NCBI RefSeq assembly: GCF_000760215.1
Contig: NZ_JNAW01000002.1
Span: forward strand, 186,001 to 250,000
Reading direction: 5' to 3'
DNA length: 64,000 nt
Source of the DNA: Prochlorococcus sp. MIT 0603
Lineage (GTDB): Bacteria > Cyanobacteriota > Cyanobacteriia > PCC-6307 > Cyanobiaceae
Both the position numbers and the translations under genes were made by a program. Below the pieces are notes generated by a model. That model worked only from the letters and a program-made list of their open reading frames with translations. It was not told where the DNA came from and did no database searches. This document shows positions 1-64,000 of this stretch, in pieces; the stretch's first letter is position 1; every line of letters starts with the position of its first letter.

Positions 1-2
1 CT

Positions 3-155
3 TTCATGGAGCAACGTAAACGTTACAACGATGAATACAAGCTGATTACTGATAGAGAATTGCAAGATAAATTTGATTCAATGTCTAACGAACAGAAGAG
101 TGATTTAATTAAAGAGCTTGAAAAAGATAACAATGATAATGGAGCAACACTTTAA
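3..155 (+). CDS. DUF3007 family protein, C-terminal part
   Basis: The reading frame is open from the window edge and ends at TAA 153-155, so only about 50 C-terminal residues are visible. The piece is hydrophilic and charged (RKRYNDEYKLITDRELQDKF) like the tail of cyanobacterial DUF3007 proteins. In picocyanobacteria DUF3007 usually sits between ndhL and trpA, and trpA follows here, which supports the call. The membrane segments expected upstream are outside the window. Confidence 0.65.
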   Translation, partial: FMEQRKRYNDEYKLITDRELQDKFDSMSNEQKSDLIKELEKDNNDNGATL

Positions 156-217
156 ATAGAAGCTAATCTTTTAAAACTCTTCAATGCATTTGATCAGAAA
201 AAATCAACTATCACTCT

Positions 218-1021
218 ATGAAGAACTCTGCTATTGCTGAATGTTTTATTCAATCAAAGAAACAAGGTCGTATTGCATTAATGCCTTTTATAATGGCAGG
301 CGATCCTGATTTGAATACATCTGCACAGATATTATTAAAACTTCAAGAGAAAGGAGCAGACATTATTGAATTAGGTATTCCATATAGTGACCCACTTGCT
401 GATGGGCCAATAATACAGTTAGCAGCATCACGTGCACTTTCTTCTGGAACTTCTCCAAAAGCTGTTTTAGAAATGTTGTCTAATTTAAAGGGCAGATTAA
501 ATATTCCTATAATACTTTTTACTTATAGCAATCCATTGCTTAATTATGGTATGGAGTCTTTTTGTGAGCTAGCGTCTAATGCTGGCGCCTCTGGACTAGT
601 TGTTCCAGATTTACCACTTGAAGAGGCTAAAAAATTATCTTTAATTGCTGTAAAAAAAGGATTGGATTTAGTTCTCTTGGTTGCACCTACTACACCTTCA
701 GATCGCATGAAAAAAATCTCTGAAAGTAGTAGTGGTTTTACCTATCTTGTAAGCGTAACTGGAGTCACAGGAGAACGCACTGTAATAGAAGATCGTGTTA
801 AGTTGCTAGTTAATAAACTGAAGAAAATACATTCGAATCCTGTTGCTGTTGGGTTTGGTATTTCAGAGCCTAAGCACGTAAGTCAAGTTAGAGAATGGGG
901 TGCTGATGGTGCAATAATTGGGAGTGCTCTAGTGAAAAGGATTAGCAAAGCATCTAAAGAGAATGCTGTAGAAGAAGCAGGGAAATTTTGTAGTGAACTT
1001 CGTAAAGCAGCTGGTTACTGA
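218..1021 (+). CDS. trpA: Tryptophan synthase alpha subunit
   Basis: This is the cytoplasmic TIM-barrel subunit that cleaves indole-3-glycerol phosphate to indole and glyceraldehyde-3-phosphate and passes indole to TrpB. Its 267 residues match the usual family length. The catalytic acids are visible as E51 and D62 in [14 protein letters not shown], and the phosphate-binding end GFGIS..EH-like region ([10 protein letters not shown]) and GSALV are present. It stands apart from other trp genes, as is normal in picocyanobacteria, and is followed by a hairpin terminator shared with the convergent cyAbrB gene. Confidence 0.97.
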
Positions 1022-1066
1022 TCGTTTGATGTGGAATATATTAGTTGGTTAATTAAGTAAATAAAA

Positions 1067-1091
1067 AAGCCCCAGATTTATTCTGAGGCTT
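1067..1091. terminator. Bidirectional hairpin terminator between trpA and cyAbrB gene
   Basis: AAGCC-CCAGA pairs with TCTG-A-GGCTT around a short loop, with an A-run on the left, giving a T-run for transcription from the right. It lies between two convergent genes. Confidence 0.6.
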
Positions 1092-1151
1092 AAGATTAAT
1101 AAATTAAAAGAAATAAGTATTCTCTAAAAATCAAGTTAAATATTAATTCTT

Positions 1152-1520
1152 TTAGTCGTCAGAATCTTCTGCTCCAGCAGGAACAAGTCTGATTTGCTTG
1201 CGACCTAATTTAATTTCAAATTCATCGCCAGCTTTGAGATCTAGTAAAGCTGTATATGCTTTACCAATTAATAGATTTCCGTTGCCTTGAACAGTTGCAA
1301 CATAGCTAAGCTTTCTACCACCTTTTCCAATTCCTGCTACACCAGTTGCTCCTAGGCTTACACCTTTAGCTTCTAGCAGAGCTTCATAAAAAGCAGTGAA
1401 GTTTAGTCTTTCACCACCATCCTTCTTGTTGGATACATATCCACATGCACGAACAAGATCTGATTTACTGACATCACCAAGTTCTTTGACTTTAGTGAGC
1501 AGGTCGCTACCTGTTAGCAT
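1152..1520 (-). CDS. cyAbrB-type transcriptional regulator
   Basis: This is a cyanobacterial AbrB-like DNA-binding protein; family members regulate nitrogen and carbon genes. The start chosen is ATG 1520 (MLTGSDLLTKVKELG), which matches the family N-terminus; a longer frame to 1559 adds a non-conserved extension. The N-terminal half holds the conserved KSDLVRACGYVS and FYEALLEAKGV segments, the C-terminal half the AbrB-like beta part (GDEFEIKLGRKQIRLVP). Length is 122 residues. It is monocistronic and convergent with trpA. Confidence 0.88.
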   Translation of the reverse strand: MLTGSDLLTKVKELGDVSKSDLVRACGYVSNKKDGGERLNFTAFYEALLEAKGVSLGATGVAGIGKGGRKLSYVATVQGNGNLLIGKAYTALLDLKAGDEFEIKLGRKQIRLVPAGAEDSDD

Positions 1521-1624
1521 AGTTAAGTAATAAATTGATCTACTTAAATAACATAGCAATTAGTATGCCAATTGTGCAATCATTTAAGTGTAATTTTCAT
1601 TTAATTGTTTAATCTCTGATTCTA

Positions 1625-1894
1625 ATGGAGAAATTTGTTCTGATTGGTACTTACTGTGAAAATGCTATTCAAAAGCGCAACCCTTTTCGCGAAGAACATC
1701 TCTATAGACTAAATAAACTCAAGGAAGAAGGGATACTGATAACCTTAGGTCCTACAAAATGTACTAGATATGTATTTGGAATTTTTGAAGCTTCAAGTAT
1801 TGAAGATGTAAAGAAACTTTTAAAAGATGACGTTTATTGGAAAGAAGGAATATGGACTTCGTTAGATGTCTATCCTTGGATCCAAGCTTTCTGA
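1625..1894 (+). CDS. YciI-like protein
   Basis: An 89-residue ferredoxin-fold protein of the YciI type. The pattern of two strand-helix units with REEHLYRLNKLKEEGILITLGP (conserved His and the GP turn) and a C-terminal DVYPW segment fits the family. The biochemical role of YciI proteins is mostly unknown. Its 3' end overlaps the convergent cytochrome gene by 25 bases. Confidence 0.75.
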   Translation: MEKFVLIGTYCENAIQKRNPFREEHLYRLNKLKEEGILITLGPTKCTRYVFGIFEASSIEDVKKLLKDDVYWKEGIWTSLDVYPWIQAF

Positions 1895-2280
1895 GCTTGT
1901 AGCAATATCCAATTTGCAACAATTTCATCTCCATTTTCACCAAGAACTTCTTTATATCCACTCATACTTCCTATACCTTCTCTTGCAATTTTTGCAATTT
2001 CCTCTGTAGTATCTAGTCCATTACGATGTAAGTCTTTTAACTTTAAGGTTTTGTTTCTTCTAATGATATTTCCACCTTTTATATGACAACCTGAACAATT
2101 TTTAATAAAGAGATGCTCTCCTTTAGATTCATTTTGAGCGAAGACTTTGGTTGGAAGCGTTAAAAATGATGAAACGAGAGCTGTAATTAAAATACCAAGC
2201 TTAAAGAAAGTCAAAAATTGATCAAAATGAACCTTTAATTGTCTTTTAAAGTTCACAAAACAAACACTACTAGATCTCAT
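1870..2280 (-). CDS. c-type cytochrome, membrane-targeted
   Basis: A 136-residue single-haem cytochrome c. An N-terminal hydrophobic segment (about residues 24-48, ending PTKVFA) should act as signal or anchor to the lumen. The haem motif CSGCH follows, and GIGSMSGY supplies the likely axial Met. The size and motif placement are cytochrome c6-like, so a role in lumenal electron transfer is likely but not proven. The gene begins directly after the stop of the upstream 104-residue gene, suggesting co-transcription. Confidence 0.8.
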   Translation of the reverse strand: MRSSSVCFVNFKRQLKVHFDQFLTFFKLGILITALVSSFLTLPTKVFAQNESKGEHLFIKNCSGCHIKGGNIIRRNKTLKLKDLHRNGLDTTEEIAKIAREGIGSMSGYKEVLGENGDEIVANWILLQAQKAWIQG

Positions 2281-2595
2281 CTAAGTATTACAGTCTTCCT
2301 TGATTTCTTCTAATAGCAGGTCAAGTTGACCGAAAGGATCCTCTGCTTTCTTCTCTTCTTCATTAGTTGAATTGCTTTCAGACCATCTTTGTTCTATATC
2401 GCATAAGACGCCTGCAAGTTCAGCTAATCCTCCAGATCTATATTTTTCTTTAAGCACTTCCATTAGAGCGGGCATTCTATCGGAACCTGCTTTGAGAATT
2501 ATCCGAAGATCTTTTTGAGTTTTTCCTTTCTGCTTAAGCCAATCTTTAATTAAAAGCGAGATTTCTTTTTCAATATTTTGATTCCATTTTTCCAT
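2281..2595 (-). CDS. Conserved hypothetical protein, acidic C-terminus
   Basis: A 104-residue soluble protein that I do not recognise. It is helical in appearance, with a basic first half (LLIKDWLKQKGKTQKDLR) and a very acidic last third (EEEKKAEDPFGQLD). No membrane segment or known motif is seen. It lies between the DUF1232 gene (6-base gap) and the cytochrome gene (no gap), so the three are probably one transcript. Confidence 0.7.
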   Translation of the reverse strand: MEKWNQNIEKEISLLIKDWLKQKGKTQKDLRIILKAGSDRMPALMEVLKEKYRSGGLAELAGVLCDIEQRWSESNSTNEEEKKAEDPFGQLDLLLEEIKEDCNT

Positions 2596-2601
2596 AGTTA
2601 T

Positions 2602-2967
2602 TTAAAGAGGGAACCAAGTGTCAAGTTTTCTACGTGCTCTATTGCGAATCTCAGGGGTCATGTGTTGGCTCCATAGACTAATTACTGCAGTAATTGCAAC
2701 AAGATCATCACTGAAACCTGCAACTGGAATGAAATCTGGCATCAAATCGATAGGCATAATTAAATATGTTAGTGCCGCAATTAAAGAAACTCTTGCTTGG
2801 GGGGGAGTTGAAGTATCTAAGAGCATTTCAAATGCCTCTAGTGCTGGTTTGGCCAAAGTCCTACCAGCTCTTAATAGAACTTTTTTAAATATCCCTTCAT
2901 CAATAACAGAACTATCAATGACTTCTGTGTCATAAACTTTTTGTTCTTCAGTGTTGTTATTGGTCAT
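2602..2967 (-). CDS. DUF1232 (YkvA-like) protein
   Basis: A 121-residue protein with the DUF1232 core: a hydrophobic helix with LIMPIDLMPDFIPVAGFSDD followed by a second hydrophobic segment. Family members are small membrane-associated proteins of unknown function. It leads a probable three-gene transcript with the 104-residue protein and the cytochrome c. Confidence 0.85.
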   Translation of the reverse strand: MTNNNTEEQKVYDTEVIDSSVIDEGIFKKVLLRAGRTLAKPALEAFEMLLDTSTPPQARVSLIAALTYLIMPIDLMPDFIPVAGFSDDLVAITAVISLWSQHMTPEIRNRARRKLDTWFPL

Positions 2968-3015
2968 ATTTATTAGATGTGATTTATAGAAAAATGATTT
3001 TGTAAAATAGCTTCT

Positions 3016-3948
3016 TCATTCATCTTGTAAGCTAACCTCAACCAAGCCATTTTGGATCCCTGTTTTTCGAAGCTTCCTGAGAGCTCTGTGAACTACTTGT
3101 CTGCAATATTCCCTGCTACATTTCATATGTTGTGCTACTTCTGCAAGAGTTCTCCATTTATTTGTTCCATCAAGTCCAAAACGTAAGCTAACAATTGTTC
3201 TCTCTTTATTAGTTAGATTTGCTTCTCTAAGTAATGACCATGCTGAGTCATTGCGTTCAGCCAACTCTGCAAGTTCCATTGGAGGCGCTTCTTCGCTTGG
3301 CAAGATATCCCCTAACTCTGAAGGTTCTGATTTGGATTGTATTGCTCCTTGCAGGCTTACAGTGATACTTCTAAGTTCACATTCAAGTAGTTCACCTAAA
3401 TCTTCTTGAGAGATGTTTAACTTATTTGCCAATTGTTCTAAAGAGGGTGTGCTACCACTTTCTTGCATTAATTGTGATTTTGCGGATCTAAGCTTTGTTA
3501 ATTTCTCATTTATATTTACAGGGATTCTAATAGTTCGACTTTGTGTTGATAAGGCTCTGTTTAGCCCTTGCCTAATCCACCAGTATGCATAAGTAGAGAA
3601 ACGATGTCCTCTCTTGGGATCATATTTCTCTACTGCTCGTGTTAATCCTAGTGTTCCTTCTTGAATGAGATCTAGTAGTTCAAGCCCTTTCCCTTGATAT
3701 TTCTTAGCTAAATTAACTACTAGTCTGAGGTTTGCCGTAATCATATGGTTTTTAGCTTTTTCACCTTCTTGGATTGCTTTTTTCTCAGATTCGGTGAAAT
3801 TCTGGTTATTTGTATTTTGGGTTGATGTTTTGCTTCTTTCCATTAGAGATACCATTGCTTGTACCTTTCTCCCCATGGTGAGCTCTTCTTCTGGTGTAAG
3901 TAGTGGGTGACGCCCTATCTCCCCAAGAAAATCACTTAAAGAACTCAC
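3016..3948 (-). CDS. Group 2 sigma-70 factor
   Basis: A primary-like but non-essential type sigma factor of 310 residues without region 1.1. Region 1.2 is at the N-terminus ([17 protein letters not shown]), region 2 reads [23 protein letters not shown] and YAYWWIRQ, region 3 follows, and region 4 has the helix-turn-helix ([19 protein letters not shown]). It should direct core polymerase to sigma-70 type promoters under particular conditions. It is transcribed alone, with 220 bases of AT-rich DNA upstream. Confidence 0.93.
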
Positions 3949-4172
3949 GATTTAAAACTCCTTATCATTTATGTGAAATCAGTTTGAAATTTGAAAGTAT
4001 TAACTTTCGATTAATGCAGCCAAGATTCTTGATTTCATTTTAGATTGTAAATAGTGTATTTATTCTGAATATTTCTCAATATCTAGCCACTTTTTTATGC
4101 AAGTTATTACAGAAATGACATCTTTCTTCTCCGCCTATCTCGTAGTATTTATGAAATACGCTCGTAAACACT

Positions 4173-4649
4173 TTGATTGACAAATCGATTCTGAATAGTG
4201 CACTAGTTGCATACTTGCATTATTTATGCATTATTCTCTGTTTTGGTGCTTTGCTTTTTGAGAGATTACGTTTAAAAGTTGATCTGAATAGAGAAGAAGC
4301 TATATCCATAATTTTGGCAGATATTATTTATGGGCTGGCTGGGGTTATGCTTATAGTGACAGGCATTCTTAGGGTTAAATTTTTTGGACAAGGGCCAGAG
4401 TTTTATACTGAAAATCCCTTGTTTTGGTTCAAAATAGCTTCTTATATTTCTGTTGGATTGCTCTCCCTTTACCCAACTATTACCTATATTTTGTGGGCAA
4501 TTCCTATAAGTAAAAATAAGCTCCCAACTCTTACAGATAATTTATTAGCAAGGTTTCGCTTAATAATAAATATAGAAATTATTGGATTTTCTTTAATTCC
4601 ATTAATGGCTACTCTAATGGCTCGAGGAGTTGGATTAGCTACATCTTAA
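4173..4649 (+). CDS. DUF2214 family membrane protein
   Basis: A 158-residue protein with four hydrophobic segments. The start is a TTG at 4173, because an in-frame TGA lies 19 bases upstream and no ATG fits. The pattern LVAYLHYLCIILCFGALLFE followed by a loop and RVKFFGQGPEFY matches DUF2214 inner-membrane proteins of unknown function. Confidence 0.8.
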   Translation: MIDKSILNSALVAYLHYLCIILCFGALLFERLRLKVDLNREEAISIILADIIYGLAGVMLIVTGILRVKFFGQGPEFYTENPLFWFKIASYISVGLLSLYPTITYILWAIPISKNKLPTLTDNLLARFRLIINIEIIGFSLIPLMATLMARGVGLATS

Positions 4650-4672
4650 TGTCTTTAGATTGCAGGAATTAG

Positions 4673-5395
4673 TTATTTTTTCTGAGAGTTATTTCTTTTG
4701 GAATTTCTCCTGCTATCAAGTACTTCTAATACATCTCTCCAGTCTACGTTGTGGTATCTGAGAGCAACTTGTAGGTGGAAAATTAGATCAGCAGCTTCAT
4801 TTGCAATGGATTTGGGATCATTATCTTTGCATGCCATTACAAATTCTGATCCTTCTTCTCCAATTTTTTTGAGGATTCTATTCTCACCACTTTCTAAAAG
4901 ACTATTTGTATAACTTCCAGGTTGAGGGTTGTTGGACCTTTCTTTGATTGTTTGAAAGAGTTCACTACAGGAGTTTGTTAAGGGTGGAAGAAAAGTGGGT
5001 TTATCACTTCCCAAAGAAGAATCTTTACCAAAATCCTTGAAAAAACAGCTTCTTGCTCCTTCATGACAAGCAATGGAACCAACTTGCTCAATAGAAAAAA
5101 TTATTGCATCCGAATCACAATCATATCTAATACTTTTAAGTTTTTGAAAATGCCCACTGGTTTCACCCTTATGCCAAAGCTTTTGCCTTGATCTGCTCCA
5201 GTAATGGATTTCGCCTGTCTTTAATGTTTCCTTTAAAGCTGTTTTGTTAACCCATGCCATCATTAATATTGCCCCATCAAGGTAATCTTGAGCAATTGCT
5301 GGTATAAGCCCTTTTTCGTTAAAACGAAGTGTTTCTATGATTTCTTGGCTCAGTTGCGTCATATCCTTAATTGATGAAAGAAAATTTAATTGCAA
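4673..5395 (-). CDS. hisIE: Bifunctional phosphoribosyl-AMP cyclohydrolase / phosphoribosyl-ATP pyrophosphatase
   Basis: The protein carries out two successive steps of histidine synthesis. Residues about 25-115 are the HisI domain, with the zinc-site segment CDSDAIIF, then HEGARSCF. The last 100 residues are the HisE domain (KKIGEEGSEFVMACKD and NEAADLIFHLQVAL). Length 240 is normal for the fusion. The first ATG is used here; an internal ATG 11 residues on is also possible. Confidence 0.95.
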   Translation of the reverse strand: MQLNFLSSIKDMTQLSQEIIETLRFNEKGLIPAIAQDYLDGAILMMAWVNKTALKETLKTGEIHYWSRSRQKLWHKGETSGHFQKLKSIRYDCDSDAIIFSIEQVGSIACHEGARSCFFKDFGKDSSLGSDKPTFLPPLTNSCSELFQTIKERSNNPQPGSYTNSLLESGENRILKKIGEEGSEFVMACKDNDPKSIANEAADLIFHLQVALRYHNVDWRDVLEVLDSRRNSKRNNSQKK

Positions 5396-5431
5396 TGATG
5401 TGGGTAGTGTATTCCCTCAAATATGAAGTAG

Positions 5432-5905
5432 ATGCCTGATCAAACTACTGGTTTTAGCTGTAGCAAGCATTTTGAAGGATTCCCTTGTTGTCATAGGCAA
5501 TGGAGGCACTCTGGCCATTGTAGTTTTGTTCATGGATATAGTAGAAAGTTTACTTTTTGGTTTAGAGCAAATGCCTTGGATCAACATGGATTTGTGGTTG
5601 ATTTTTCAAGCCTTTATTTGCTAGAGCAAAAATTGAAAGATCATTTTGATCATACTTTTCTTGTTAACAAAGACGACCCTATGCTTCCACAATGGCAAAA
5701 ATTACATGATGCGAAAGCTTTAGATCTTCGAATAATGGAAAATGTAGGAATGGAATCAACAGCAAAGATTATTTGGGAATGGGCAAACTTGATTTTATTA
5801 GAAAGGGACTCTGGGAGAACTTGTTGCTTTAGAGCACAAGCAAGCGAGAACGATTTCAATTCTGCTTGTTTTGAATTGGTTCCCGATTGGTTTAGGTTTA
5901 CTTAA
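5432..5905 (+). CDS. 6-pyruvoyl-tetrahydropterin synthase / QueD-like protein
   Basis: A 157-residue T-fold protein of the PTPS/6-carboxytetrahydropterin synthase superfamily. It shows the first zinc-ligand His (SKHF, H13), the Cys pair C19-C20 followed by HR, and HCSFVHGY, where the usual HGH is HGY, so one of the three classical zinc ligands is replaced. A His and a Glu near the end (ENVGMESTAKIIWEW) match the family. It probably acts on a pterin, but the exact reaction cannot be read off. Confidence 0.75.
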   Translation: MPDQTTGFSCSKHFEGFPCCHRQWRHSGHCSFVHGYSRKFTFWFRANALDQHGFVVDFSSLYLLEQKLKDHFDHTFLVNKDDPMLPQWQKLHDAKALDLRIMENVGMESTAKIIWEWANLILLERDSGRTCCFRAQASENDFNSACFELVPDWFRFT

Positions 5906-5953
5906 ACTACAATCGACTCCCACAATCAGCAATATTATTTAAGTCTCATTTGA

Positions 5954-7519
5954 TTATTTTGGTAGAGACCAAGGGTTAATGCCTAGCTTGGCTCCAATTT
6001 TATGAGCACAAGCAAAACCACTAAAAGCCACTGCATTTAAACCTTGACCAGGGAAGCAAGAGTCGCCTACACAGTAGAGACTTTCTATGGCTGTACTATT
6101 AAAAGGCATTGGCAACAAACCAGGGAGGCGCATTGCAGGGATCGGACCATAACTGCCATTGTGACGACCAAGGAATCGACGATGGCTTCTTGGTGTTCCA
6201 ATCTCTTGATGAGTGATTAGCTCCTTCACTCCTGGAAAAACTTGTTCGATTTTTGTTATTAGACGATCACAGGCAAGAGCTTTTTTCTTTGCATAAGTTG
6301 GTGGATCAAGCCTTTTCCATTCAGCCATGGAGGAAGGAGTAAAGGCATGGATGATGTGATGTCCCTTAGGCGCTAGTGATTTATCTAATAGCGTTGGAAT
6401 TGAGATGAAAACTACACCTTGTTCTGATTCCATCTTTTCCCATTCGTTAAGTATTAAATGGTGGCAGTGTGACCCTTTAGGGATGCAATCTTCTTTAACC
6501 CCTAGATGGATCGATAAGAAGGATGGAGAGGGCTTGTAACGATTCCTCCATTTTTTTTCAGGTTGTGGGGTGTATTCTTCTTCCACAAGAGGTTCTTTAA
6601 CCCCTTCTCCTCCAAAGGTATCCCACCTTGTGGCATTAGACACTATTATATTAGATTGAAGTTCTTCTCCTGTTGAGAGCTTTACTCCAACAGCTTTCTT
6701 TCCTTCTAAAATAACTTTAGTAACTCTGGCTTTATATAAGATCTTGCCCCCATTTGCTTCTAGCCCTTTGACTAGCGTCTCTGCGATAACACCAACACCT
6801 CCTTTGGGGTAGTTAATTCCTCCTGCATGACGGTCTGAGAAGACCATGCCACCATTGATCATTGGGGTTTTTTTTGCTGGCATTACTGACCAACAGAAGC
6901 ATTCTAAGTCTATAAAACTTAATAGCTTTTGATCTGTTATGTATTTACGTGCAACTTCCCCAACATTAAAAGGCAACCACCTTGCTAATCCTAAACATGA
7001 CAATGGTGCTTTAAAGAAGACCTTGGCTAAATATGCGGGATCTTCGATTGATAATAAAGGCATTGAGTCAAGACAGTTAAAGACTTGCCAACAGACTTTG
7101 TAAAAAGCTTTTATTCCTTTCTCTTCATGTGGAAAATGAGAGACTAAGTGCGAAATGAATTGATCATAGTCTCTATCAACTGTAATATCATCTCCTTCTG
7201 GTAGGTGATAAGTTAGTTGAGTAGGGTCTGGTATGGTTTCACACCTTTGTCCTACGTCGGCAAGAGCTCTTGTTAGGAGGTTTGTATAACCTTTCTCTCC
7301 GAATCCAAATATCATAGAGGCTCCAACGTCAAACTTATAACCATTTCTATTAAATGCACCACTGCTTCCTCCTGGAATGGTGTATCTCTCAAGAACTAAA
7401 ACTCTTGCTCCTTTTGCCGCTAGCTGGGTCGCAGTAACCAAGCCTCCTATCCCTGAACCAATTACTATTACGTCCCATAAGGACTCTTTGTGCTTAAAAG
7501 TTTTCTCTCTAGAGTTCAT
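5954..7519 (-). CDS. crtH: Carotenoid isomerase (prolycopene isomerase)
   Basis: A 521-residue FAD-dependent CrtISO-type enzyme that converts poly-cis-lycopene to all-trans-lycopene. The dinucleotide-binding motif [20 protein letters not shown] is at the N-terminus with [11 protein letters not shown] after it, and the C-terminal FAD motif is [16 protein letters not shown]. It overlaps the end of trmFO by four bases (ATGA), so the two are translationally coupled. Confidence 0.93.
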
Positions 7520-8925
7520 TGTCTTAGGGGCTCCATGCTAGTCCTAATGGTTTTTGTTGCTGTTTGAATGCTCTTAATGGCTTCTAATGATCTATCACGA
7601 TAAGCCCTATGTCGTGACTGTTTGTCACGTATCCGTTTATCTAGTTTTGGCAAAAGACCAAAATTTGGAGGCATTGGTTGGAAATTGTTTTTATTAGTTA
7701 ATTCCTTATCCCATTGCGAGGTGCTTATGAAATCTATTAACGCACCTATCATTGTTGTTTTGGGAAGTATTATAGGGTCACAATGCATTGCTAATAGAGC
7801 TGCATTAGTTCCTGCCAGCCATCCTCCTGCTATAGCGGCTGAATAGCCTTCTGTACCAGTAATTTGACCTGCAGCAAGGAGAGAAGATCTTTTCTTGAAT
7901 TGAAGCGTTGGATTCAAAAGCTTTGGTGATTCAATAAATGTATTCCTATGCATAACTCCAAAACGAACAAACTCTGCCTTGTGCAAGCCAGGAATTAATT
8001 GAAGAATTCTTCTTTGTTCTTTCCATTTTAGATTTGTTTGGAATCCTACTAAGTTCCAGAGTCTTCCTTCTTTGTCTTCTTGCCGAAGTTGGACTATGGC
8101 ATAAGCTCTTTTTATTTTTCTTAGTTCACGATCATTTAAATCCCCCCATCTTGGGTCCCATAGCCCAATTGGCTTGAGTGGACCATATCGCATGGTGTCT
8201 TCACCTCTACGAGCAAGTTCTTCAATTGGAAGACAACCCTCAAAAAAGATCGCAGATCCTTTTTCAAAATCTTTTAGTTCTGATTGCTCAGCGTTAATGA
8301 GAGCAGATCTAAATGCAATATATTGCTCTTTATTCATTGGGCAATTTATATAATCAGCATCACCTTTGTCATACCTGCTTGCTCTAAAAGCTATCGATAG
8401 ATCGATGCTTTCCCCATCAATAATTGGGCTGGAAGCATCGAAGAAGTGACATTGTTCAACACCTGTGAATTTGTTAATGTCCGTTGCTAATAAATCACTG
8501 GTAAGCGGTCCAGAAGCTATAACAGCTATCTGCTCGGTTGAAGGTAATACTTTGATCTCATTCCTTTCGATAGTTATTAGTGGATGAGAAGATAACTTCT
8601 CAGTTATAAAGTGGCTAAATTTACCTCTATCAACAGCTAAAGCTCCTCCTGCGGGAATTGAATGCTGATCTGCCGTTTGGATGATAAAGGAATTAAGAAT
8701 CCTTAGTTCTTCCTTTAGAAGACCTGATGAGCGATCATTGCTAAGCGATCCAAAACTATTGCTGCAAACTAATTCTGCAAAGTTGCTTGAATGATGTGCC
8801 GGAGATCTCTTGAAAGGTCTCATTTCTATTAATTTGACAGATAACCCTGCACTGGCTATCTGCCAAGCAGCTTCAGCTCCTGCCAAACCTGCACCAATTA
8901 CTAATAAAGGGGTTGATGGCTTCAA
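7516..8925 (-). CDS. trmFO: Methylenetetrahydrofolate-tRNA (uracil-54-C5) methyltransferase
   Basis: This folate- and FAD-dependent enzyme makes ribothymidine-54 in the T-loop of tRNAs. It is 469 residues long, with the Rossmann motif [14 protein letters not shown] at the N-terminus, [14 protein letters not shown], the ELVCSNS segment holding the conserved Cys, and [12 protein letters not shown] near the C-terminus. It is the first gene of a pair with crtH. Confidence 0.95.
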
Positions 8926-8973
8926 GAAATTAACTCTTAGAAACTATCAAGCTTCTAGAACGTAGAAGGAAAT

Positions 8974-9099
8974 TCAGAAAGGGTTATTATCGCCAAATTG
9001 ACGATTCCATTGCTCTCTAGCAGGTTTTTGTATGTTAAAAGTTACCCATCCAATCGCAGCAAGGATAGGCAGAGTTATAACTAAAATGTTGAGGAGCAT
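8974..9099 (-). CDS. Small single-span thylakoid-type protein, PsbY-like
   Basis: A 41-residue protein with one membrane helix at residues 2-20 ([14 protein letters not shown]) and a charged tail [14 protein letters not shown]. The helix followed by the FNI(Q/G) turn is like photosystem II PsbY of picocyanobacteria. The assignment rests on a short stretch, so it is a best guess. Confidence 0.6.
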
Positions 9100-9250
9100 A
9101 GGGATATAGGGGATTTGATGGTGATCCTACAGAATAGTGGGCGCAATTTGCTAGTTAGTAAAGCAATTCGACTAATAAGCCTCGGACAAGTCTCATTATT
9201 TCTTCTTCATAATCGGACTATTTTGAATATAATCATTTTTCATATGAAGA

Positions 9251-9264
9251 TTGTCACGTGACAA
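9251..9264. promoter_or_regulatory. 14-base perfect palindrome TTGTCACGTGACAA
   Basis: A perfect dyad lies 33 bases upstream of tRNA-Lys. It has the form of a dimeric-repressor operator. No regulator is identified. Confidence 0.4.
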
Positions 9265-9296
9265 CTTTCCTATGGAGCTTTAAGGTTCATGAGTGT

Positions 9297-9368
9297 GGGT
9301 CGCTAGCTCAGCGGTAGAGCATCCGGCTTTTAACCGGCTGGTCCTGAGTTCGAATCTCAGGCGACCCA
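9297..9368 (+). tRNA. tRNA-Lys (UUU)
   Basis: The 72-base sequence folds as a tRNA: acceptor GGGTCGC/GCGACCC, D-arm GCTC/GAGC, anticodon loop CTTTTAA with anticodon TTT, and T-loop TTCGAAT. No CCA is encoded. The anticodon stem has one closing mismatch. Confidence 0.97.
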
Positions 9369-9393
9369 TTTTGTCCCAGAAAATTTCTAAGAA

Positions 9394-9738
9394 ATGAGAA
9401 TCTGCCTGCCAAGGCTTTTGGCTGTTTATATGGCTTCTTTTTTTTTCTTAGATATTTCTTCTGGGCATTCTGGCCTTAATCGTTTTACAGAAATTGATTC
9501 TTTTAATAATTGGATAATTGAGCAGAAATTTGATTCTGAAACGAAAAAGGTGGTGTGTAGGGCGTCAATGAAGGGAGATGGAACCTGGTTTGCAGCAAAG
9601 ATCAGACTAAATAAGAATGATGAAGTTCTCTTGCCCCATGGAGATTCAAAGCATAAAGAAATAGAACTTGATGATTTGGAGCATGTTCGATCACTGTTGC
9701 GAAAGTGTCGAGCTAGTCTTCTGTATTTGCTCCCTTAA
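9394..9738 (+). CDS. Hypothetical secreted protein
   Basis: A 114-residue protein with an N-terminal hydrophobic signal-like segment (LLAVYMASFFFLDISSG). The rest is soluble and mixed in charge, with two cysteines. It begins 26 bases after tRNA-Lys. I do not recognise the family. Confidence 0.6.
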   Translation: MRICLPRLLAVYMASFFFLDISSGHSGLNRFTEIDSFNNWIIEQKFDSETKKVVCRASMKGDGTWFAAKIRLNKNDEVLLPHGDSKHKEIELDDLEHVRSLLRKCRASLLYLLP

Positions 9739-9839
9739 GGCTTCTTTTGGTGATTCAGATTTGTTTTGATATAGACATAAAGACTCGCCTGTTGAGGGGA
9801 TGATTTGTTGGATTAGAAATATCCTTTCAGGATTTGAAA

Positions 9840-9923
9840 ATGAAGTTCGCTGCTATTGGGCTCGCTATCTCAGCAAATGTCTCCCTCTATTTTTGGCTTT
9901 TAGTGAACAACCCTCTCCCTTAA
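9840..9923 (+). CDS. Possible 27-residue membrane microprotein
   Basis: The frame MKFAAIGLAISANVSLYFWL plus seven residues is almost wholly one hydrophobic helix, preceded by AGGA at a suitable distance. It resembles the tiny membrane subunits of photosynthetic complexes in size only. It is the only candidate seen in the 360-base gap 9739-10100. Confidence 0.35.
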   Translation: MKFAAIGLAISANVSLYFWLLVNNPLP

Positions 9924-10100
9924 TGGCTTTATGCTTATTGGTATGAGGTCGTATTTGCTTGAAATCTCCTAGTCCTAACTTTTTTACAAATTGCCTAGAA
10001 TTCTTTAACAGATTTATTATTTCTTTAAGTATTAATAAAGGAGATGTCAGAGAGCAACTTTTTAGGTTGATATGGCACTTTTAGACTCATCCTGAAAGAG

Positions 10101-10439
10101 ATGAACATAGAAATAGATCCAATGCCTAAGAAGTCTTCAACTCTTTCAAAAGTAAATCGTCCTTGGCTCTTACGTTGGTCTGAGGAGGAGAGTGTTTTAG
10201 CTGTAATACCCAAATCAAAGACCAAGCGGCTTGCTAAACAAGCTCAATTAGCCAATATTGACGCAGAAAAAGCAGTTAACAGAGCTTATCAGCAGGAACT
10301 TCTCAGAGCCAAAGCAATCAGTGAGGCAATGTTTAAATCAGGAAAGGCTGTTAGATATTCTCTTGCAAGTTCAGCTAGGCAAATCGTTTTGAGATTATCA
10401 GTAGCCCAAAGAAAAATAAAGGGATGGTTCGATTCTTAA
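10101..10439 (+). CDS. Hypothetical basic protein
   Basis: A 112-residue, strongly basic and helical protein without membrane segment or recognised motif (SKTKRLAKQAQLANIDAEKA). An internal ATG eight residues in is an alternative start. Unknown function. Confidence 0.6.
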   Translation: MNIEIDPMPKKSSTLSKVNRPWLLRWSEEESVLAVIPKSKTKRLAKQAQLANIDAEKAVNRAYQQELLRAKAISEAMFKSGKAVRYSLASSARQIVLRLSVAQRKIKGWFDS

Positions 10440-10569
10440 TATCTTCTTGCGACCCAATAAAGACTTATTCTTTAAGTAAAATATTAGTTTAATGTGTATC
10501 TTATCTCTAAGATGACTTTGCTATATATTGAAGGAGATAAATAACTTTGTATTTTATTTTTTGTTAGAA

Positions 10570-10869
10570 ATGCAACTTTATGTAGTTACCTGGAAGTTTC
10601 AATCTTCTGAATATCAAACCTTTGCAGCAGATGCTTTGATTAAATATGTGGACAGCGGTGATTCAGAAAATCAAGTAGAAGGTTATGAAAGAATTGCTTG
10701 GGTACATACTCCCCAAGATGGAACTGGAACTATAATTTGCAAGGCTGAGAGTGCAGCTGTTTTATACAGAGTTTTTGGAGCATGGAGGGAGAAATTCGGA
10801 ATGTCATGGGACTATAAACCAGGCCTTTCTACAGAGGAACTTATAACTTTACTTAAGAAGGAAAGTTGA
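10570..10869 (+). CDS. DUF3303-like protein
   Basis: A 99-residue protein starting at ATG 10570 (MQLYVVTWKF). The opening strand, the WVHTPQDGTGTIICKAES stretch and the final WREKFGMSWDYKP fit the small DUF3303 family seen in marine cyanobacteria. Function is unknown. The longer upstream frame from 10528 adds a hydrophobic stretch without clear support. Confidence 0.7.
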   Translation: MQLYVVTWKFQSSEYQTFAADALIKYVDSGDSENQVEGYERIAWVHTPQDGTGTIICKAESAAVLYRVFGAWREKFGMSWDYKPGLSTEELITLLKKES

Positions 10870-10981
10870 ACTAATTTATTTTTTTCCAGGTTAAATGGAA
10901 ATTAAAAATATATATGAGTTCTTTTATTTAAGACTATTTTGATGATTATTTATTTTTTGGTTAGAACTGTATATCAAAACA

Positions 10982-11161
10982 TTATCGACGACGCTTTTGT
11001 CTGTTCTTTAGACGCTGCTTCCTTTTGTATTTTTCAACAGGAGTTTCGTGATGGCGTATACGCTTTAACTCATTAAATATCCCTGCTTTTGATACCTCTC
11101 TTTTGAATCTACGTAAAGCAGATTCGACGCCTTCGTTTTCTCCAACTATTACTTGAGTCAA
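10982..11161 (-). CDS. rpsU: Ribosomal protein S21
   Basis: The 59-residue product starts [20 protein letters not shown] and ends [16 protein letters not shown], the hallmark of bS21 in the small ribosomal subunit. The start is a TTG at 11161; no ATG is available in frame. It is transcribed alone. Confidence 0.93.
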
Positions 11162-11272
11162 AGTGAATTTAATTAATGTTCCATCCTAACAGGTGATTAT
11201 CGAAAATATTGGATTTTTTGAAGATTAATTGAGCATTTTAGAGGTTTGTATCGAAAATTTGTTTCGACTCTA

Positions 11273-11382
11273 AAAAAGCCATCTTTTATGGCTACTCGTT
11301 AACAGGAAAAGCTTTGGGACACATTATTCATTTGATCTCAATAACTTTGGAATCAATTCCTAAGCTTTTCCTATGGCTTTTT
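11273..11382 (+). ncRNA. Candidate structured RNA or attenuator ending in a T-run
   Basis: AAAAAGCCAT (11273-11282) can pair with ATGGCTTTTT (11373-11382), and AGGAAAAGCTT (11304-11314) with AAGCTTTTCCT (11362-11372), making a long rod. A competing local hairpin AGCCAT-cttt(t)-ATGGCT at 11277-11293 uses the same left arm, so two folds exclude one another. The right arm ends in five T. This is the main content of the 11162-11457 gap. Confidence 0.4.
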
Positions 11383-11457
11383 AGAGCACTTGTCAGATTT
11401 TCAAAATCAATTAACTTCAAATTCTTTATTTATTCCCCTTAATCGTTTAGACAAGAA

Positions 11458-11553
11458 ATGTCAGAACCTTATGGACTCCTCACAATATTTTATTTGGTTC
11501 TGATAGCTGGGAGTCTTTGTGATCTACCAAGACTCCCTAAATATTTCTGTTGA
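11458..11553 (+). CDS. Possible 31-residue membrane microprotein
   Basis: MSEPYGLLTIFYLVLIAG followed by CDLPRLPKYFC makes one hydrophobic helix with a short basic tail. No family recognised. It follows the candidate structured RNA by 75 bases. Confidence 0.35.
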   Translation: MSEPYGLLTIFYLVLIAGSLCDLPRLPKYFC

Positions 11554-11662
11554 TGCCTGAAGCTTTAAGAATATCTTTGATTGCTTTAAGGACTTGCTTG
11601 ATCTAGTAATAAATTTGAGTACTTGCGTTTAAAATTACTTTTAGATACTAGGACTCACAACC

Positions 11663-11797
11663 ATGACTTTTCAAGATAAGGCAATGATTGGCGCGTTAGT
11701 ATTTTTTGCCTTATCTGGTATCTACTATGTATGGCTGTGGTTTAGTGGATTTATTAGGGAAAGTAATTCAGAAGGCATTAAGCAGCCTTGGGAATAG
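11663..11797 (+). CDS. Small single-span membrane protein
   Basis: A 44-residue product with a membrane helix at about 9-28 (GALVFFALSGIYYVWLWF) and a polar tail ending KQPWE. Such proteins are numerous in Prochlorococcus; this one is unnamed. Confidence 0.5.
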   Translation: MTFQDKAMIGALVFFALSGIYYVWLWFSGFIRESNSEGIKQPWE

Positions 11798-11836
11798 CAA
11801 GGCTTGATTAGAGCTTTATTATTAAGAGCAGCTAAC

Positions 11837-12199
11837 ATGACCATATTCAATTTCCTTTTAACTTTTCTCATAGCAATTTCCCCACCTTCTAGCTTTGAAT
11901 GTGATGGGGATACACTTACCGCAACTATTAGGAATAATCTCAATGGAGATTTTGCAGTTGTTCATGATCTTCAGTTAATTGATGAAGGTGCCTTTGTAGT
12001 TCTTGAATGGAAAAAAATAAGCCTTATGCTTCCGGTATCTTTTCAAAAGGGGGAAATTAGTTTTAGCGATAAAAAGTGGTTGTGGAGTTACCAGGATAAT
12101 CAAAACGGTCTTCATGAAGAGACACCAAGATTTGCCCAACGTCTTTCGGATGGTTCAGTTATTGAGCATAAATGTAAGTTTAATAATGAACTCTACTAA
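11837..12199 (+). CDS. Hypothetical secreted protein
   Basis: Starting at ATG 11837 the product has 120 residues with a clean signal peptide (MTIFNFLLTFLIAISPPSS) and two cysteines (FECDGD and HKCKF) that could form a disulfide. A TTG at 11804 would extend it. Role unknown. Confidence 0.55.
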   Translation: MTIFNFLLTFLIAISPPSSFECDGDTLTATIRNNLNGDFAVVHDLQLIDEGAFVVLEWKKISLMLPVSFQKGEISFSDKKWLWSYQDNQNGLHEETPRFAQRLSDGSVIEHKCKFNNELY

Positions 12200-12319
12200 T
12201 AGGGTGCGCATGCAAATAAGCAATGTTTCCCTTTAAGCCTTTAAAATGACTTTATATTTATCTATTAATTATTTACCTGTTATCAACGAAACATTAATTT
12301 GTTTCCACTTCCTGATTGT

Positions 12320-12544
12320 TTATAAGTCATTGGCCTCTTTAAATAAAGCATCCTTTTGTTGAGATAGCTCCTCAAGCCGTTTTTGCTCTAATGGGTCATA
12401 GTGCCTTATTAAGGATTGGCTAAATTCAAAAATCTCTTTGTCTGTTATTCCATTGTCTCTTAATTCTGCAAGTACACTTGAGATAATCTTATACGCATCA
12501 TTCATTAACTCACGCTTATCATCAGTTGATTTGAAGTTGGACAT
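12320..12544 (-). CDS. Hypothetical helical protein
   Basis: A 74-residue acidic protein, helical with coiled-coil character at the end (LEQKRLEELSQQKDALFKEA). No signal or membrane segment. Unknown. Confidence 0.55.
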   Translation of the reverse strand: MSNFKSTDDKRELMNDAYKIISSVLAELRDNGITDKEIFEFSQSLIRHYDPLEQKRLEELSQQKDALFKEANDL

Positions 12545-12637
12545 TTCACTTGAATAGTTTTTTTTAAACTAAAGGGAATTAGAATCAAATGTTAGGAAAA
12601 TATTTATATTAAGGTTTTTTATATGATCGATATGTCT

Positions 12638-12988
12638 TTAATGAGCTTTCCCGAGACTAAGTCCAACCAGGTCATCATTGTCTAGTTCGAAATAATAACA
12701 AGTATCAGCAATGTCAACCATGATTTGATTCTTGATCTTTTCAATATCAACTTTTTCTATCAGAGGGTTTTTCACGAACTCACTATTTGTTTCCCCTAAT
12801 GAAAATTTTAAAGCACCTTCGTTAGAGATTCCAAAACCAGTGCTGTTACAGAATGTCTTTGAGAATTTCTTTGAAATCTTATTTTCTAACTTGATTACTT
12901 TCGCTTCTATATCTTGTTTTGCTATTGCAGGCTTTGCAAAGGAAAAACTAATGATAAGAATTAGTAAAAGAGTGAAAAAGCGTTTCAT
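12638..12988 (-). CDS. Secreted protein, paralogue of 53149-53565
   Basis: A 116-residue protein with signal peptide (RFFTLLLILIISFSFAKPAIA). The mature part shares with the protein at 53149 the pattern FSxxFCNSxG, ExALKFS, a run of spaced hydrophobics, and a second Cys near DxxxL. Two conserved cysteines suggest a disulfide in the periplasm or outside. Function unknown. Confidence 0.6.
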   Translation of the reverse strand: MKRFFTLLLILIISFSFAKPAIAKQDIEAKVIKLENKISKKFSKTFCNSTGFGISNEGALKFSLGETNSEFVKNPLIEKVDIEKIKNQIMVDIADTCYYFELDNDDLVGLSLGKAH

Positions 12989-13086
12989 TGTTAGAGCATT
13001 GCTTTAAAAAAGCTAAGCATGAGATCTTTATCAATACATACGATAGATCGTTGTCTGTGGAAAGTGCATGGAATATTCATAACAGA

Positions 13087-13117
13087 AAAACTTTTCAGGA
13101 ATTTCCTGAAAAGTTTT
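13087..13117. terminator. Perfect 14-base-pair hairpin
   Basis: AAAACTTTTCAGGA pairs exactly with TCCTGAAAAGTTTT around ATT. It has A- and T-runs on the two sides, so it can end transcription in either direction, and shields tRNA-Pro from the flanking gene. Confidence 0.6.
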
Positions 13118-13183
13118 AATTGAGACATGGTTTATAGATTTTGTTGCCTAAAAGATCCACTTGGGAACTAAGATTGGTTTATA

Positions 13184-13257
13184 CGGGGCGTGGCGCAGTT
13201 TGGTAGCGCGGGTGCTTTGGGAGCACTAGGTCGCAGGTTCGAATCCTGTCGCCCCGA
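13184..13257 (+). tRNA. tRNA-Pro (UGG), integration target
   Basis: A complete 74-base tRNA: acceptor CGGGGCG/CGCCCCG, anticodon loop TTTGGGA with anticodon TGG, T-loop TTCGAAT. Its part from the anticodon stem to the 3' end is repeated downstream at 15555 and 38451, marking it as the attachment site of the island. Confidence 0.97.
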
Positions 13258-13276
13258 CTAGGATCTCAAGGAATGG
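13211..13276 (+). repeat. Attachment repeat, copy 1 (inside tRNA-Pro)
   Basis: The 66 bases from the tRNA anticodon stem to 15 bases beyond the shared ACTAG are identical to 15555-15620. The first 51 bases are also identical to 38451-38501. The extra shared 15 bases beyond the core indicate that copies 1 and 2 both border left ends of related elements. Confidence 0.93.
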
Positions 13277-13287
13277 GTTTTTGGCTT

Positions 13288-13308
13288 GTGCCCTAGGCGT
13301 GCCCTAGG
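13288..13308. repeat. 11-base-phased direct repeat, likely recombinase arm site of element A
   Basis: GTGCCCTAGG occurs twice, 11 bases apart, 27 bases beyond the attachment core. Similar phased pairs of different sequence follow the other two attachment copies. Confidence 0.5.
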
Positions 13309-13336
13309 AGTAGCTTAAGAAAGGATTAAAGGACTT

Positions 13337-13429
13337 ATGGAAACAATCTTCCCAATGCTTTTGTTAGTTGGTTCAACCCTCTACTTGGTTTGGATGTTTC
13401 AAAAGTTTTTTAAGAAGACAGATTCATAG
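13337..13429 (+). CDS. Small single-span membrane protein
   Basis: A 30-residue product, METIFPMLLLVGSTLYLVWM then a basic tail. AAAGGA five bases before the ATG supports translation. No family known. Confidence 0.45.
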   Translation: METIFPMLLLVGSTLYLVWMFQKFFKKTDS

Positions 13430-13492
13430 CCTCTAAAACCGCCTGAAGAGTTGAGCTAGATCAGCTAGAAAGGGAATAAGCGAGAATTTTTT

Positions 13493-13957
13493 ATGTCTAG
13501 GCGGTTTGTTAATGACTTTAATGAAGCAATCAAAGGAACTGCTCCTGGCTCAACTGGAATTGCGATACTTAATGTTCTAACTGCCGTTGGTTGTGTAGTT
13601 GCTGCCCCTTTTACTTTTGGAACAAGTCTTTTTGGACTATTAGCCATCCCTGTCTACTCATCTCTGAGTTCAATAGCGAATGAAACTTACAGGACAAGAC
13701 GTCTTCTGCAAATGGATTTAGAAATCAAGGCTGACAAAGAAGGTCTGTTCGAAATAAGACCACCTAGACCTGTTAGACGAAAGCTTTCAGATGAAGCTTA
13801 TGAGCAAGAATCTTTTGAAAATGATGACTGGGATACTGACCCAGAAGAAGAAATATTTGATGATATAGAAAATCAGGTTTCTAATGAAAATGATTCTGCA
13901 GATCAAATCTTGACAGAAGAGAAAGAGAAGAAGGAAGGTAAACCTGAAGACGATTGA
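13493..13957 (+). CDS. Membrane protein with acidic tail
   Basis: A 154-residue protein. Residues about 22-60 are hydrophobic and Gly/Ala-rich (two short membrane segments). The C-terminal 60 residues are extremely acidic (DDWDTDPEEEIFDDIEN). I do not recognise the family. It is the second gene of element A. Confidence 0.6.
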   Translation: MSRRFVNDFNEAIKGTAPGSTGIAILNVLTAVGCVVAAPFTFGTSLFGLLAIPVYSSLSSIANETYRTRRLLQMDLEIKADKEGLFEIRPPRPVRRKLSDEAYEQESFENDDWDTDPEEEIFDDIENQVSNENDSADQILTEEKEKKEGKPEDD

Positions 13958-13989
13958 AACGCTTACTACTACCTCAATAAACTCAAATC

Positions 13990-14088
13990 ATGCCTATCAA
14001 TAAACCTATTCCTGATTCTGTTATTCGTTCTTGGCAGAAGTTCTTTAAACACCTCAAGGCGAGATTTAAAAAATCAAGATATGCTTAA
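13990..14088 (+). CDS. Small basic protein
   Basis: A 32-residue product (MPINKPIPDSVIRSWQKFFK then a basic end). Its stop overlaps the next short frame, which suggests translational coupling towards the methyltransferase. Confidence 0.35.
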   Translation: MPINKPIPDSVIRSWQKFFKHLKARFKKSRYA

Positions 14089-14209
14089 AACATTATATGA
14101 GGGAGTAAATGGGAAATATTATGCAAGGGAGGATGCATGGAGTTATATAAAAAATGAGATAAAAATAGATTTAAAAAAAATTATAAAAAATATTGCCTCA
14201 GAAAATTAA
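14081..14209 (+). CDS. 42-residue protein upstream of methyltransferase
   Basis: The product MLKTLYEGVNGKYYAREDAW followed by a lysine- and isoleucine-rich helix ends two bases before the methyltransferase start and overlaps the preceding frame by eight bases. It has no helix-turn-helix, so a controller role is not evident. It could be a remnant of a larger restriction-linked gene. Confidence 0.4.
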   Translation: MLKTLYEGVNGKYYAREDAWSYIKNEIKIDLKKIIKNIASEN

Positions 14210-14211
14210 TC

Positions 14212-15405
14212 TTGAAAAATCAATACCAAGACAAAATAATTCATGGGGATTGCTTAGAAAAATGCAAAACCATTCCTTCTGAAACTTATGATTTAATTTA
14301 TTTAGATCCACCTTTTTACAGTCAAAAGGAGCAAAAACTTAATTCAAGAGATGGAAAGGAAAATTATGCCTTTGAAGATAGATGGGCGACCATAGATGAC
14401 TATAGAGAGTCATTATTAGAAAGGATCAAGATTTTGTATTTTGTTTTAAAAAAAGGAGGTTCTATAGTTGTTCATTGTGATTCTTCTGCAAATTACATAA
14501 TAAGAAAAATACTAGATGATGTTTTTGGATATTCTAATTTTCGTTCAGAAATAATTTGGCATTACAAGAGATGGACCAATTCCCAAAAATGTCCAATTCC
14601 AAATCATCAGACAATATTTGTTTACTCAAAAAATAAAGATTATAAATATAATCAAATTCTTGAAGATTATGCTCCAACCACGAATATTGATCAAATACTT
14701 CAGGCTCGTAAAAAGGATCATAGAGGCAAATCCGTTTATGCTAGAGATGAATATGGAAATATTAAAGGTTCAGGTTCAAAACGTGGGGTTCCAATTTCGG
14801 ATGTATGGACGATACCTTTTTTAAACCCCAAGGCAAAAGAGAGAGTGGGGTACCCTACTCAAAAACCTTTAGAGCTTCTTGAAAGAATAATAAAACTTTA
14901 TTCAGATGAAAATGATTTGGTTCTTGATCCATATTGTGGTAGTGGTACAACCCTTGTTGCTGCAAAAATATTAAATAGAAAATTTACTGGAATTGATATC
15001 TCAAAAGATGCAATATTACTTGCTAAAGAAAGACTAGAGAAACCAGTAATTTCTAAGTCAAATTTAATTAAAAAAGGATTTAATTCTTATATTAATGCTC
15101 AAAAAGAATACCTGAATATATTAACTGGAATTGATTTAGTTCCTGTTCAAAGGAATAAAGGTATAGATGCTATCGTAAACATAAAGGATAAAGATCCCGC
15201 TCTATTAAGGATTCAGCGTTTTAATGAATGCATTCAAGATACGATTAACTCTTTAAATAAAGCATCAATAAACAAAAAATTTTCTTATTTAATAGTGATA
15301 CAAACAACAATATCTTTAATTGAAGTTGAGAATATTCAAAACAATTTGTATATTATTAATTCTGCGGCATTTTCTCTAAAAGAATTAATTAAAAATCTAA
15401 AATAA
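14212..15405 (+). CDS. DNA N4/N6 methyltransferase with C-terminal extension
   Basis: A 397-residue amino-methyltransferase of the beta arrangement. The catalytic motif DPPF (residues 32-35, in LIYLDPPF) comes first. The AdoMet motif DPYCGSGTTLVAA (about residue 240) comes after a target-recognition middle part. The last 115 residues are an extra domain (GIDAIV, ALLRIQR, YLIVIQT) of a form seen in nuclease-like folds, but I cannot identify a full PD-(D/E)xK site. Start is TTG 14212. No restriction gene is adjacent, so it may be solitary and protect or regulate element DNA. Confidence 0.85.
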   Translation: MKNQYQDKIIHGDCLEKCKTIPSETYDLIYLDPPFYSQKEQKLNSRDGKENYAFEDRWATIDDYRESLLERIKILYFVLKKGGSIVVHCDSSANYIIRKILDDVFGYSNFRSEIIWHYKRWTNSQKCPIPNHQTIFVYSKNKDYKYNQILEDYAPTTNIDQILQARKKDHRGKSVYARDEYGNIKGSGSKRGVPISDVWTIPFLNPKAKERVGYPTQKPLELLERIIKLYSDENDLVLDPYCGSGTTLVAAKILNRKFTGIDISKDAILLAKERLEKPVISKSNLIKKGFNSYINAQKEYLNILTGIDLVPVQRNKGIDAIVNIKDKDPALLRIQRFNECIQDTINSLNKASINKKFSYLIVIQTTISLIEVENIQNNLYIINSAAFSLKELIKNLK

Positions 15406-15554
15406 TATTTAGACTTTTGTTCTTATATGCTAAGTAATTGAAATTAGCGGATAAATTGCGGACAAATCTTTCATAGTTTGTCTGGACAAATAACGCAACA
15501 TAACGCAAATATTTAGACATAGCTTAAAAACCTAGTGTTACCAATAGGGTGTGT

Positions 15555-15620
15555 GGTGCTTTGGGAGCACTAGGTCGCAGGTTCGAATCCTGTCGCCCCG
15601 ACTAGGATCTCAAGGAATGG
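15555..15620 (+). repeat. Attachment repeat, copy 2
   Basis: This 66-base copy of the tRNA-Pro 3' half plus flank is identical to copy 1. It is the right end of element A and left end of element B. Confidence 0.93.
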
Positions 15621-15632
15621 CTAACAGGGTAG

Positions 15633-15653
15633 GTGCCAAAAAGGTGCCAAAAT
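15633..15653. repeat. Recombinase arm site, left end of element B
   Basis: GTGCCAAAAAG followed directly by GTGCCAAAAT (11-base period) begins 28 bases after the core. The identical 21 bases occur at 38300-38320 near the right end, beside the recombinase gene. Confidence 0.65.
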
Positions 15654-15682
15654 TGTCATAGTAAGTCCAGTCATGGACATGT

Positions 15683-15922
15683 TTATCGACTACAAACTTC
15701 CATGCTTTTAGCATTCTTTCGATCTACAGCGTTGAGTTTCTCTTCGCACTTCTCCAGGTCGTAGAGGTAAGGAGAATTAGGTATAGCTGGTGTTTTTCTT
15801 CTGTAATGGATACCTGCTTTGATTATTTGATTAGTCCTCCATCTCTGAATGGTTCTTTCGCTGACGTTGAAATAGTCAGCAGCATCTCTTTGCTTTACGA
15901 GCTTGGGTGTAAGTCTCATCAT
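15683..15922 (-). CDS. Excisionase-like helix-turn-helix protein
   Basis: A 79-residue protein with a MerR/AlpA-type helix-turn-helix (QRDAADYFNVSERTIQRWRT). Its size and its place right next to the left attachment site suggest a recombination directionality factor. The second Met may be the true start. It could also be a repressor. Confidence 0.65.
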   Translation of the reverse strand: MMRLTPKLVKQRDAADYFNVSERTIQRWRTNQIIKAGIHYRRKTPAIPNSPYLYDLEKCEEKLNAVDRKNAKSMEVCSR

Positions 15923-15933
15923 TGAAGGTTCGA

Positions 15934-16083
15934 TTAAAGGTGGTTAGGTTTGAAATTCTTTGGATATTCGAAGTCATCGATCATCTGTTCTTCTGCTAAT
16001 CGCAAGATCTCTTTTCTATTTGGATGGTTTTCAATCAGTGCAATTAGCTGGTTTAAGCGTGTGGAATAAGGCCTGCTACTCAT
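15934..16083 (-). CDS. Small helical protein, coupled to upstream gene
   Basis: A 49-residue product starting at ATG 16083 (MSSRPYSTRLNQLIALIENH). This start overlaps the stop of the 60-residue gene by eight bases, which supports it over a longer frame. Unknown function. Confidence 0.5.
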   Translation of the reverse strand: MSSRPYSTRLNQLIALIENHPNRKEILRLAEEQMIDDFEYPKNFKPNHL

Positions 16084-16258
16084 ACAAGTCATTGAGTTCT
16101 TCTTCTGGTAGTAAATGGTGAACGGTGTCTGAATCACAGACGGTAATTTCGTAATCGCCTCTATTAATCAAGCGGATAATTTTGTTTCGAGCTGCGCCTT
16201 CTTTCTGATAGGCGAACTCTTTTGTTTTCTTAGTTTTGAGATCAGTTACTCGAATCAA
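16076..16258 (-). CDS. Small hypothetical protein
   Basis: A 60-residue soluble product (MIRVTDLKTKKTKEFAYQKE), mixed charge. It heads a three-gene set with the 49-residue protein and the excisionase-like gene at the left end of element B. The 300 bases beyond it (16259-16562) show no gene. Confidence 0.5.
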   Translation of the reverse strand: MIRVTDLKTKKTKEFAYQKEGAARNKIIRLINRGDYEITVCDSDTVHHLLPEEELNDLYE

Positions 16259-16562
16259 GCAAAGGATTGAACTAGGTCATTGCCAACCTGCAATCTTCCA
16301 AGATGCAAATAGCTTGACTCAATACCTCTCACTTCTACTTGTCCAAGCCTTTTGGACAGAAAAATGGACGAAGTCATACCCTTTTCTCCTCTAATTATCT
16401 TCGAGAGCCCTACGGGGCCCATTTATTTCGCCTACCCTATACGTACTGACTTCTCAAATTTATCTCATTTTTTAAGGACTCTCCTTGCTTTCTTTCTACT
16501 AAGACAGGTCTCTTCTCTGCCTTTGATATAAGCTTTATCCTTCTTTTTTCTCTCTTCTTCAC

Positions 16563-16709
16563 TCAAGTTAAGGTTAGTTTTAATGCTTCTGCCATAGACC
16601 TATAACTCATTCCTACATATATCTGTCCTACTACCACTGACACAGTAGCGATAGACCAAAAGACGTAGTACCAGTTGGATTTAATCTGTTTAGTTTGGGT
16701 GGGTAACAT
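16563..16709 (-). CDS. Small single-span membrane protein
   Basis: A 48-residue product with a membrane helix (YYVFWSIATVSVVVGQIYVG). The WYYVFW...GQIYVG pattern resembles small membrane proteins I associate with cyanophages and islands, but no function is known. Confidence 0.5.
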   Translation of the reverse strand: MLPTQTKQIKSNWYYVFWSIATVSVVVGQIYVGMSYRSMAEALKLTLT

Positions 16710-16745
16710 TATGGTTCTGTATTGCTTATAGGGGTGGTTGATGTT

Positions 16746-16772
16746 AATACGTGATATACGTGTAATACGTTG
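16746..16772. repeat. Iteron-like direct repeats
   Basis: ATACGTG, ATACGTG and ATACGTT recur at a spacing of 10-11 bases just upstream of the 48-residue gene. This may be an operator or a replication-protein binding array. Confidence 0.4.
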
Positions 16773-16992
16773 CCAGCGTTAGAGTTAGGAGAGAGAAGTT
16801 TGAGGATAGTTCTCTAACTTTTACTTACTCCCTCCACTCCAAGTAGAAGTAGTACTCACAATGCCTAGTTCGCTTCGCTCACACGGCAGAGAGCGGAGTT
16901 TAAGGGAGGAAGGTTTGTCTTTTATAACTCTTCTTCCTCACTTAAGGGAAGGTTCCACCCTTACTCTTCCCTGTATAGACCCCTTATTGCAC

Positions 16993-17160
16993 CTAAACCC
17001 AGGTGGGGACTGATTTGTTGTCTTCCTTTAATCTTGCTTGTCTTCTTTGGTCTACATTCATCCCAAACACTATGTGGTTAGCAGAAGAATGAGGGTTGTC
17101 TATGAAATCTTCAAGCATATCGTTCCATTCTTCTCTCTTCCGTAACTTAACCTGTTCCAT
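16993..17160 (-). CDS. Small hypothetical protein
   Basis: A 55-residue charged protein (MEQVKLRKREEWNDMLEDFI). The frame stays open for 23 codons upstream without a standard start, so the true start may be upstream or non-canonical. The last codons read TWV. Unknown. Confidence 0.45.
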   Translation of the reverse strand: MEQVKLRKREEWNDMLEDFIDNPHSSANHIVFGMNVDQRRQARLKEDNKSVPTWV

Positions 17161-17224
17161 TGCTGAGATAGAAAGGCAGTCAGTGAAGTATTGAACACCC
17201 TGAGCTTTGGAGGAACTTAATTCT

Positions 17225-17554
17225 TTAATATCTAAAATTCCTTTTTACTATTGTTGACCTTGCCCCTTTAGTCCATTCTTCTTCGCTCCAGTAATAAGTT
17301 GCCAAGTTCCTCTCCATCCCTAGAAATTGATTTGTCTCGGATTCATTAGAACACCATCTTTTGCTCGCTTTAGGGATATCTTTCTTATTCATCGATGGGT
17401 TAAACGAAATCGATGCAAATTCATCTTTTTCAACCCATTCCTCGCAGGCAACTTTTGCTTGAAGCATTGAAGGATATTTCCCAAAAGCAGGAAAAGAATT
17501 AGCTGCTTCTGGGATCGCTAGTACAGAGATTAGGGTCAAGAATAAGATTTTCAT
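17225..17554 (-). CDS. Secreted protein of the island FRY-ending family
   Basis: A 109-residue protein with signal peptide (MKILFLTLISVLAIPEAANS). The mature part has CEEW, RWCSNESETNQFLGMERN and ends NFRY. The protein at 22956 shares CRKW, a Cys/His/Glu segment then TQQYLGWERR, and ends HFRY, so the two are paralogues. The gene starts two bases after the preceding stop and is coupled to the secreted peptide gene at 17557. Confidence 0.65.
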   Translation of the reverse strand: MKILFLTLISVLAIPEAANSFPAFGKYPSMLQAKVACEEWVEKDEFASISFNPSMNKKDIPKASKRWCSNESETNQFLGMERNLATYYWSEEEWTKGARSTIVKRNFRY

Positions 17555-17556
17555 GA

Positions 17557-17748
17557 TTACTCACAAACCCACTCTGGTCGCCCGCCGCTCGAATACCAGG
17601 TTTTGCCAGTTTCATAATAAACGCATGATGATTTAGCTTCAGCAGAAGATGTCATTGCACTGAGCCCAACGACAGAAGAAACAAGAGCAAGGCCTAATAC
17701 TGCTCCAATTCGCTTGTGTCCTTTTGCATTTTTGTTTGAAGTAGTCAT
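17557..17748 (-). CDS. Small secreted protein, shared leader copy 1
   Basis: A 63-residue product whose first 38 residues, a basic then hydrophobic signal peptide ending SSAEA, are identical to the protein at 17783. The mature 25 residues differ and contain two cysteines (SCVYY and WVCE). This is a constant leader joined to variable mature parts. A regulon promoter motif lies at 17790-17814. Confidence 0.65.
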   Translation of the reverse strand: MTTSNKNAKGHKRIGAVLGLALVSSVVGLSAMTSSAEAKSSCVYYETGKTWYSSGGRPEWVCE

Positions 17749-17817
17749 TTTCTTTTTGGTAGTGGAGGTTGCCTCCTTACACTTAACTCTTGTTCTGATT
17801 ATTTAGGTTGATTCCAC
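17636..17817. repeat. 182-base direct repeat, copy 1
   Basis: This segment is identical to 17901-18082. It covers the secretion leader, the 5' region and the regulon promoter motif of the small secreted proteins. Confidence 0.9.
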
Positions 17818-18013
17818 GGAATGAATCACTTATTTTATTGCAGTTATATAACTTTCCGGTCCATCTATCTTCACAGACTTTGATTCCAGAAGGCCCATGG
17901 GCTTCAGCAGAAGATGTCATTGCACTGAGCCCAACGACAGAAGAAACAAGAGCAAGGCCTAATACTGCTCCAATTCGCTTGTGTCCTTTTGCATTTTTGT
18001 TTGAAGTAGTCAT
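17783..18013 (-). CDS. Small secreted protein, shared leader copy 2
   Basis: A 76-residue product with the same 38-residue leader as its neighbour and a different mature part (KVCEDRWTGKLYNCNK) with two cysteines. The DNA identity covers 182 bases including the promoter motif, so the duplication is recent. Confidence 0.65.
   Translation of the reverse strand: MTTSNKNAKGHKRIGAVLGLALVSSVVGLSAMTSSAEAHGPSGIKVCEDRWTGKLYNCNKISDSFRGINLNNQNKS
17790..17814 (-). promoter_or_regulatory. Element B promoter motif (12-base spacer)
   Basis: On the minus strand TGGAATCA and AGAACAA are separated by 12 bases, 42-66 bases upstream of the 17748 start. Confidence 0.6.
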
Positions 18014-18082
18014 TTTCTTTTTGGTAGTGGAGGTTGCCTCCTTACACTTAACTCTTGTTCTGATTATTTAGGTTGATTCCAC
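17901..18082. repeat. 182-base direct repeat, copy 2
   Basis: Second copy of the leader-promoter repeat, 265 bases from the first. Confidence 0.9.
18055..18079 (-). promoter_or_regulatory. Element B promoter motif (12-base spacer)
   Basis: Duplicate of the motif at 17790, placed the same way before the 18013 start. Confidence 0.6.
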
Positions 18083-18149
18083 ATGGGTTCGGATGATTCA
18101 TTCTTTTCATACTTCTTTTGTACATTCATTCCCCCTCTCCGTTTTCACT

Positions 18150-18245
18150 GATAAGGAATACTCCTAAGTAGTCATAATGACCCAAAACACCTCTATCAAA
18201 GAGCTCTTAGAGAAAAGACTTATCCTGAAGCATTCAGGATATTTC
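18150..18245. repeat. Intergenic repeat, copy 1
   Basis: About 95 bases (GGAATACTCCTAAGTAGTCA and onward) recur imperfectly at 21268-21362. This copy ends in a perfect hairpin ATCCTGAA-gca-TTCAGGAT. An open frame of 37 codons (18177-18290) runs through it; in the other copy that frame is closed early, so it is more likely a remnant or a non-coding repeat than a gene. Confidence 0.55.
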
Positions 18246-18333
18246 AACTTCGGAATATTTGTGTTCGGGTTGTGTTCGGGATATTTTTAAATTTTATTAT
18301 CTTGAAGATTATTGGAAAGTTCTACATTAGAGA

Positions 18334-18846
18334 TTAATTATTGATCTCATTTTTTCTAATTGACCTCATATGAAAAATTATTCTCAGAGGGAGTATTAAC
18401 CTCCAAAATACTAAATATGAATAAGTAAATATGATTTCATAGAGGGGTTTTGTTTTGAGGAGTTCAACAAAGACGTCTTCTCCTCCTATTGAATCTATAG
18501 TATCCCAACTGAGGGGAAGTATGATTAAAGATAATATCAACCAAGAAAAGATAAATAATCTTAAAGTTGTTAGTAATTTGATTGGAAAATATCTTCCAAG
18601 GAAATCATTACCATACCTACCTCCATTAAATCTATATGATGCAAAAACCTCTAAAAGATCAGCGATTAATACTGCTGGGTATGTTATCCATTTCGATATA
18701 GGGGGAGTGTAGTTACCTCCAGAGGCCCAAATTGATGCAATCCAAAATAAAAAGAGAAAATAAACTAGATATTTGAATATCTCATCCTGCGAGAGAGGAC
18801 CCTTCGCCAAGGTTCTCTTTAGTTTCTCTATCTTCCAGAAGTACAT
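18334..18846 (-). CDS. Multi-span membrane protein
   Basis: A 170-residue protein with about four hydrophobic helices (YLVYFLFLFWIASIWA; ITYPAVLIADLLEVFA; LFIFSWLILSLIILPLSW; YSYLVFWRLILPLRII). Family unknown. Only a half match to the element promoter (GAATCA at 18866-18871) lies upstream. Confidence 0.6.
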   Translation of the reverse strand: MYFWKIEKLKRTLAKGPLSQDEIFKYLVYFLFLFWIASIWASGGNYTPPISKWITYPAVLIADLLEVFASYRFNGGRYGNDFLGRYFPIKLLTTLRLFIFSWLILSLIILPLSWDTIDSIGGEDVFVELLKTKPLYEIIFTYSYLVFWRLILPLRIIFHMRSIRKNEINN

Positions 18847-18929
18847 TCTCTAATATTGATTTGATATTTGTTGATTCTATTGTAATCCCTTCTTAAGGCA
18901 GCTATAGAGAGAATCATAATAATTGGAAT

Positions 18930-20504
18930 TTATTTGCAACTTCTTCTCATTAAGTTCTTGGCTTGGGAGAACCCTAATCGGTAAGCATTGCGAAAATCAG
19001 AACATGCACCAGACTCGTCTTTAATCAACTCTTTTGCCATGGCTCGATTGACATAAGTTCTTATGTTATTTGGATCTAATTTTATTGCTTTTGTGTAATC
19101 ACTAATAGCTCCTGCATAGTCTTTCATCTCCTCTTTTGCAAGTCCTCGTCTCACATAATTGTCTTTGTTATATGGATCTAATTTTATTGCTTTTGTGAAA
19201 TCACTAATAGTTCCTTCATAGTCTCCTGATTTCATTTTTGCAATAGCTCGATTGAGATAAGAGCCGGTTATGCTTTTGTTATCTGCAGGCTTTATTCCTA
19301 TTGCTTTTGTAAAATCATTAATAGCTCCTTCATAGTCTTCCAATTCTGCTTTTGCTATGCCGCGAAGGTTATAAGCCTTGGATTTGACCATTTCTTCCGT
19401 AGACTTTAGCTTTATTACTTTTGTGAAATCATTAATAGCTCCTTCAAAATCTTCTAAAAATATTTTTGCTCTTCCTCGACTCGTATGAATTCTGGCTAGG
19501 GTCCTTCTATAAAGTTTAGTTTTTGATTTGGATTTAAAGTCAACCGGCCATAATTCCACTGCTTTTGTGAAATCATTAATAGCTCCTTGATAGTCTTCTA
19601 ATCCTGCTTTTGCATAACCTCGATAGGAATATCCTAAAGCACTTTCTTTTAGAGCTAATGCGATATTTGCAAGGTTAATAACCTCTCTATTTTTACCTGG
19701 AATTCTAGCAATCTCTTTAATTCTGTTTATATGGTCTTTAGATTTTTTGTGAGCTTTTTCATTGTTATCATTACTTTCACTTTCACTTTTGCTTTTACGA
19801 TTATCAATAGCTTCATTGCTTTGATAGTTGTTTTGATTGCTTTTTGACTCATACTTATCAACAAAACGTTTAGCGGTTTGGCTTGAAATCGCAAAGTTCA
19901 ATCCGACATCTTTTGTAATTCCTAAAGTATTAATTCCAACTACACAGCCAGATGTATTTATTAATGGCCCACCTGAACTCCCTGGATTAATAGCAGTATC
20001 AGTTTGAACAATTGTCCCTGCATTTCTAAGACTACTAATAATCCCTTTAGTCAAAGAGAATCCTAAGCCTCGAGGTGCACCTATCGCTATAACTTCTCTT
20101 CCTACCTCTGCTTGCTCTTTCTTCAATGGAAGTACTCGTCCTTCTAGCCCTGAAACTTCTAACAAAGCTAAATCAGTCAAAGTTGTCTTAGCACCACCAT
20201 CCAGAACAATTTGTGCTTTATCCTGATTACCATCAGCCCATTCAACTGTAATTGTTTTGGCTGCTTTGATTACATGGCTATTAGTAAGGATGAGCGTTTT
20301 GTTTTTTATATGACGCACGACAAAACCGCTACCAGATGTTTTATCAGTAAATATCATCACTATGCCAGGTTTAGATCTTGCCGTTAATACCTTTGTTGAA
20401 TATTCTTTTTTGCTGCAATCAGGTGAGAAGCTCCACCATGCAGCATTAAAAAAAGGAACAGAAAAACTAAGTGAAACTATTAGGGGGATTAGTATACGTT
20501 TCAT
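18930..20504 (-). CDS. Trypsin-like (HtrA/Deg-type) protease fused to TPR repeats
   Basis: A 524-residue protein. An N-terminal hydrophobic segment (residues 1-24) targets it to or across the membrane. Residues 40-215 form a Deg-type protease with the triad H77 (TNSHVI), D111 (TDLALL) and S177 (NPGSSGGP). After a polar Ser/Lys/Asn-rich linker come about six TPR units (YQGAINDFTKAVEL and similar). There is no PDZ domain; the TPR array may select substrates instead. It is the second gene after the secreted protein at 20516. Confidence 0.88.
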   Translation of the reverse strand: MKRILIPLIVSLSFSVPFFNAAWWSFSPDCSKKEYSTKVLTARSKPGIVMIFTDKTSGSGFVVRHIKNKTLILTNSHVIKAAKTITVEWADGNQDKAQIVLDGGAKTTLTDLALLEVSGLEGRVLPLKKEQAEVGREVIAIGAPRGLGFSLTKGIISSLRNAGTIVQTDTAINPGSSGGPLINTSGCVVGINTLGITKDVGLNFAISSQTAKRFVDKYESKSNQNNYQSNEAIDNRKSKSESESNDNNEKAHKKSKDHINRIKEIARIPGKNREVINLANIALALKESALGYSYRGYAKAGLEDYQGAINDFTKAVELWPVDFKSKSKTKLYRRTLARIHTSRGRAKIFLEDFEGAINDFTKVIKLKSTEEMVKSKAYNLRGIAKAELEDYEGAINDFTKAIGIKPADNKSITGSYLNRAIAKMKSGDYEGTISDFTKAIKLDPYNKDNYVRRGLAKEEMKDYAGAISDYTKAIKLDPNNIRTYVNRAMAKELIKDESGACSDFRNAYRLGFSQAKNLMRRSCK

Positions 20505-20515
20505 GTACTCTTCCT

Positions 20516-20962
20516 TTAATCCATTAAATCTAGTTTTGTCATATCTACATATCTAGAAAAACCATTAGCTGTTTTCCTAACATTAGGGTGATTAGTTATC
20601 ACTCTTGAAGACGCATTTCCAAAAATCGCAAAAGCACCGACCATTTTATCCCAACCTTCATAAGTAATCGCTTTCTTTGATTCTTCCTTGCACTTTACTG
20701 TAAGTAAATTTGTATAAATACTCCCCACTTCTTTATCTAATTTGAGTTTTTCTTCTTCAGACATATTTATTAAATCTTTTAATTCTGGATGCTCTGATTG
20801 TAAACGCAAAGTCCATTTGTTTAATGTCTGCTTGTCTTTAATGCTTGAAGAATTAATCATGCAACTTGCTAGTTTTTGAGTAAATTGATTTGCAAGAGCT
20901 GTCTCCCCATTTGCAAGAAGTAGGGAGGGGAGAGTCAGCAATGGAATTAGAAATTTTTTCAT
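20516..20962 (-). CDS. Hypothetical secreted protein
   Basis: A 148-residue protein with signal peptide (MKKFLIPLLTLPSLLLANGE). The mature region is helical with two cysteines (ASCMINSS, TVKCKEE). It is 11 bases upstream of the protease-TPR gene and shares its promoter motif, so the two may act together. Confidence 0.6.
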   Translation of the reverse strand: MKKFLIPLLTLPSLLLANGETALANQFTQKLASCMINSSSIKDKQTLNKWTLRLQSEHPELKDLINMSEEEKLKLDKEVGSIYTNLLTVKCKEESKKAITYEGWDKMVGAFAIFGNASSRVITNHPNVRKTANGFSRYVDMTKLDLMD

Positions 20963-20989
20963 TTGGAAGTTATTTAATTCATTCCCTAT

Positions 20990-21015
20990 TAGTTCTGAGT
21001 AATTTGTCGTGATTC
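20990..21015 (-). promoter_or_regulatory. Element B promoter motif
   Basis: TGGAATCA, 13 bases, AGAACTA on the minus strand; the distal end is 53 bases upstream of the 20962 start. Confidence 0.65.
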
Positions 21016-21069
21016 CAGTTTTTGTAATCCTTGGTTCATACTTAAAGTTATGAAGTTGGACAGATTAGA

Positions 21070-21246
21070 TTGATCGCAACTCTTGTTACGCCCCCCCTGC
21101 TAGGAACTTTTTTGGGAAGAAAAGTAGAGAGAGTAGTAGCAATAGATTTCAGCAAAATCCAACAACTTTTTGAGTTCCCGCGTCAAATCACTCGCTCATA
21201 TCTCACTCCAATAAACGCTTTCAAGCAAGGAGATTTAAACAATTGA
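21070..21246 (+). CDS. Possible small or remnant protein
   Basis: A 58-codon frame starts at TTG 21070 and has a protein-like sequence (LIATLVTPPLLGTFLGRKVE, then polar residues). The start is weak, so it may be the tail of a lost gene. It is the main content of the 21016-21431 gap apart from the repeat at 21268. Confidence 0.3.
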   Translation: MIATLVTPPLLGTFLGRKVERVVAIDFSKIQQLFEFPRQITRSYLTPINAFKQGDLNN

Positions 21247-21267
21247 GTTAAAATAATTTAAATCTAA

Positions 21268-21362
21268 TAGGAATACTCCTGAGTAGTCATAGTGACCCAC
21301 AATGGTTCTATCACAGAGGTCTTTATAGAAAAGACTTAGCCAGCAGTATTCAGGATGATTTA
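21268..21362. repeat. Intergenic repeat, copy 2
   Basis: Imperfect copy of 18150-18245; the best conserved part is GGAATACTCCTGAGTAGTCA and the AGAAAAGACTTA and TTCAGGAT blocks. Confidence 0.55.
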
Positions 21363-21431
21363 GATTTTGAAATCAGGTTCTCTGGATATTCAGTTAATAT
21401 GTTTTGACCTTCAATATTGAAGTTATTTAAT

Positions 21432-22148
21432 TTAATTATATGAATTATTACGTATAGATTCTATAGATAATTGAACAAGAGGTTGGCGATCAGAGATTGT
21501 AGGTAATTTTTTAATTATTGTGCACTTTGCATTAACTCTGTGTTGAAAAATGCTGTCATAATTCATGCTAGGAGTTTCTTCGTAACTCTTTAATGTAAGC
21601 GCTTTTAAATCTATCTCTATGGTTTCTTTTGTAGATATAATATTGTATCCGTTTATTGGTTTTCCTGTGTGATGCTTGGTAATAATAAGAGTCTTATTTA
21701 AAGGATTTAAGATATTTCTTTTGAATCTCGATTCATAGGTGTATTTATCATTAACATGATGATCAACTCTATAAATATTACCTAATTTATTCGGCACATA
21801 TACTTCTTTATTTATCATATAGGGTTTATATTTATTCCAACTACTAGTTATTTCATTGTACAGATAAAGTTTCCCATAAGGGTAGTTACGGTCCTTATAG
21901 AATACTAGAGAGTCTTTTATATAGATTTGACCATTCTTAGAATTTATAAGAAACTTTTTAGGTAAATATGGAAAAGTAATTGATGTTTTTTTCTTTGGGT
22001 TGTAAATCTCTTCAGTGCCTTTGCATGAAATAAATACTAGGTTTTTATTGGGACTTGGTGTAAAACCCATTAAAAATGGGGATATTAACAACAAGAAAGG
22101 AATTCTCTTTTTCCTGAGATTCATAAAAGAGCCTTTTGTTTTGAGCAT
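21432..22148 (-). CDS. Hypothetical secreted protein
   Basis: A 238-residue protein with a signal-like segment (RIPFLLLISPFLMGFTPS). The mature part is rich in Lys, Tyr and Ile, with beta-rich character and two cysteines. A second Met at residue 9 is an alternative start. Very AT-rich codon use. Unknown function. Confidence 0.6.
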   Translation of the reverse strand: MLKTKGSFMNLRKKRIPFLLLISPFLMGFTPSPNKNLVFISCKGTEEIYNPKKKTSITFPYLPKKFLINSKNGQIYIKDSLVFYKDRNYPYGKLYLYNEITSSWNKYKPYMINKEVYVPNKLGNIYRVDHHVNDKYTYESRFKRNILNPLNKTLIITKHHTGKPINGYNIISTKETIEIDLKALTLKSYEETPSMNYDSIFQHRVNAKCTIIKKLPTISDRQPLVQLSIESIRNNSYN

Positions 22149-22174
22149 TTGATTATTTAATGTCTACATTCATC

Positions 22175-22199
22175 TATTTCTGACTTTTCAGGAAGATTC
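22175..22199 (-). promoter_or_regulatory. Element B promoter motif (variant)
   Basis: TGGAATCT, 12 bases, AGAAATA on the minus strand; 51 bases upstream of the 22148 start. Confidence 0.5.
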
Positions 22200-22222
22200 C
22201 AAATAAACAACACCTTTTTATA

Positions 22223-22852
22223 TCAATATCTCTTGGCAACATCCTCTTCTGAAAAAATGCCATTGGAATAGGCTTTGGGCAAAAGTAAATCATCAGCCAA
22301 TTCATGAAGAATTTGTAGTCTGACACTATCAATAGAGCCATAAGACTTAGCCATTTCTATGGAAGCTCTAAGGATGGCTTCCTTACCATCATCACTTAGG
22401 TAAGGCGCAACTGATCTCGCTACTTCTTGAATTGAGTGATTGCTATGTTTAACCCGTTGAATTGTTTTCATGAGCATATCTTTTTCGATAGTTATATTTG
22501 TAGCTCGCTTAAAACAGATAACTATTCCACCAATATCCAAATCTTCAATATTCTTATTAGCAATAGCTACATTCACAATTATGTCCAAAGTGGCCGATAA
22601 ATATAATGTCCTCATTTCTTCTTCCTGTTTTTCTGGATCATGATCTAGAATCGATTTCTTATATGTTGTTTGACACGAAGAGCATTCAACATATTCACCT
22701 AAATCTTCTGTTGGGAAAGTCCTAATAAAGTAAAGAGTGAAATACTGCTTTGCATGCTTAAGTTCGTATTGCCTATAGCCACCACATTCCGGGCAATAGA
22801 ATCTACCCCCTTCAGTTGTGTGTGCATGACTTCTACTGCCCCAAATAAGCAT
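22223..22852 (-). CDS. Zinc-ribbon plus TerB-like domain protein
   Basis: A 209-residue soluble protein. The N-terminal part has a zinc ribbon with CPECGG and CSSCQTTY. The middle and end form a helical region (LDIIVNVAIANKNIEDLDI, acidic and hydrophobic) reminiscent of TerB-type domains. It is one of the few cargo genes of element B without a signal peptide, so it probably acts in the cytoplasm. Confidence 0.6.
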   Translation of the reverse strand: MLIWGSRSHAHTTEGGRFYCPECGGYRQYELKHAKQYFTLYFIRTFPTEDLGEYVECSSCQTTYKKSILDHDPEKQEEEMRTLYLSATLDIIVNVAIANKNIEDLDIGGIVICFKRATNITIEKDMLMKTIQRVKHSNHSIQEVARSVAPYLSDDGKEAILRASIEMAKSYGSIDSVRLQILHELADDLLLPKAYSNGIFSEEDVAKRY

Positions 22853-22885
22853 TGTTCTAAACCTGTTTTATATGGCACTTTCACC

Positions 22886-22911
22886 TAGTTCTGGAAATAA
22901 TTAGTTGATTC
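22886..22911 (-). promoter_or_regulatory. Element B promoter motif
   Basis: TGGAATCA, 13 bases, AGAACTA on the minus strand; 59 bases upstream of the 22852 start. Confidence 0.65.
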
Positions 22912-22955
22912 CAAAAGGCCTGAATAAAAAATATCTCCAACAATTACTAAAAAAG

Positions 22956-23417
22956 CTAATAGCGAAAATGAGCTTTGACCTCCCCTCCAAAAGCAGCGCT
23001 GCCGCATTCTCTTTTCTTATTCTTTGCGCACTCCTTAGCAATCTTATGTAAATTTTTATCTCTTCTTTCCCAACCAAGATATTGCTGTGTTCGTTCTTCA
23101 TGCCTACAAGCTCTCAGATAAACTGATTCTGTCCATGTCTCCGTATAAAAACGGTTAAGATAAGGTACGTCTGGTTCAGATCCGTCTGGGTTTGTCCGAT
23201 TAGGGAGCCATCTAGTACCTTCATATGAATAATCCACTTTACCCCCCCTCCTTGACCATTTGCGGCATTCCGCGCTTGCTTCTATAAAAGAAGAACATCG
23301 GCCGAACAAACAACCAGCATGAGCATTAGTTGAGAAGGAGAAAGAACTGATTATTGCGATAAGTACATACCGAGAATAATCATGTTTAGTGAATTTAAGC
23401 AGTTGGATTAATTTCAT
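22956..23417 (-). CDS. Secreted protein of the island FRY-ending family
   Basis: A 153-residue protein with signal peptide ending NAHAG and six or more cysteines (GCLFGRC, ECRKW, RACRHEE, ECAKNKKREC). The segment TQQYLGWERR and the end HFRY match the protein at 17225. It follows the 119-residue secreted protein by 34 bases in one transcript. Confidence 0.65.
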   Translation of the reverse strand: MKLIQLLKFTKHDYSRYVLIAIISSFSFSTNAHAGCLFGRCSSFIEASAECRKWSRRGGKVDYSYEGTRWLPNRTNPDGSEPDVPYLNRFYTETWTESVYLRACRHEERTQQYLGWERRDKNLHKIAKECAKNKKRECGSAAFGGEVKAHFRY

Positions 23418-23451
23418 AACTGAATTTATAAAGAATATATAAATGCCTTAT

Positions 23452-23811
23452 CTACTCCAAATAAGGCATTAAAGCTTCCATATCACTAATCTCCGCTTTT
23501 TGATTGCAATCAGGACCTTTCAACCGACGAATCTCTTTGACAACGTTCTTTCCATTTGATGACTTGAGCCATCCAGACAAGTGTGAGAGATTTTTTCTAT
23601 CCAGAGCATTTCTAAGTGCTAAATTTTCATAGTGTTTACTCACTATCCCTTTATCAATGGCACAGTCCAAAGAGACCTTGATACCTGCAGCACCAGCTCT
23701 TTCAACAATTCTATCTTCTTCATACTTCGTATAAGCTAAGGAAGATGTCCCTTGAAAAGAAAACAACCCTACTGAAAAAGCTGTCAGAAGAATCAGTCGC
23801 TGTAATTTCAT
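23452..23811 (-). CDS. Hypothetical secreted protein
   Basis: A 119-residue protein with signal peptide (LILLTAFSVGLFSFQGTSSL). The mature part has two cysteines (SLDCAID, GPDCNQ). First gene of a two-gene transcript. Unknown. Confidence 0.6.
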   Translation of the reverse strand: MKLQRLILLTAFSVGLFSFQGTSSLAYTKYEEDRIVERAGAAGIKVSLDCAIDKGIVSKHYENLALRNALDRKNLSHLSGWLKSSNGKNVVKEIRRLKGPDCNQKAEISDMEALMPYLE

Positions 23812-23837
23812 ATCTATAAAATGGACTCACCTTCTTC

Positions 23838-23863
23838 TTGTTCCACTCCTGAAAGAATGATTC
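23838..23863 (-). promoter_or_regulatory. Element B promoter motif
   Basis: TGGAATCA, 13 bases, GGAACAA on the minus strand; 52 bases upstream of the 23811 start. Confidence 0.6.
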
Positions 23864-23920
23864 CAAAAACATCTGGTTAAAATAGGAATCCCCTTTTTAT
23901 TCGATTAATTGACTCAAATA

Positions 23921-23946
23921 GAATCACTCTATAAATGCGAGAACTA
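23921..23946 (+). promoter_or_regulatory. Element B promoter motif
   Basis: AGAATCA, 13 bases, AGAACTA; 53 bases from the first box to the ATG at 23974. It is divergent with the motif at 23838. Confidence 0.65.
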
Positions 23947-23973
23947 CCAATACATACTGAATAAATTTCACTC

Positions 23974-24333
23974 ATGCACAAAATCAAAAAAGCCTGGTTA
24001 CTTAGACAAAAAGACACAGGCTGGGGGTATGCATGTGGACATGCATTGCCACCTATTATCAGTATTTTTATAGCAATCTTTTACGCAGTTACTAGAAAAA
24101 CCATCACACCACTTCTATTAACCTTCTCGTTAAATCTTTTATTAACACCACCTCGAATAATTCTCTTCTTAGCCGCCTCTGGATCCGATGACCCACAAGT
24201 TCAGCAAGGATTATCTGGAATTGCTGTACTACTGTTTTTAATAAAATTTATAGCTACAGCAAATATTGCTAAGTTTGGTATTAGAAAAGCAAGATTATTT
24301 GCAAAACAAAAACTTGGAGAAGTAGTTGGATAA
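23974..24333 (+). CDS. Membrane protein, paralogue of 25062-25433
   Basis: A 119-residue protein with two or three membrane helices. The start KKAWLLRQKDTGWGYA.GH and the end IRKARLFAKQKLGEVVG match the other copy (KSAWHRRQLDTGWGVAIKH and IKQARHYAKYKLRRIVN). Both also have an YAxTRxTxTP segment. Function unknown. Confidence 0.65.
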   Translation: MHKIKKAWLLRQKDTGWGYACGHALPPIISIFIAIFYAVTRKTITPLLLTFSLNLLLTPPRIILFLAASGSDDPQVQQGLSGIAVLLFLIKFIATANIAKFGIRKARLFAKQKLGEVVG

Positions 24334-24502
24334 TGAAAAGCCAGGGTTCTCATTAGAATGCCGATTACACGACCTGATTTTGTGATAACTCAAAAATATT
24401 GGTATTACACTAAAAACTCATTAGGTGTGTAATACATTTTGCGATAGTGTGATTAGATTGTGATAACCAATTACTAAAAAGTCGCGTCCCGTTTCCTTTT
24501 TG

Positions 24503-24528
24503 GAATCACCATTCAAAATCTAGAACTA
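24503..24528 (+). promoter_or_regulatory. Element B promoter motif
   Basis: TGGAATCA, 13 bases, AGAACTA; 53 bases from the first box to the ATG at 24556. Confidence 0.65.
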
Positions 24529-24555
24529 GGAGAGATTGTAATTGCTTTCAAGGTA

Positions 24556-24816
24556 ATGAAAATCTCTAAATTTTTAGTTGCTGCTGCTATTTTATTTGGA
24601 GGTGTATCAGGTATTGCGTCTTCAGCTCGGTCAAGATTTGAGTGTAAAGACGAGGGTGTGTATGGGATTAGCTGTTATGGAACGATACATTGGCGCCGTG
24701 TTTTTATGGGCATTTACCCCGGATCTAGAGGCATTACGATTAATGGATCAATTGATGGAGCCCCATTCAGCGTAACTTGTGCGAGCACAAGCATCAGGGG
24801 GGCAAAGTGTAATTAA
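24556..24816 (+). CDS. Small secreted Cys-rich protein
   Basis: An 86-residue protein with signal peptide (FLVAAAILFGGVSGIASSA). The mature part has four cysteines (FECKDEG, ISCYG, TCAST, AKCN), fit for two disulfides. Upstream 24334-24502 contains repeats of GATTGTGATAA and GTATTACAC also found before 25062. Confidence 0.6.
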   Translation: MKISKFLVAAAILFGGVSGIASSARSRFECKDEGVYGISCYGTIHWRRVFMGIYPGSRGITINGSIDGAPFSVTCASTSIRGAKCN

Positions 24817-25011
24817 TTTTCTTTTGATAAAAGAAATCTGATAGCTCTGTGCCCCGATTGTGATAATTGTGTGATATATATCCTTTCTTTTTAGTCCTTA
24901 AAATAACTTGCTCTTCTGACCTCTAAAAAAAGGTTTGTATTACACATCCAAAAGGTGCCGATTAAATTTCTTATACCAATATCTGTTAATAGCCAATTAT
25001 TAGCAGATTTA

Positions 25012-25037
25012 GAATCACCATAGACAAGTCAGAACTA
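25012..25037 (+). promoter_or_regulatory. Element B promoter motif
   Basis: AGAATCA, 13 bases, AGAACTA; 50 bases from the first box to the ATG at 25062. Confidence 0.65.
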
Positions 25038-25061
25038 AAAGTACGTAGTGAAGTCTTTTCC

Positions 25062-25433
25062 ATGCGTACTAATCACCAAACAGGTTTTGCCAATCAAAAA
25101 AAAACTGGTTTCATGCCAACCATAAAAAGCGCATGGCATAGAAGACAACTTGATACAGGTTGGGGGGTAGCCATCAAACATATTTTTCCACCTTATGCAC
25201 TCTATTATGCAATCACACGTAGAACACGAACTCCTATTTTATATCTGTTAGGGCTATCATTTTTTCTAACTTTCTTTTCAGCTTTTTTACAAAGTCTCCT
25301 TGATTTAGACCTAAGTTTGTTTCGATTATTTGAAGTCCCTATAACAATTATCTATATTCCATTTATAGCAAAACACGCCATTAAGCAAGCACGTCATTAT
25401 GCTAAATACAAACTTAGGAGAATAGTTAATTAA
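25062..25433 (+). CDS. Membrane protein, paralogue of 23974-24333
   Basis: A 123-residue protein with three hydrophobic segments. The ATG at 25062 gives a 17-residue extension over the conserved start MPTIKSAWHRRQ (25113). It is directly followed by, and possibly coupled to, the CHAT-TPR gene. Confidence 0.62.
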   Translation: MRTNHQTGFANQKKTGFMPTIKSAWHRRQLDTGWGVAIKHIFPPYALYYAITRRTRTPILYLLGLSFFLTFFSAFLQSLLDLDLSLFRLFEVPITIIYIPFIAKHAIKQARHYAKYKLRRIVN

Positions 25434-25464
25434 AGAACAAACAGCACTAGCTTTAGCCTTACTA

Positions 25465-28400
25465 ATGCCTGTCGCAATTGATGGTGCATTGTTAGCAGAA
25501 GTTGTTCCTGAGGTTCTTATCGCAGAAGAAACTTCTAATAATGAAAAAAATGCTGACTTCTATTACAAAAGAGCGAACATAAAAAAACAATTAAAAGACT
25601 TTAAAGGGGCAATTGCTGATTACACAAAAGTTATTCAAATTAACCCAAGACATTTAGAAGCTTTTTTTGAACGTGGTTTTAGCAAAGATGAACTTGGTGA
25701 TCATTCAGGTGCTATAGAAGATTACACAAAGTCAATTGATATTGACCCCAAAAATGAAGATGTCTACTTCAATCGTGGAAATAGCAAAAGTCAGATAAAG
25801 GACTATCAAGGAGCTATTTCTGATTACACAAAGGCAATTAAAATTAATTCAAATAGTTTGGATCCTTATCCTTATTTTTATCGTGGTGGCGCAAAAAATG
25901 AACTTGGTGATCATTCAGGTGCTATTTCTGATTACACAAAGGCAATTGATATTGATCCCAATATACCGTATTTCTACAACAGAAGAGGCATAACTAAAGC
26001 TCTATCAGGAGATTATGCGGCGTCAAGCCTTGACTTTTCCATAGCTATTAAATTAGATCCTCATTACACTAATGCCTATTATAATAGGGGCTTAAGCAAA
26101 AGTTTATTAGGAGATTATCAGGCAGCAATAATTGATTACTCTAAAGCAATCGAGTTAGACCCTCAAAATATTTCTTACTATCAAGAAATTGCATTAGATA
26201 AAATCTCGCTGGGGGATTATAAAGGCGCAATCAATATTCTTAAGACAACGCTTGGTTTTACAAAGCCCAAAAAGGTACTTGATTCTATTGAGGAATTAAT
26301 TGAGTTATATCTAATTACTGGAGACTTCCAAGAGATACCTGGATTAATAACCAAGGCTAAAAACCTAATAGAAAAACTCGAAGAAGAAAAGACATTAGAA
26401 GCAGCAAGATTTTTTTATTGGGAAGCAAAACTGTCTAGCACACTTGGAGATACAAAAAAAGCTATTGAGTTATTAGAAAAAGGATTGAGTCTCTTGATTT
26501 CTATCAACGAGAAAGACAATCTAATAGCAAATAATTCCAGGGAAGCATTAATCTATGCATATATCAATTTGAAAGATTTTAAAAAAGCCAAGAAGCTAAT
26601 TAAAGTTAGAACGGCTGATGGCCAGTTAGCATTAGTTTGGATAGCTTTCTTGGAAGGTGACATCAAAAAAGCAGAAAAGATGCTAAAAAGACTTGTCAAT
26701 CTTGAAAAAAAACAATTAAAAAACCAGAAATCTAATCCATATCTAATTGGACAATTAGGCTCAGCTTATTGGTGGCAAGGTGAAAATCATAAAGCACTCC
26801 CCTTACTTCAAGAGTCAGTAAACCTCTATGAAGATTCTTATGGGAAATCTAATCCAATATTAATTCAACCATTGATTAATTTAGCAATGACCTATTTTAA
26901 TCTTCAAGGCTTTCAAAAAACTGATTATTATCTACGCAGAAGTTTAAAGATTCAATTTAAGCAGATACAAGAAGAGTCTATATACCTACCAATTTCCAGA
27001 AGAGAAGCTTTCCTTAAAACCTTTGGAATAACTTATGCTGCAATATTTTCTGCTTCTAATATTCATCCAAAAGGAAAAGACCTCGCTCTTTTTGCTCGTT
27101 TAAATCGCCATGGGCTATTAGAAGAAATTGAAAAGAAACAAAGCGAATTAGCCTCTTTGCCTGGCCCTCAATTGGTTATTGCAGAGAATATCAAAGGAAT
27201 AACAAATCAACTTGCCTCTAGAAAAAATATAGCAAAAGCAAGAGTTGATAACTTAATACAAAAGAAGGAACGTCTTGAAACACAGCTCTATAATTTATTG
27301 CCTGAAATAAAAATAGGAATAGTTGATGTTTCTAAAATAGCTAATGCAATGCCTATGAACTCTATTTTAATTGAATATCAAAAATTCAGGCCATACAAAT
27401 TCGACAAACCTATTGATGCATTAGACGTAAAGAACTGGAGAGAAGCGCGTTATCAAGTATTAATCCTCAAGCCTAATGGAGATATCGAGACTGTTGATCT
27501 TGGGTTAGCAGAGCCCATTGAATCAAAAATCAAACAAGCACTAAGCCACTCAGAAGAAACACTAGATGATGCACAGCAACTTTGGGATGAGATCAGCCGA
27601 CTTGTTATTACCCCATTAGCTCAAGCAATCGGTGATTCTAAAACACTATTTATTTCTCCCGATGCAGAACTCAATCGGATTCCTTTTGCAGCACTACGTT
27701 CTCCAACTAGCAACAAATTCTTAGGAGAAGCTATTGACTTACGTCTTTTAACAACTGGTCGTGAACTTTTAGAACTAGCCGAGAGATCAACAACGTCTAC
27801 TAAACGATCACTCGTCGTAGCTAATCCAAACTTTGGTGGCAAACAATTCTGGGCTCGTCCAAAGCAATCTGATCTTGTTGCATCAACTCAACAACGCTCT
27901 GGTGATCTTGGTTCATCACAATGGAAGCCATTAGAAGGTACGAAACAAGAAGGTAAAGCTATCTCTGAACTCACTGGTGCAAAATTGTTAATGGGGAAAA
28001 AAGCAACAGCATTAGCTGTGCAAGAACGAGAGTCACCTAAGGTATTGCATATTGCTAGTCATTCTTTCTTTTTAGAAAATCAAAAGAAAGAACCATCTAA
28101 GGCTGATCCATTTTCAAGAAACTTAGTCACAAGCTCTCCTATACCAAAAGCATTCCGAGAAGAAAATCCACTTCTTAGAAGTGGGATTGTTTTAGCTGGT
28201 GCTAATGAACCAGAAGCCAACCCCAACGATGATGGTTATTTAACTGCTTTAGAAATCACCAAACTTGACTGGAACGGAACAGAATTAGCAGTGATCTCTG
28301 GTTGTGAATCAGGTAAAGGTGACATCCAATCTGGGGAAGGTGTTTATGGTCTTAAACGTGCCATTGCTGTTGCAGGTGCAAGATCAAGTTTGTTGTCCTT

Positions 28401-28596
28401 ATGGAAAGTGGATGATGCAGCAACAGCAGCCTTTATGAAAAAGTTCTATCAAAAATTAAAAGCAGGAGAAGGTAGAGCTGATGCTTTAGCCGCAACCCAA
28501 CAAGAATTTAGAAATCATCCCAACAAAGACTGGCAACATCCTTATGTTTGGGCAGCATTCCAGCTCAGTGGTGACTGGAGACCGATTAAGTGGTGA
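25465..28596 (+). CDS. TPR protein with C-terminal CHAT protease domain
   Basis: A 1043-residue protein. Residues 30-290 are about seven TPR units (YQGAISDYTKAIKI type), followed by further helical repeats to about 600. The last 300 residues are a CHAT domain, a caspase-like cysteine protease fold, with the dyad H866 (IASHSFF) and C947 (ISGCESG), then GVYGLKRAIAVAGA and a typical end WAAFQLSGDW. The ATG at 25465 cuts into a hydrophobic stretch; starting instead at ATT 25429, which overlaps the previous stop, would give a clean signal peptide. CHAT-TPR proteins are frequent in cyanobacteria and some act in defence or cell death. Confidence 0.88.
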   Translation: MPVAIDGALLAEVVPEVLIAEETSNNEKNADFYYKRANIKKQLKDFKGAIADYTKVIQINPRHLEAFFERGFSKDELGDHSGAIEDYTKSIDIDPKNEDVYFNRGNSKSQIKDYQGAISDYTKAIKINSNSLDPYPYFYRGGAKNELGDHSGAISDYTKAIDIDPNIPYFYNRRGITKALSGDYAASSLDFSIAIKLDPHYTNAYYNRGLSKSLLGDYQAAIIDYSKAIELDPQNISYYQEIALDKISLGDYKGAINILKTTLGFTKPKKVLDSIEELIELYLITGDFQEIPGLITKAKNLIEKLEEEKTLEAARFFYWEAKLSSTLGDTKKAIELLEKGLSLLISINEKDNLIANNSREALIYAYINLKDFKKAKKLIKVRTADGQLALVWIAFLEGDIKKAEKMLKRLVNLEKKQLKNQKSNPYLIGQLGSAYWWQGENHKALPLLQESVNLYEDSYGKSNPILIQPLINLAMTYFNLQGFQKTDYYLRRSLKIQFKQIQEESIYLPISRREAFLKTFGITYAAIFSASNIHPKGKDLALFARLNRHGLLEEIEKKQSELASLPGPQLVIAENIKGITNQLASRKNIAKARVDNLIQKKERLETQLYNLLPEIKIGIVDVSKIANAMPMNSILIEYQKFRPYKFDKPIDALDVKNWREARYQVLILKPNGDIETVDLGLAEPIESKIKQALSHSEETLDDAQQLWDEISRLVITPLAQAIGDSKTLFISPDAELNRIPFAALRSPTSNKFLGEAIDLRLLTTGRELLELAERSTTSTKRSLVVANPNFGGKQFWARPKQSDLVASTQQRSGDLGSSQWKPLEGTKQEGKAISELTGAKLLMGKKATALAVQERESPKVLHIASHSFFLENQKKEPSKADPFSRNLVTSSPIPKAFREENPLLRSGIVLAGANEPEANPNDDGYLTALEITKLDWNGTELAVISGCESGKGDIQSGEGVYGLKRAIAVAGARSSLLSLWKVDDAATAAFMKKFYQKLKAGEGRADALAATQQEFRNHPNKDWQHPYVWAAFQLSGDWRPIKW

Positions 28597-28601
28597 TTTT
28601 G

Positions 28602-28627
28602 GAATCACTCTAAAACAGTCAGAGCAA
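28602..28627 (+). promoter_or_regulatory. Element B promoter motif
   Basis: TGGAATCA, 13 bases, AGAGCAA; it starts just after the CHAT gene stop, 68 bases before the ATG at 28670. Confidence 0.6.
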
Positions 28628-28669
28628 GGAGATGGTGTCAGGAGGAAATTCTCCACTACTTCTAAAAAC

Positions 28670-30859
28670 ATGACCACTTCTAATCTCAAAATTCACACTG
28701 CTGATGAGTATGTCGATAGAGGGGTTGCCAAGATGAATGATGACGTGGAAGGAGCGATGAATGATTTCAACAAAGCAATAGAAATTGATCCAAATAATGC
28801 ACTTGCATATTACTTCCGTGGATATGCGAAATATTATGAATTAGAGGTTTACTCAGGAGCAATATCTGATTACAGCAAGGCAATAGAAATCGATCCCAGT
28901 AATTCTAATTTCTATACCGCTCGCGGATTTTCTAAGCAAGCAATTAAAGATTCAATTGGAGCAACAAATGATTTCTTCAAAGCACTGGAAATTAATCCAA
29001 GGAATGCAGATGCTTATTATGGGCGAGGTATTGCGCAACAACTTTATAACAAGGAAGGTGCTATTGAAGATTACAGCAAGGCAATAGAAATCGATACAAA
29101 TCATGCAGATGCTTATTTGATGCGTGGAAGTGCAAAAGAAGTATTAAAAAAGGTTGAAGGTGCTATGGAGGATTACAGCAAGGCAATAGAAATCAATGAA
29201 AACAATACAAGAGCTTTTTACGCCAGAGGAGCTCTAAAGAGCAGCTTAAAGGATTATTCTGGTGCAATTTCTGACTACACAAAAGCAATTGAGATCAATC
29301 CAGAATTTACAAAAGCATATCTGAATCGTGGAATTGCAAAAGAAGTATTAAAGAATAAAGAAGGCTCTTGTGAAGACTGGAAGAAAGGAGCAGAATTAGG
29401 AGATCAAGCTTGTGCGCATAACTGGAAAGTATTTTGCAATATTAATAAGTCTGATTTTCCAAAGATCATTCTTGCTAAAGAAAAATTAGATGTTATCCAC
29501 AATTTAGTTTGTGATTTATGGGAACTATATGATTCCACAGATAGAGAATTACCTGAGATGAGATATAGCTATTCAGAGGATGGTCGAGTTAATTTCTCTT
29601 ATTATGCAAAAGGCGCATCAGAGTTTTATACAGTAGATAGCGAAGGTATCGTTACTACACAAGGTGGTATTGAAATAGATGACATAAATCATATCCCCGA
29701 TCTTTTTGCACTTACTAAAACAATAATCTGCGATTTAACAGAAACAAAACCTATAGACTTTGACCAATCCAAGAAACTAGAAGAATATAGGCTGTTAATT
29801 AAGAATAGAAATAATGATGGAAATATAGTTGAAGACTCTGATGAAACTAAAAAGGCATTTTCCAATCTAGTCAATAAAGTTAAAGAAAATTTTGATATAT
29901 ATGAAAGAGGGAAGGAAAAAGAAGGACATGGCGATCTAGAAGGTGCAATAGAGGATTATGAAAAAGCATTAGAATTAAATCCAGAAAGTCAATTTATTTT
30001 AAATAGTCTTGGCGTTGCAAAAATTCAGCTAGGAGATGCTAATGGAGCAATTGAATGCTTGACCAAAGCATTAGAGATTGATCCTAGAGACCCCCTCATA
30101 TTAATAAATCTTGCTCGAGCTAAAGACTTCATAGAAGATTATGAAGGAGCAATTCTTGATATTGATAAAGCATTAGAAATAAATGAAAACAGTGAATATG
30201 CGTATTGGTTACGAGGAAACATAAAGTTCAAGACTATAGATTTTCAAGGTGCAATTAAAGACTACACAACTGCAATAGATATTAAGCCTGAAGAGAGTAG
30301 AAATTATTTTGGTAGAGGCACTTCAAATTTTCATTTAGGCAACTATGAAAATGCAATATCTGACTACAACAAGACAATAGAAATCAACCCAAAATTATGT
30401 CAGGCGTATGTAAATAGGGGACGTTGTAAGTCCTTTCTAGAAGATCAGCAAGGAGCATTTACTGATTACCAAACTTCTATTGAGATCAACCCTAATCATG
30501 GTCATGCCTACACTCTTATAGGTGATTACTATGCAAATATTTCTTTAGAGGGGAGAGACCTTCATCGTGCTATTAAATATTGGAAAAAAGCTTTAGAATT
30601 AGGCTATAAGGATGCTGTGAAATGGATTGTAGACCGTGCTATAGACAAAGGTGAGTCAGAGGATTATGAGGGATCAATTAAGGATTTGAACCTTGCTCTA
30701 GAAATCAACCCAAATTATCCTGATGCTTATAGGAATATGGGTATTAGTAAATATCGTTCAGGTGATGTAAAAGGTGCTTGTGAATATTGGGATAAAGGAT
30801 CGAAATTAGGCGATCCAACATGCATTAAGTTTTACCTAACAGCACTCCACAATAATTAG
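28670..30859 (+). CDS. Large TPR-repeat protein
   Basis: A 729-residue, mostly TPR protein (units of the YSGAISDYTKAIEINPEFTK kind) in two blocks. Residues about 250-390 between them are non-TPR with SYSEDGRVNFSYYAKGA. I chose ATG 28670 because the promoter motif lies immediately upstream, while a start at 28544 would overlap the CHAT gene in another frame. It has no signal peptide. Each block ends with a Sel1-like GSCEDWKKGAELGD or GACEYWDKGSKLGD. Likely a scaffold for protein interaction. Confidence 0.8.
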   Translation: MTTSNLKIHTADEYVDRGVAKMNDDVEGAMNDFNKAIEIDPNNALAYYFRGYAKYYELEVYSGAISDYSKAIEIDPSNSNFYTARGFSKQAIKDSIGATNDFFKALEINPRNADAYYGRGIAQQLYNKEGAIEDYSKAIEIDTNHADAYLMRGSAKEVLKKVEGAMEDYSKAIEINENNTRAFYARGALKSSLKDYSGAISDYTKAIEINPEFTKAYLNRGIAKEVLKNKEGSCEDWKKGAELGDQACAHNWKVFCNINKSDFPKIILAKEKLDVIHNLVCDLWELYDSTDRELPEMRYSYSEDGRVNFSYYAKGASEFYTVDSEGIVTTQGGIEIDDINHIPDLFALTKTIICDLTETKPIDFDQSKKLEEYRLLIKNRNNDGNIVEDSDETKKAFSNLVNKVKENFDIYERGKEKEGHGDLEGAIEDYEKALELNPESQFILNSLGVAKIQLGDANGAIECLTKALEIDPRDPLILINLARAKDFIEDYEGAILDIDKALEINENSEYAYWLRGNIKFKTIDFQGAIKDYTTAIDIKPEESRNYFGRGTSNFHLGNYENAISDYNKTIEINPKLCQAYVNRGRCKSFLEDQQGAFTDYQTSIEINPNHGHAYTLIGDYYANISLEGRDLHRAIKYWKKALELGYKDAVKWIVDRAIDKGESEDYEGSIKDLNLALEINPNYPDAYRNMGISKYRSGDVKGACEYWDKGSKLGDPTCIKFYLTALHNN

Positions 30860-30867
30860 GGAGTAAA

Positions 30868-30893
30868 GAATCAATGAACAATTGTCTATATTC
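30868..30893 (+). promoter_or_regulatory. Weak element B promoter motif
   Basis: AGAATCA, 13 bases, TATATTC; 56 bases before ATG 30924. The second box is poor, but spacing and position fit. Confidence 0.35.
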
Positions 30894-30923
30894 TATGAGC
30901 AAAAAAATAAAGGAGCATTGCGA

Positions 30924-31094
30924 ATGACTGAACCTAAAATTGCTTCTGAATATCTAGATCGTGGATGCGATAAAGACGATCAAAAGGACTCCAAAGGTGC
31001 AATAGAGGACTACAACAAAGCGATAGAACTTAATCCCAACTATGCAGAGGCATATGCGAATCGTGTATGTGCAAAGGAAGAATTGGTGCAATAG
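30924..31094 (+). pseudogene. Truncated TPR protein
   Basis: The frame opens MTEPKIASEYLDRG and contains a single TPR unit (KGAIEDYNKAIELNPNYAEAYANR), then leaves the TPR pattern and stops. It looks like the start of a gene such as 28670 cut short by recombination with the secreted-leader gene that overlaps its end. Confidence 0.6.
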
Positions 31095-31255
31095 TCACTC
31101 TTGCTGTTGTTTCTACTGTCGCCGGTTTAAGTTTTCTTACTCCTTCTGCTGAAGCAAGTTCAAATTGTTTTTCAACCAAAACACTATGGATATGTGCAGG
31201 ACTCACTGGATTATTCGCTAGAGACAAAAGAATCACGATACTTTTCAATAAATAG
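31067..31255 (+). pseudogene. Displaced secreted-leader gene fused behind TPR fragment
   Basis: The frame reads KGRIGAIVTLAVVSTVAGLS, then TPSAEASSNCF. This matches residues 9-41 of the leader proteins at 17557 and 17783 (HKRIGAVLGLALVSSVVGLS). The first eight leader residues and the normal upstream region are missing and replaced by TPR coding DNA, so the junction is near 31075. A new ATG at 31067 might still allow secretion. Confidence 0.6.
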
Positions 31256-31361
31256 AACCCTATAGAAACGTGTTCTTTTTTTATGCGGAGCAACTGGTCA
31301 AAAGAAAGGAAACAGCCTATCTAAAGTTATCCTTTATCAATGCGTTTATTTATAAAAACTT

Positions 31362-32204
31362 TTATGAAGAAATTGGAACAAAAACCAGTGAATTATTCTT
31401 CCTAGAATATTTCCATTTACCTTCTGTACTCTTAGTTGAACCTTCTGAAGCCATCAGCTTGACTACAACATCTTTAATAGAAAGCATTCTCTCCTCATAC
31501 CCCGGATGACTACTATTTGGTTTTGTGATGTCCCCAAGACCCGCTAATTTATACATGAAATCAATTTCTTTTAAACAAGTATCTGCTGGGAATCCAGAAT
31601 TAAAAATCATTTCGGTGGCCTTTGCATCCGCCTCTTTTTCACTTTCTCGATTTAACTTCATTTTAAACAGCTCTTTATCCTTAGCCTCTATATTTTGACT
31701 AGCTTTTTCCAATTTAAGTGAATCGCTAAATATATGATCTGATAGAAAATGAGCAATCTCATGAGCAACTGTACAACCTAGGAAGTCATGTCGTTTTCCA
31801 TAAGCAGGGAAAGAAGACTTGCTAATTGTTATTGTTCCATTTGCAAAACTATAAGCTTCGATGCCGCCAAGCAAATAAGACTGTCTTATTGCTTCTTGAA
31901 TATCATCAGAAGAAGATCCTTTATGTTTTTTAAAGGGATTTAACATCTCATAAAAACCACAGTTTTCTTCTTTGCAAAGACCCAAGTCTTCTGCTATCCA
32001 CTTTGTATAACCCCCTGAAACGATTGTAAAAGTCATTGGCCTCTCTCCCAAATCATTATGTTGAGCCAACTTGTCAACAGTCTTTTTGAGAACTTTATAT
32101 TCCTTAGGCATTAGCAATTGATTATCTCTTAATTTGTTGCTATTCACTAAAACAGAGAGCAGCGAAACAGAAACAGTCAGTATTAGAAATAAGGATTTTT
32201 TCAT
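31362..32204 (-). CDS. M48-like zinc metalloprotease, exported
   Basis: A 280-residue protein. An N-terminal hydrophobic segment (LFLILTVSVSLLSVLV) exports or anchors it. The gluzincin motif HEIAH is at residues 148-152 and the third ligand is likely in EKEADAKATEMI about 40 residues later, as in M48 peptidases. SHPGYEERM matches the distal M48 segment (HP.....R). It is 29 bases downstream of the helicase gene and probably in its transcript. Confidence 0.82.
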   Translation of the reverse strand: MKKSLFLILTVSVSLLSVLVNSNKLRDNQLLMPKEYKVLKKTVDKLAQHNDLGERPMTFTIVSGGYTKWIAEDLGLCKEENCGFYEMLNPFKKHKGSSSDDIQEAIRQSYLLGGIEAYSFANGTITISKSSFPAYGKRHDFLGCTVAHEIAHFLSDHIFSDSLKLEKASQNIEAKDKELFKMKLNRESEKEADAKATEMIFNSGFPADTCLKEIDFMYKLAGLGDITKPNSSHPGYEERMLSIKDVVVKLMASEGSTKSTEGKWKYSRKNNSLVFVPISS

Positions 32205-32233
32205 TTTGATTCTGACAATATTGTTTGCATGAG

Positions 32234-33109
32234 CTACGAGGCAAGGTTTCTAAATCTGGTGAAGTCAGGTTCAAAAAGCAATTTGACAGTTCCTATAGGG
32301 CCATTTCTGTGTTTGCAAACTATCAGTTCTGTAATTCCACGATCAGGAGTTTCTGGGTTGTAATATTCATCGCGATACATCATCACAACCAAATCTGCGT
32401 TGTTTTCTATGGAGCTAGACTCTCGAAGATCGCTTAACATTGGTCTTTTATTAATACGAGACTCAAGCCTTCTATTTAATTGAGAAAGAACAATAACTGG
32501 TACCTTTAGTTCAGCAGCCATTGCTTTCAAATATCTAGTAATTCTTGAAAGCTCATCATCTCTAGAGTTATAAAGTGGTTCATCCATTAACTGGAGATAA
32601 TCAACAAGAACAAGACCCAGTTCTTTCCCTTGTTGCTGCTTTACCAATTCGCATTTTGCGTGCAAATTTTCAACAGTCATCTTCGGATCATCAGCAATAA
32701 AAATCGGCATCTGCCCAAGAGTATTGATCCCTTGCCCAAGAAGTGGCCATTCATCGTGCCTCAATCGACCAGTTCGCAACCGTCCAGATTCAATCCCTAC
32801 TTCCATCGACAGCAACCTGTAAATCAGCTGCTCTTTGCTCATTTCTAAACTAAAGATGCACACAGGAAGATCATGTACTTGAGCAATATTCTTGGCAAGA
32901 TTCATTCCCATCGATGTTTTGCCCATTGCTGGCCTGCCACCAAGAATCATTAAATCGCCAGGTTGGAGACCTTGAGTCATGGCATCAAAGTCATAAAAAT
33001 TCACTGGGATTCCCGTCACGATGGTTCCTAAAGAACGACTTTCTATCTCCTCAAAGGTTGTTGACAAGATTTGATTGATTGGGAAAATATTTGAAAAAAG
33101 AGTGTTCAT
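32234..33109 (-). CDS. DnaB-type helicase, C-terminal domain only
   Basis: A 291-residue RecA-fold helicase. Walker A is GRPAMGKT (residues 58-65), and VDYLQLM, SQLNRRLESR and SDLRESSSIENNADLV are the DnaB motifs. Chromosomal DnaB has about 460 residues; here the N-terminal domain, which contacts primase, is absent. I chose ATG 33109 since the longer frame overlaps the preceding 57-residue gene. It is a likely replication protein of element B. Confidence 0.9.
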   Translation of the reverse strand: MNTLFSNIFPINQILSTTFEEIESRSLGTIVTGIPVNFYDFDAMTQGLQPGDLMILGGRPAMGKTSMGMNLAKNIAQVHDLPVCIFSLEMSKEQLIYRLLSMEVGIESGRLRTGRLRHDEWPLLGQGINTLGQMPIFIADDPKMTVENLHAKCELVKQQQGKELGLVLVDYLQLMDEPLYNSRDDELSRITRYLKAMAAELKVPVIVLSQLNRRLESRINKRPMLSDLRESSSIENNADLVVMMYRDEYYNPETPDRGITELIVCKHRNGPIGTVKLLFEPDFTRFRNLAS

Positions 33110-33119
33110 TTCTATTGCA

Positions 33120-33293
33120 TCAAGATTTGTAAGTAAAGTTGAAATCAACCCCAGAATCAATACCAATTATTGGTAAATGGTCGTTATAGATATTCATTGC
33201 ATTGGCTTTAGGTGTAGCCATTAAAGAAAACCTAAAGCCAACTCCTACTAGAGCTATGCCTAAATAAGAAAGTACAATTGATCGAAAAGTCAT
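33120..33293 (-). CDS. Small protein before the helicase
   Basis: A 57-residue product (MTFRSIVLSYLGIALVGVGF, then polar) with one hydrophobic helix. It lies between the promoter motif at 33326 and the helicase start (10-base gap), so it is the first gene of the helicase transcript. Unknown function. Confidence 0.5.
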   Translation of the reverse strand: MTFRSIVLSYLGIALVGVGFRFSLMATPKANAMNIYNDHLPIIGIDSGVDFNFTYKS

Positions 33294-33325
33294 GATTCGT
33301 TCAAGAATGTTTGCTTAATCTCTTC

Positions 33326-33351
33326 TTGTTCTGACTCTTTCAAGGTGATTC
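33326..33351 (-). promoter_or_regulatory. Element B promoter motif (helicase transcript)
   Basis: TGGAATCA, 13 bases, AGAACAA on the minus strand; 58 bases upstream of the 33293 start. Confidence 0.65.
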
Positions 33352-33394
33352 CAATCCATTTATTCAGTACTCCTCTTATCTACTAAGACACAAA

Positions 33395-33418
33395 AAAGCC
33401 CGGCCAATGCCGGGCTTT
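33395..33418. terminator. Strong hairpin terminator
   Basis: AAAGCCCGGC pairs with GCCGGGCTTT around CAAT, a 10-base-pair GC-rich stem. It separates the helicase transcript from the regulator region. Confidence 0.75.
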
Positions 33419-33486
33419 CAATTGCTTAAGAGTCAATTTTTTTTAAGCTTTGACTAAACGTGCCGTTTGATCAGAACCGCAAAGTT

Positions 33487-33636
33487 TTAATTTTTCCTTA
33501 TGGACGGAGGTGTCGGTGGGTCCGTGTCCATATTATGGAAGACTGTCAAAATGCTTGAAAACTTATCTGTAGGAATTGCAGAAGTTAAAACTAACTGCAG
33601 AGAATGGTGTTCTTCATAATTAAATACTGAATCGAT
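33487..33636 (-). CDS. Possible small protein with non-standard start
   Basis: Downstream of the minus-strand promoter motif at 33649 a frame of 49 codons (DSVFNYEEHHSLQLVLTSAI and on) ends at 33487. No ATG, GTG or TTG opens it; AGAAGG stands before an ATC. The nearest ATG (33617) in another frame gives only eight residues. It may be decayed. Confidence 0.3.
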   Translation of the reverse strand: MDSVFNYEEHHSLQLVLTSAIPTDKFSSILTVFHNMDTDPPTPPSIRKN

Positions 33637-33648
33637 TACACCTTCTTT

Positions 33649-33674
33649 TTGTTCAAAGTTCTTAAAAGTGATTC
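33649..33674 (-). promoter_or_regulatory. Element B promoter motif
   Basis: TGGAATCA, 13 bases, TGAACAA on the minus strand, pointing away from the sigma-like gene at 33723. Confidence 0.55.
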
Positions 33675-33722
33675 CAAAACACCTTTTTCCAGCTAAAAAA
33701 GAAGTGATAAGAATAATTTCCT

Positions 33723-35033
33723 TTGATCAGTCCATACAACAATTTATGTGTTCTTGATCCTTCTAGGGAGGGCTATAAGTTCAAAGGAATTGCTAGTGTG
33801 ACTGAGTTTCTACAAGATAATCAGCTTTCAATAGAAGCCCAATCTGCTGAGGTTGATAATTCTCTCTTAAAGATCAGTCAAACTCAGCCAGATGGTAAAG
33901 AAGCTTTGCTCTCACTGAGGTGCAGAGTCAGTCATTCGATAGTTGAAAAAATCAATTTGATCTATGAACAAAAAAACAAATTTCACGAAATCGAGAAAGA
34001 AGATATGTGTGTTTATGTTCTTGATGATGCCGGAGAGACTTTCCTTAGGCTTCCACGTAAAACTGAGCAAGGATCTGTTGAACTTGAAAAACAACCTTTC
34101 ACATGGGCGACTCTCTCCACTCTTTCAATAAATCCTCTTAGACCTTTTGGTGCCGATATTCTTTATAACTTTAACCCTGATCTCTCCAACCTCTCTACAT
34201 GGACAAAAAGGAAAGTTAATAGCAATTCAGAATTAAGATCTTACTTGAGACAAAAGGGTTGCCTGCTCATTAGTGACTGGGCACTACTGGCCGATAGTTC
34301 TCCCAGAAGAATTAAAGAAGCATGGGAATTGTATTGCTCAGGGGACTCATTTTTGGGAGTTAATGATGTACAAAAACTCCATCAGTCTTACCTAATTAAT
34401 TACAAACAAGCAAAAGCACATCATCGAAAAGTCAAAGGAAGACAAGACAGATGGGAACCTGATAAAGACTTCCTATCTTCTCTAGAGCCCACTCAAAATA
34501 ATGATGAGCAACTAACTGCAATGGCTACTGCTATTCGTCGATATATGGGGGGAGCAGACATAAGGAGAAACAGGGCTGAATTAAATGAAGAAATTTTGGA
34601 TGATTCTCAATCTGCCGATGTCTCATTACCAAGTAAGGATCTGATTCAACAGATTCAGCATTCGCTCCAACAATTTGGTCTTCCCATTATCAAAAGGGCA
34701 ATCGATGCCGATCGTTCAAAATGGCAGAAAGATGCAAGCAGACAATTGGCCTGGGAACTATATAGTCAAGGAATGGGGCAAAGAGAAATTGCAACGCGCT
34801 GCGATCACAAACAAGGATGGGTCAGTAAGCTATTGGAAGAAAAAACTCTCTCTGAATCAATTGCTCAAGAAGCCTCTTTATCACTTGTCAGGCGTTCTGG
34901 ATTTCAAGAAATCCGAAAAGATCCCCAAGGCCTTGATCGCATGATTGATCAATTAAGGAATCACTTGGTTTCTTCAGAACAAGAGGGTGATATATCACCC
35001 CTTAGGAAAATGGTTAAATCAGCTTTGAATTAA
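33723..35033 (+). CDS. Divergent sigma-70-like regulator
   Basis: A 436-residue protein, start TTG 33723. The middle (FNPDLSNLSTW, ELRSYLRQKG, ISDWALLADSS) resembles a group of cyanobacterial sigma-70-like proteins with a DWALL segment. The C-terminal part has a helix-turn-helix (LAWELYSQGMGQREIATRCD, then GWVSKLLEEK) like region 4 or a resolvase-type domain. It overlaps the next gene by one base (TAATG). I infer that it reads the element promoter class; a plain DNA-binding protein is the alternative. Confidence 0.5.
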   Translation: MISPYNNLCVLDPSREGYKFKGIASVTEFLQDNQLSIEAQSAEVDNSLLKISQTQPDGKEALLSLRCRVSHSIVEKINLIYEQKNKFHEIEKEDMCVYVLDDAGETFLRLPRKTEQGSVELEKQPFTWATLSTLSINPLRPFGADILYNFNPDLSNLSTWTKRKVNSNSELRSYLRQKGCLLISDWALLADSSPRRIKEAWELYCSGDSFLGVNDVQKLHQSYLINYKQAKAHHRKVKGRQDRWEPDKDFLSSLEPTQNNDEQLTAMATAIRRYMGGADIRRNRAELNEEILDDSQSADVSLPSKDLIQQIQHSLQQFGLPIIKRAIDADRSKWQKDASRQLAWELYSQGMGQREIATRCDHKQGWVSKLLEEKTLSESIAQEASLSLVRRSGFQEIRKDPQGLDRMIDQLRNHLVSSEQEGDISPLRKMVKSALN

Positions 35034-36250
35034 TGCCTGAAAACCTTCCTACTCCTGAACCCCTTGAAGCGTTTACGATCCCAGAAGGATCAATCTTGTT
35101 AGATACTAACGATCTTATTGATCCAAGAAGTTTTGCAATAGCTGGTCTTAAAAAGCTTCTAATAGAGCGAGAAATAGACTTAGCTCTTGGGCCAGAACTC
35201 GATCTAGATAATCCCAACAGACTTATCAGTTTAAATCGCTTCGCAGTGCAAATAGTTACTGCTGGAATTAATGCAGATGAAATAACAATTCCGATGAATC
35301 ATTGGTATCGCAATGGAGCTGCACCTCAACTTCTCTTGGCTTGTCACGTCGATGATGAAAATAATTTAGTCTGGTTTTCTGGGGTCTTAACAGGGCCTGA
35401 GTTTAAAAAAGCCATATCTAATCAAATTGGACGTAAGAACGAAATCACAATTTCGACAAATGAATTTCAAGGAGGTATTGATCGCCTCTTGAGATTTGTA
35501 CGAATCCTCGAAACAGACGCCATCCCAAGAATGGCTCTCAACGAACAAGCTCAAACCCAATCATTCTTACAACCAATTAAAAAGACACTTCAATCTGGAT
35601 TATCAGTTGCTGTTTTTGTAGCAGGTGCAGTCATCTTTGGACCAGCAATTTTCAGACCAAGATTGATCGGAAATATAGCGATGCTCTCTGGAGATCCAAT
35701 AGAAATGTCTGCCTATAAGACGCGAAGTTCTTATTCAGGTGATCCAATAGAAATATGTCTACTAACACCAAATGTCATAACCACTAGCGTAAAACCTGTC
35801 GCCAAAATTTCTATTGACCGACCCATTGTTTTCCCCTTAGAACCACTCAATGAAATCAAGGTTTATAGAAATGGAGAGTTGCTTTGGAGAAAAGGAAGAA
35901 CCTCAACAATCAACTTGATTGGTCCAATTCCATGGCCTAATGAGATCACACCAATTAAAGCGAATGAAAAACTTCTTTTAAGCATTACTAAAAAAGGTAG
36001 TTCCCTAGGAGAAGAAGCAACGATTACTTTACAAGCAAACTCTCAAGAGTCATTTCAAAAGCTTACTGATTTAGAGAACTCTCTTGGAAATAAGAAATCC
36101 AAGTGGATTAGCACTATTAATCAACAACTGAAAAATGATCGAAACCTTGCTTTGACATTACTATTTTCAGAGAAGGCTCCTAAATCCAAAGCCTTAAATC
36201 AAGCAAGATCAATTGTCTTAAGCAAAGAAGGTTGCACAAGGACTAAATAG
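35033..36250 (+). CDS. DUF1822-like protein with membrane segment
   Basis: A 405-residue protein. The N-terminal half has NRFAVQIV, then LLACHVDDENNLVWFSGVLT, which is like DUF1822 proteins. A hydrophobic segment at about residue 187-205 (SGLSVAVFVAGAVIFGPAIF) probably crosses the membrane, and the rest is a soluble beta-rich region. In other cyanobacteria DUF1822 genes neighbour sigma-like and CHAT-TPR genes, as here. It may act as a membrane-bound regulator of the sigma-like protein. Confidence 0.5.
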   Translation: MPENLPTPEPLEAFTIPEGSILLDTNDLIDPRSFAIAGLKKLLIEREIDLALGPELDLDNPNRLISLNRFAVQIVTAGINADEITIPMNHWYRNGAAPQLLLACHVDDENNLVWFSGVLTGPEFKKAISNQIGRKNEITISTNEFQGGIDRLLRFVRILETDAIPRMALNEQAQTQSFLQPIKKTLQSGLSVAVFVAGAVIFGPAIFRPRLIGNIAMLSGDPIEMSAYKTRSSYSGDPIEICLLTPNVITTSVKPVAKISIDRPIVFPLEPLNEIKVYRNGELLWRKGRTSTINLIGPIPWPNEITPIKANEKLLLSITKKGSSLGEEATITLQANSQESFQKLTDLENSLGNKKSKWISTINQQLKNDRNLALTLLFSEKAPKSKALNQARSIVLSKEGCTRTK

Positions 36251-36348
36251 TGAAAATGATTAGAGTTATATCTTTAACTAAACTCGTATGAACTAATTAG
36301 AATCACCTGCCTTGAATTAGCAGTATTTACTGTTTATAAACAATGTTC

Positions 36349-36396
36349 GGTCTTCGATTTGATTTATATGTCTTATTTGTGGTAGATATAGAAGTT
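36349..36396 (+). promoter_or_regulatory. Conserved leader of H1-like gene, copy 1
   Basis: TCTTCGATTTGAT, TATATG, CTTAT and TGTGGTAGA recur in order before all three H1-like genes (here, 47942, and 61281 on the minus strand). A promoter or leader element. Confidence 0.55.
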
Positions 36397-36416
36397 CGAA
36401 ATTAACCCCCTGCTTA

Positions 36417-36959
36417 ATGTCTCAACTAAAAATCAATATCTCTCCAAAGGCGGAGGCAATGATTGCGACTCTCCAGAAGGAGATCTTTAACCGTCGTCGT
36501 AAGAAGATCACAGCAGTAGGTGTGGTTGAATCTCTTGTCGAAAGTGGTGCGAAGTCACAATCTGACAAGCGTTACGCCTCTTCTTGGAAGAATCTAATTA
36601 AGGATATTGAGAAGGCAGCAAAGCAGACAGAAGTACACGGCAATAAGCCAGCAAATGTAACCGCTGAAGAGTGGGCAATGCTTGTAGCACATCGCACTCG
36701 CAAAGGATCTACTACTAAGAAAGCTGCTGCTAAGAAGCCAGCTGCTAAGAAAGCAACTGTTAAAAAAGCTGCTGCTGCTAAGAAGCCAGCTGCTAAGAAA
36801 GCAACTGTTAAAAAAGCTGCTGCTGCTAAGAAGCCAGCTGCTAAAAAAGCTGTTGCTAAGAAGCCAGTAGCTAAGAAAGCTGCACCAGCAACAACAGCAC
36901 CGAGAAAAGCTAGACGTGCTAAGAGAGCACCTGCTAAGCCAGCTGCAAAACTTGCATAA
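36417..36959 (+). CDS. Histone H1-like lysine/alanine-rich protein, copy 1
   Basis: A 180-residue protein. The first 95 residues are a conserved domain (KAEAMIATLQKEIFNRRRKK, SGAKSQSDKRYASSWKNLIK, EEWAMLVAHRTRKG). The rest is a Lys/Ala repeat of KKAAAKKPAAKK type ending RKARRAKRAPAKPA, like histone H1 tails. It probably binds DNA and compacts or protects it. Paralogues lie at 48006 and 60766; the tail of this copy has an internal tandem repeat. Confidence 0.8.
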   Translation: MSQLKINISPKAEAMIATLQKEIFNRRRKKITAVGVVESLVESGAKSQSDKRYASSWKNLIKDIEKAAKQTEVHGNKPANVTAEEWAMLVAHRTRKGSTTKKAAAKKPAAKKATVKKAAAAKKPAAKKATVKKAAAAKKPAAKKAVAKKPVAKKAAPATTAPRKARRAKRAPAKPAAKLA

Positions 36960-36985
36960 GGCAGTCTTCTAAAACTGATTTATTA

Positions 36986-37011
36986 AGTCGCTCTTAATGG
37001 GCGGCTTTTTT
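36986..37011 (+). terminator. Terminator after H1-like gene
   Basis: AGTCGCTC pairs (with two wobbles) with GGGCGGCT, followed by six T. It lies between convergent H1-like and recombinase genes. Confidence 0.7.
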
Positions 37012-38236
37012 ATTTGCTATTTACTCTTTCAAACTCAGCTGTTGTTCCACTCTTAGATGCCCAAGGGTATTCTCTGCAATGAGTTTCATAACTATGTCCC
37101 ATAGCGGTTGCCATCGAACCACCGTTTATATCAAGTTCATGTCCACGAACGCTATAACTGTGGCGAAAGCTGTAGGAACCTGCTCTTTCATTTCTCTTTT
37201 CAACTTTCTTAATTAGTTTCTGCCAACCTTTACGTCGTCTGAGGTATTTGACACAAGCTTCTCCTACTCCGTTTTTGCTTTGAAGAGGAGGAAGCCAAAA
37301 ACCTTTAGTGGCAAACAATGCAACTAAATTCCAATCTTGCTTAACTCCTTTTTTATTTATTGGATACAGCGGATATAACCGTCGAGGTTGGGTCATTCCT
37401 CCGCCTGCTCTTTTTTGATAGGAACACCATAAATATTCTTCCTTTGTTTTTTTATCAACTCTCTTCTCTAAATGTTTTAGTTCTTCAGGTCTTAATCCAA
37501 AAGCTGCCAGCAATTTAATTGCTCTTGCCCAATTCAAAGCAGCAGGTTTATCTCGAAGTAATCCATCGAAGTTCTCAAGGGAATCAATAAGATCAATTAT
37601 TTCTTGGTCTGTAACAGGGTGAACCTTTTGGCTTCTGGATGTAGCTGTTTTTCTTCCAATGTGATAACTGAGATCAGTTGGAGGAGTCAAATATTCAGGG
37701 AACCTCTGGACATTCACACAATATTTAAGGAATGCAGCAAGATTTCTAGCTCTTTGTTGTCTTGTCCTACTTCCAATTTCCCAATCTTCAGTGGTCTTGT
37801 TGATTAGTTCAGCTGGATTCTTAGGAGAATTTCTTCCAGTCATTAATGCAATTGCATCTTTGATGACAGGTTCATGTTCTTTTTTCCAAGTTGATTCTTT
37901 TATTCCAGTTCCACGGGTGAGCTTCTCAACCTTGTATTCCTTTAATGCTTTATCCCAATCTCGATCTTCATCTGGTTTTGGAGCTTTATCATCAGCAATA
38001 TCCACTGCTAAGGAAAACTCAATACCTTCAAGCATGAGTTTGTAAATATTTCTTATTCGGATATAAGCGTCATCAGCTTCATGCTCATTCCATTTGAAGG
38101 GTAAAACTCTTGAGGAGGGATTTTGATTTGGTGGTCTGTATCTGACTAAAACATTTCCTTTTCTAGGTACCACGTTTAAGTGTGTTTTTAGACCTAGCTT
38201 CTTAATTCGACGTCTAAATTCTTCTTCCCAAACCAT
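37010..38236 (-). CDS. Tyrosine recombinase (integrase) of element B
   Basis: A site-specific recombinase of 408 residues from ATG 38236 (MVWEEEFRRRIKKLG). The catalytic set is visible: Arg in AFGLRPEEL, His-x-x-Arg in FRHSYSVRGHE, His in AMGHSYETH and the nucleophile Tyr in CREYPW. It lies next to the right attachment copy and its arm sites, so it most likely moves element B in and out of tRNA-Pro. A longer frame to 38317 is open but lacks integrase-like residues. Confidence 0.9.
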   Translation of the reverse strand: MVWEEEFRRRIKKLGLKTHLNVVPRKGNVLVRYRPPNQNPSSRVLPFKWNEHEADDAYIRIRNIYKLMLEGIEFSLAVDIADDKAPKPDEDRDWDKALKEYKVEKLTRGTGIKESTWKKEHEPVIKDAIALMTGRNSPKNPAELINKTTEDWEIGSRTRQQRARNLAAFLKYCVNVQRFPEYLTPPTDLSYHIGRKTATSRSQKVHPVTDQEIIDLIDSLENFDGLLRDKPAALNWARAIKLLAAFGLRPEELKHLEKRVDKKTKEEYLWCSYQKRAGGGMTQPRRLYPLYPINKKGVKQDWNLVALFATKGFWLPPLQSKNGVGEACVKYLRRRKGWQKLIKKVEKRNERAGSYSFRHSYSVRGHELDINGGSMATAMGHSYETHCREYPWASKSGTTAEFERVNSK

Positions 38237-38299
38237 CTTGCGGGTGCCAAAGATTAATAAAAATATTCTGGCACACTCTTGGCACCTGACAACTGACGA

Positions 38300-38320
38300 G
38301 TGCCAAAAAGGTGCCAAAAT
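38300..38320. repeat. Recombinase arm site, right end of element B
   Basis: Same 21 bases as 15633-15653 (GTGCCAAAAAG then GTGCCAAAAT). Inverted TTGGCACC and TGGCAC lie at 38270-38288, so this side has more sites, as expected next to the recombinase promoter. Confidence 0.65.
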
Positions 38321-38450
38321 ACATTAATTGAGTGGTCACACGTGTGGACATCTTGAGACAGGCAGAACAATTGATAAGACAAGATTCTTTGAAACACTCT
38401 AGAATGACTGGGGTAAGCCGAATCTCGTCCTATCTCAATACATGAGAGAA

Positions 38451-38501
38451 GGTGCTTTGGGAGCACTAGGTCGCAGGTTCGAATCCTGTCGCCCCGACTA
38501 G
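38451..38501 (+). repeat. Attachment repeat, copy 3
   Basis: These 51 bases are identical to the tRNA-Pro 3' half and mark the right end of element B. Confidence 0.93.
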
Positions 38502-38570
38502 TAAAAATCTTTTATTTGCAATAGATTTGGCTATGCTGTGGCTGAGTCTAATTTTTGTTGGCCCATTTGA

Positions 38571-38591
38571 GCCAACAAATCGCCAACAAAT
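38571..38591. repeat. 11-base-phased direct repeat beyond copy 3
   Basis: GCCAACAAAT occurs twice, 11 bases apart, 70 bases past the core. It has the same layout as the arm sites of elements A and B but another sequence, which suggests a third element starts here. Confidence 0.45.
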
Positions 38592-38653
38592 GCTTGAATC
38601 CGTTGCTATAGCAGAAGTGCTTGGAGCACTGGGTCTTGGACGGTTTTATAAGT

Positions 38654-39013
38654 ATGGCTAGAGCAACAAAAGCTGAATTAGAACTGCGCATTGGAGAAGC
38701 CGCTTCCATGCTTGCTCAAGGTGATGGAGCGACTGTTGTTACGGCCCATGTGGCCGACACTTATCGCTTGAGCCGTAGACAAGCTCGAAGAATTACAGCT
38801 GCTGCCTATGAATTACTTGTTCAGGATCTTGAAGATGTGGACTTAAGCAGACCACAAATGACCGCTCAATTAGTTGCCAACCTGCAAAGTGCTATTCAAA
38901 AAAGTCTTGTTCTAGGTCGAACATCAGCTGTCGCTACTAATGCACGAGCATTAATGAAGCTCTGCGGTCTTGCTGCTGATAATTCTTCTAGGCAACGTTC
39001 AAGAAAGCATTAA
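38654..39013 (+). CDS. Helix-turn-helix protein, terminase-small-subunit-like
   Basis: A 119-residue protein from ATG 38654 (MARATKAELELRIGEAASML). It has a helix-turn-helix (VADTYRLSRRQARRITAAAY) and a helical end, reminiscent of phage small terminase subunits. It is richer in G+C than its neighbours. Placed just inside the third attachment site it may be an element gene. The match is weak. Confidence 0.5.
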   Translation: MARATKAELELRIGEAASMLAQGDGATVVTAHVADTYRLSRRQARRITAAAYELLVQDLEDVDLSRPQMTAQLVANLQSAIQKSLVLGRTSAVATNARALMKLCGLAADNSSRQRSRKH

Positions 39014-39020
39014 TCAGCAA

Positions 39021-42000
39021 TTATGCGGCTAATGGTCCTTCTGCTCTTTTTCTTACAAACTCAATAAGGCTGCAAATTTTGTTTAAGTCAGATTCTTTGA
39101 AAAGTTCATCAGGTGAAGAAGCGTAGTTCGTGAAAGGTTGCTCATAAAGTCTCCCTACTTCCATTACCCCATGATGAGTTAAGTAATTGATGATTTCATT
39201 AACGAATTGGATTTGATTGGAGGTATAAGTTCCTTCACTTAGAAACTCTGAAAAGAGTTCTTTTGCTGCACTGCGATCCAGTCCGACAAGATGACGAATA
39301 AAAATCCCTAACCCTTCCTCTTCTTCTTTTACCTTGTTGATCATTGCTTGAGTTCCGGCGCCTTGTTCAATTAGGAATTTTTCCAGCTCTTCTAAGTCGG
39401 TTGAGGTCAGAGCTTGATTTCTTTTTAAACGTTGAATGGTTAAGTTTTCTTGGTATTGATCCAATAGATTTCTTGCTTTGAGGCGAAATTGATCAAATTC
39501 ATCTGAAGCTAATAGTCGAGTGCTATCAATTAATTCACCCTGCCCAATTGTGTCTTCAAAATTGGTGTAAAGAGGCTTTCTTGCTTTCTTCTCAATCAAT
39601 CCAACAAGTCCCCGTAGCTTTCTTCTTACGTCCTCGATCATCAAGGCAGTGGCATCTTGCCACCACTCATTGTTTTGCAAGTCTTGAATGAGAGATAACT
39701 CTGCGGCAACCATTGGGATACTTTCTTTTTCAGAAAGCAAGCCAGCAATTTCTTGAACTTGTTGCTGAAGTGTTTGATAAATAGGTTCTTGCCTGAGTTG
39801 AGCTATTTGAAGCTTGTAGAGCAAAAGATCAAAACGTTTGGCATCGGGATCATCTGCTTCTAATCCAAAAGGAAGGTATGCAATCGTTCCAGACAAAACA
39901 CTGCGATCAGATTCGTTAATCCCACCCCATGTTTCGGCTTTGCTAAATCGTTCAACTTGTTCAAGGTGTGGTCTAATCAAAAAATTATCTGGATTACATG
40001 AAGCGACCTCTGCTTTTAAGGCACCAGCAATTTGAGCACGATGCTGACTGAAGCTTTTTGGAAGTTGAGTTAAGTCATCACTGATTAATCCAGATGATGG
40101 ATCTTTATGTCCCCCTTTATCGAGAGATTGAAGTAACTCAAGACGAATCTTGAATAACTTGGCTGAAATCGTTTCTTGTTTTGAACCAGTCTCGACGCCA
40201 CCTTGCCCAAGGAAGTATTCAAGGTTTTGGCAATAATCAAAAATCCAAAAGAAGCTCTTATCTGATCCAGGACCAAACAAGTCAGGGCAAAGTCTTGTCC
40301 CGCGTCCAACCATTTGCCAAAACTTTGTTTTTGATCTCACCAGCTTGAAGAAAACCAGATTTACGATCTCAGGGACATCAATACCGGTGTCGAGCATATC
40401 CACTGAGATTGCTATGTCTAATGATTTTCTTGGATCAGAAAAATCCTCAATCATGCTCTGCGCATAGGGCGCGTAATTATCGATAACGCGAGCACACCGA
40501 CCTTTTAAGTGGGGATAGTTTGCATTGAATCGATCTTCAATAAAGACCGCATGATCATGGTTCTTAGCAAAGATGATTGTTTTACCAAGGCGATCACTAT
40601 CCTCTGCTCTTTGACCATTTGTCCAAAGATGTTCTAGAACTTTGTCGACTGTGTCTTTATTAAATAACCATTTATTGAGTGCACCTGAGTCAACTTGATT
40701 TGGTGGTGCTTGTTCTTCTGACCATTCCATTTCATCCCATTCAGCTTTCTCTTCATCTGAAAGCTCGTCGTAACGAATCCCTTCTCGTACAAAATGCAAA
40801 GGAACAGATAGCGCTTTAAAGGGATTTAGAAACTTATCTTCTACTGCTTGTGTAAATCCATATTCATCAGTTGGCATACCTATATCAAGATCAAATAATC
40901 CATATGTATTTCTATCGATCTCATCTTTTGGAGTTGCAGTTAATCCAACAAGAAGACTGTCGAAGTAATCAAAGATCGCAGCATATTTTTGGTAAACACT
41001 TCTATGAGCCTCATCAATAACAACGAGATCAAAATGACCAACCCCAAAGCGTCTTTGACCTGATTGATCTTCACTATCAATCAAGTTGCTTATTGTTGGA
41101 TAAGTGCTTAAGAAGACTCGTCCTTCGCCACCTTTATTGGTGACGAGATTCACAGGAGCGCAATCTGGTAGATGCTCCTTAAAGGCTTTTTCTGCTTGGT
41201 TAACAAGGGCAGTTCGATCGGCTAAGAACAAGACTCTTTTGACCCAGTTGCATCGAATTAATAGATCACAGAGACTAATAACAGTTCTTGTTTTTCCTGT
41301 CCCTGTCGCCATGACAAGTAGTGCTTTTCGTTTCTTTAATTCAAAGGATTCAGTTATACATCTAATGGCTCTTTGCTGGTAATCCCTTCCAGTAATGCTT
41401 TTGCTGATCTTTGTATCTTTAAGTGGCTTTAGGCTTTCTCTTCTACGGATCAATAGCTCCAGTTCATCTTTTTTGTAGAAACCTTGAACATCACGACGCG
41501 GATAGTTGTGGTCATCCCATATCAAATGTCGATAGCCATTGGATAAGAAGATGATTGGTCGTTGACCAAATTGAGTCTCTAAGCAATTTGCATATAACTT
41601 TGCTTGCTGTTGTCCGATGATTGGATCTTTGCTTGTCCTTTTGGCTTCTATTAAAGCAAGTGGCTTTCCATCGTCACCCCAAAGAACATAATCAACAAAG
41701 CCAATACCTTCATTGTTTGGCATTCCACTAACTTCTACTTCGTCAGAGCGACCCTTGCCTAGTTGCCACCCTGCTTCTTCTAAGTAGTGATCGATATAGA
41801 GCTTGCGAGTTTCAAATTCAGTGATGTCTTCTTCTGGTTCTTGCGTCGCTTTATTTGCCTTCTTGATCTCTGCTAGTTCTTTACGTAAACGCTCTAATTC
41901 GTCTTGATGAGAAGTGTTTTTAGCTTGTGCTTCTCGCAGTTCTTTATCTCTTTGGCTTAATTGATCAGCAAGAGTGGCTATTTGTTGTTTGCTTTGTTCA

Positions 42001-42443
42001 GGGACTTCATTGCCTTTTGGTAAAAGGTTTTTATCAAACTTAAGTCCTTTAACAGCTTGAGGGCTTCGCCCATAGGTAAGAGCAAACCAACGAAGAATTT
42101 GAAAGAGTTCTGATGCTGCAAGGACCGCATTCCCTTGACTGATTGGGTCGTTTCTATGAACTGCCTTATTCCCTAAATCCTTTAAGAGCTTGAATTTTCC
42201 TAGCAGCTGTTCCCCAACTAATTCTCTGAAATCAAAGGCATGAATCAGATTTGATAGTGATGATTCATATGGACGTCTAAGTGTGTTGTCGTGTTCATAA
42301 ATCCATTCGATGACTAGTTCTGTTGTACGACGAGAGTAGAAACATGCTGCTCTTGGGTCTACTAATGTATTTTCATTTACTTTCGAAACTGATTCTTCAA
42401 GCCAAAGGAAATCATGTATTAATGGTTTTAGTTGATTATTCAT
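39021..42443 (-). CDS. hsdR: Type I restriction enzyme, R subunit
   Basis: An 1140-residue protein of the EcoEI type. The N-terminal region carries a HEPN/DUF4145-like part and a coiled coil (about 165-200). The nuclease core has D and the ALIEAKRTS strand (about 250). Then come the helicase motifs ATGTGKTRT and DEAH, VGLTATP and the QMVGRGTRLCPD motif, and a C-terminal EcoEI-type domain. It cuts unmethylated DNA with translocation. It overlaps hsdS by four bases. Confidence 0.95.
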   Translation of the reverse strand: MNNQLKPLIHDFLWLEESVSKVNENTLVDPRAACFYSRRTTELVIEWIYEHDNTLRRPYESSLSNLIHAFDFRELVGEQLLGKFKLLKDLGNKAVHRNDPISQGNAVLAASELFQILRWFALTYGRSPQAVKGLKFDKNLLPKGNEVPEQSKQQIATLADQLSQRDKELREAQAKNTSHQDELERLRKELAEIKKANKATQEPEEDITEFETRKLYIDHYLEEAGWQLGKGRSDEVEVSGMPNNEGIGFVDYVLWGDDGKPLALIEAKRTSKDPIIGQQQAKLYANCLETQFGQRPIIFLSNGYRHLIWDDHNYPRRDVQGFYKKDELELLIRRRESLKPLKDTKISKSITGRDYQQRAIRCITESFELKKRKALLVMATGTGKTRTVISLCDLLIRCNWVKRVLFLADRTALVNQAEKAFKEHLPDCAPVNLVTNKGGEGRVFLSTYPTISNLIDSEDQSGQRRFGVGHFDLVVIDEAHRSVYQKYAAIFDYFDSLLVGLTATPKDEIDRNTYGLFDLDIGMPTDEYGFTQAVEDKFLNPFKALSVPLHFVREGIRYDELSDEEKAEWDEMEWSEEQAPPNQVDSGALNKWLFNKDTVDKVLEHLWTNGQRAEDSDRLGKTIIFAKNHDHAVFIEDRFNANYPHLKGRCARVIDNYAPYAQSMIEDFSDPRKSLDIAISVDMLDTGIDVPEIVNLVFFKLVRSKTKFWQMVGRGTRLCPDLFGPGSDKSFFWIFDYCQNLEYFLGQGGVETGSKQETISAKLFKIRLELLQSLDKGGHKDPSSGLISDDLTQLPKSFSQHRAQIAGALKAEVASCNPDNFLIRPHLEQVERFSKAETWGGINESDRSVLSGTIAYLPFGLEADDPDAKRFDLLLYKLQIAQLRQEPIYQTLQQQVQEIAGLLSEKESIPMVAAELSLIQDLQNNEWWQDATALMIEDVRRKLRGLVGLIEKKARKPLYTNFEDTIGQGELIDSTRLLASDEFDQFRLKARNLLDQYQENLTIQRLKRNQALTSTDLEELEKFLIEQGAGTQAMINKVKEEEEGLGIFIRHLVGLDRSAAKELFSEFLSEGTYTSNQIQFVNEIINYLTHHGVMEVGRLYEQPFTNYASSPDELFKESDLNKICSLIEFVRKRAEGPLAA

Positions 42444-43609
42444 CTTATTAAAGAGCTATATAGGCTAGAGCTAAATTCTTTATTTAACTGAGATATAGAA
42501 TCAAGTTTGGCTGATAACTCCCTACAAATAAAATATATATTTGATATTTTATTTTGAATATTCATTGGTGGAAGAATTACAGGTAATCTCAAGACGCCCT
42601 GTTGATCTATTGTTGTCATTGTTGATGTTTTGGATTCTGAAATTGCAATTTTTCGCATGAAATTAGTCCTCAGCCATAGATTTAGAAAAACAGGGTTTAT
42701 TTTTTTTTGGTCGACTCTTAAACGAATTGTATGACATTCAAAAAGTGCATTTCCGCTATCACCTAGATAAATATTAGGAAATGCAATTCCCTCCCTTTTT
42801 AGAGATGATCTGCAAAATAAAATATCTCCATATTCCAAGGAAAACTGATTTACCTCCTTGTTGTTTACATTAATATAAGGACACTCATTGGTGTTAATTG
42901 CATAATCTGTAAAAAGATTTTTAACCCAAACGACTGGTAATCCTTCTTTGGTTTTTAAATATTGGTGATTCTTTTTAAAAATCCCATTACTTAATTTACT
43001 AGTTGCAACTTCTTTTAGCGGTATTAAATTCCAGTTCCAATTGTTTGATGTGCAATCTCTTGTTACCTCACCTAAGTAGCTAAATATAGATTTAAGGAGA
43101 AGACTTTTCCTTTTAAGATAGCTTTCTTTTGATTGATTTGTTAGGTCCAAAATCTTCGCAATTCGCCGCTGCTCATCGAGCGGGGGGAGAGGTATTTCTA
43201 ATTTTGCCAATGCATTTGGTGAAATTCTTGGAAGATTTGCACCAGTTGACAAAGAGTTAGCAATGGCAACATATTTAGGATGAAGAAGCAAATATCTTAG
43301 GAATTTAATATTCAAATCTTTCTTTGCTCGTATTGGCAAAATATCCGTACTGCAAATACCAAAAACCCCAGGCAAAGCTACTTTGGCTAAATAAGGTCGT
43401 AATTTTCCGAAAAGAATATGTTCAGGAGAAAATTTAAACTTATTGCTTGCTAGCTCACCATTTTCTACTTTCTTCCCACCAAGGAATTTCCCACCACTTT
43501 CAATATGTTCTAATCCTACATAAAGTGTGTGATTAGAGATTTCACTAGGACATATCGATTCCCTATCAATAGTTGCTACATCTTCTAAAGGCACTAAATC
43601 CCAATTCAT
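42440..43609 (-). CDS. hsdS: Type I restriction-modification specificity subunit
   Basis: A 389-residue protein with two target-recognition domains joined by conserved helices. The first ends with IPLPPLDEQRRIAKILDLTN, the second with LPVILPPMNIQNKISNIYF. It sets the DNA sequence recognised by the complex. Four-base overlaps with hsdM and hsdR indicate one operon. The target sequence cannot be predicted. Confidence 0.93.
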   Translation of the reverse strand: MNWDLVPLEDVATIDRESICPSEISNHTLYVGLEHIESGGKFLGGKKVENGELASNKFKFSPEHILFGKLRPYLAKVALPGVFGICSTDILPIRAKKDLNIKFLRYLLLHPKYVAIANSLSTGANLPRISPNALAKLEIPLPPLDEQRRIAKILDLTNQSKESYLKRKSLLLKSIFSYLGEVTRDCTSNNWNWNLIPLKEVATSKLSNGIFKKNHQYLKTKEGLPVVWVKNLFTDYAINTNECPYINVNNKEVNQFSLEYGDILFCRSSLKREGIAFPNIYLGDSGNALFECHTIRLRVDQKKINPVFLNLWLRTNFMRKIAISESKTSTMTTIDQQGVLRLPVILPPMNIQNKISNIYFICRELSAKLDSISQLNKEFSSSLYSSLIR

Positions 43610-45183
43610 CTCAGCATCTCCTCTAGCTCATCCATACCTTTTGAAATCTCAGATTCAAGTTCTCTTAATTCAGCAAGCAGTTCTAATGGTGGACGATGCT
43701 CTACTTCTTCATAGACGATCTCTTTATAGCGATTCAGGCTTAAGTCATACCCCTGTTCTTTGATCTCCTCTTTGCTGACACAAAAACTCTGTTCTGTTTT
43801 GGGTCGTTCTTGTTCTAATCCTTTGCGCTCTGCCCAACGCTTCAAGCAATCAGGGAGATTGTTTTTCTTATGTTCTCCTTCTCCTAGCTCAGTCTTTGGA
43901 GTAGGTCCAATCTTTTCAATTGGCAGTAATGGATTGCGCTTGTCATCCAAGCTCCATCCATCAGCTTGCATGTCATAGAACCATACGCTCTCTGTTCCAC
44001 CCTTTCCTGTTTTAGTGAATAGCAAGATTGCAGTGCTGACGCCTGCATAAGGACGAAAAACACCTGAGGGTAAAGACACGACTCCTTCAAGAAAATGATC
44101 TTCTACTAATGAACGTCGTAGCTCTTTATGAGCTTTTGATGAACCAAATAAAACTCCATCAGGAACAATGACAGCTGCTCTGCCACCAGGCTTGAGCAGC
44201 TGTAAGAACAAAGCGACAAATAACAATTCTGTCTTCTTTGTTTTGACAACTCGTTGAAGCTTTTGAGAAGTCGCCTCGTAATCCAATGACCCTGCAAAAG
44301 GTGGATTGGCCAAAATCAAGGTGTAACGATCTTCTCTGTCAGAAACCTCATCAGAAAGAGAATCGCGATAGCTGATATTTGGATCTTCAACACCATGGAG
44401 CAACATGTTCATGCTGCCAATACGCAGCATTGTTGAATCAAAATCAAACCCATGAAATAACCCATGGTTGAAGTGATTCCTTTTTTCCGGATCAGTTAAA
44501 AGAGTTGGATCGGACTTGCGTAAATATTCACCTGCTTGAACTAAGAATCCTGCTGTTCCACTGGCTGGATCACATATGACATCTTTAGCTGTTGGCTGAG
44601 TCATCTCAACCATTAACTGGATGATGTGACGCGGCGTACGGAATTGACCGTTGGTCCCTGCGGTTGCAAGTTTGCCAAGCATGTATTCATAAATATCCCC
44701 CTTCGTGTCTCTCTCTTGCATCGGGACCGCATCAAGCAGATCAACGACTTTGGAAAGCAATGCAGCTGTTGGGATCGTGAAGCGAGCATCTTTCATATGC
44801 CCTGCGTATGTACTGCCTTCTTCCCCTAGCTCTTGCAGAAAGGGAAATACTCGTTCTCCCATGATGGAGAACATCTCAGCAGGACTTTTTTGTTTAAAAC
44901 GACTCCAGCGAAGATCGTCCCATAATCGACCTTCTTCATTTTTACCTTCCGGAAAGATTCTTCGCTCTATTGGTTTCCCCGTTCTATTTGCTTTGTTTTC
45001 TTCTAGAGTTTGTAATTCATCCAATCGACGAATGAAGAGTAAATACGTTAATTGTTCAAGAACTTCTAATGGATTTGATATTCCACCACTCCAAAAGGCA
45101 TCCCAAATGCCATCGACCTTATTACGAAGATCGCCTGTAAGAACTGATTCTGCTGTTACCCCTGGGGCTAGTTGCTCACTCAA
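43606..45183 (-). CDS. hsdM: Type I restriction-modification methyltransferase subunit
   Basis: A 525-residue adenine-N6 methyltransferase. The AdoMet motif is DPASGTAGFLVQAG and the catalytic motif NPPF (LILANPPFAGSL). The N-terminal domain (IWDAFWSGGISNPLEVLEQL) and the EIKEQGYDLSLNRYKE segment are typical of HsdM. First gene of the hsdMSR operon. Confidence 0.95.
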   Translation of the reverse strand: MSEQLAPGVTAESVLTGDLRNKVDGIWDAFWSGGISNPLEVLEQLTYLLFIRRLDELQTLEENKANRTGKPIERRIFPEGKNEEGRLWDDLRWSRFKQKSPAEMFSIMGERVFPFLQELGEEGSTYAGHMKDARFTIPTAALLSKVVDLLDAVPMQERDTKGDIYEYMLGKLATAGTNGQFRTPRHIIQLMVEMTQPTAKDVICDPASGTAGFLVQAGEYLRKSDPTLLTDPEKRNHFNHGLFHGFDFDSTMLRIGSMNMLLHGVEDPNISYRDSLSDEVSDREDRYTLILANPPFAGSLDYEATSQKLQRVVKTKKTELLFVALFLQLLKPGGRAAVIVPDGVLFGSSKAHKELRRSLVEDHFLEGVVSLPSGVFRPYAGVSTAILLFTKTGKGGTESVWFYDMQADGWSLDDKRNPLLPIEKIGPTPKTELGEGEHKKNNLPDCLKRWAERKGLEQERPKTEQSFCVSKEEIKEQGYDLSLNRYKEIVYEEVEHRPPLELLAELRELESEISKGMDELEEMLR

Positions 45184-45262
45184 GGAAGTTAATTAAACAT
45201 TGTCTATAGCTTGCCTCAATATTCACTTTTTGTGTGTTTTTTGTCTTTAGACCCTATACCCC

Positions 45263-45487
45263 CTATGTAGGAAAAGTCCTTGCTCCATAGAGCCAAAGTG
45301 GTCTTCCTCCGGCTGATGGCTTCTTCTCTCTTGCAATTTCTCCTTCAAGAAAAAGCTTTTTGCAAATACGCCTTGCATGTTCTGGATTAGATCCAATAGC
45401 TAATGCAATTTCATTAGCAGTTCTCTGCTTTCTATCTGAATCAAGAAGCTGAAGCTCTAAAAAGCTAAGCTCCTGCTTTTCTTTCAT
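45263..45487 (-). CDS. Small winged-helix DNA-binding protein
   Basis: A 74-residue protein with a winged helix-turn-helix (RTANEIALAIGSNPEHARRI, then EGEIAREKK and GGRPLWLYG as wing). It lies 80 bases upstream of hsdM in the same direction and might regulate the operon. A terminator stands directly before its start codon. Confidence 0.65.
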   Translation of the reverse strand: MKEKQELSFLELQLLDSDRKQRTANEIALAIGSNPEHARRICKKLFLEGEIAREKKPSAGGRPLWLYGARTFPT

Positions 45488-45493
45488 AAAAAA

Positions 45494-45520
45494 GACAAGG
45501 GGCCACCATAGCCCCTTGTC
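45494..45520 (-). terminator. Terminator at the start of the winged-helix gene
   Basis: On the minus strand GACAAGGGGC pairs with GCCCCTTGTC over a 7-base loop, followed by TTTTTT and the ATG of the 45487 gene. Transcription from upstream would end here, so read-through may control the winged-helix gene. Confidence 0.65.
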
Positions 45521-45562
45521 GCCTTGTCCTCAGTGATCCCAATCACCCAGTATTAGTAAGCT

Positions 45563-45823
45563 TTATGCTTTAACTGCTTCTTTCTCGACTGGGGATAGTG
45601 CTTTGAGCTCTTTCTTCAATTCAGTTTCACGTTCATCAAGAATTTTGATGCGTGATTGATAGTTAGCCTCAAGATGCTTGCGTGATTCAACGAGGTTGTC
45701 GAGTTCTTCTTGATTCTGCTTCTGCTTAAGCTCCTCTAATTGACTATCAGAGACGACATAAACAGTCCGATGAGGAGCAAAGAAAGAATCAGAAAAGAAG
45801 CTATCAAAGAGTGACGTATACAT
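45563..45823 (-). CDS. Small coiled-coil protein
   Basis: An 86-residue protein from ATG 45823 (MYTSLFDSFFSDSFFAPHRT). The aromatic N-terminus is followed by VYVVSDSQLEELK and a long coiled coil. The MYTSLFDSFF...VYVVSDSQ opening is one I associate with small proteins of cyanophages and Prochlorococcus islands. Function unknown. Confidence 0.6.
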   Translation of the reverse strand: MYTSLFDSFFSDSFFAPHRTVYVVSDSQLEELKQKQNQEELDNLVESRKHLEANYQSRIKILDERETELKKELKALSPVEKEAVKA

Positions 45824-45989
45824 GGTGGCCTTTGCGAAGTACATAACTACTTTGCACCGAGTTGTTCGAATCAAGAAGGATGTAAACCGAAAGTTTCTAT
45901 TCGGTCTCTACTACTTAGATCGGTTGCTACTACTATAATGTTGGGTTTGCCGAAACGATGATTGATTTAATGATCTAGATGACTCTTCT

Positions 45990-46851
45990 TTAACCAAAAG
46001 CTTCTTTGGATGCCCTTAAAAGTTGTTTGATGATTTCTGATTTCTCTCCCAATTCACTTTCGGTAATCCTTAGTCGATATTGTGAGTATCTCTTGGAATA
46101 CTCTAAGCTAGTTATGCCAGCATCATTAATAGCAGTATCGTTTTCTTCTGTTTTAGGTAACCTAACTTCAAAAGCTATAAATCCTTTTTTTGGGCTAAAG
46201 ATTGCATAATTATTGGGCCTTCCGTTTACCTTTAGCCCTATATAAAATTTGTTGGAGTTCAGCTCTGCTCCAGTCTCAAATTCCAAGATATAGGAAGGTA
46301 AATTGTCTGCTATTGCAACTATCTGAGGAGTACCGCGCTTTAACCAATAATCTCTATTTGTTACCTCAGCGATTTCTTCATCCTCATCTAATAAACCAAG
46401 AGTCAGAACGTCCAAAACTTTGGTGAAATCAAGACCTACTCCATCACTGGTCTCAATCGCTTTTACTTGAAGGGCCATTAAGGGGATAGAACCATTAAAT
46501 AAGCTGATGACATATAAGAATCTGCTGGTTATATCCTCGGCAATGATCACTGCTGTGTGGTTGTATTACGGGTAGCGTTTCCTTTCAATATCCCAATATT
46601 CAATTGTTCTAATAATGTGAGATTCATCAGTTGTACCTAATTGAATTTCCACCTCATATCTTCCGCTACCATCTGCATCCTGAAGCAAAAGATCCAATCT
46701 TCCTGCACCTTGATGGATTCGCTCTTTGTCCTTGAGGATTATGTCTCCTATGCCCAAAATGCATGGGTTGTCAGCAATGATGTCTTGCAACCATCTTTCA
46801 GTAAGCTCAGGATGGTTTTAAGTTGAGTTGTTTTAATTGAACGTGCTTCAT
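45990..46851 (-). pseudogene. Broken PD-(D/E)xK nuclease-like gene
   Basis: The 5' part encodes GRLDLLLQD and GRYEVEIQLG, a D...ExE nuclease-like core, up to EYWDIERKRYP. A TAA then replaces a probable CAA codon, and the same frame resumes with YNHTAVIIAEDITSRFLYVI over 186 more codons. Near the start (46830) a missing base in an A-run breaks the frame from ATG 46851. The gene thus has one nonsense and one frameshift change. Confidence 0.7.
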
Positions 46852-46916
46852 TTTTGGCTGGCCATCTCATCTATTTCTCAGGTGTATCATTCTCACCCTT
46901 CCTAACTAATAGGTTT

Positions 46917-47030
46917 TTATGGAAAAACGTAACTAAGCGGCCAAAAAAAATAACTCCCTAGCAAGATAAATCCTCCACCTAAGAGGTAAAGAGGATTGGC
47001 TTGTATAGAGGTTGCAAATATCTGGGTCAT
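46917..47030 (-). CDS. Small single-span membrane protein
   Basis: A 37-residue product with a hydrophobic helix (NPLYLLGGGFILLGSYFFWP). It lies eight bases downstream of the 48-residue gene in the same direction. Unknown. Confidence 0.4.
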   Translation of the reverse strand: MTQIFATSIQANPLYLLGGGFILLGSYFFWPLSYVFP

Positions 47031-47037
47031 TTGCCGA

Positions 47038-47184
47038 TTAAATATAATCAGGCTCATCCCCATAAAGCTTCTTTTTAATTGATCTAGCTTTTTTATAGAG
47101 TTCCATTGTCTCTCTTCTGCCTAAAGCCTCAGCGGCTTCATTCATGGTCTGCACATACTCTTTATTTAATTGTTTTGTGGTCAT
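47038..47184 (-). CDS. Small conserved protein, intact paralogue of 59798-59908
   Basis: A 48-residue charged protein (EALGRRETMELYKKARSIKK). The copy at 59798 shares MT.TQL, QALGRRETTELYKNANSI and stops there. Both are divergent to the Cys-rich gene, so they belong to one duplicated block. Confidence 0.55.
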   Translation of the reverse strand: MTTKQLNKEYVQTMNEAAEALGRRETMELYKKARSIKKKLYGDEPDYI

Positions 47185-47415
47185 TAAGATTCCTTTTTGA
47201 TTGATTTGTTTGTTAATGATTTGGACTTACCAATATCACTGCTGCTTGAGAGTTATGTCCCTAGCTGATCTCGTCTGAGATTAAAAGAAGCTAACACATA
47301 TTGAGCAAAGAAAGGGTGTTGACAATACCCAGTTATTCTAATTAGTATATCTGTACTACTAGAGAAGAGACATGACTTCAATCTCCTCACCTTATGCAGT
47401 ATTCCGTGCATCTGA

Positions 47416-47733
47416 TTGGATCCCTGTAGCAGCACAACCTATTGGTCTAAGGCAATGCTTAAGAGTTCAGCCCAAAAAGTTCTACCCAAAAAGCGATATG
47501 AAGCAGAGGGTTGGGACTATCTCGAAGAAGGGACTCTCAAGTTGTCACGTTCAGCTTGCGTTTGCGTGACATGTTTTAACTTCCGTTGTTCCTGTGACAA
47601 GCATTGCCACACTTCTCTTAGTTGTTGTTCTCACCATTGCCTTGTTCTGCAAGGAGCGAATTTAACTAGTAAATGTCCTCTATGGCATAAAAACTATGAG
47701 GATAAATTTGGTTTCTGTCCTGAGGCTGCTTAA
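47416..47733 (+). CDS. Cys/His-rich small protein, copy 1
   Basis: A 105-residue protein. The second half is packed with Cys and His (CVCVTCFNFRCSCDKHC, then SKCPLWHK and FGFCPEAA), a likely metal-binding or zinc-finger-like domain. It is 89% or so alike in the first half and more varied in the Cys part compared with the copy at 59249. The three-base gap to the next gene suggests coupling. Confidence 0.62.
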   Translation: MDPCSSTTYWSKAMLKSSAQKVLPKKRYEAEGWDYLEEGTLKLSRSACVCVTCFNFRCSCDKHCHTSLSCCSHHCLVLQGANLTSKCPLWHKNYEDKFGFCPEAA

Positions 47734-47736
47734 CAA

Positions 47737-47913
47737 ATGACAAAAGATCAACTTGCTCTCAAAATATCCATAGCAATGCATAAGTCTCCCAATGCACGCT
47801 TAGACAACGTTAACGCATATCTCAATACTTATCAGTGTTTGTCTAATTATTTTAAGGAACTTTCGATGGGTGATGTCGAAGGAATTGCAACCCAGTATGG
47901 AGTAAAAGCCTAG
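47737..47913 (+). CDS. 58-residue conserved protein, copy 1
   Basis: The product starts MTKDQLALKISIAMHKSPNA and ends with a YGVKA segment. The first 16 residues are identical to the copy at 59069. Helical, soluble, unknown. It follows the Cys-rich gene by three bases in both copies. Confidence 0.55.
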   Translation: MTKDQLALKISIAMHKSPNARLDNVNAYLNTYQCLSNYFKELSMGDVEGIATQYGVKA

Positions 47914-47941
47914 TCGTTTCACCTCTGTCATGACAGAGGTA

Positions 47942-47991
47942 CGGTCTTCGATTTGATCTATATGCCTTATATGTGGTAGAGATAGAGGTTC
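47942..47991 (+). promoter_or_regulatory. Conserved leader of H1-like gene, copy 2
   Basis: Near-identical to 36349-36396 (TCTTCGATTTGAT, TATATG, TGTGGTAGA). Confidence 0.55.
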
Positions 47992-48005
47992 GATATCAAC
48001 TCCAA

Positions 48006-48527
48006 ATGTCTCAACTAAAAATTAATGTGTCTCCAAAAGCGGAGGCAATGATTGCAACATTACAGAAGGAGATTTTTAACCGTCGTCGTAAGAAAATCAC
48101 TGCACAAGGTGTAGTTGAGTCTCTTGTTGAAAGCGGAGCTAAGTCTCAATCTGACAAGCGTTATGCTTCTTCTTGGAAGAACCTAATCAAGGATATTGAG
48201 AAGGCTGCTAAACAAACAGAAGTGCATGGCAACAAGCCATCGAATGTAACTGCAGAAGAGTGGGCGATGCTTGTAGCACATCGCACACGTAAGGGCGCTA
48301 CTGCTAAGAAAGCAGCTCCTAAGAAGGCTGCTAAGAAGGCTGTAAAGAAAACAACTGTTAAGAAAGCGGCTGCTAAGAAGCTAGCCGCTAAGAAGCCAGC
48401 CGCTAAGAAGGCAGTTGCTAAGAAAGCTGTAGCTAAGAAGGCTATACCTGCAAAAGCCGCAGCTCCAAGAAAAGCTAGACGAGCAAAGAGAGCTCCTGCT
48501 AAGGCAGTAGCAGCTAAGCTTGCTTAA
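48006..48527 (+). CDS. Histone H1-like lysine/alanine-rich protein, copy 2
   Basis: A 173-residue protein from ATG 48006 (MSQLKINVSPKAEAM). The first 95 residues are almost identical to the copy at 36417; the Lys/Ala tail differs in repeat number and order. Likely a DNA-binding protein. Its end overlaps the convergent 58-residue gene by 14 bases. Confidence 0.8.
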   Translation: MSQLKINVSPKAEAMIATLQKEIFNRRRKKITAQGVVESLVESGAKSQSDKRYASSWKNLIKDIEKAAKQTEVHGNKPSNVTAEEWAMLVAHRTRKGATAKKAAPKKAAKKAVKKTTVKKAAAKKLAAKKPAAKKAVAKKAVAKKAIPAKAAAPRKARRAKRAPAKAVAAKLA

Positions 48528-48690
48528 GCTTCTCTTTGTAGTAATCAATGATCTTCTGAGCGTTCTCGTTGGTCAGACAGCTAATCCTTGAGCTGGCTGG
48601 TATGTCTAATAAGACGCAGATGGCAATTATGTCGTCTGCGTCTTTTTGTAGTTGCTCGGACAGTTCTAGGACTCTTAGTGTCTTACTCAT
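48514..48690 (-). CDS. Small hypothetical protein
   Basis: A 58-residue product (MSKTLRVLELSEQLQKDADD, a hydrophobic middle, then NENAQKIIDYYKEKLKQA). Its ATG overlaps the stop of the upstream 78-residue gene by one base (TAATG), which argues for translation. Unknown. Confidence 0.5.
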   Translation of the reverse strand: MSKTLRVLELSEQLQKDADDIIAICVLLDIPASSRISCLTNENAQKIIDYYKEKLKQA

Positions 48691-48926
48691 TACTCGGAAT
48701 CATTGGCTTTGTTTGCTATGTCTTCCAAATTTTTTATTTGTTCTTTGGTCTGTCTTGTACGACTTGGTGTTTTAAAATCAAACCATCCTTGTTCTTTTAT
48801 TCCTCGTTGAATCGCAGCCGACATCGCACCAAAAAAGAAAGTTGCTATCAGCAAAAGAATCAACCTATAAGTATCAAAACTTTGGCCGTTTCCTGCTATT
48901 GAATTAAGAGGGTCAAATGAATCCAT
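48690..48926 (-). CDS. Small membrane protein
   Basis: A 78-residue protein with one membrane helix (YRLILLLIATFFFGAMSAAI) and a charged C-terminus. It is the first gene of a coupled pair with the 58-residue protein and divergent from the coiled-coil peptide at 48957. Confidence 0.55.
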   Translation of the reverse strand: MDSFDPLNSIAGNGQSFDTYRLILLLIATFFFGAMSAAIQRGIKEQGWFDFKTPSRTRQTKEQIKNLEDIANKANDSE

Positions 48927-48956
48927 TAGGCTTGTTGAGAAAGAAATTTATGGCCA

Positions 48957-49049
48957 ATGGAAGAACTAACCAAAAGAGTGGAAGAGCTTGAGAGGAGAGT
49001 CCAACATTTAGAAGCAGTGCTGCGATACCAAGCAAAGAAAAGCAAATAA
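48957..49049 (+). CDS. Coiled-coil microprotein
   Basis: A 30-residue product (MEELTKRVEELERRVQHLEA) with a clean heptad pattern. Short but unusually regular, so probably real. Downstream to 49344 nothing but a weak hairpin (AAATGGAGC/GCTCCATTT, 49091-49116) is seen. Confidence 0.45.
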   Translation: MEELTKRVEELERRVQHLEAVLRYQAKKSK

Positions 49050-49344
49050 GCTCTTTTCTCATTTATACACTCCAATATTCGTCTTTAGACAAATGGAGCT
49101 AGCCAATGCTCCATTTAGATCGACTCTTAAGTTCATCCTATGAAACTAGAATAAGAATTTCTTTGTTGTTGACCGAAAAAAGCTAAATAGTACATATCTC
49201 TGTAAGAATATATAAATCAATGGAGTTTCTTTCTTTAAGGCTTTTTCTGCATATGCTGCTCGTTTTAATTTGAGGAATTCAATGAAAAACTTACTCGTCT
49301 TATTGTTTGGGGTAAAACAACATCTGTTGATGCAAAATTGATTT

Positions 49345-49458
49345 ATGGAAAATGACTTTGCTGCTGTTGCTCAAAAATATTTTTTGTATATACTCGTGGG
49401 CATTGCTCTCTTTATAGTAATTGGAGCAGTTGTCTTCTTGATCTCTTCAATCCTATAA
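49345..49458 (+). CDS. Small single-span membrane protein
   Basis: A 37-residue product with a hydrophobic helix (FLYILVGIALFIVIGAVVFL) ending SSIL. It precedes the 94-residue gene by 17 bases. Confidence 0.45.
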   Translation: MENDFAAVAQKYFLYILVGIALFIVIGAVVFLISSIL

Positions 49459-49475
49459 AGCTACATAATAAAAAT

Positions 49476-49760
49476 ATGACCCTTGAATTAACCGATTTAG
49501 TAAAAGATTTTGTAGCAACAGAGCTTCTTTCAAAAGTAGAACTCGATTTCTTAGAAGCTGAGTTATGGGAAACTTTTCAGCACATCGGAGAATTAACTTC
49601 TCTTTCTATGGCTCCTTCCAACATTTCTAAAAGGCTGGATTTAGCAGATGGGGCAAGTTGGTCTTTATGTTGCGCGGCTGTCCTTGACGTTGCAAGGCCT
49701 TTGGATGATTCTCGGGTGAATAAACTATCTAATTTAATAAAGGAGCATTCGATTCAATAG
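49476..49760 (+). CDS. Small protein related to 50529-50828
   Basis: A 94-residue soluble protein. It shares with its neighbour the pattern ELxxELW, a central stretch of I..S..., and ASWSLCCAAVLDVARP versus SNWITCLAAVLDQLLP. Unknown function, probably a family local to these genomes. Confidence 0.55.
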   Translation: MTLELTDLVKDFVATELLSKVELDFLEAELWETFQHIGELTSLSMAPSNISKRLDLADGASWSLCCAAVLDVARPLDDSRVNKLSNLIKEHSIQ

Positions 49761-49834
49761 TTCTTAATTGGGTAATTAACTTGACTTGAATCATGGCGTT
49801 GGTACCACTAGAAATAATCATTTCCTGAAGCTCC

Positions 49835-50236
49835 CTACTGGTTACTGATTGAAACTGTGGTTTGATCATCTGCTTTACTGCTTAGACGTTGCTTTGCTAT
49901 TGCCCCTTTATCTATTTCTTTTAGGACACTTCTTGTTAGAGGCTTTACTTTTTTCAAAAGTTTGTCGTCTATATCTAACTGAACATGATTACAAGGTTTG
50001 GGTGTCTCTGAGCAGTTTTCATGCCATGGGTTTTCTATTCCCAAATCACCTAGTTTTTCGTTTGCAATCTCCTTGAGTTTCTTTTTTGCTGAGAGATCTT
50101 TCCATTCAAGCCACATGTCACAGAGCATTAGTGTTTGGCTATTGCTTCCTGCTCCCTCTTCAAGCAATTTGATTTGATAAGGCTTGAGGCTGGGGTTCAA
50201 TTGCTTTAGCTCCTCTTTCCAGTTCTCATCATTCAT
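49835..50236 (-). CDS. Small protein related to 62710-62949
   Basis: A 133-residue protein. The N-terminal 65 residues (MNDENWKEELKQLNPSLKPY, then SQTLMLCDMWLEWK) match the protein at 62710 almost residue for residue; the C-terminal 65 residues are absent there. Unknown. Confidence 0.6.
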   Translation of the reverse strand: MNDENWKEELKQLNPSLKPYQIKLLEEGAGSNSQTLMLCDMWLEWKDLSAKKKLKEIANEKLGDLGIENPWHENCSETPKPCNHVQLDIDDKLLKKVKPLTRSVLKEIDKGAIAKQRLSSKADDQTTVSISNQ

Positions 50237-50316
50237 AGTGAAACCTTTTACCTACATTAATGATCGTGCAAATAGTCAGCATGGCAAGTGCTGCTTAAAA
50301 GTTTTGACTCTCTGTG

Positions 50317-50361
50317 TTCTGGGATTATTAGGTCACATGTCCTGATCCTGCCGCTCCAACT
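50317..50361 (+). repeat. Decayed tRNA-Pro 3' fragment
   Basis: Over 44 positions this segment agrees with the tRNA-Pro 3' half at 32, including TGGGA, TAGGTC, ATCCTG and the closing ACT. It has no matching 5' half nearby. I read it as a worn attachment copy marking the right end of an older third element (38502-50361). Confidence 0.5.
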
Positions 50362-50421
50362 GCTTCTTAAAAGCTTATTCATATTTAGAGCTTTCCCTTG
50401 GCGATCAGTTAGAAAGGGAAT

Positions 50422-50529
50422 ATGAAATGCTTATTACTTACATTTTTAAATATCTATGAAAGAGGTATTCAAACTGGGGATTTTTATGAAGAGCCTTTAG
50501 GTGATGATTTTGTTTATCCAGATTGGTAA
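50422..50529 (+). CDS. Small acidic protein
   Basis: A 35-residue product (MKCLLLTFLNIYERGIQTGD and an acidic end). Its stop overlaps the next ATG by one base (TAATG), suggesting coupling. Confidence 0.42.
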   Translation: MKCLLLTFLNIYERGIQTGDFYEEPLGDDFVYPDW

Positions 50530-50828
50530 TGAATTATCAACTATTACTTGAATGCCATGCTCAAGGAACGCAAATTACTAGACAAGAAGCAGAATTATTA
50601 GATCTAGAGCTTTACTCTCAAATCGAAAGTATTAAAGTTTCTCGAACGCAAGGTTGCCTACAAATTGCTCCAGATCATATTTGTAAGATTTCTCTTGTCT
50701 GTAATGGGAGTAATTGGATTACTTGCCTAGCTGCTGTATTAGATCAGTTGCTTCCAGCCACAATCGGTAAAAAAGCAAGAGGCGCCCAAGTTTTTGATGA
50801 GTTGGTAAGGAATGGTTATTTTCAGTGA
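50529..50828 (+). CDS. Small protein related to 49476-49760
   Basis: A 99-residue soluble protein from ATG 50529 (MNYQLLLECHAQG), the start that couples it to the upstream stop. It shares the WI.CLAAVLD motif and general layout with the protein at 49476. Unknown. Confidence 0.58.
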   Translation: MNYQLLLECHAQGTQITRQEAELLDLELYSQIESIKVSRTQGCLQIAPDHICKISLVCNGSNWITCLAAVLDQLLPATIGKKARGAQVFDELVRNGYFQ

Positions 50829-50929
50829 GAATGCTTAAGTAAGAAAGTCTTTAATGAGTTGGAAAAACAATCGTTATTTAGCAATTGTTTTGGCAAGATG
50901 GGTAAATTAATGACTATCAAGTTGACGAC

Positions 50930-51121
50930 ATGTGGCAGCCAACAGATGAACAAGTCGATAAAATAATTCTTCCTGCCATGAAGGAGATTGCCCAGCAATG
51001 TGTTGGTTATAGGAATGAACTGCAATGCCCTCCTGAATTTATATCTCTAATGCTTAGAGATATTGCAGATGCGTTCGAAAACCCAGTATCTGAAGACAAT
51101 GACGATTGTTCTTGTTGCTAA
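50930..51121 (+). CDS. Small protein, PPE..LRD family
   Basis: A 63-residue protein with CPPEFISLMLRDIADAFE, shared with the 42-residue protein at 51336 (LPPEVIAEILRDYADRLD). It ends in a Cys-containing acidic tail DDCSCC. Unknown. Confidence 0.5.
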   Translation: MWQPTDEQVDKIILPAMKEIAQQCVGYRNELQCPPEFISLMLRDIADAFENPVSEDNDDCSCC

Positions 51122-51335
51122 AAATGCTTTTAGTTAATCAGAGTTTTATAGAACTATCTTGGCTTTTCTTTTAGATGTTAAAGAAACTGGGTTTGAACTC
51201 ATCGCTAGAAAAGAGAGAGGCATTTAAATTTTATCGCCTCAACTTTGGACGTGTGGCATGAAAGCGTTAATAAAAGGGCCCCCTAAAGTTTGACTATTTG
51301 GAATCTCCGAATAAGAATTGGAGAAAAGATTTGCA

Positions 51336-51464
51336 ATGACTGATAGCCCCAGAAAGGACTTTATGAACAAATTTTTTGATCTTTGTCGAAAGTATCAGGA
51401 GGACTTGCCCCCAGAAGTGATTGCTGAAATTCTTAGAGACTATGCGGATAGGTTGGACAGCTAA
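51336..51464 (+). CDS. Small protein, PPE..LRD family
   Basis: A 42-residue product (MTDSPRKDFMNKFFDLCRKY, then PPEVIAEILRDYADRLD). The TAATG overlap with the next gene supports translation. Relative of 50930. Confidence 0.5.
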   Translation: MTDSPRKDFMNKFFDLCRKYQEDLPPEVIAEILRDYADRLDS

Positions 51465-51712
51465 TGAATTTAAAAAAAATACTGAATCTCAATTCTTATG
51501 AATGGTGGAGAAATCATAGAAGATTTGTCATGCTTGGAATTTTCATAGCTCTCTTTGGCTCTTATTTAAATCCAGTCATCAAAGTTTCAAAACACAAAAT
51601 CATTTGTGCTCGATGGGAAGCTAATGAGATATTTATTGAACAAGCGAATAAACAACTTGGCTTGGATTCAAAGAGCCTAATGACGGCTGAGTATTGTGAA
51701 AACTTTAAATAA
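51464..51712 (+). CDS. Small membrane protein
   Basis: An 82-residue protein with one membrane helix (FVMLGIFIALFGSYLNPVI), then a soluble part with two cysteines (IICARWE, EYCENFK). Coupled to the preceding gene. Unknown. Confidence 0.52.
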   Translation: MNLKKILNLNSYEWWRNHRRFVMLGIFIALFGSYLNPVIKVSKHKIICARWEANEIFIEQANKQLGLDSKSLMTAEYCENFK

Positions 51713-51883
51713 ACTGTCTAAGTTGTATTCTAGGCCTACATTTCAATATTTATGATTGCTATTCCCAATTTTTCTTTCGGCCAAAAAATAATTGTTTTAA
51801 GATTGTGGAGGTGATTTCCTCTCATTGAGTTTTGAAAACAATAGTCATGCTATGTTTTAAATTATTTATAATTTTGAATCATT

Positions 51884-52906
51884 TTGCAAATTAAGGACAA
51901 ATTAAAAAAATCTTCTTTTTATACAATTGTAGGTTTAAATTTAATTTTTCTTTTAGTTAGCCTTGAGTTTTTTTTAAGAGCTTATAAGTCTGTTACCTAT
52001 GATGGACTCATATGGTTGAAGTCACCGTCCGTTAACAATGTAATAGATAAAAAATTAGGATGGATAAGCCCAAAACTTAGATCTTATTATAAACGAGATA
52101 AGGTATATGGTAATGGTACTGTCTCATATAACTCTAAAGGGTTTAGAGCCCCAGAGTTCAATAAACAGGATGATTGGGACTTTGTGGTATTTGTAATAGG
52201 TGACTCTACTATGCAGGGTTACCAGATCCCTGACGGCCAAATATTTTCACATATGTTAGAAGATAAACTACGTAAATATTATAAAAAACCTTATGTATTA
52301 CCATTGGCAGTAGGAGGCTATGGCACTATTCAGCAATATCTTTTGGTTAAAGAGATTTCGCGATCTATTAAACCAGATCTTGTGATTCATCATTGGTCAG
52401 AAAATGATATCTACAATAACTCATTTGCTCTTGAGAGATATTCACCATCTGCTAATAATATGAGAGTTAAGCCATACTATGACCTTGAAAAACAAGAAAT
52501 AGTTTATAAAGCTCCTTATATATTTAATATATCACCTAGAATCGATAGCCTTATGATTGTAAAAATGTTAAATCATTATTCAAGGAAATATTTAATTAAT
52601 GATTTAGAAAACTCAGAATTATTGAGGTTAAGAAAGCAATCTTATAAGGTTACGGATATTTTTATAGGTAAAATAACTCGTCTTTTCCCATCTGATACGC
52701 CTAAATATGGGTTATATGGTCATAAAGGTATCCTTCCTTTATATCAAAAATATGGGTTCAAATCAGTTTTTAGCTTGGTTCCAGATGAAATGAGGGGTTT
52801 GCCAAGAGATAAACACCCTAATCCCCAAGGTCACAAATATATGCTTGATTCCTTATTCCCTAAAATAGAACAATTCCTGTTAAAGAAAAAATCAAATAAA
52901 AATTAA
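51884..52906 (+). CDS. SGNH/GDSL-type hydrolase, membrane-anchored
   Basis: A 340-residue protein, start TTG 51884. An N-terminal helix (IVGLNLIFLLVSLEFFLRAY) anchors it. The hydrolase blocks are GDSTMQGY (nucleophile Ser), GGYGTIQ, SENDI (block III Asn) and DKHPNPQGH (Asp-His). Such enzymes remove or move acyl groups on surface glycans or lipids. The gene is much more AT-rich than the neighbourhood, a sign of transfer. Confidence 0.75.
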   Translation: MQIKDKLKKSSFYTIVGLNLIFLLVSLEFFLRAYKSVTYDGLIWLKSPSVNNVIDKKLGWISPKLRSYYKRDKVYGNGTVSYNSKGFRAPEFNKQDDWDFVVFVIGDSTMQGYQIPDGQIFSHMLEDKLRKYYKKPYVLPLAVGGYGTIQQYLLVKEISRSIKPDLVIHHWSENDIYNNSFALERYSPSANNMRVKPYYDLEKQEIVYKAPYIFNISPRIDSLMIVKMLNHYSRKYLINDLENSELLRLRKQSYKVTDIFIGKITRLFPSDTPKYGLYGHKGILPLYQKYGFKSVFSLVPDEMRGLPRDKHPNPQGHKYMLDSLFPKIEQFLLKKKSNKN

Positions 52907-53148
52907 AATATTAATTACTACACCAAAATTTATAATTTTGTAGATTAATCTATCATTAAAATTTTAAATTATATACTTATACAATTATCTAGAGTTTTAC
53001 CTATAGACTATTGAGATATATAGCTGATTCGAGACTTACTTGCTAAGCTTTATTGCTTTTATATTGATGTTTTATTTCGAAATTCTCAGATTTCTATAAT
53101 AGGGAACCCTTAGGTAAATATATTTATTAGAAGTACAGTAAATCACAT

Positions 53149-53565
53149 ATGAAACATTTCCTCTTTTTATGTCTCACGGCCATAATATTTTTGCTGGACC
53201 CGTTTTTGCCATTGGCCTCTGCTGCAGATTTATCACCTTCTCTCTCTGGAATAAGTAAGGACTTTTCTGAAAGATTCTGCGCGTCTATTGGCAATGGAAT
53301 GACTCCTCAAAAAGCCGGAGAGGTTTCAGCAGTTCAATTGTCAAAAGGCTTATTGTTTTCTTCTGCTCTAAAAGAAATAACTTCTGCTCCAAAAGAAACT
53401 TTGGTTGAATCGTTATCTAATAATATTTTTGTAGAATGCGGTGATGATCTTGGTGATACTAAAGGAGATATTGATAGTTATCTTTCACAATTAGTAAAAA
53501 AAATCCCAAGAAACTCTTCTTACAGCTTGCAGCTTCCTCCCACTCAACAGAAACCTTATAAATAA
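53149..53565 (+). CDS. Secreted protein, paralogue of 12638-12988
   Basis: A 138-residue protein with signal peptide (FLCLTAIIFLLDPFLPLASA). The mature part has DFSERFCASIGNGMTPQKAG and FVECGDDLG, the two-Cys layout shared with 12638. Function unknown. The 240 bases upstream and 300 bases downstream are AT-rich and hold no clear gene. Confidence 0.6.
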   Translation: MKHFLFLCLTAIIFLLDPFLPLASAADLSPSLSGISKDFSERFCASIGNGMTPQKAGEVSAVQLSKGLLFSSALKEITSAPKETLVESLSNNIFVECGDDLGDTKGDIDSYLSQLVKKIPRNSSYSLQLPPTQQKPYK

Positions 53566-53872
53566 TAAGTCCTGTTTAAAAGGATATTTGTGTATGTGTG
53601 AAATTCGCTAATAAATATTGTATTTATAACAAAATCCCTGCTTTTTAGATTCAACGAGTGCCGTAATATAGAAACATGATTGCGGGAACCTTCCATTAAC
53701 CCAAAAAGCAAAGTAGATATCGCTTTGCTTTCCTCTACTTGGAATAATTGTAATTTTCTTTGGAATGAGTTTTGGGTGTGAGTTCCATATTTAGAGAGAA
53801 ACAAGAAAAAGAATGAATTTATTTGCTGATACTTAATGATTCAAATATGCTTATTGGACTAGTCATGTATAG

Positions 53873-54154
53873 ATGATCTCATTCATAACATTCATTTTTG
53901 GTTTGAGTATTGGATGGGTTTTAGCTTTTCAACGTCTAACACAACTTGAGAAACAAAGAGAGAAAAGAAAATTTAGTGATGAGATAGAACTAAGAGCCAC
54001 ACCTGATACATACCTTTCGGAATTTGACTTGATAAGGAAACGGTATTACGAAGCTAAGTTTAAACAGATGACTGGTCCCATGCTTCATAGAAAAGGCATC
54101 CCAATGACAGAAGAGGAGATTAAATTAAGACAATCATCAGAGAAAAATAATTAA
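53873..54154 (+). CDS. Small membrane-anchored protein
   Basis: A 93-residue protein with an N-terminal membrane helix (FITFIFGLSIGWVLAFQ) and a long charged helix after it. Unknown. Confidence 0.52.
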   Translation: MISFITFIFGLSIGWVLAFQRLTQLEKQREKRKFSDEIELRATPDTYLSEFDLIRKRYYEAKFKQMTGPMLHRKGIPMTEEEIKLRQSSEKNN

Positions 54155-54186
54155 GCTCTCTGGAAATTCAAGGCACTTCAAAAGTT

Positions 54187-54399
54187 TTATTTACCAGTCC
54201 TTCTCTTTCCGATTATTTGGACAAAACAATCTTCTAAAAGGCCAATTCTTTCCCATCTAATAGCCTCTTCCCCTTCACTAAGGTCGTTTTGATGAGAATT
54301 GATTTGAGAAGGCGTTAGTCTTTGCTCAAGTGGATCATCGGCAAAACTGTTTTTGATTCCTGAGTTTTTGTAAAACTTGTTTTGTTTAAAACTAGCCAT
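54187..54399 (-). CDS. Small hypothetical protein
   Basis: A 70-residue polar protein (DDPLEQRLTPSQINSHQNDL, ending IGKRRTGK). It is convergent with the gene at 53873. The next 300 bases (54400-54704) show no gene. Confidence 0.48.
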   Translation of the reverse strand: MASFKQNKFYKNSGIKNSFADDPLEQRLTPSQINSHQNDLSEGEEAIRWERIGLLEDCFVQIIGKRRTGK

Positions 54400-54704
54400 T
54401 AAAAAAATAGTTCAAAATCACTCTCGATCCAATTTTTTCAAGAAAGAATCTAATCGAGGGTTTGGGGATGATCCTCATGTCATTGGGATTGAGGCTGATT
54501 TACAGACATGAGTTAATAATCAGCCATGATGGCATTTTTATAGCAGAATCAGTGACCAATAACCACTTTGTTACACTATCTATAGTCATTTTCCAACCTA
54601 CTCACGCTAAATACAGTGTTTTTGCCTATGCCAATTAATTAGGTGAAAAGACGGATTCGCAACCAAGCCTTAGTTGTTAAGTTTGGTGCCCTCACAAAAT
54701 AGCA

Positions 54705-54875
54705 ATGACAGAAAATCAGATTGAGATGGCTATGGAAAGCCTATTTGTTGGAGCTGAAAAAGTCAGAGCAAAGAAGCATGCAAACACCTTTTCCAGAAAT
54801 GTTCACAGACAATGTGCCGCTCGAATTGCTTCTCAAATGTGGGATGAAGAGAAAAGGAACTTTAAGGCTGCTTAG
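54705..54875 (+). CDS. Small hypothetical protein
   Basis: A 56-residue helical protein (MTENQIEMAMESLFVGAEKV, then HANTFSRNVHRQCAARIASQ). Soluble, no known motif. A terminator hairpin overlaps its stop codon. Confidence 0.5.
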   Translation: MTENQIEMAMESLFVGAEKVRAKKHANTFSRNVHRQCAARIASQMWDEEKRNFKAA

Positions 54876-54895
54876 ACCCACTTTAGAAGCAGCCT
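54865..54895 (+). terminator. Hairpin terminator
   Basis: AGGCTGCTT pairs perfectly with AAGCAGCCT; the left arm includes the stop of the 54705 gene. No strong T-run follows. Confidence 0.5.
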
Positions 54896-55015
54896 GATTA
54901 TTAACTTTATTTATTCCGGTGTAATTTATTGCCCTGACTACTTTTTGACCATTGGATTGTGAATTAATGCCTTTAGGCTCTTCCTTTTATTGTTTGGATA
55001 ACATTTGTCCATTTG

Positions 55016-55258
55016 TTATTTAACAGTCTTCAACTTTGGTTCATAAACTGCTCCATTGCAAATGCCTACAGCAAGAGATTCTTTGGCTTTAGTACTCCAA
55101 ATACTAAAATCTGGTTTTTCATTAATCCATCCAACGGTACTATCGATACATCGGTTCCAGTATGCAGCTTGCCTGGATACTGGTATTAGTTCGATTGCTA
55201 TGCAAGAAACTCCTAGCGCAATCACTCCATAAAAAGCTTTTTGCAATGAATCACTCAT
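55016..55258 (-). CDS. Small membrane-anchored protein
   Basis: An 80-residue protein with an N-terminal hydrophobic helix (AFYGVIALGVSCIAIELIPV) and a soluble part with two cysteines (NRCIDST, GICNGAV). A conserved-looking Prochlorococcus small protein without known role. Confidence 0.55.
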   Translation of the reverse strand: MSDSLQKAFYGVIALGVSCIAIELIPVSRQAAYWNRCIDSTVGWINEKPDFSIWSTKAKESLAVGICNGAVYEPKLKTVK

Positions 55259-55339
55259 GTTTTCTAAGTGGAAAAATTTGTTAGGGCAATTTAAGCGTAT
55301 TTGAGCCCATAAAAGTTAACTAAACGCTTGATAAAGGAT

Positions 55340-55441
55340 TCAGTCATCTAAAGTTCTTTTTGATGTTGAAGTTTTAGCTATTGTTGATATCCAAGTTACT
55401 AGGCCTAATAGTAGTTGGCCAAAAGCTGCTGCTGTTTTCAC
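55340..55441 (-). CDS. Possible small membrane protein
   Basis: A 33-residue product from GTG 55441 (MKTAAAFGQLLLGLVTWIST then a Ser/Thr/Lys tail). One hydrophobic helix. An in-frame stop five codons upstream confines it. Confidence 0.38.
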   Translation of the reverse strand: MKTAAAFGQLLLGLVTWISTIAKTSTSKRTLDD

Positions 55442-55505
55442 TAAGTAAGACTCTTATGTTTATTTCTTGCTATCCAAACCGAGTAGGAGCTCTATTTGGG
55501 GAGAA

Positions 55506-56567
55506 TTAACTGACATGCGAGACACTTCCTGCAAAATTAGGCTCAAGCATTCTTTTAGGAGAAATGTTTTGAGAATGGTTTCCCTGTAGCCATTTTGAAA
55601 ATGAGGTCATTGTTATATCCAGCTCTTTGGCAATGATTTTTAGTTCTTTTAGATTTGCTCCATACCCAGTTCTTTCAATCCAGCTGGCCATAGTGCCAAT
55701 GTCGTGCTCGATTAGATTTATAAGCCTACGGGGAATCATGGAATAGCGAGCTGATTGAGAATCATTGCGTTTAATTTTTTGCCAAAGAGCTGCCATTTCG
55801 CTCCCAGTCATCTCTTCTCCAGCGATATTTATTGCCTCTCCCAAAAATCTATGTGGATTTTTAAATACTGCCTTTGTCCACAGCCCTACATCATCTACTG
55901 CGATGGTTTGCCAAACTTTATCCTTGTGAACTATTCCAGGGAATACTTTTTCAGAGATCTTTACCCCAGGTAGATTGCTATTGAAATTTTCGAAGTAGCT
56001 AACTGGTCTGATAATAGTTGTGAGCTCTTGCAGCCCATTAAGCAAAATATATTCTTCAATACTCCATTTGCTTGAAAAATGACCTGGGGCTGGTTCATTC
56101 TTTAGAGGGTCTTTGGGTTTGCAAACTGAGCTAAAAACAAAGTGCTTTAAAGTCCCTAAATCGGCTAATTTTTTGATTACGTCGACTAAAACTCTTCCTT
56201 GTGATATCTCATATTCGCGAACGATACTTCCTCGGCCTAAAATCCACCCTTTGGTAGGAGTGGTATTACCAAATATTCCGTAAACTCCTGAGAAACATCT
56301 TTCCAAGCTTTTATAGTCCAGGAGGTCACCATTCCATATTTCAACATTTGGCAATTTCGCCAAATGTACTGAACGATTACTAAATGGTGTGCGAGTAATT
56401 GCTCGAATCTGAAATGCGCCAGTTCTAGATAAATGATTTACCACTGCGGATCCCTGCCTGCTTGTTGCCATTGTCACTGCAATTAGAGGCTTAGGCCTTT
56501 TTAGAGGTAGATCCTTAGATCTGTTTACACCTCTTTTAGAGAGATTTGCTTGAAAGGAAGAATGCAA
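55506..56567 (-). CDS. NmrA-like NAD(P)-binding protein
   Basis: A 353-residue atypical short-chain dehydrogenase. The nucleotide-binding turn is TMATSRQGSAVV instead of the canonical GATGxxG, then RAITRT and WNGDLLDYKSL, FVFSSVCKP and TIIRPVSYFENF follow the NmrA pattern. It may bind NAD(P) as a sensor rather than act as an enzyme, since the usual YxxxK is not evident. Confidence 0.8.
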   Translation of the reverse strand: MHSSFQANLSKRGVNRSKDLPLKRPKPLIAVTMATSRQGSAVVNHLSRTGAFQIRAITRTPFSNRSVHLAKLPNVEIWNGDLLDYKSLERCFSGVYGIFGNTTPTKGWILGRGSIVREYEISQGRVLVDVIKKLADLGTLKHFVFSSVCKPKDPLKNEPAPGHFSSKWSIEEYILLNGLQELTTIIRPVSYFENFNSNLPGVKISEKVFPGIVHKDKVWQTIAVDDVGLWTKAVFKNPHRFLGEAINIAGEEMTGSEMAALWQKIKRNDSQSARYSMIPRRLINLIEHDIGTMASWIERTGYGANLKELKIIAKELDITMTSFSKWLQGNHSQNISPKRMLEPNFAGSVSHVS

Positions 56568-56843
56568 TTGATAAGAAAAGCCGCGCTTAATATTGCGAAA
56601 TGTAAACCATTTTTATTTAAAGTGTGGCTTCGATCGAATTCCGCAGTTGATATAGTCGAGAGTTCTTTCTCAAAATTTGATTTCTGAGATCATCTAAGGG
56701 AAAGAAGGATTTATGAATTTGTTAATCATTAGGAAGGCTGCTTTAAAGAGGCTTTTTAAGGACATATCCTTTGGATTGGTTTCGGCTCAGGAGCGTATTT
56801 CGGAATTAATCAGGGGAGGCCTCGCTGAAATAATTGTGTGTTC

Positions 56844-57044
56844 TTATTTGCTTATTAAATTTAGAATTACTGTCAGTATCAAGCTAATTAAAATGCAAGT
56901 AATCACTGGGAAGTAAAAAGTTAAATTTTCTCCTCTTATAGCTATATCCCCTGGTAATTGTCCTAAACGTATCCTTTTTATATAGGGATAAAGTATCCCT
57001 ATATAAGTGATTAACAAGCCAATAATAATAATAATTTTTTGCAT
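56844..57044 (-). CDS. DUF2905 family membrane protein
   Basis: A 66-residue protein with two membrane helices around the family signature RLGQLPGDIAIRGENLTFYF. Function unknown. It is the third gene of a run of three minus-strand small membrane protein genes. Confidence 0.87.
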   Translation of the reverse strand: MQKIIIIIGLLITYIGILYPYIKRIRLGQLPGDIAIRGENLTFYFPVITCILISLILTVILNLISK

Positions 57045-57051
57045 TAATAAA

Positions 57052-57207
57052 TTAGGACCTTATTGTTTTTGGACCCAATGTCACCTTTTCTTGCATGCAC
57101 TCAGTTGGGTATGAGATGACATCTCTTGAAGCAAAGCCTATTCCAATTGCTACTAATCCAATTGAAAAGAGCCATCTTGCTCTTTTGTTTGAAAGAAGGT
57201 GCTTCAT
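57052..57207 (-). CDS. Small membrane-anchored protein
   Basis: A 51-residue product (MKHLLSNKRARWLFSIGLVA then polar, one Cys). It starts three bases after the preceding stop and ends seven bases before the DUF2905 gene, so it is in an operon. Confidence 0.5.
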   Translation of the reverse strand: MKHLLSNKRARWLFSIGLVAIGIGFASRDVISYPTECMQEKVTLGPKTIRS

Positions 57208-57209
57208 GG

Positions 57210-57560
57210 TTACTTTCGATTTCTTAATTCTTCAACAATAGAGTCCCATTTCCTTCCTGCCTCTTCCTCCTCGCGACTTTTTGCAATTCCTGACTTGGGT
57301 TTGAAACGTCCCCACCAAATGAATTTGCTAAACAAAGCTATGGGAGTTAAGAGGACTATCAATCTGATAGTTAAACCACTTCTGAAAATTGATGATGCAA
57401 CCAGGCCCTTGAAAGGCAGTTTGTTGAAGAGAATTGCCTGATAGGTTTCCCAATTTTCGTGGTTGAAAATTACATTAATAAGAACAAGCCAAATAGCAGC
57501 AAACCCAACATTGATAGCAAAGCGAGAAAACTTATTGATTGGGAGTAGTAAATGTTTCAT
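57210..57560 (-). CDS. Small membrane protein
   Basis: A 116-residue protein with two membrane helices (FAINVGFAAIWLVLINVIF; GLTIRLIVLLTPIALFSKFI) and a charged C-terminus. First gene of the operon with 57052 and DUF2905. The next 340 bases (57561-57900) hold no gene but a possible tRNA remnant. Confidence 0.55.
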   Translation of the reverse strand: MKHLLLPINKFSRFAINVGFAAIWLVLINVIFNHENWETYQAILFNKLPFKGLVASSIFRSGLTIRLIVLLTPIALFSKFIWWGRFKPKSGIAKSREEEEAGRKWDSIVEELRNRK

Positions 57561-57900
57561 ATATGCATAGTGCTGGCAAAAATCTTTTTGTCGCTAAGGA
57601 CTTGGATTCGAATTCTATCGTTCATAATTTAGAGTTTCAAAAAATTATTTTTTCTCCTTCTCTATAAGTTATTCCTTAACAAGGCTTTTCATTTAATTTC
57701 ATGAGAAATTAGCAATTTTCAAACACTTCTAATTATGAATTTGAAAGATTTCCATATATATCAAAGCCTTGAGCGGATAAACATAAGGTATATATACCTA
57801 AACGAAAATATTAAAAATCATCTGTATTCTTTACATTTATAGACTGGAAATCAAACTCCTGCTAAAAAGTATCAAACAATACTTTTTTGGACCTGATCAC

Positions 57901-58038
57901 ATGATCAATGAAAACCTTGTTGAAATCCTTTTGGCAGCAATCCTTGTTTCAAATACCTATGACAAAGATCAGCCTGTTATAAAATGGGGTGGAATCGTGA
58001 TTGCAGTTGCAGGTGTTGCTTCAGCTTTATTTGGCTAG
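57901..58038 (+). CDS. Small membrane protein
   Basis: A 45-residue product with two hydrophobic stretches (VEILLAAILVS and WGGIVIAVAGVASALFG). It is followed by a terminator at 58100. Confidence 0.5.
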   Translation: MINENLVEILLAAILVSNTYDKDQPVIKWGGIVIAVAGVASALFG

Positions 58039-58099
58039 ATATCTATCCTTTATGAGTTGACTAGAAGTAATTTTTTAAACTCATTAATTTTATTTAGAT

Positions 58100-58127
58100 A
58101 GGCTGCATATTATGTGCGGCCTTTTTT
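58100..58127 (+). terminator. Hairpin terminator
   Basis: AGGC-TGCAT pairs with ATGTG-C-GGCCT (with wobbles), then six T. Confidence 0.65.
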
Positions 58128-58254
58128 ATGTAATGGAAAATACAATAAGCTTAAGATTATCTGGTGTCCTTATATACACATAAAGAGTATTTGCGCCAAT
58201 TTCAAGCTTTAGATATATAGCTATGTATTAGATAGAAGATTCCTTGCCTTCTTA

Positions 58255-58443
58255 ATGAATGCTGATCAACAGTTAAGAGAGACCTTGCAGACAGTTCTTA
58301 ACAGCGCTGTTTCCAGAATGGAAACACTCCAAGATCCTTCTGATCGACGTTGCTTGTTTTATGAATACAAGGAGTGGTTGGGAGGTGATATTAATGATGA
58401 AGTTTGGGCTCTTCCTTCAGAAGTTTTTCAAGACGACTATTAG
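58255..58443 (+). CDS. Small hypothetical protein
   Basis: A 62-residue acidic soluble protein (MNADQQLRETLQTVLNSAVS, ending SEVFQDDY). Unknown. Confidence 0.5.
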   Translation: MNADQQLRETLQTVLNSAVSRMETLQDPSDRRCLFYEYKEWLGGDINDEVWALPSEVFQDDY

Positions 58444-58508
58444 TAAATGAATTAAGCAAAAAGAAAGGTTGATTTTAATTGTGCATAATTTAAATAAAGA
58501 CTTTCATT

Positions 58509-58625
58509 ATGGATCGGCTTCAACTCAAGTTTCTATGGCCTGTTGTCTTAATTGTTATTGCAGCTTTTGTGATGATGATTGGAGTGATAGGAGGTTTTAT
58601 AGACCCCACGTCTCTAATGGTTTGA
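58509..58625 (+). CDS. Small single-span membrane protein
   Basis: A 38-residue product (FLWPVVLIVIAAFVMMIGVI in the middle). It is 13 bases before the next small membrane gene. Confidence 0.48.
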   Translation: MDRLQLKFLWPVVLIVIAAFVMMIGVIGGFIDPTSLMV

Positions 58626-58638
58626 TTGAAGATTTAGC

Positions 58639-58773
58639 GTGAAAAAAAAGCCTTTAATAATTTCTACTATTGTAATTTTGGCTTTTGCTGGAGGAATGAT
58701 TCTCTATTACGAGAATTACCCTTCATCTGAAACAAGGCGGCATATATCTACAGATGGGATGTTTCTTGATTAA
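58639..58773 (+). CDS. Small membrane-anchored protein
   Basis: A 44-residue product from GTG 58639 with one helix (LIISTIVILAFAGGMILYY) and a polar tail. Likely co-transcribed with 58509. Confidence 0.45.
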   Translation: MKKKPLIISTIVILAFAGGMILYYENYPSSETRRHISTDGMFLD

Positions 58774-58858
58774 TGAAATGCTTATTAAGGTTTCCTGAAA
58801 AGAATATTGTGCTACCGAATCAAAGCTATTTATCAAAATAAATTCTTATAATGACGCG

Positions 58859-58950
58859 TTAAGCCTTCGTAGGCTTCTGGGGTTCCTATCTTAAGCTCCG
58901 ATTGGAGGGAGAGGCCGTTGCTAAATAGGTTACGCTCACTCTGCCATTTC
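58859..58950 (+). ncRNA. Candidate small RNA
   Basis: A consensus TATAAT at 58847-58852 is followed at the right distance by a GC-richer stretch opening with the hairpin AAGCCT-tcgt-AGGCTT (58861-58876) and then CTCC-gatt-GGAG. No open frame fits. The RNA class is not recognised and the end is a guess. Confidence 0.35.
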
Positions 58951-58960
58951 ATGGAAAAGT

Positions 58961-59038
58961 TTAACCAAGGCTATTGATAGTAATTATGTAGTAAATAGCT
59001 GTTCCAAGAATCAATGCAATAGCGAGAACTCTTGCCAT
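58961..59038 (-). CDS. Possible 25-residue membrane microprotein
   Basis: The frame is MARVLAIALILGTAIYYIIT plus five residues, nearly all one membrane helix. Confidence 0.35.
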   Translation of the reverse strand: MARVLAIALILGTAIYYIITINSLG

Positions 59039-59068
59039 CTTTGAAAGGTTTATTTGATATAAGTTTAG

Positions 59069-59245
59069 CTAGAGCTTGACTCCGTAGCTACTTGCAATCC
59101 CAGCTATATCTTCTAAAGAAAGTTCTTGAAAATAATTACTCAAACATTTGTATGTATTGAAGTAAGCATTTAAGGTCTCTATGCGCCCCTTAGGAGGCTT
59201 ATGCATTGCTATGGATATTTTGAGAGCAAGTTGATCTTTTGTCAT
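59069..59245 (-). CDS. 58-residue conserved protein, copy 2
   Basis: Paralogue of 47737 (same first 16 residues, ending ASSYGVKL). It follows the Cys-rich gene by three bases. Unknown. Confidence 0.55.
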   Translation of the reverse strand: MTKDQLALKISIAMHKPPKGRIETLNAYFNTYKCLSNYFQELSLEDIAGIASSYGVKL

Positions 59246-59248
59246 TTG

Positions 59249-59566
59249 TTAGGCAGCCTCAGGACAGAAACCAAATTTATCCTCATAGTTTTTATGCCAT
59301 AGAGGACATTTACTTGTTAAGTGAGCTCCTTGTGGAATAAGTCGAGTATGAGCACGACAAGTAAGTAGTGTGTGACAACGTGTATTGCATGAATAGCGAA
59401 AATGAACACATGTCATGCAAACGCAAGCTGAACGTGACAACTTGAGAGTCCCTTCTTCGAGATAGTCCCAACCCTCTGCTTCATATCGCTTTTTGGGTAG
59501 AACTTTTTGGGCTGAACTCTTAAGCATTGTTTTAGGCCAATAGGTTGTGCTACTACAGGACTCCAA
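59249..59566 (-). CDS. Cys/His-rich small protein, copy 2
   Basis: A 105-residue paralogue of 47416. The Cys positions CVCMTC, SC, RCHT, TC and SKCPLW...FCPEAA are kept while residues between them vary, which supports this reading frame as the coding one and metal binding as a role. Confidence 0.62.
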   Translation of the reverse strand: MESCSSTTYWPKTMLKSSAQKVLPKKRYEAEGWDYLEEGTLKLSRSACVCMTCVHFRYSCNTRCHTLLTCRAHTRLIPQGAHLTSKCPLWHKNYEDKFGFCPEAA

Positions 59567-59797
59567 TCAGATGCACGGAATACTGCATAAGGTGAGGAGA
59601 TTGAAGCCATGTCTCGTCTGTAGTAGTACGTATATACTAATCAGGACGGCCGGGTATTGTCAACACCCTTTCTTCGCTAAGTATATGTTAGGTTTTTGCA
59701 ATCTAAGACGAGATCAGCTAGGGACATAACTCTCAAGTAGCAGTGATATTGGTAAGTCCAAATCATTAACAAACAAATCAATCCAAAAGGAGTCATA

Positions 59798-59908
59798 ATG
59801 ACCAGAACACAATTAAAGAAAAATTACGCAGACATAATGCTTCAGGCAGATCAGGCTTTAGGCAGAAGGGAAACCACAGAGCTTTATAAGAATGCTAACT
59901 CGATTTAA
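59798..59908 (+). pseudogene. Shortened copy of the 47038 gene
   Basis: A 36-residue frame homologous to the first three quarters of the 48-residue protein. A TAA after NANSI removes the basic KKKLYG end. It may be a degraded copy. Confidence 0.5.
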
Positions 59909-59961
59909 AAGCGCCTATATAAAACTGAAGCTGACTGTCATTCACTACATAATTTAAAATT

Positions 59962-60018
59962 GATCTTTTACACGCCTAAGCTCTATTTACTCAATAGAGC
60001 TTAGGCGTGTAAAAGATC
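59962..60018. repeat. 26-base-pair perfect inverted repeat
   Basis: The arm GATCTTTTACACGCCTAAGC plus CTCTATT minus the last shared base forms a perfect 26-base palindrome around TACTC. No T-run follows on either side. It lies in the otherwise gene-free 59909-60444. Confidence 0.85.
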
Positions 60019-60116
60019 AGCTATCTATGCTTTGGTAAGAGATAGTCTATAGCTAAGAATTCATTTTAGAAAATCACTTTTTCGTTAGAGCTTTTGCAGC
60101 TTTTTAGGTGGCTCGC

Positions 60117-60144
60117 AGCCATGAATCAAATTGGATTCATGGCT
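60117..60144. terminator. Hairpin AGCCATGAATC/GATTCATGGCT
   Basis: An 11-base-pair perfect stem with a 6-base loop and a weak T-run. It may be a terminator for a transcript in the 59909-60444 gap. Confidence 0.4.
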
Positions 60145-60252
60145 TTAACAAAAACAGAATTGCTAACGTCAATGCAAAATTAGATTATGTCACAGATTAC
60201 AAGTAGTAAACGTATGGCTATAAACTCTTCTGGTTCATCTTTAAATTTGTAA

Positions 60253-60270
60253 TACCTAACTAGTTAGGTA
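60253..60270. promoter_or_regulatory. 18-base perfect palindrome
   Basis: TACCTAACTAGTTAGGTA is a perfect dyad in a gene-free region, operator-like. Confidence 0.4.
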
Positions 60271-60444
60271 ATGGCGTAGAATTTTCAATCTATTCAATAA
60301 GTAGATGAGATCGTGGCTATCCTAGGGAGCATTAATCTCTTGATCGGCCGCATTGAATTTTTTTGACTAGATCCTATTCTTTTCGATGCAAAACTAAATA
60401 CATAAACCCCATCCAGATTTAAAAAGAAACACCTCGTCTTATTG

Positions 60445-60615
60445 CTATTTATAGTATTTAATCAAATCGTAAACCAAATAAATCAGGATGATTCCGATTA
60501 TTAGGTAAGGCAGTGCCGGATATTTGACTAAAAGACTTATTGAATCAGGTTTGGATCTTTTCTTTGCTGCTTTAGGAGCCAATCCTTGCTCTTTTCGTCT
60601 TTTAGCTTCTCCCAC
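60445..60615 (-). CDS. DUF2839-like small protein
   Basis: A 56-residue product from GTG 60615. It opens with GEAKRRKEQGLAPK, the signature start of cyanobacterial DUF2839 proteins, and has a membrane helix near the end (LPYLIIGIILIYLVYDLI). It is shorter than most members. Unknown function. Confidence 0.65.
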   Translation of the reverse strand: MGEAKRRKEQGLAPKAAKKRSKPDSISLLVKYPALPYLIIGIILIYLVYDLIKYYK

Positions 60616-60700
60616 TGCACTGATTGATTGATTCCCTTATACTACCAATTTCAAAATATTGTTATTTAATAAACCTGATTTACTTTTAGATTCCATGAAA

Positions 60701-60723
60701 AAGCCACTCGCTGAGAGTGGCTT
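60701..60723 (-). terminator. Terminator of third H1-like gene
   Basis: AAGCCACTC pairs with GAGTGGCTT around GCTGA; on the minus strand five T follow. Confidence 0.7.
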
Positions 60724-60765
60724 TAAGAAGATCAACAAGATTAATGATCTCAGAACAAATGTACT

Positions 60766-61257
60766 TTAAGCAAGCTTAGCAGCAGTTTTTGCAGGTGCTC
60801 TTTTTGCGCGTCTGGCTTTTCTTGGTTTGGTTGTTGTTGCTGAGGTCGCTTTCTTTGCTACAACCTTTGCAGCTGCAGGCTTCTTAGCCGCGGCTTTTTT
60901 AGCTACTGTTTTTTTTGCTGCTTTTTTTGCAGCAGTTTTCTTAGGTGTAGATTTCTTGGCTGGAGCCCCTTTACGTGTGCGGTGTGCAAGGAGCATCGCC
61001 CACTCTTCTGCTGAGATATTCGCTGGCTTATTGCCATGCGCTTCTGATTGCTTAGCAGCTTTTTCAATATCTTTGATTAGGTTCTTCCAAGAAGAAGCAT
61101 AACGCTTGTCAGATTGAGACTTAGCTCCGCTTTCAACAAGAGACTCAACTACACCTTGTGCAGTGATTTTCTTGCGTCTACGATTAAATATCTCTTTCTG
61201 AAGTTGGGCAATCATGGCTTCTGCTTTTGCAGAAATCTTTATAGTTAGTTGAGACAT
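60766..61257 (-). CDS. Histone H1-like lysine/alanine-rich protein, copy 3
   Basis: A 163-residue paralogue of 36417 and 48006. The N-terminal domain is conserved with a few changes (TIKISAKAEAMIAQLQKEIF), and the Lys/Ala tail is shorter. It ends in RKARRAKRAPAK like the others. Confidence 0.8.
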   Translation of the reverse strand: MSQLTIKISAKAEAMIAQLQKEIFNRRRKKITAQGVVESLVESGAKSQSDKRYASSWKNLIKDIEKAAKQSEAHGNKPANISAEEWAMLLAHRTRKGAPAKKSTPKKTAAKKAAKKTVAKKAAAKKPAAAKVVAKKATSATTTKPRKARRAKRAPAKTAAKLA

Positions 61258-61280
61258 GAGTAGTTAACTATGTATATTAA

Positions 61281-61319
61281 CCTCTACCATAAATAGGGTA
61301 TCAATATCAAATCGAAGAC
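61281..61319 (-). promoter_or_regulatory. Conserved leader of H1-like gene, copy 3
   Basis: On the minus strand GTCTTCGATTTGAT, then TGGTAGAGG, as before the other two H1-like genes. The rest of 61320-61659 shows no gene. Confidence 0.5.
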
Positions 61320-61659
61320 TGAATATCTGTTATATGGATGCTCTATGAACAACTAATTGTACGGAAAATGAACCTTCCTACAACTAATACCAAGCAACTT
61401 TTTGGCAGTTGAATTCAGCTGAAATTTGACCTGTGAGAGCTCCCATCGCAAAAAATATTGCCTTGGAAAGACTAAATGACTTTTTAGAGCTCCTAGCCAC
61501 CTTCTTCCTTCTTGCCTTTAACCTCTATTGCATTGGTGGGTATCCCTACGAATTATCGGTCTAGCATATGGCCATTACTTTTTTTACTCAAACTATAAGC
61601 AATAACTAGAAAGGATATAGGATATATAGCCTAACCCTTTTGAAGTTACGGTAGCCGAA

Positions 61660-61833
61660 ATGGAGCAAAAAGGTTTTCTCAAAAAATTTGGGAAGTGGGC
61701 CCCCATAATTGGTGGGGCTTGGATCCTGTTGAATATTGTCCTTCCTCTAGCCTTGTTGCGTATCCCAATGGTTCAGCATTACTTAATAGCTTTGGAGGAC
61801 AAGCTCCCCTTTGATATCCCAGGTGTTGGATAA
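61660..61833 (+). CDS. Small membrane protein
   Basis: A 57-residue product (MEQKGFLKKFGKWAPIIGGA then one helix WILLNIVLPLALL, and a polar end). Unknown. The following 61834-62160 shows no gene. Confidence 0.5.
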   Translation: MEQKGFLKKFGKWAPIIGGAWILLNIVLPLALLRIPMVQHYLIALEDKLPFDIPGVG

Positions 61834-62160
61834 AGGAAGATGTAAGTCAGATAGTTCATATTTCTTGGCATAGCAGCATCCCTCCTAAGTGAAGCTCTCT
61901 TCTTTATTTACTGTTGCTTATTCCATTTCATTTAGAAATCTTTTGACAATAAATAAAAGAAGTTTGTAGAAGCCAAAATCATATTGACCAGTTTGGGGCC
62001 AGTCTTTATGTATTTCTCTTAAGTCACTCTCCCTAGGCTTGAATTAGTAGTGTCCTCTACCGAGCTTTTGGGGTTGGCCTATTGCCTCCTCAATCATATA
62101 TAACGTCAAGAGGTAGGTTTTTAAGGGGTTTTTTGAATACAACGATCTTGCCCTTTGAGA

Positions 62161-62256
62161 TCAGAAAATCATTAATACTTCCCTCCTGTTTTTTTTGGCG
62201 CATTCTTTTAGATATTTTTGGAACGGATACCACAAGTAATCTTCTGCTTTGATCAT
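62161..62256 (-). CDS. Possible small protein
   Basis: A 31-residue basic frame (MIKAEDYLWYPFQKYLKECA and on). Soluble, weakly supported. Confidence 0.33.
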   Translation of the reverse strand: MIKAEDYLWYPFQKYLKECAKKNRREVLMIF

Positions 62257-62383
62257 GATGGTTTGAAATGTTTAAGACTTTATTCTTTTATGCAATTACA
62301 GCGAGTAAAAAAAATCACACTCTCATAACACTTCTTTAGTAAGCTTTTTGTATGCTTTTCTCAGATTTTTATATAAATAATTC

Positions 62384-62605
62384 ATGGCAGGCAATTCTCT
62401 TGGATATGAATTTTTGGCTCCGAGTCAACCTTTGGGAATATTGATTTTGGTAATTGGCGGCCTGTTCACTGCTACGACCTTATTTGTTTTTATAAACGTT
62501 AATCAAAATGACGAATCTAATGCCGATCGAAAGAGAAAGAAAGTCGCCAAAGAAGCACAATTAAAAAAGATAGCGAGGCTTTATCCTAAGAAGAATCGGA
62601 AATGA
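62384..62605 (+). CDS. Small membrane protein
   Basis: A 73-residue protein with one helix (LGILILVIGGLFTATTLFVF) and a very basic C-terminus (DRKRKKVAKEAQLKKIARLY). Unknown. Confidence 0.55.
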   Translation: MAGNSLGYEFLAPSQPLGILILVIGGLFTATTLFVFINVNQNDESNADRKRKKVAKEAQLKKIARLYPKKNRK

Positions 62606-62709
62606 TGGAATAATCCCAAAAATTGCATTATTTAAAAAGATGACAGCACCTGCGAGACTTGCCTTGGCTCTTATTTACAGGATGATTAGAAAAACGGAGA
62701 GGTCACTGT

Positions 62710-62949
62710 ATGAACGATGAAAACTGGAAAGAAGAGTTCAAGAAATGGAAACCTACACTAAAGCCTTTCCAAGTAAAGCTACTTGAGGATGGACCATGCA
62801 GCCAAAGTCAGACACTAATGCTTTGTGATATGTGGTGTGAATGGAAAACTCTTGCACTCAAGAGAGACCTTAATGAAATTCCTGACCATTTGGATATTGC
62901 AGATCCATGGGATGAGACTGACGCTGAAATGTCGGCACCTTATAGATAA
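62710..62949 (+). CDS. Small protein related to 49835-50236
   Basis: A 79-residue protein beginning MNDENWKEEFKKWKPTLKPF and containing SQTLMLCDMWCEWK. It matches the N-terminal half of the 133-residue protein at 49835. Unknown. Confidence 0.6.
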   Translation: MNDENWKEEFKKWKPTLKPFQVKLLEDGPCSQSQTLMLCDMWCEWKTLALKRDLNEIPDHLDIADPWDETDAEMSAPYR

Positions 62950-63038
62950 GCGTCTAATAATTTTCTGCAATCTTGTGATAGTGCTTTTGGGCTAAAAATA
63001 TAAGGCGAGCTTTTATAAACCGCTTGGTATTTTTTAGG

Positions 63039-63203
63039 CTAATAATTACAGGCAGTATATAAACGATTAGCCTTTTGCTGATCTTCGCACTTCTTGAGTT
63101 TATTTTCCAGATCTTTCATTTCCTTTTCAGCTTGATCTATTAGCTCCAAAGACCATTGCCAATTGCGTTCTGAGCAATGTTTTCGAGCAGACTTCCAATC
63201 CAT
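63039..63203 (-). CDS. Small coiled-coil protein
   Basis: A 54-residue product (MDWKSARKHCSERNWQWSLE followed by a coiled coil and YTACNY). Three cysteines. Unknown. Confidence 0.45.
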   Translation of the reverse strand: MDWKSARKHCSERNWQWSLELIDQAEKEMKDLENKLKKCEDQQKANRLYTACNY

Positions 63204-63236
63204 AACTAAGAGTTTACGTGGGCATTTATTTAAGCA

Positions 63237-63410
63237 TTAATCCTTTCTTGTATGAATCCATCCAAAGTGCTTCAACATCTTTTGATGGATATAAAATTTC
63301 GTCGTAGCATTAAAGATTAAAGGTTCATTTCGTTTGTTTCTAAAAATTTGTAGGGCTATATAGATTTGAATCCCTAGAAAAGCAAGAAGAAGTATAGCTA
63401 TACCAATCAT
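63237..63410 (-). CDS. Small membrane-anchored protein
   Basis: A 57-residue product with an N-terminal helix (MIGIAILLLAFLGIQIYIAL) and a basic tail. It is 34 bases upstream of 63039 in the same direction. Confidence 0.47.
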   Translation of the reverse strand: MIGIAILLLAFLGIQIYIALQIFRNKRNEPLIFNATTKFYIHQKMLKHFGWIHTRKD

Positions 63411-63597
63411 TAGGGAAAGATATGTATTGGTTTAATCTAGTGAAATTTGTTAATTGCTGTGAGGGTAAGCTTTGTACGATCTAGCCCTCTCCTCTTAGAA
63501 TTATTAGTGGTTGGCAGTCGACTCTTTGATTAAAAAACAACCGCTTATAAATAGACGGCTTTCTTGCTTTTCCTATCTTTCCTAATGATTTTTTTTT

Positions 63598-63783
63598 ATG
63601 ACAGGCTTTTTGTTTTTGCTCTTCAAGCCAATGCTGTTCTTGATTCTAAAAAAGTTTTTCAAGAAACAAATGAAGGCTTGGATCGTCTCCGCTTTGGAAT
63701 GGCTTGCTTCTCAAACAGATAATGACATCGATGATGCAATTGTGAGGAAAGTTAAAAGTGCTATGAAGATAGGTGTAGTTTGA
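63598..63783 (+). CDS. Small membrane-associated protein
   Basis: A 61-residue protein with an N-terminal hydrophobic helix, a basic stretch (KKFFKKQMKAW) and EWLASQTDNDIDDAIVRKVK. I have seen this kind of short sequence in marine cyanobacteria, without function. Nothing further is seen to the window end. Confidence 0.5.
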   Translation: MTGFLFLLFKPMLFLILKKFFKKQMKAWIVSALEWLASQTDNDIDDAIVRKVKSAMKIGVV

Positions 63784-64000
63784 TCTTTCAGCACATAAAA
63801 TGTCTGTGAATATATGGCACTGTTATAGGGTTCTTCTTTAAAATATTTTGATTAACTACATACTTTTGTTGCTAATATTTAACTAAAAGCAATAGAAGCT
63901 TGTGATCTTTCTTAAGTCTTCTCGTTCTTGCCCGATAGATCTGTGAAGACCATCTCCCATTGATTTTGCTAAGGGAATTTTGGTTGCATATATGAGTACT

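Follow-up and report, generated by a model that had tools for sequence, protein, structure and literature searches.

The main new result of this analysis is a promoter-like motif, TGGAATCA-N13/14-GAACNAG, which lies about 20-70 nt ahead of the starts of island genes in Prochlorococcus sp. MIT 0603 and follows the distribution of a divergent sigma-70-like factor encoded nearby. Judging from where the motif lies and in which genomes it occurs, we consider it likely that this sigma factor reads it. The sigma factor, a putative membrane anti-sigma factor encoded by the overlapping gene, and a CHAT protease from the same neighbourhood may together form a signal-transduction switch with a local regulon, a reading we favour with fair confidence. 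Positions below refer to the window, i.e. the whole stretch of 64,000 nt that was analysed.

A divergent sigma-70-like factor

The gene and the parts of its product are as follows.

33723..35033, + strand: divergent sigma-70-like factor, 436 aa, TTG start; assigned by profile link and AlphaFold2 model
Residues ~13-178: sigma2-like part, containing an insertion
Residues ~180-325: variable linker
Residues ~325-373: HTH / sigma4-like part, with the HTH at ~338-372
Residues 374-436: C-terminal tail of ~60 residues, family-specific and conserved

The 436-residue open reading frame with a segment ELRSYLRQKG...SDWALL and a C-terminal helix-turn-helix, described in the original prediction, is real. 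Its TTG start occupies the same conserved position in close relatives, and the segment is among the best-conserved stretches of the protein family. Relatives were found in 26 of 300 same-family genomes, and none in viral contigs. A search of genome contigs placed the closest relatives of the window genome (1.75 Mb) among Prochlorococcus single-cell genomes.

None of the Pfam or NCBIfam sigma models exceeded its cut-off on the 436-aa protein; the best match, TIGR02937 (E 0.068), was far under it, and curated profiles did not detect Sigma-70 regions 2 and 4. As the curated sigma and DUF1822 models all stay under their cut-offs for the sigma candidate and its partner, the assignment needs family profiles. 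One of these, profile A1, picks the ORF directly upstream of DUF1822 (PF08852) genes in other cyanobacterial families. The hhalign comparison of the 436-aa family with these upstream proteins gave a probability of 100 and an E-value of 2.5e-39 over 360 columns. The family also matched the canonical, better-conserved DUF1822-adjacent sigma factors, with an E-value of ~1e-13 over residues 138-373. DUF1822-adjacent sigma proteins carry Sigma70_r4 over cut-off, and one also carries Sigma70_r2 (29.4 against a curated cut-off of 24.1 for Sigma70_r4, and 26.9 against 24 for Sigma70_r2). The profile search proposed originally thus left the window proteins under curated cut-offs, but with family profiles linked them to sigma factors and DUF1822.

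Structure prediction, on which the original claim had been made to depend, gave a sigma-like fold. The AlphaFold2 model (pLDDT 83) had no significant whole-chain match in Foldseek, and a PDB sequence search returned nothing meaningful for the 436-aa protein or its 405-aa partner. In VIA-align, ranks 1-36 were all sigma factors, with Z 5.0-7.9, among them sigmaE 1or7_B (Z 6.5, 3.0 A, 89 residues) and a Thermus sigma factor (Z 6.0, 3.3 A, 105 residues). The best row for an unrelated protein had Z 4.3, and all sigma rows stay below Z 8, which is middling by the tool's own note. The weight of the sigma call therefore lies on the homology chain and on the consistency of these rows. The predicted sigma fold, together with homology to proteins in which curated models recognise sigma regions, qualifies the protein as Sigma-70, and it very probably belongs to the sigma family, as judged from sequence and model. 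The relationship suggested from the sequence alone is in this way borne out by family profiles, the homology chain and the VIA-align rows. The linker between sigma2 and sigma4, ~145 residues (between ~178 and ~325) by alignments and model, is long for a group 3/4 sigma factor; in ECF (group 4) factors, regions 2 and 4 are by definition less than 50 residues apart (PMC11119718), and the 436-aa protein falls outside this spacing.

A promoter-like motif tracks the sigma gene

The motif was first suggested by the upstream regions of the sigma and CHAT genes. The window contains the following sites, listed with one further gene.

33651..33676, - strand: TGGAATCA-N14-GAAC, pointing away from the sigma gene; no ORF of at least 40 aa behind it
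33328..33353, - strand: motif, before a 57-aa ORF (ATG at 33294) and the DnaB_C gene
32234..33166, - strand: DnaB C-terminal helicase-like protein (DnaB_C gene; PF03796, E 1.1e-95)
28600..28625, + strand: motif with one departure (GAGC), before the TPR gene; PWM score 40.8
25010..25035, + strand: motif with one departure (TAGAATCA), before ORF 25062-25433; PWM score 26.9
24501..24526, + strand: motif, before an 86-aa secreted-like ORF (ATG at 24556) co-oriented with the TPR-CHAT gene
23840..23865, - strand: motif, before ORF 23452-23811 (119 aa, signal-peptide-like)
22888..22913, - strand: motif, before ORF 22223-22852 (209 aa)
20992..21017, - strand: motif, before ORF 20516-20962 (148 aa, signal-peptide-like)
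18057..18081, - strand: motif (N13), before a 76-aa ORF
17792..17816, - strand: motif (N13), before a 63-aa ORF whose leader is common with that of the 76-aa ORF

The window has 9 matches to the short form GTTC-N12-18-TGATTCC (complement strand), where 0.18 would be expected. Pattern searches, on which the genome-wide counts rest, found the longer form 11 times in the genome; 8 of these matches fall in the part of the window from 17792 to 33676. A weight-matrix scan added the sites at 25010 and 28600, and gave 0 hits of at least 12 bits in 236 kb of shuffled sequence. We collected 56 sites in 21 loci, and 51 of them have an ATG-initiated ORF of at least 40 aa 20-75 nt downstream (background 20%), the start codon mostly following 27-47 nt after the motif. 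An A two bases after GAAC, which the pattern does not impose, is invariant in all 46 N14 sites.

The strict motif was counted 46 times in the sigma-positive genomes, 19 of 26 having it, whereas the 274 sigma-negative ones have 17 occurrences, spread over 17 genomes (Fisher p 7e-15). This enrichment is partly circular for some loci because some of the sites seeded the motif. Within sigma-positive genomes 41 of the 46 occurrences lie at most 20 kb from the sigma gene, as counted by hand. In a looser search without the extension, the same genus had 9 and 4 matches in its two sigma-positive genomes and 5 across its twelve sigma-negative ones. The remaining 7 of the 26 sigma-positive genomes, some of them incomplete or with partial sigma genes, lack the strict motif, and it is absent from distant cyanobacteria outside the family that have related sigma genes. 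That the locus carries its own transcription programme, as had been proposed, agrees with a private promoter-like motif that tracks the sigma gene.

Candidate regulon members are mostly small secreted-looking proteins, accompanied by TPR, DnaB-like and AAA proteins. The DnaB_C gene of the window is a probable member, judging by the site ahead of it; in locus L029 the motif stands 33 nt ahead of the ATG of a DnaB_C homologue. In the relative L027, which is 88% identical, a 63-aa secreted-like ORF occupies the place that matches the 33651..33676 site. The start of the sigma gene has no sense-strand motif, and autoregulation is consequently not seen; the motif as the sigma gene's own promoter was rejected on this ground. 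A reading of GTTC-N-TGATTCCA upstream of the sigma gene was also rejected, the downstream ORFs being on the other strand, and a repeated TGGAATCAACCTGTTCCTTCTGGAAC in genus g5 was set aside as an unrelated repeat. The small ORFs in the 17748 and 18013 region (- strand) share an identical N-terminus (MTTSNKNAKGHKRIGAVLGLALVSS) and leader, with differing mature parts, and similar leader-plus-variable small proteins recur in L029.

Two other explanations were weighed. The 436-aa protein might be a DNA-binding activator or repressor with a sigma-like fold that reads the motif through its HTH and does not replace sigma on the core enzyme. This would be in line with the lack of a sigma profile over cut-off on the window protein, with its insertion-altered region 2 and extra C-terminal tail, and with a motif spacing that is also compatible with an operator beside a host promoter. 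We nevertheless regard it as improbable: in the model the sigma2-like domain aligns with sigmaE and Thermus sigma at 3.0-3.5 A, sigma regions 2 and 4 can still be recognised in relatives, and the two conserved blocks with a fixed spacer and an ATG mostly 27-47 nt on resemble a -35/-10 arrangement. Still less probable is that the motif is a cassette or integration leader which moves with small island genes and is unrelated to sigma. Sites do precede small island genes, and those at 17792 and 18057 share a duplicated leader, but the motif also stands ahead of DnaB-like, TPR and AAA genes, its distance to the ATG is narrow, and it tracks sigma across Prochlorococcus and Cyanobium-type genomes despite their differing gene content. 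Recognition of the motif by the sigma factor is the reading retained below.

The partner protein

The gene directly after the sigma gene, in all loci examined, encodes the partner.

35033..36250, + strand: partner, 405 aa, ATG start, overlapping the 436-aa ORF by TAATG; predicted membrane anti-sigma factor
Residues ~25-171: DUF1822-like N-domain (hhalign)
Residues ~189-207: TM helix (hydrophobic segment, Kyte-Doolittle 2.19)
Residues ~235-345, plus helical tail: Ig/FnIII-like C-domain (model)

The TAATG coupling proposed for this protein was confirmed by the ORF overlap, and the proposed membrane helix agrees with the hydrophobic segment listed. Its description as DUF1822-like holds for the N-terminal ~150 residues; the C-terminal half is another domain, which is a separate gene elsewhere. 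The DUF1822 alignment (hhalign probability 97, E 9.9e-11) covers residues 25-171 only, and the PF08852 model itself matched neither the window partner nor anything else in the genome. Profile-profile homology and the position beside the sigma gene together relate the partner to DUF1822. Its model (pLDDT 79), in which the C-domain forms an Ig/FnIII-like sandwich, found no significant whole-chain match in Foldseek.

The TM-like stretch at ~189-207 is present in 8 of 8 fused partners and in 0 of 5 unfused ones tested. Stand-alone homologues of the C-domain begin with signal-peptide-like N-termini, and two cysteines of this domain (242 and 401) are invariant among fused partners, both being present in most of the stand-alone homologues printed. 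We infer from the sequence a cytosolic N-domain and an exocytoplasmic C-domain. This predicted layout, in which a single TM helix joins the two domains and the gene overlaps that of a sigma factor, is the one expected of a membrane anti-sigma factor. None of the known anti-sigma domains was matched in the partner, and on its sequence features we hold the anti-sigma role to be somewhat better than an even bet.

Gene order and genomic setting

In Cyanobium-type genomes the sigma gene is followed, in this order, by genes for a DUF1822-like protein (~345 aa), for a protein of ~712 aa that matches CHASE2 weakly, and for a ~235-aa protein. A ~780-aa homologue of the ~712-aa protein in a more distant cyanobacterium has both CHAT and CHASE2 over cut-off. 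Residues ~190-404 of the window partner have their homologue in the ~235-aa protein, so that two genes which are separate elsewhere are combined in this partner; the CHAT-CHASE2 gene is absent between the two fused parts. The simplest reading of these comparisons is loss of CHAT-CHASE2 and fusion of the DUF1822-like and C-domain genes. By the same comparisons, the putative ancestral operon is sigma, DUF1822, CHAT-CHASE2 and an exported protein, and it persists in Cyanobium-type chromosomes. The original prediction had called the protein a mobile-element sigma-like factor, which is not supported in that wording: the module, with two extra genes, is a conserved chromosomal operon in Cyanobium-type genomes, and is therefore not intrinsic to mobile elements.

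In the window, a tRNA-Pro gene lies at 13184-13258, core synteny with two same-genus genomes is lost at ~11-14 kb, and the right part is a mosaic. A second sigma locus, L033, is also near a tRNA-Pro gene (anticodon TGG). The setting fits a tRNA-adjacent variable island, possibly a tycheposon-like one. A 435-aa protein (37010-38317, - strand) has a weak integrase match (phrog_216, E 0.0052), and its relatives occur near other sigma loci, in L029 (as a fragment) and L033. Three ORFs (36417-36959, 47973-48527 and 60766-61257) are copies of one lysine/alanine-rich protein, whose N-terminus is conserved and whose tail is histone-like; the first copy, located just downstream of the sigma pair, has a weak PF07382 match. 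Three adjacent ORFs at 39021-45183 (- strand) appear similar to type I restriction-modification genes (helicase/nuclease, specificity and methyltransferase).

A proposed protease-dependent switch

The CHAT-TPR genes that had been noted near the pair are confirmed.

25465..28596, + strand: TPR-CHAT protein, 1043 aa (PF12770, E 7.6e-73), with a caspase-like His-Cys dyad (HIASHS / SGCESG)
28544..30859, + strand: TPR-only protein; likely real start 28670, 44 nt past the motif

The TPR-CHAT gene is the sole CHAT gene of the genome and lies 8 kb from the sigma gene. In all 11 sigma-positive genomes tested a CHAT gene was found within ~10 kb of sigma, against any CHAT in 2 of 9 sigma-negative genomes tested, both same-genus ones of which lack CHAT. 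The His-Cys dyad is kept in every assessable CHAT protein. By analogy with Csx29 of type III-E CRISPR systems, CHAT may be the activating protease, which we offer as a tentative assignment. An M48-type peptidase (31362-32204, - strand; PF01435 over cut-off) has homologues next to the sigma locus of both L027 and L029, and is accordingly a second candidate protease for the switch.

The proposed switch builds on observed homology, gene order, fusion architecture, the sigma-like predicted fold and CHAT co-occurrence, as well as on where the motif lies and how it is distributed. The 436-aa factor would direct RNA polymerase to the TGGAATCA-N13/14-GAACNAG promoters of surrounding island genes, the targets being small secreted proteins, TPR proteins and the DnaB-like helicase. 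The partner would use its cytosolic DUF1822-like domain to keep sigma at the membrane, and its Ig-like domain would sense the outside. A signal of stress or of an invader, perhaps passed on by TPR-CHAT proteolysis, would then free sigma and turn the local regulon on. In this scheme we infer core binding by the sigma factor, its inhibition by the partner, cleavage of the partner by CHAT, and the inducing signal. The whole suggests a self-contained stress or defence switch.

Alternatively, the partner could be an effector or scaffold of a defence or cell-death system and no inhibitor, sigma being just one output. DUF1822 and sigma genes do occur with EACC2-caspase genes that have been proposed as conflict systems (PMC8195603), and the DUF1822-like domain model (residues 25-163) shows a low-confidence, weak likeness to the nuclease folds of I-Ssp6803I (2ost, Z 7.0) and the Hjc resolvase (1gef, Z 6.7). 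Values of Z below 8 are not diagnostic, though, and the fused cytosol-TM-exterior layout, encoded in an overlapping gene downstream of sigma, is that of an anti-sigma factor; we consider the effector or scaffold role rather unlikely. The anti-sigma role of the partner is retained in the comparisons that follow.

Comparison with known systems

RseA consists of a cytosolic domain, a single TM helix and an exocytoplasmic domain. As in RseA/DegS systems, the sigma gene of the window overlaps a gene for a protein of predicted cytosolic-TM-exocytoplasmic layout; the window partner differs in having a DUF1822-like N-domain, and the candidate protease is CHAT, not DegS.

The closest described neighbourhoods are those of an EACC2-caspase gene (CHASE2), an ECF sigma factor and DUF1822 (Kaur et al., 2021; PMC8195603), and the literature we found on DUF1822-linked sigma factors consists of neighbourhood analysis only. 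The window has homologous sigma and DUF1822-like genes in like order, and its Cyanobium-type relatives retain the CHAT-CHASE2 gene. By contrast, no CHAT gene stands beside sigma and DUF1822 in the window, which places the locus outside the EACC2-caspase system as defined: the pair lacks an adjacent CHAT-CHASE2, a separate TPR-CHAT gene lies nearby, DUF1822 is joined by a TM helix to a domain of exported type, and we propose a cognate promoter for the sigma factor. The predicted promoter gives DUF1822-linked sigma factors a concrete target sequence and a gene set for testing. In a survey, 14 Prochlorococcus species had A.1-family sigma factors only (PMC11119718). Prochlorococcus genomes are small and streamlined, and a private sigma factor missed by curated profiles would, if true, be an unrecorded regulatory layer.

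In type III-E CRISPR systems the TPR-CHAT protease Csx29 cleaves Csx30, an inhibitor of CASP-sigma (Strecker et al., 2022; PMC10028731). There as here, a TPR-CHAT protease, a sigma inhibitor (a candidate in our case) and a sigma factor are encoded in one locus, which also contains sites for the sigma factor (candidate sites in our case). Since the same three kinds of parts are present as in Csx29-Csx30-CASP-sigma, we propose an analogous mechanism. The systems differ in that type III-E CASP has Cas7-11 and a CRISPR array, none of which was noticed among the window ORFs as read, and in that the candidate inhibitor of the window is predicted to be membrane-bound; homology to Csx30 is not claimed. 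It is tempting to speculate that marine picocyanobacteria possess a CRISPR-free cascade of TPR-CHAT, membrane anti-sigma factor and divergent sigma factor, in which a DUF1822-type anti-sigma factor would be proteolysed and a private sigma factor thereby released for a local regulon of secreted and replication-type proteins, via the TGGAATCA-N14-GAAC promoter. If the CHAT link is true, CASP-like protease-sigma switches would be known to exist outside CRISPR.
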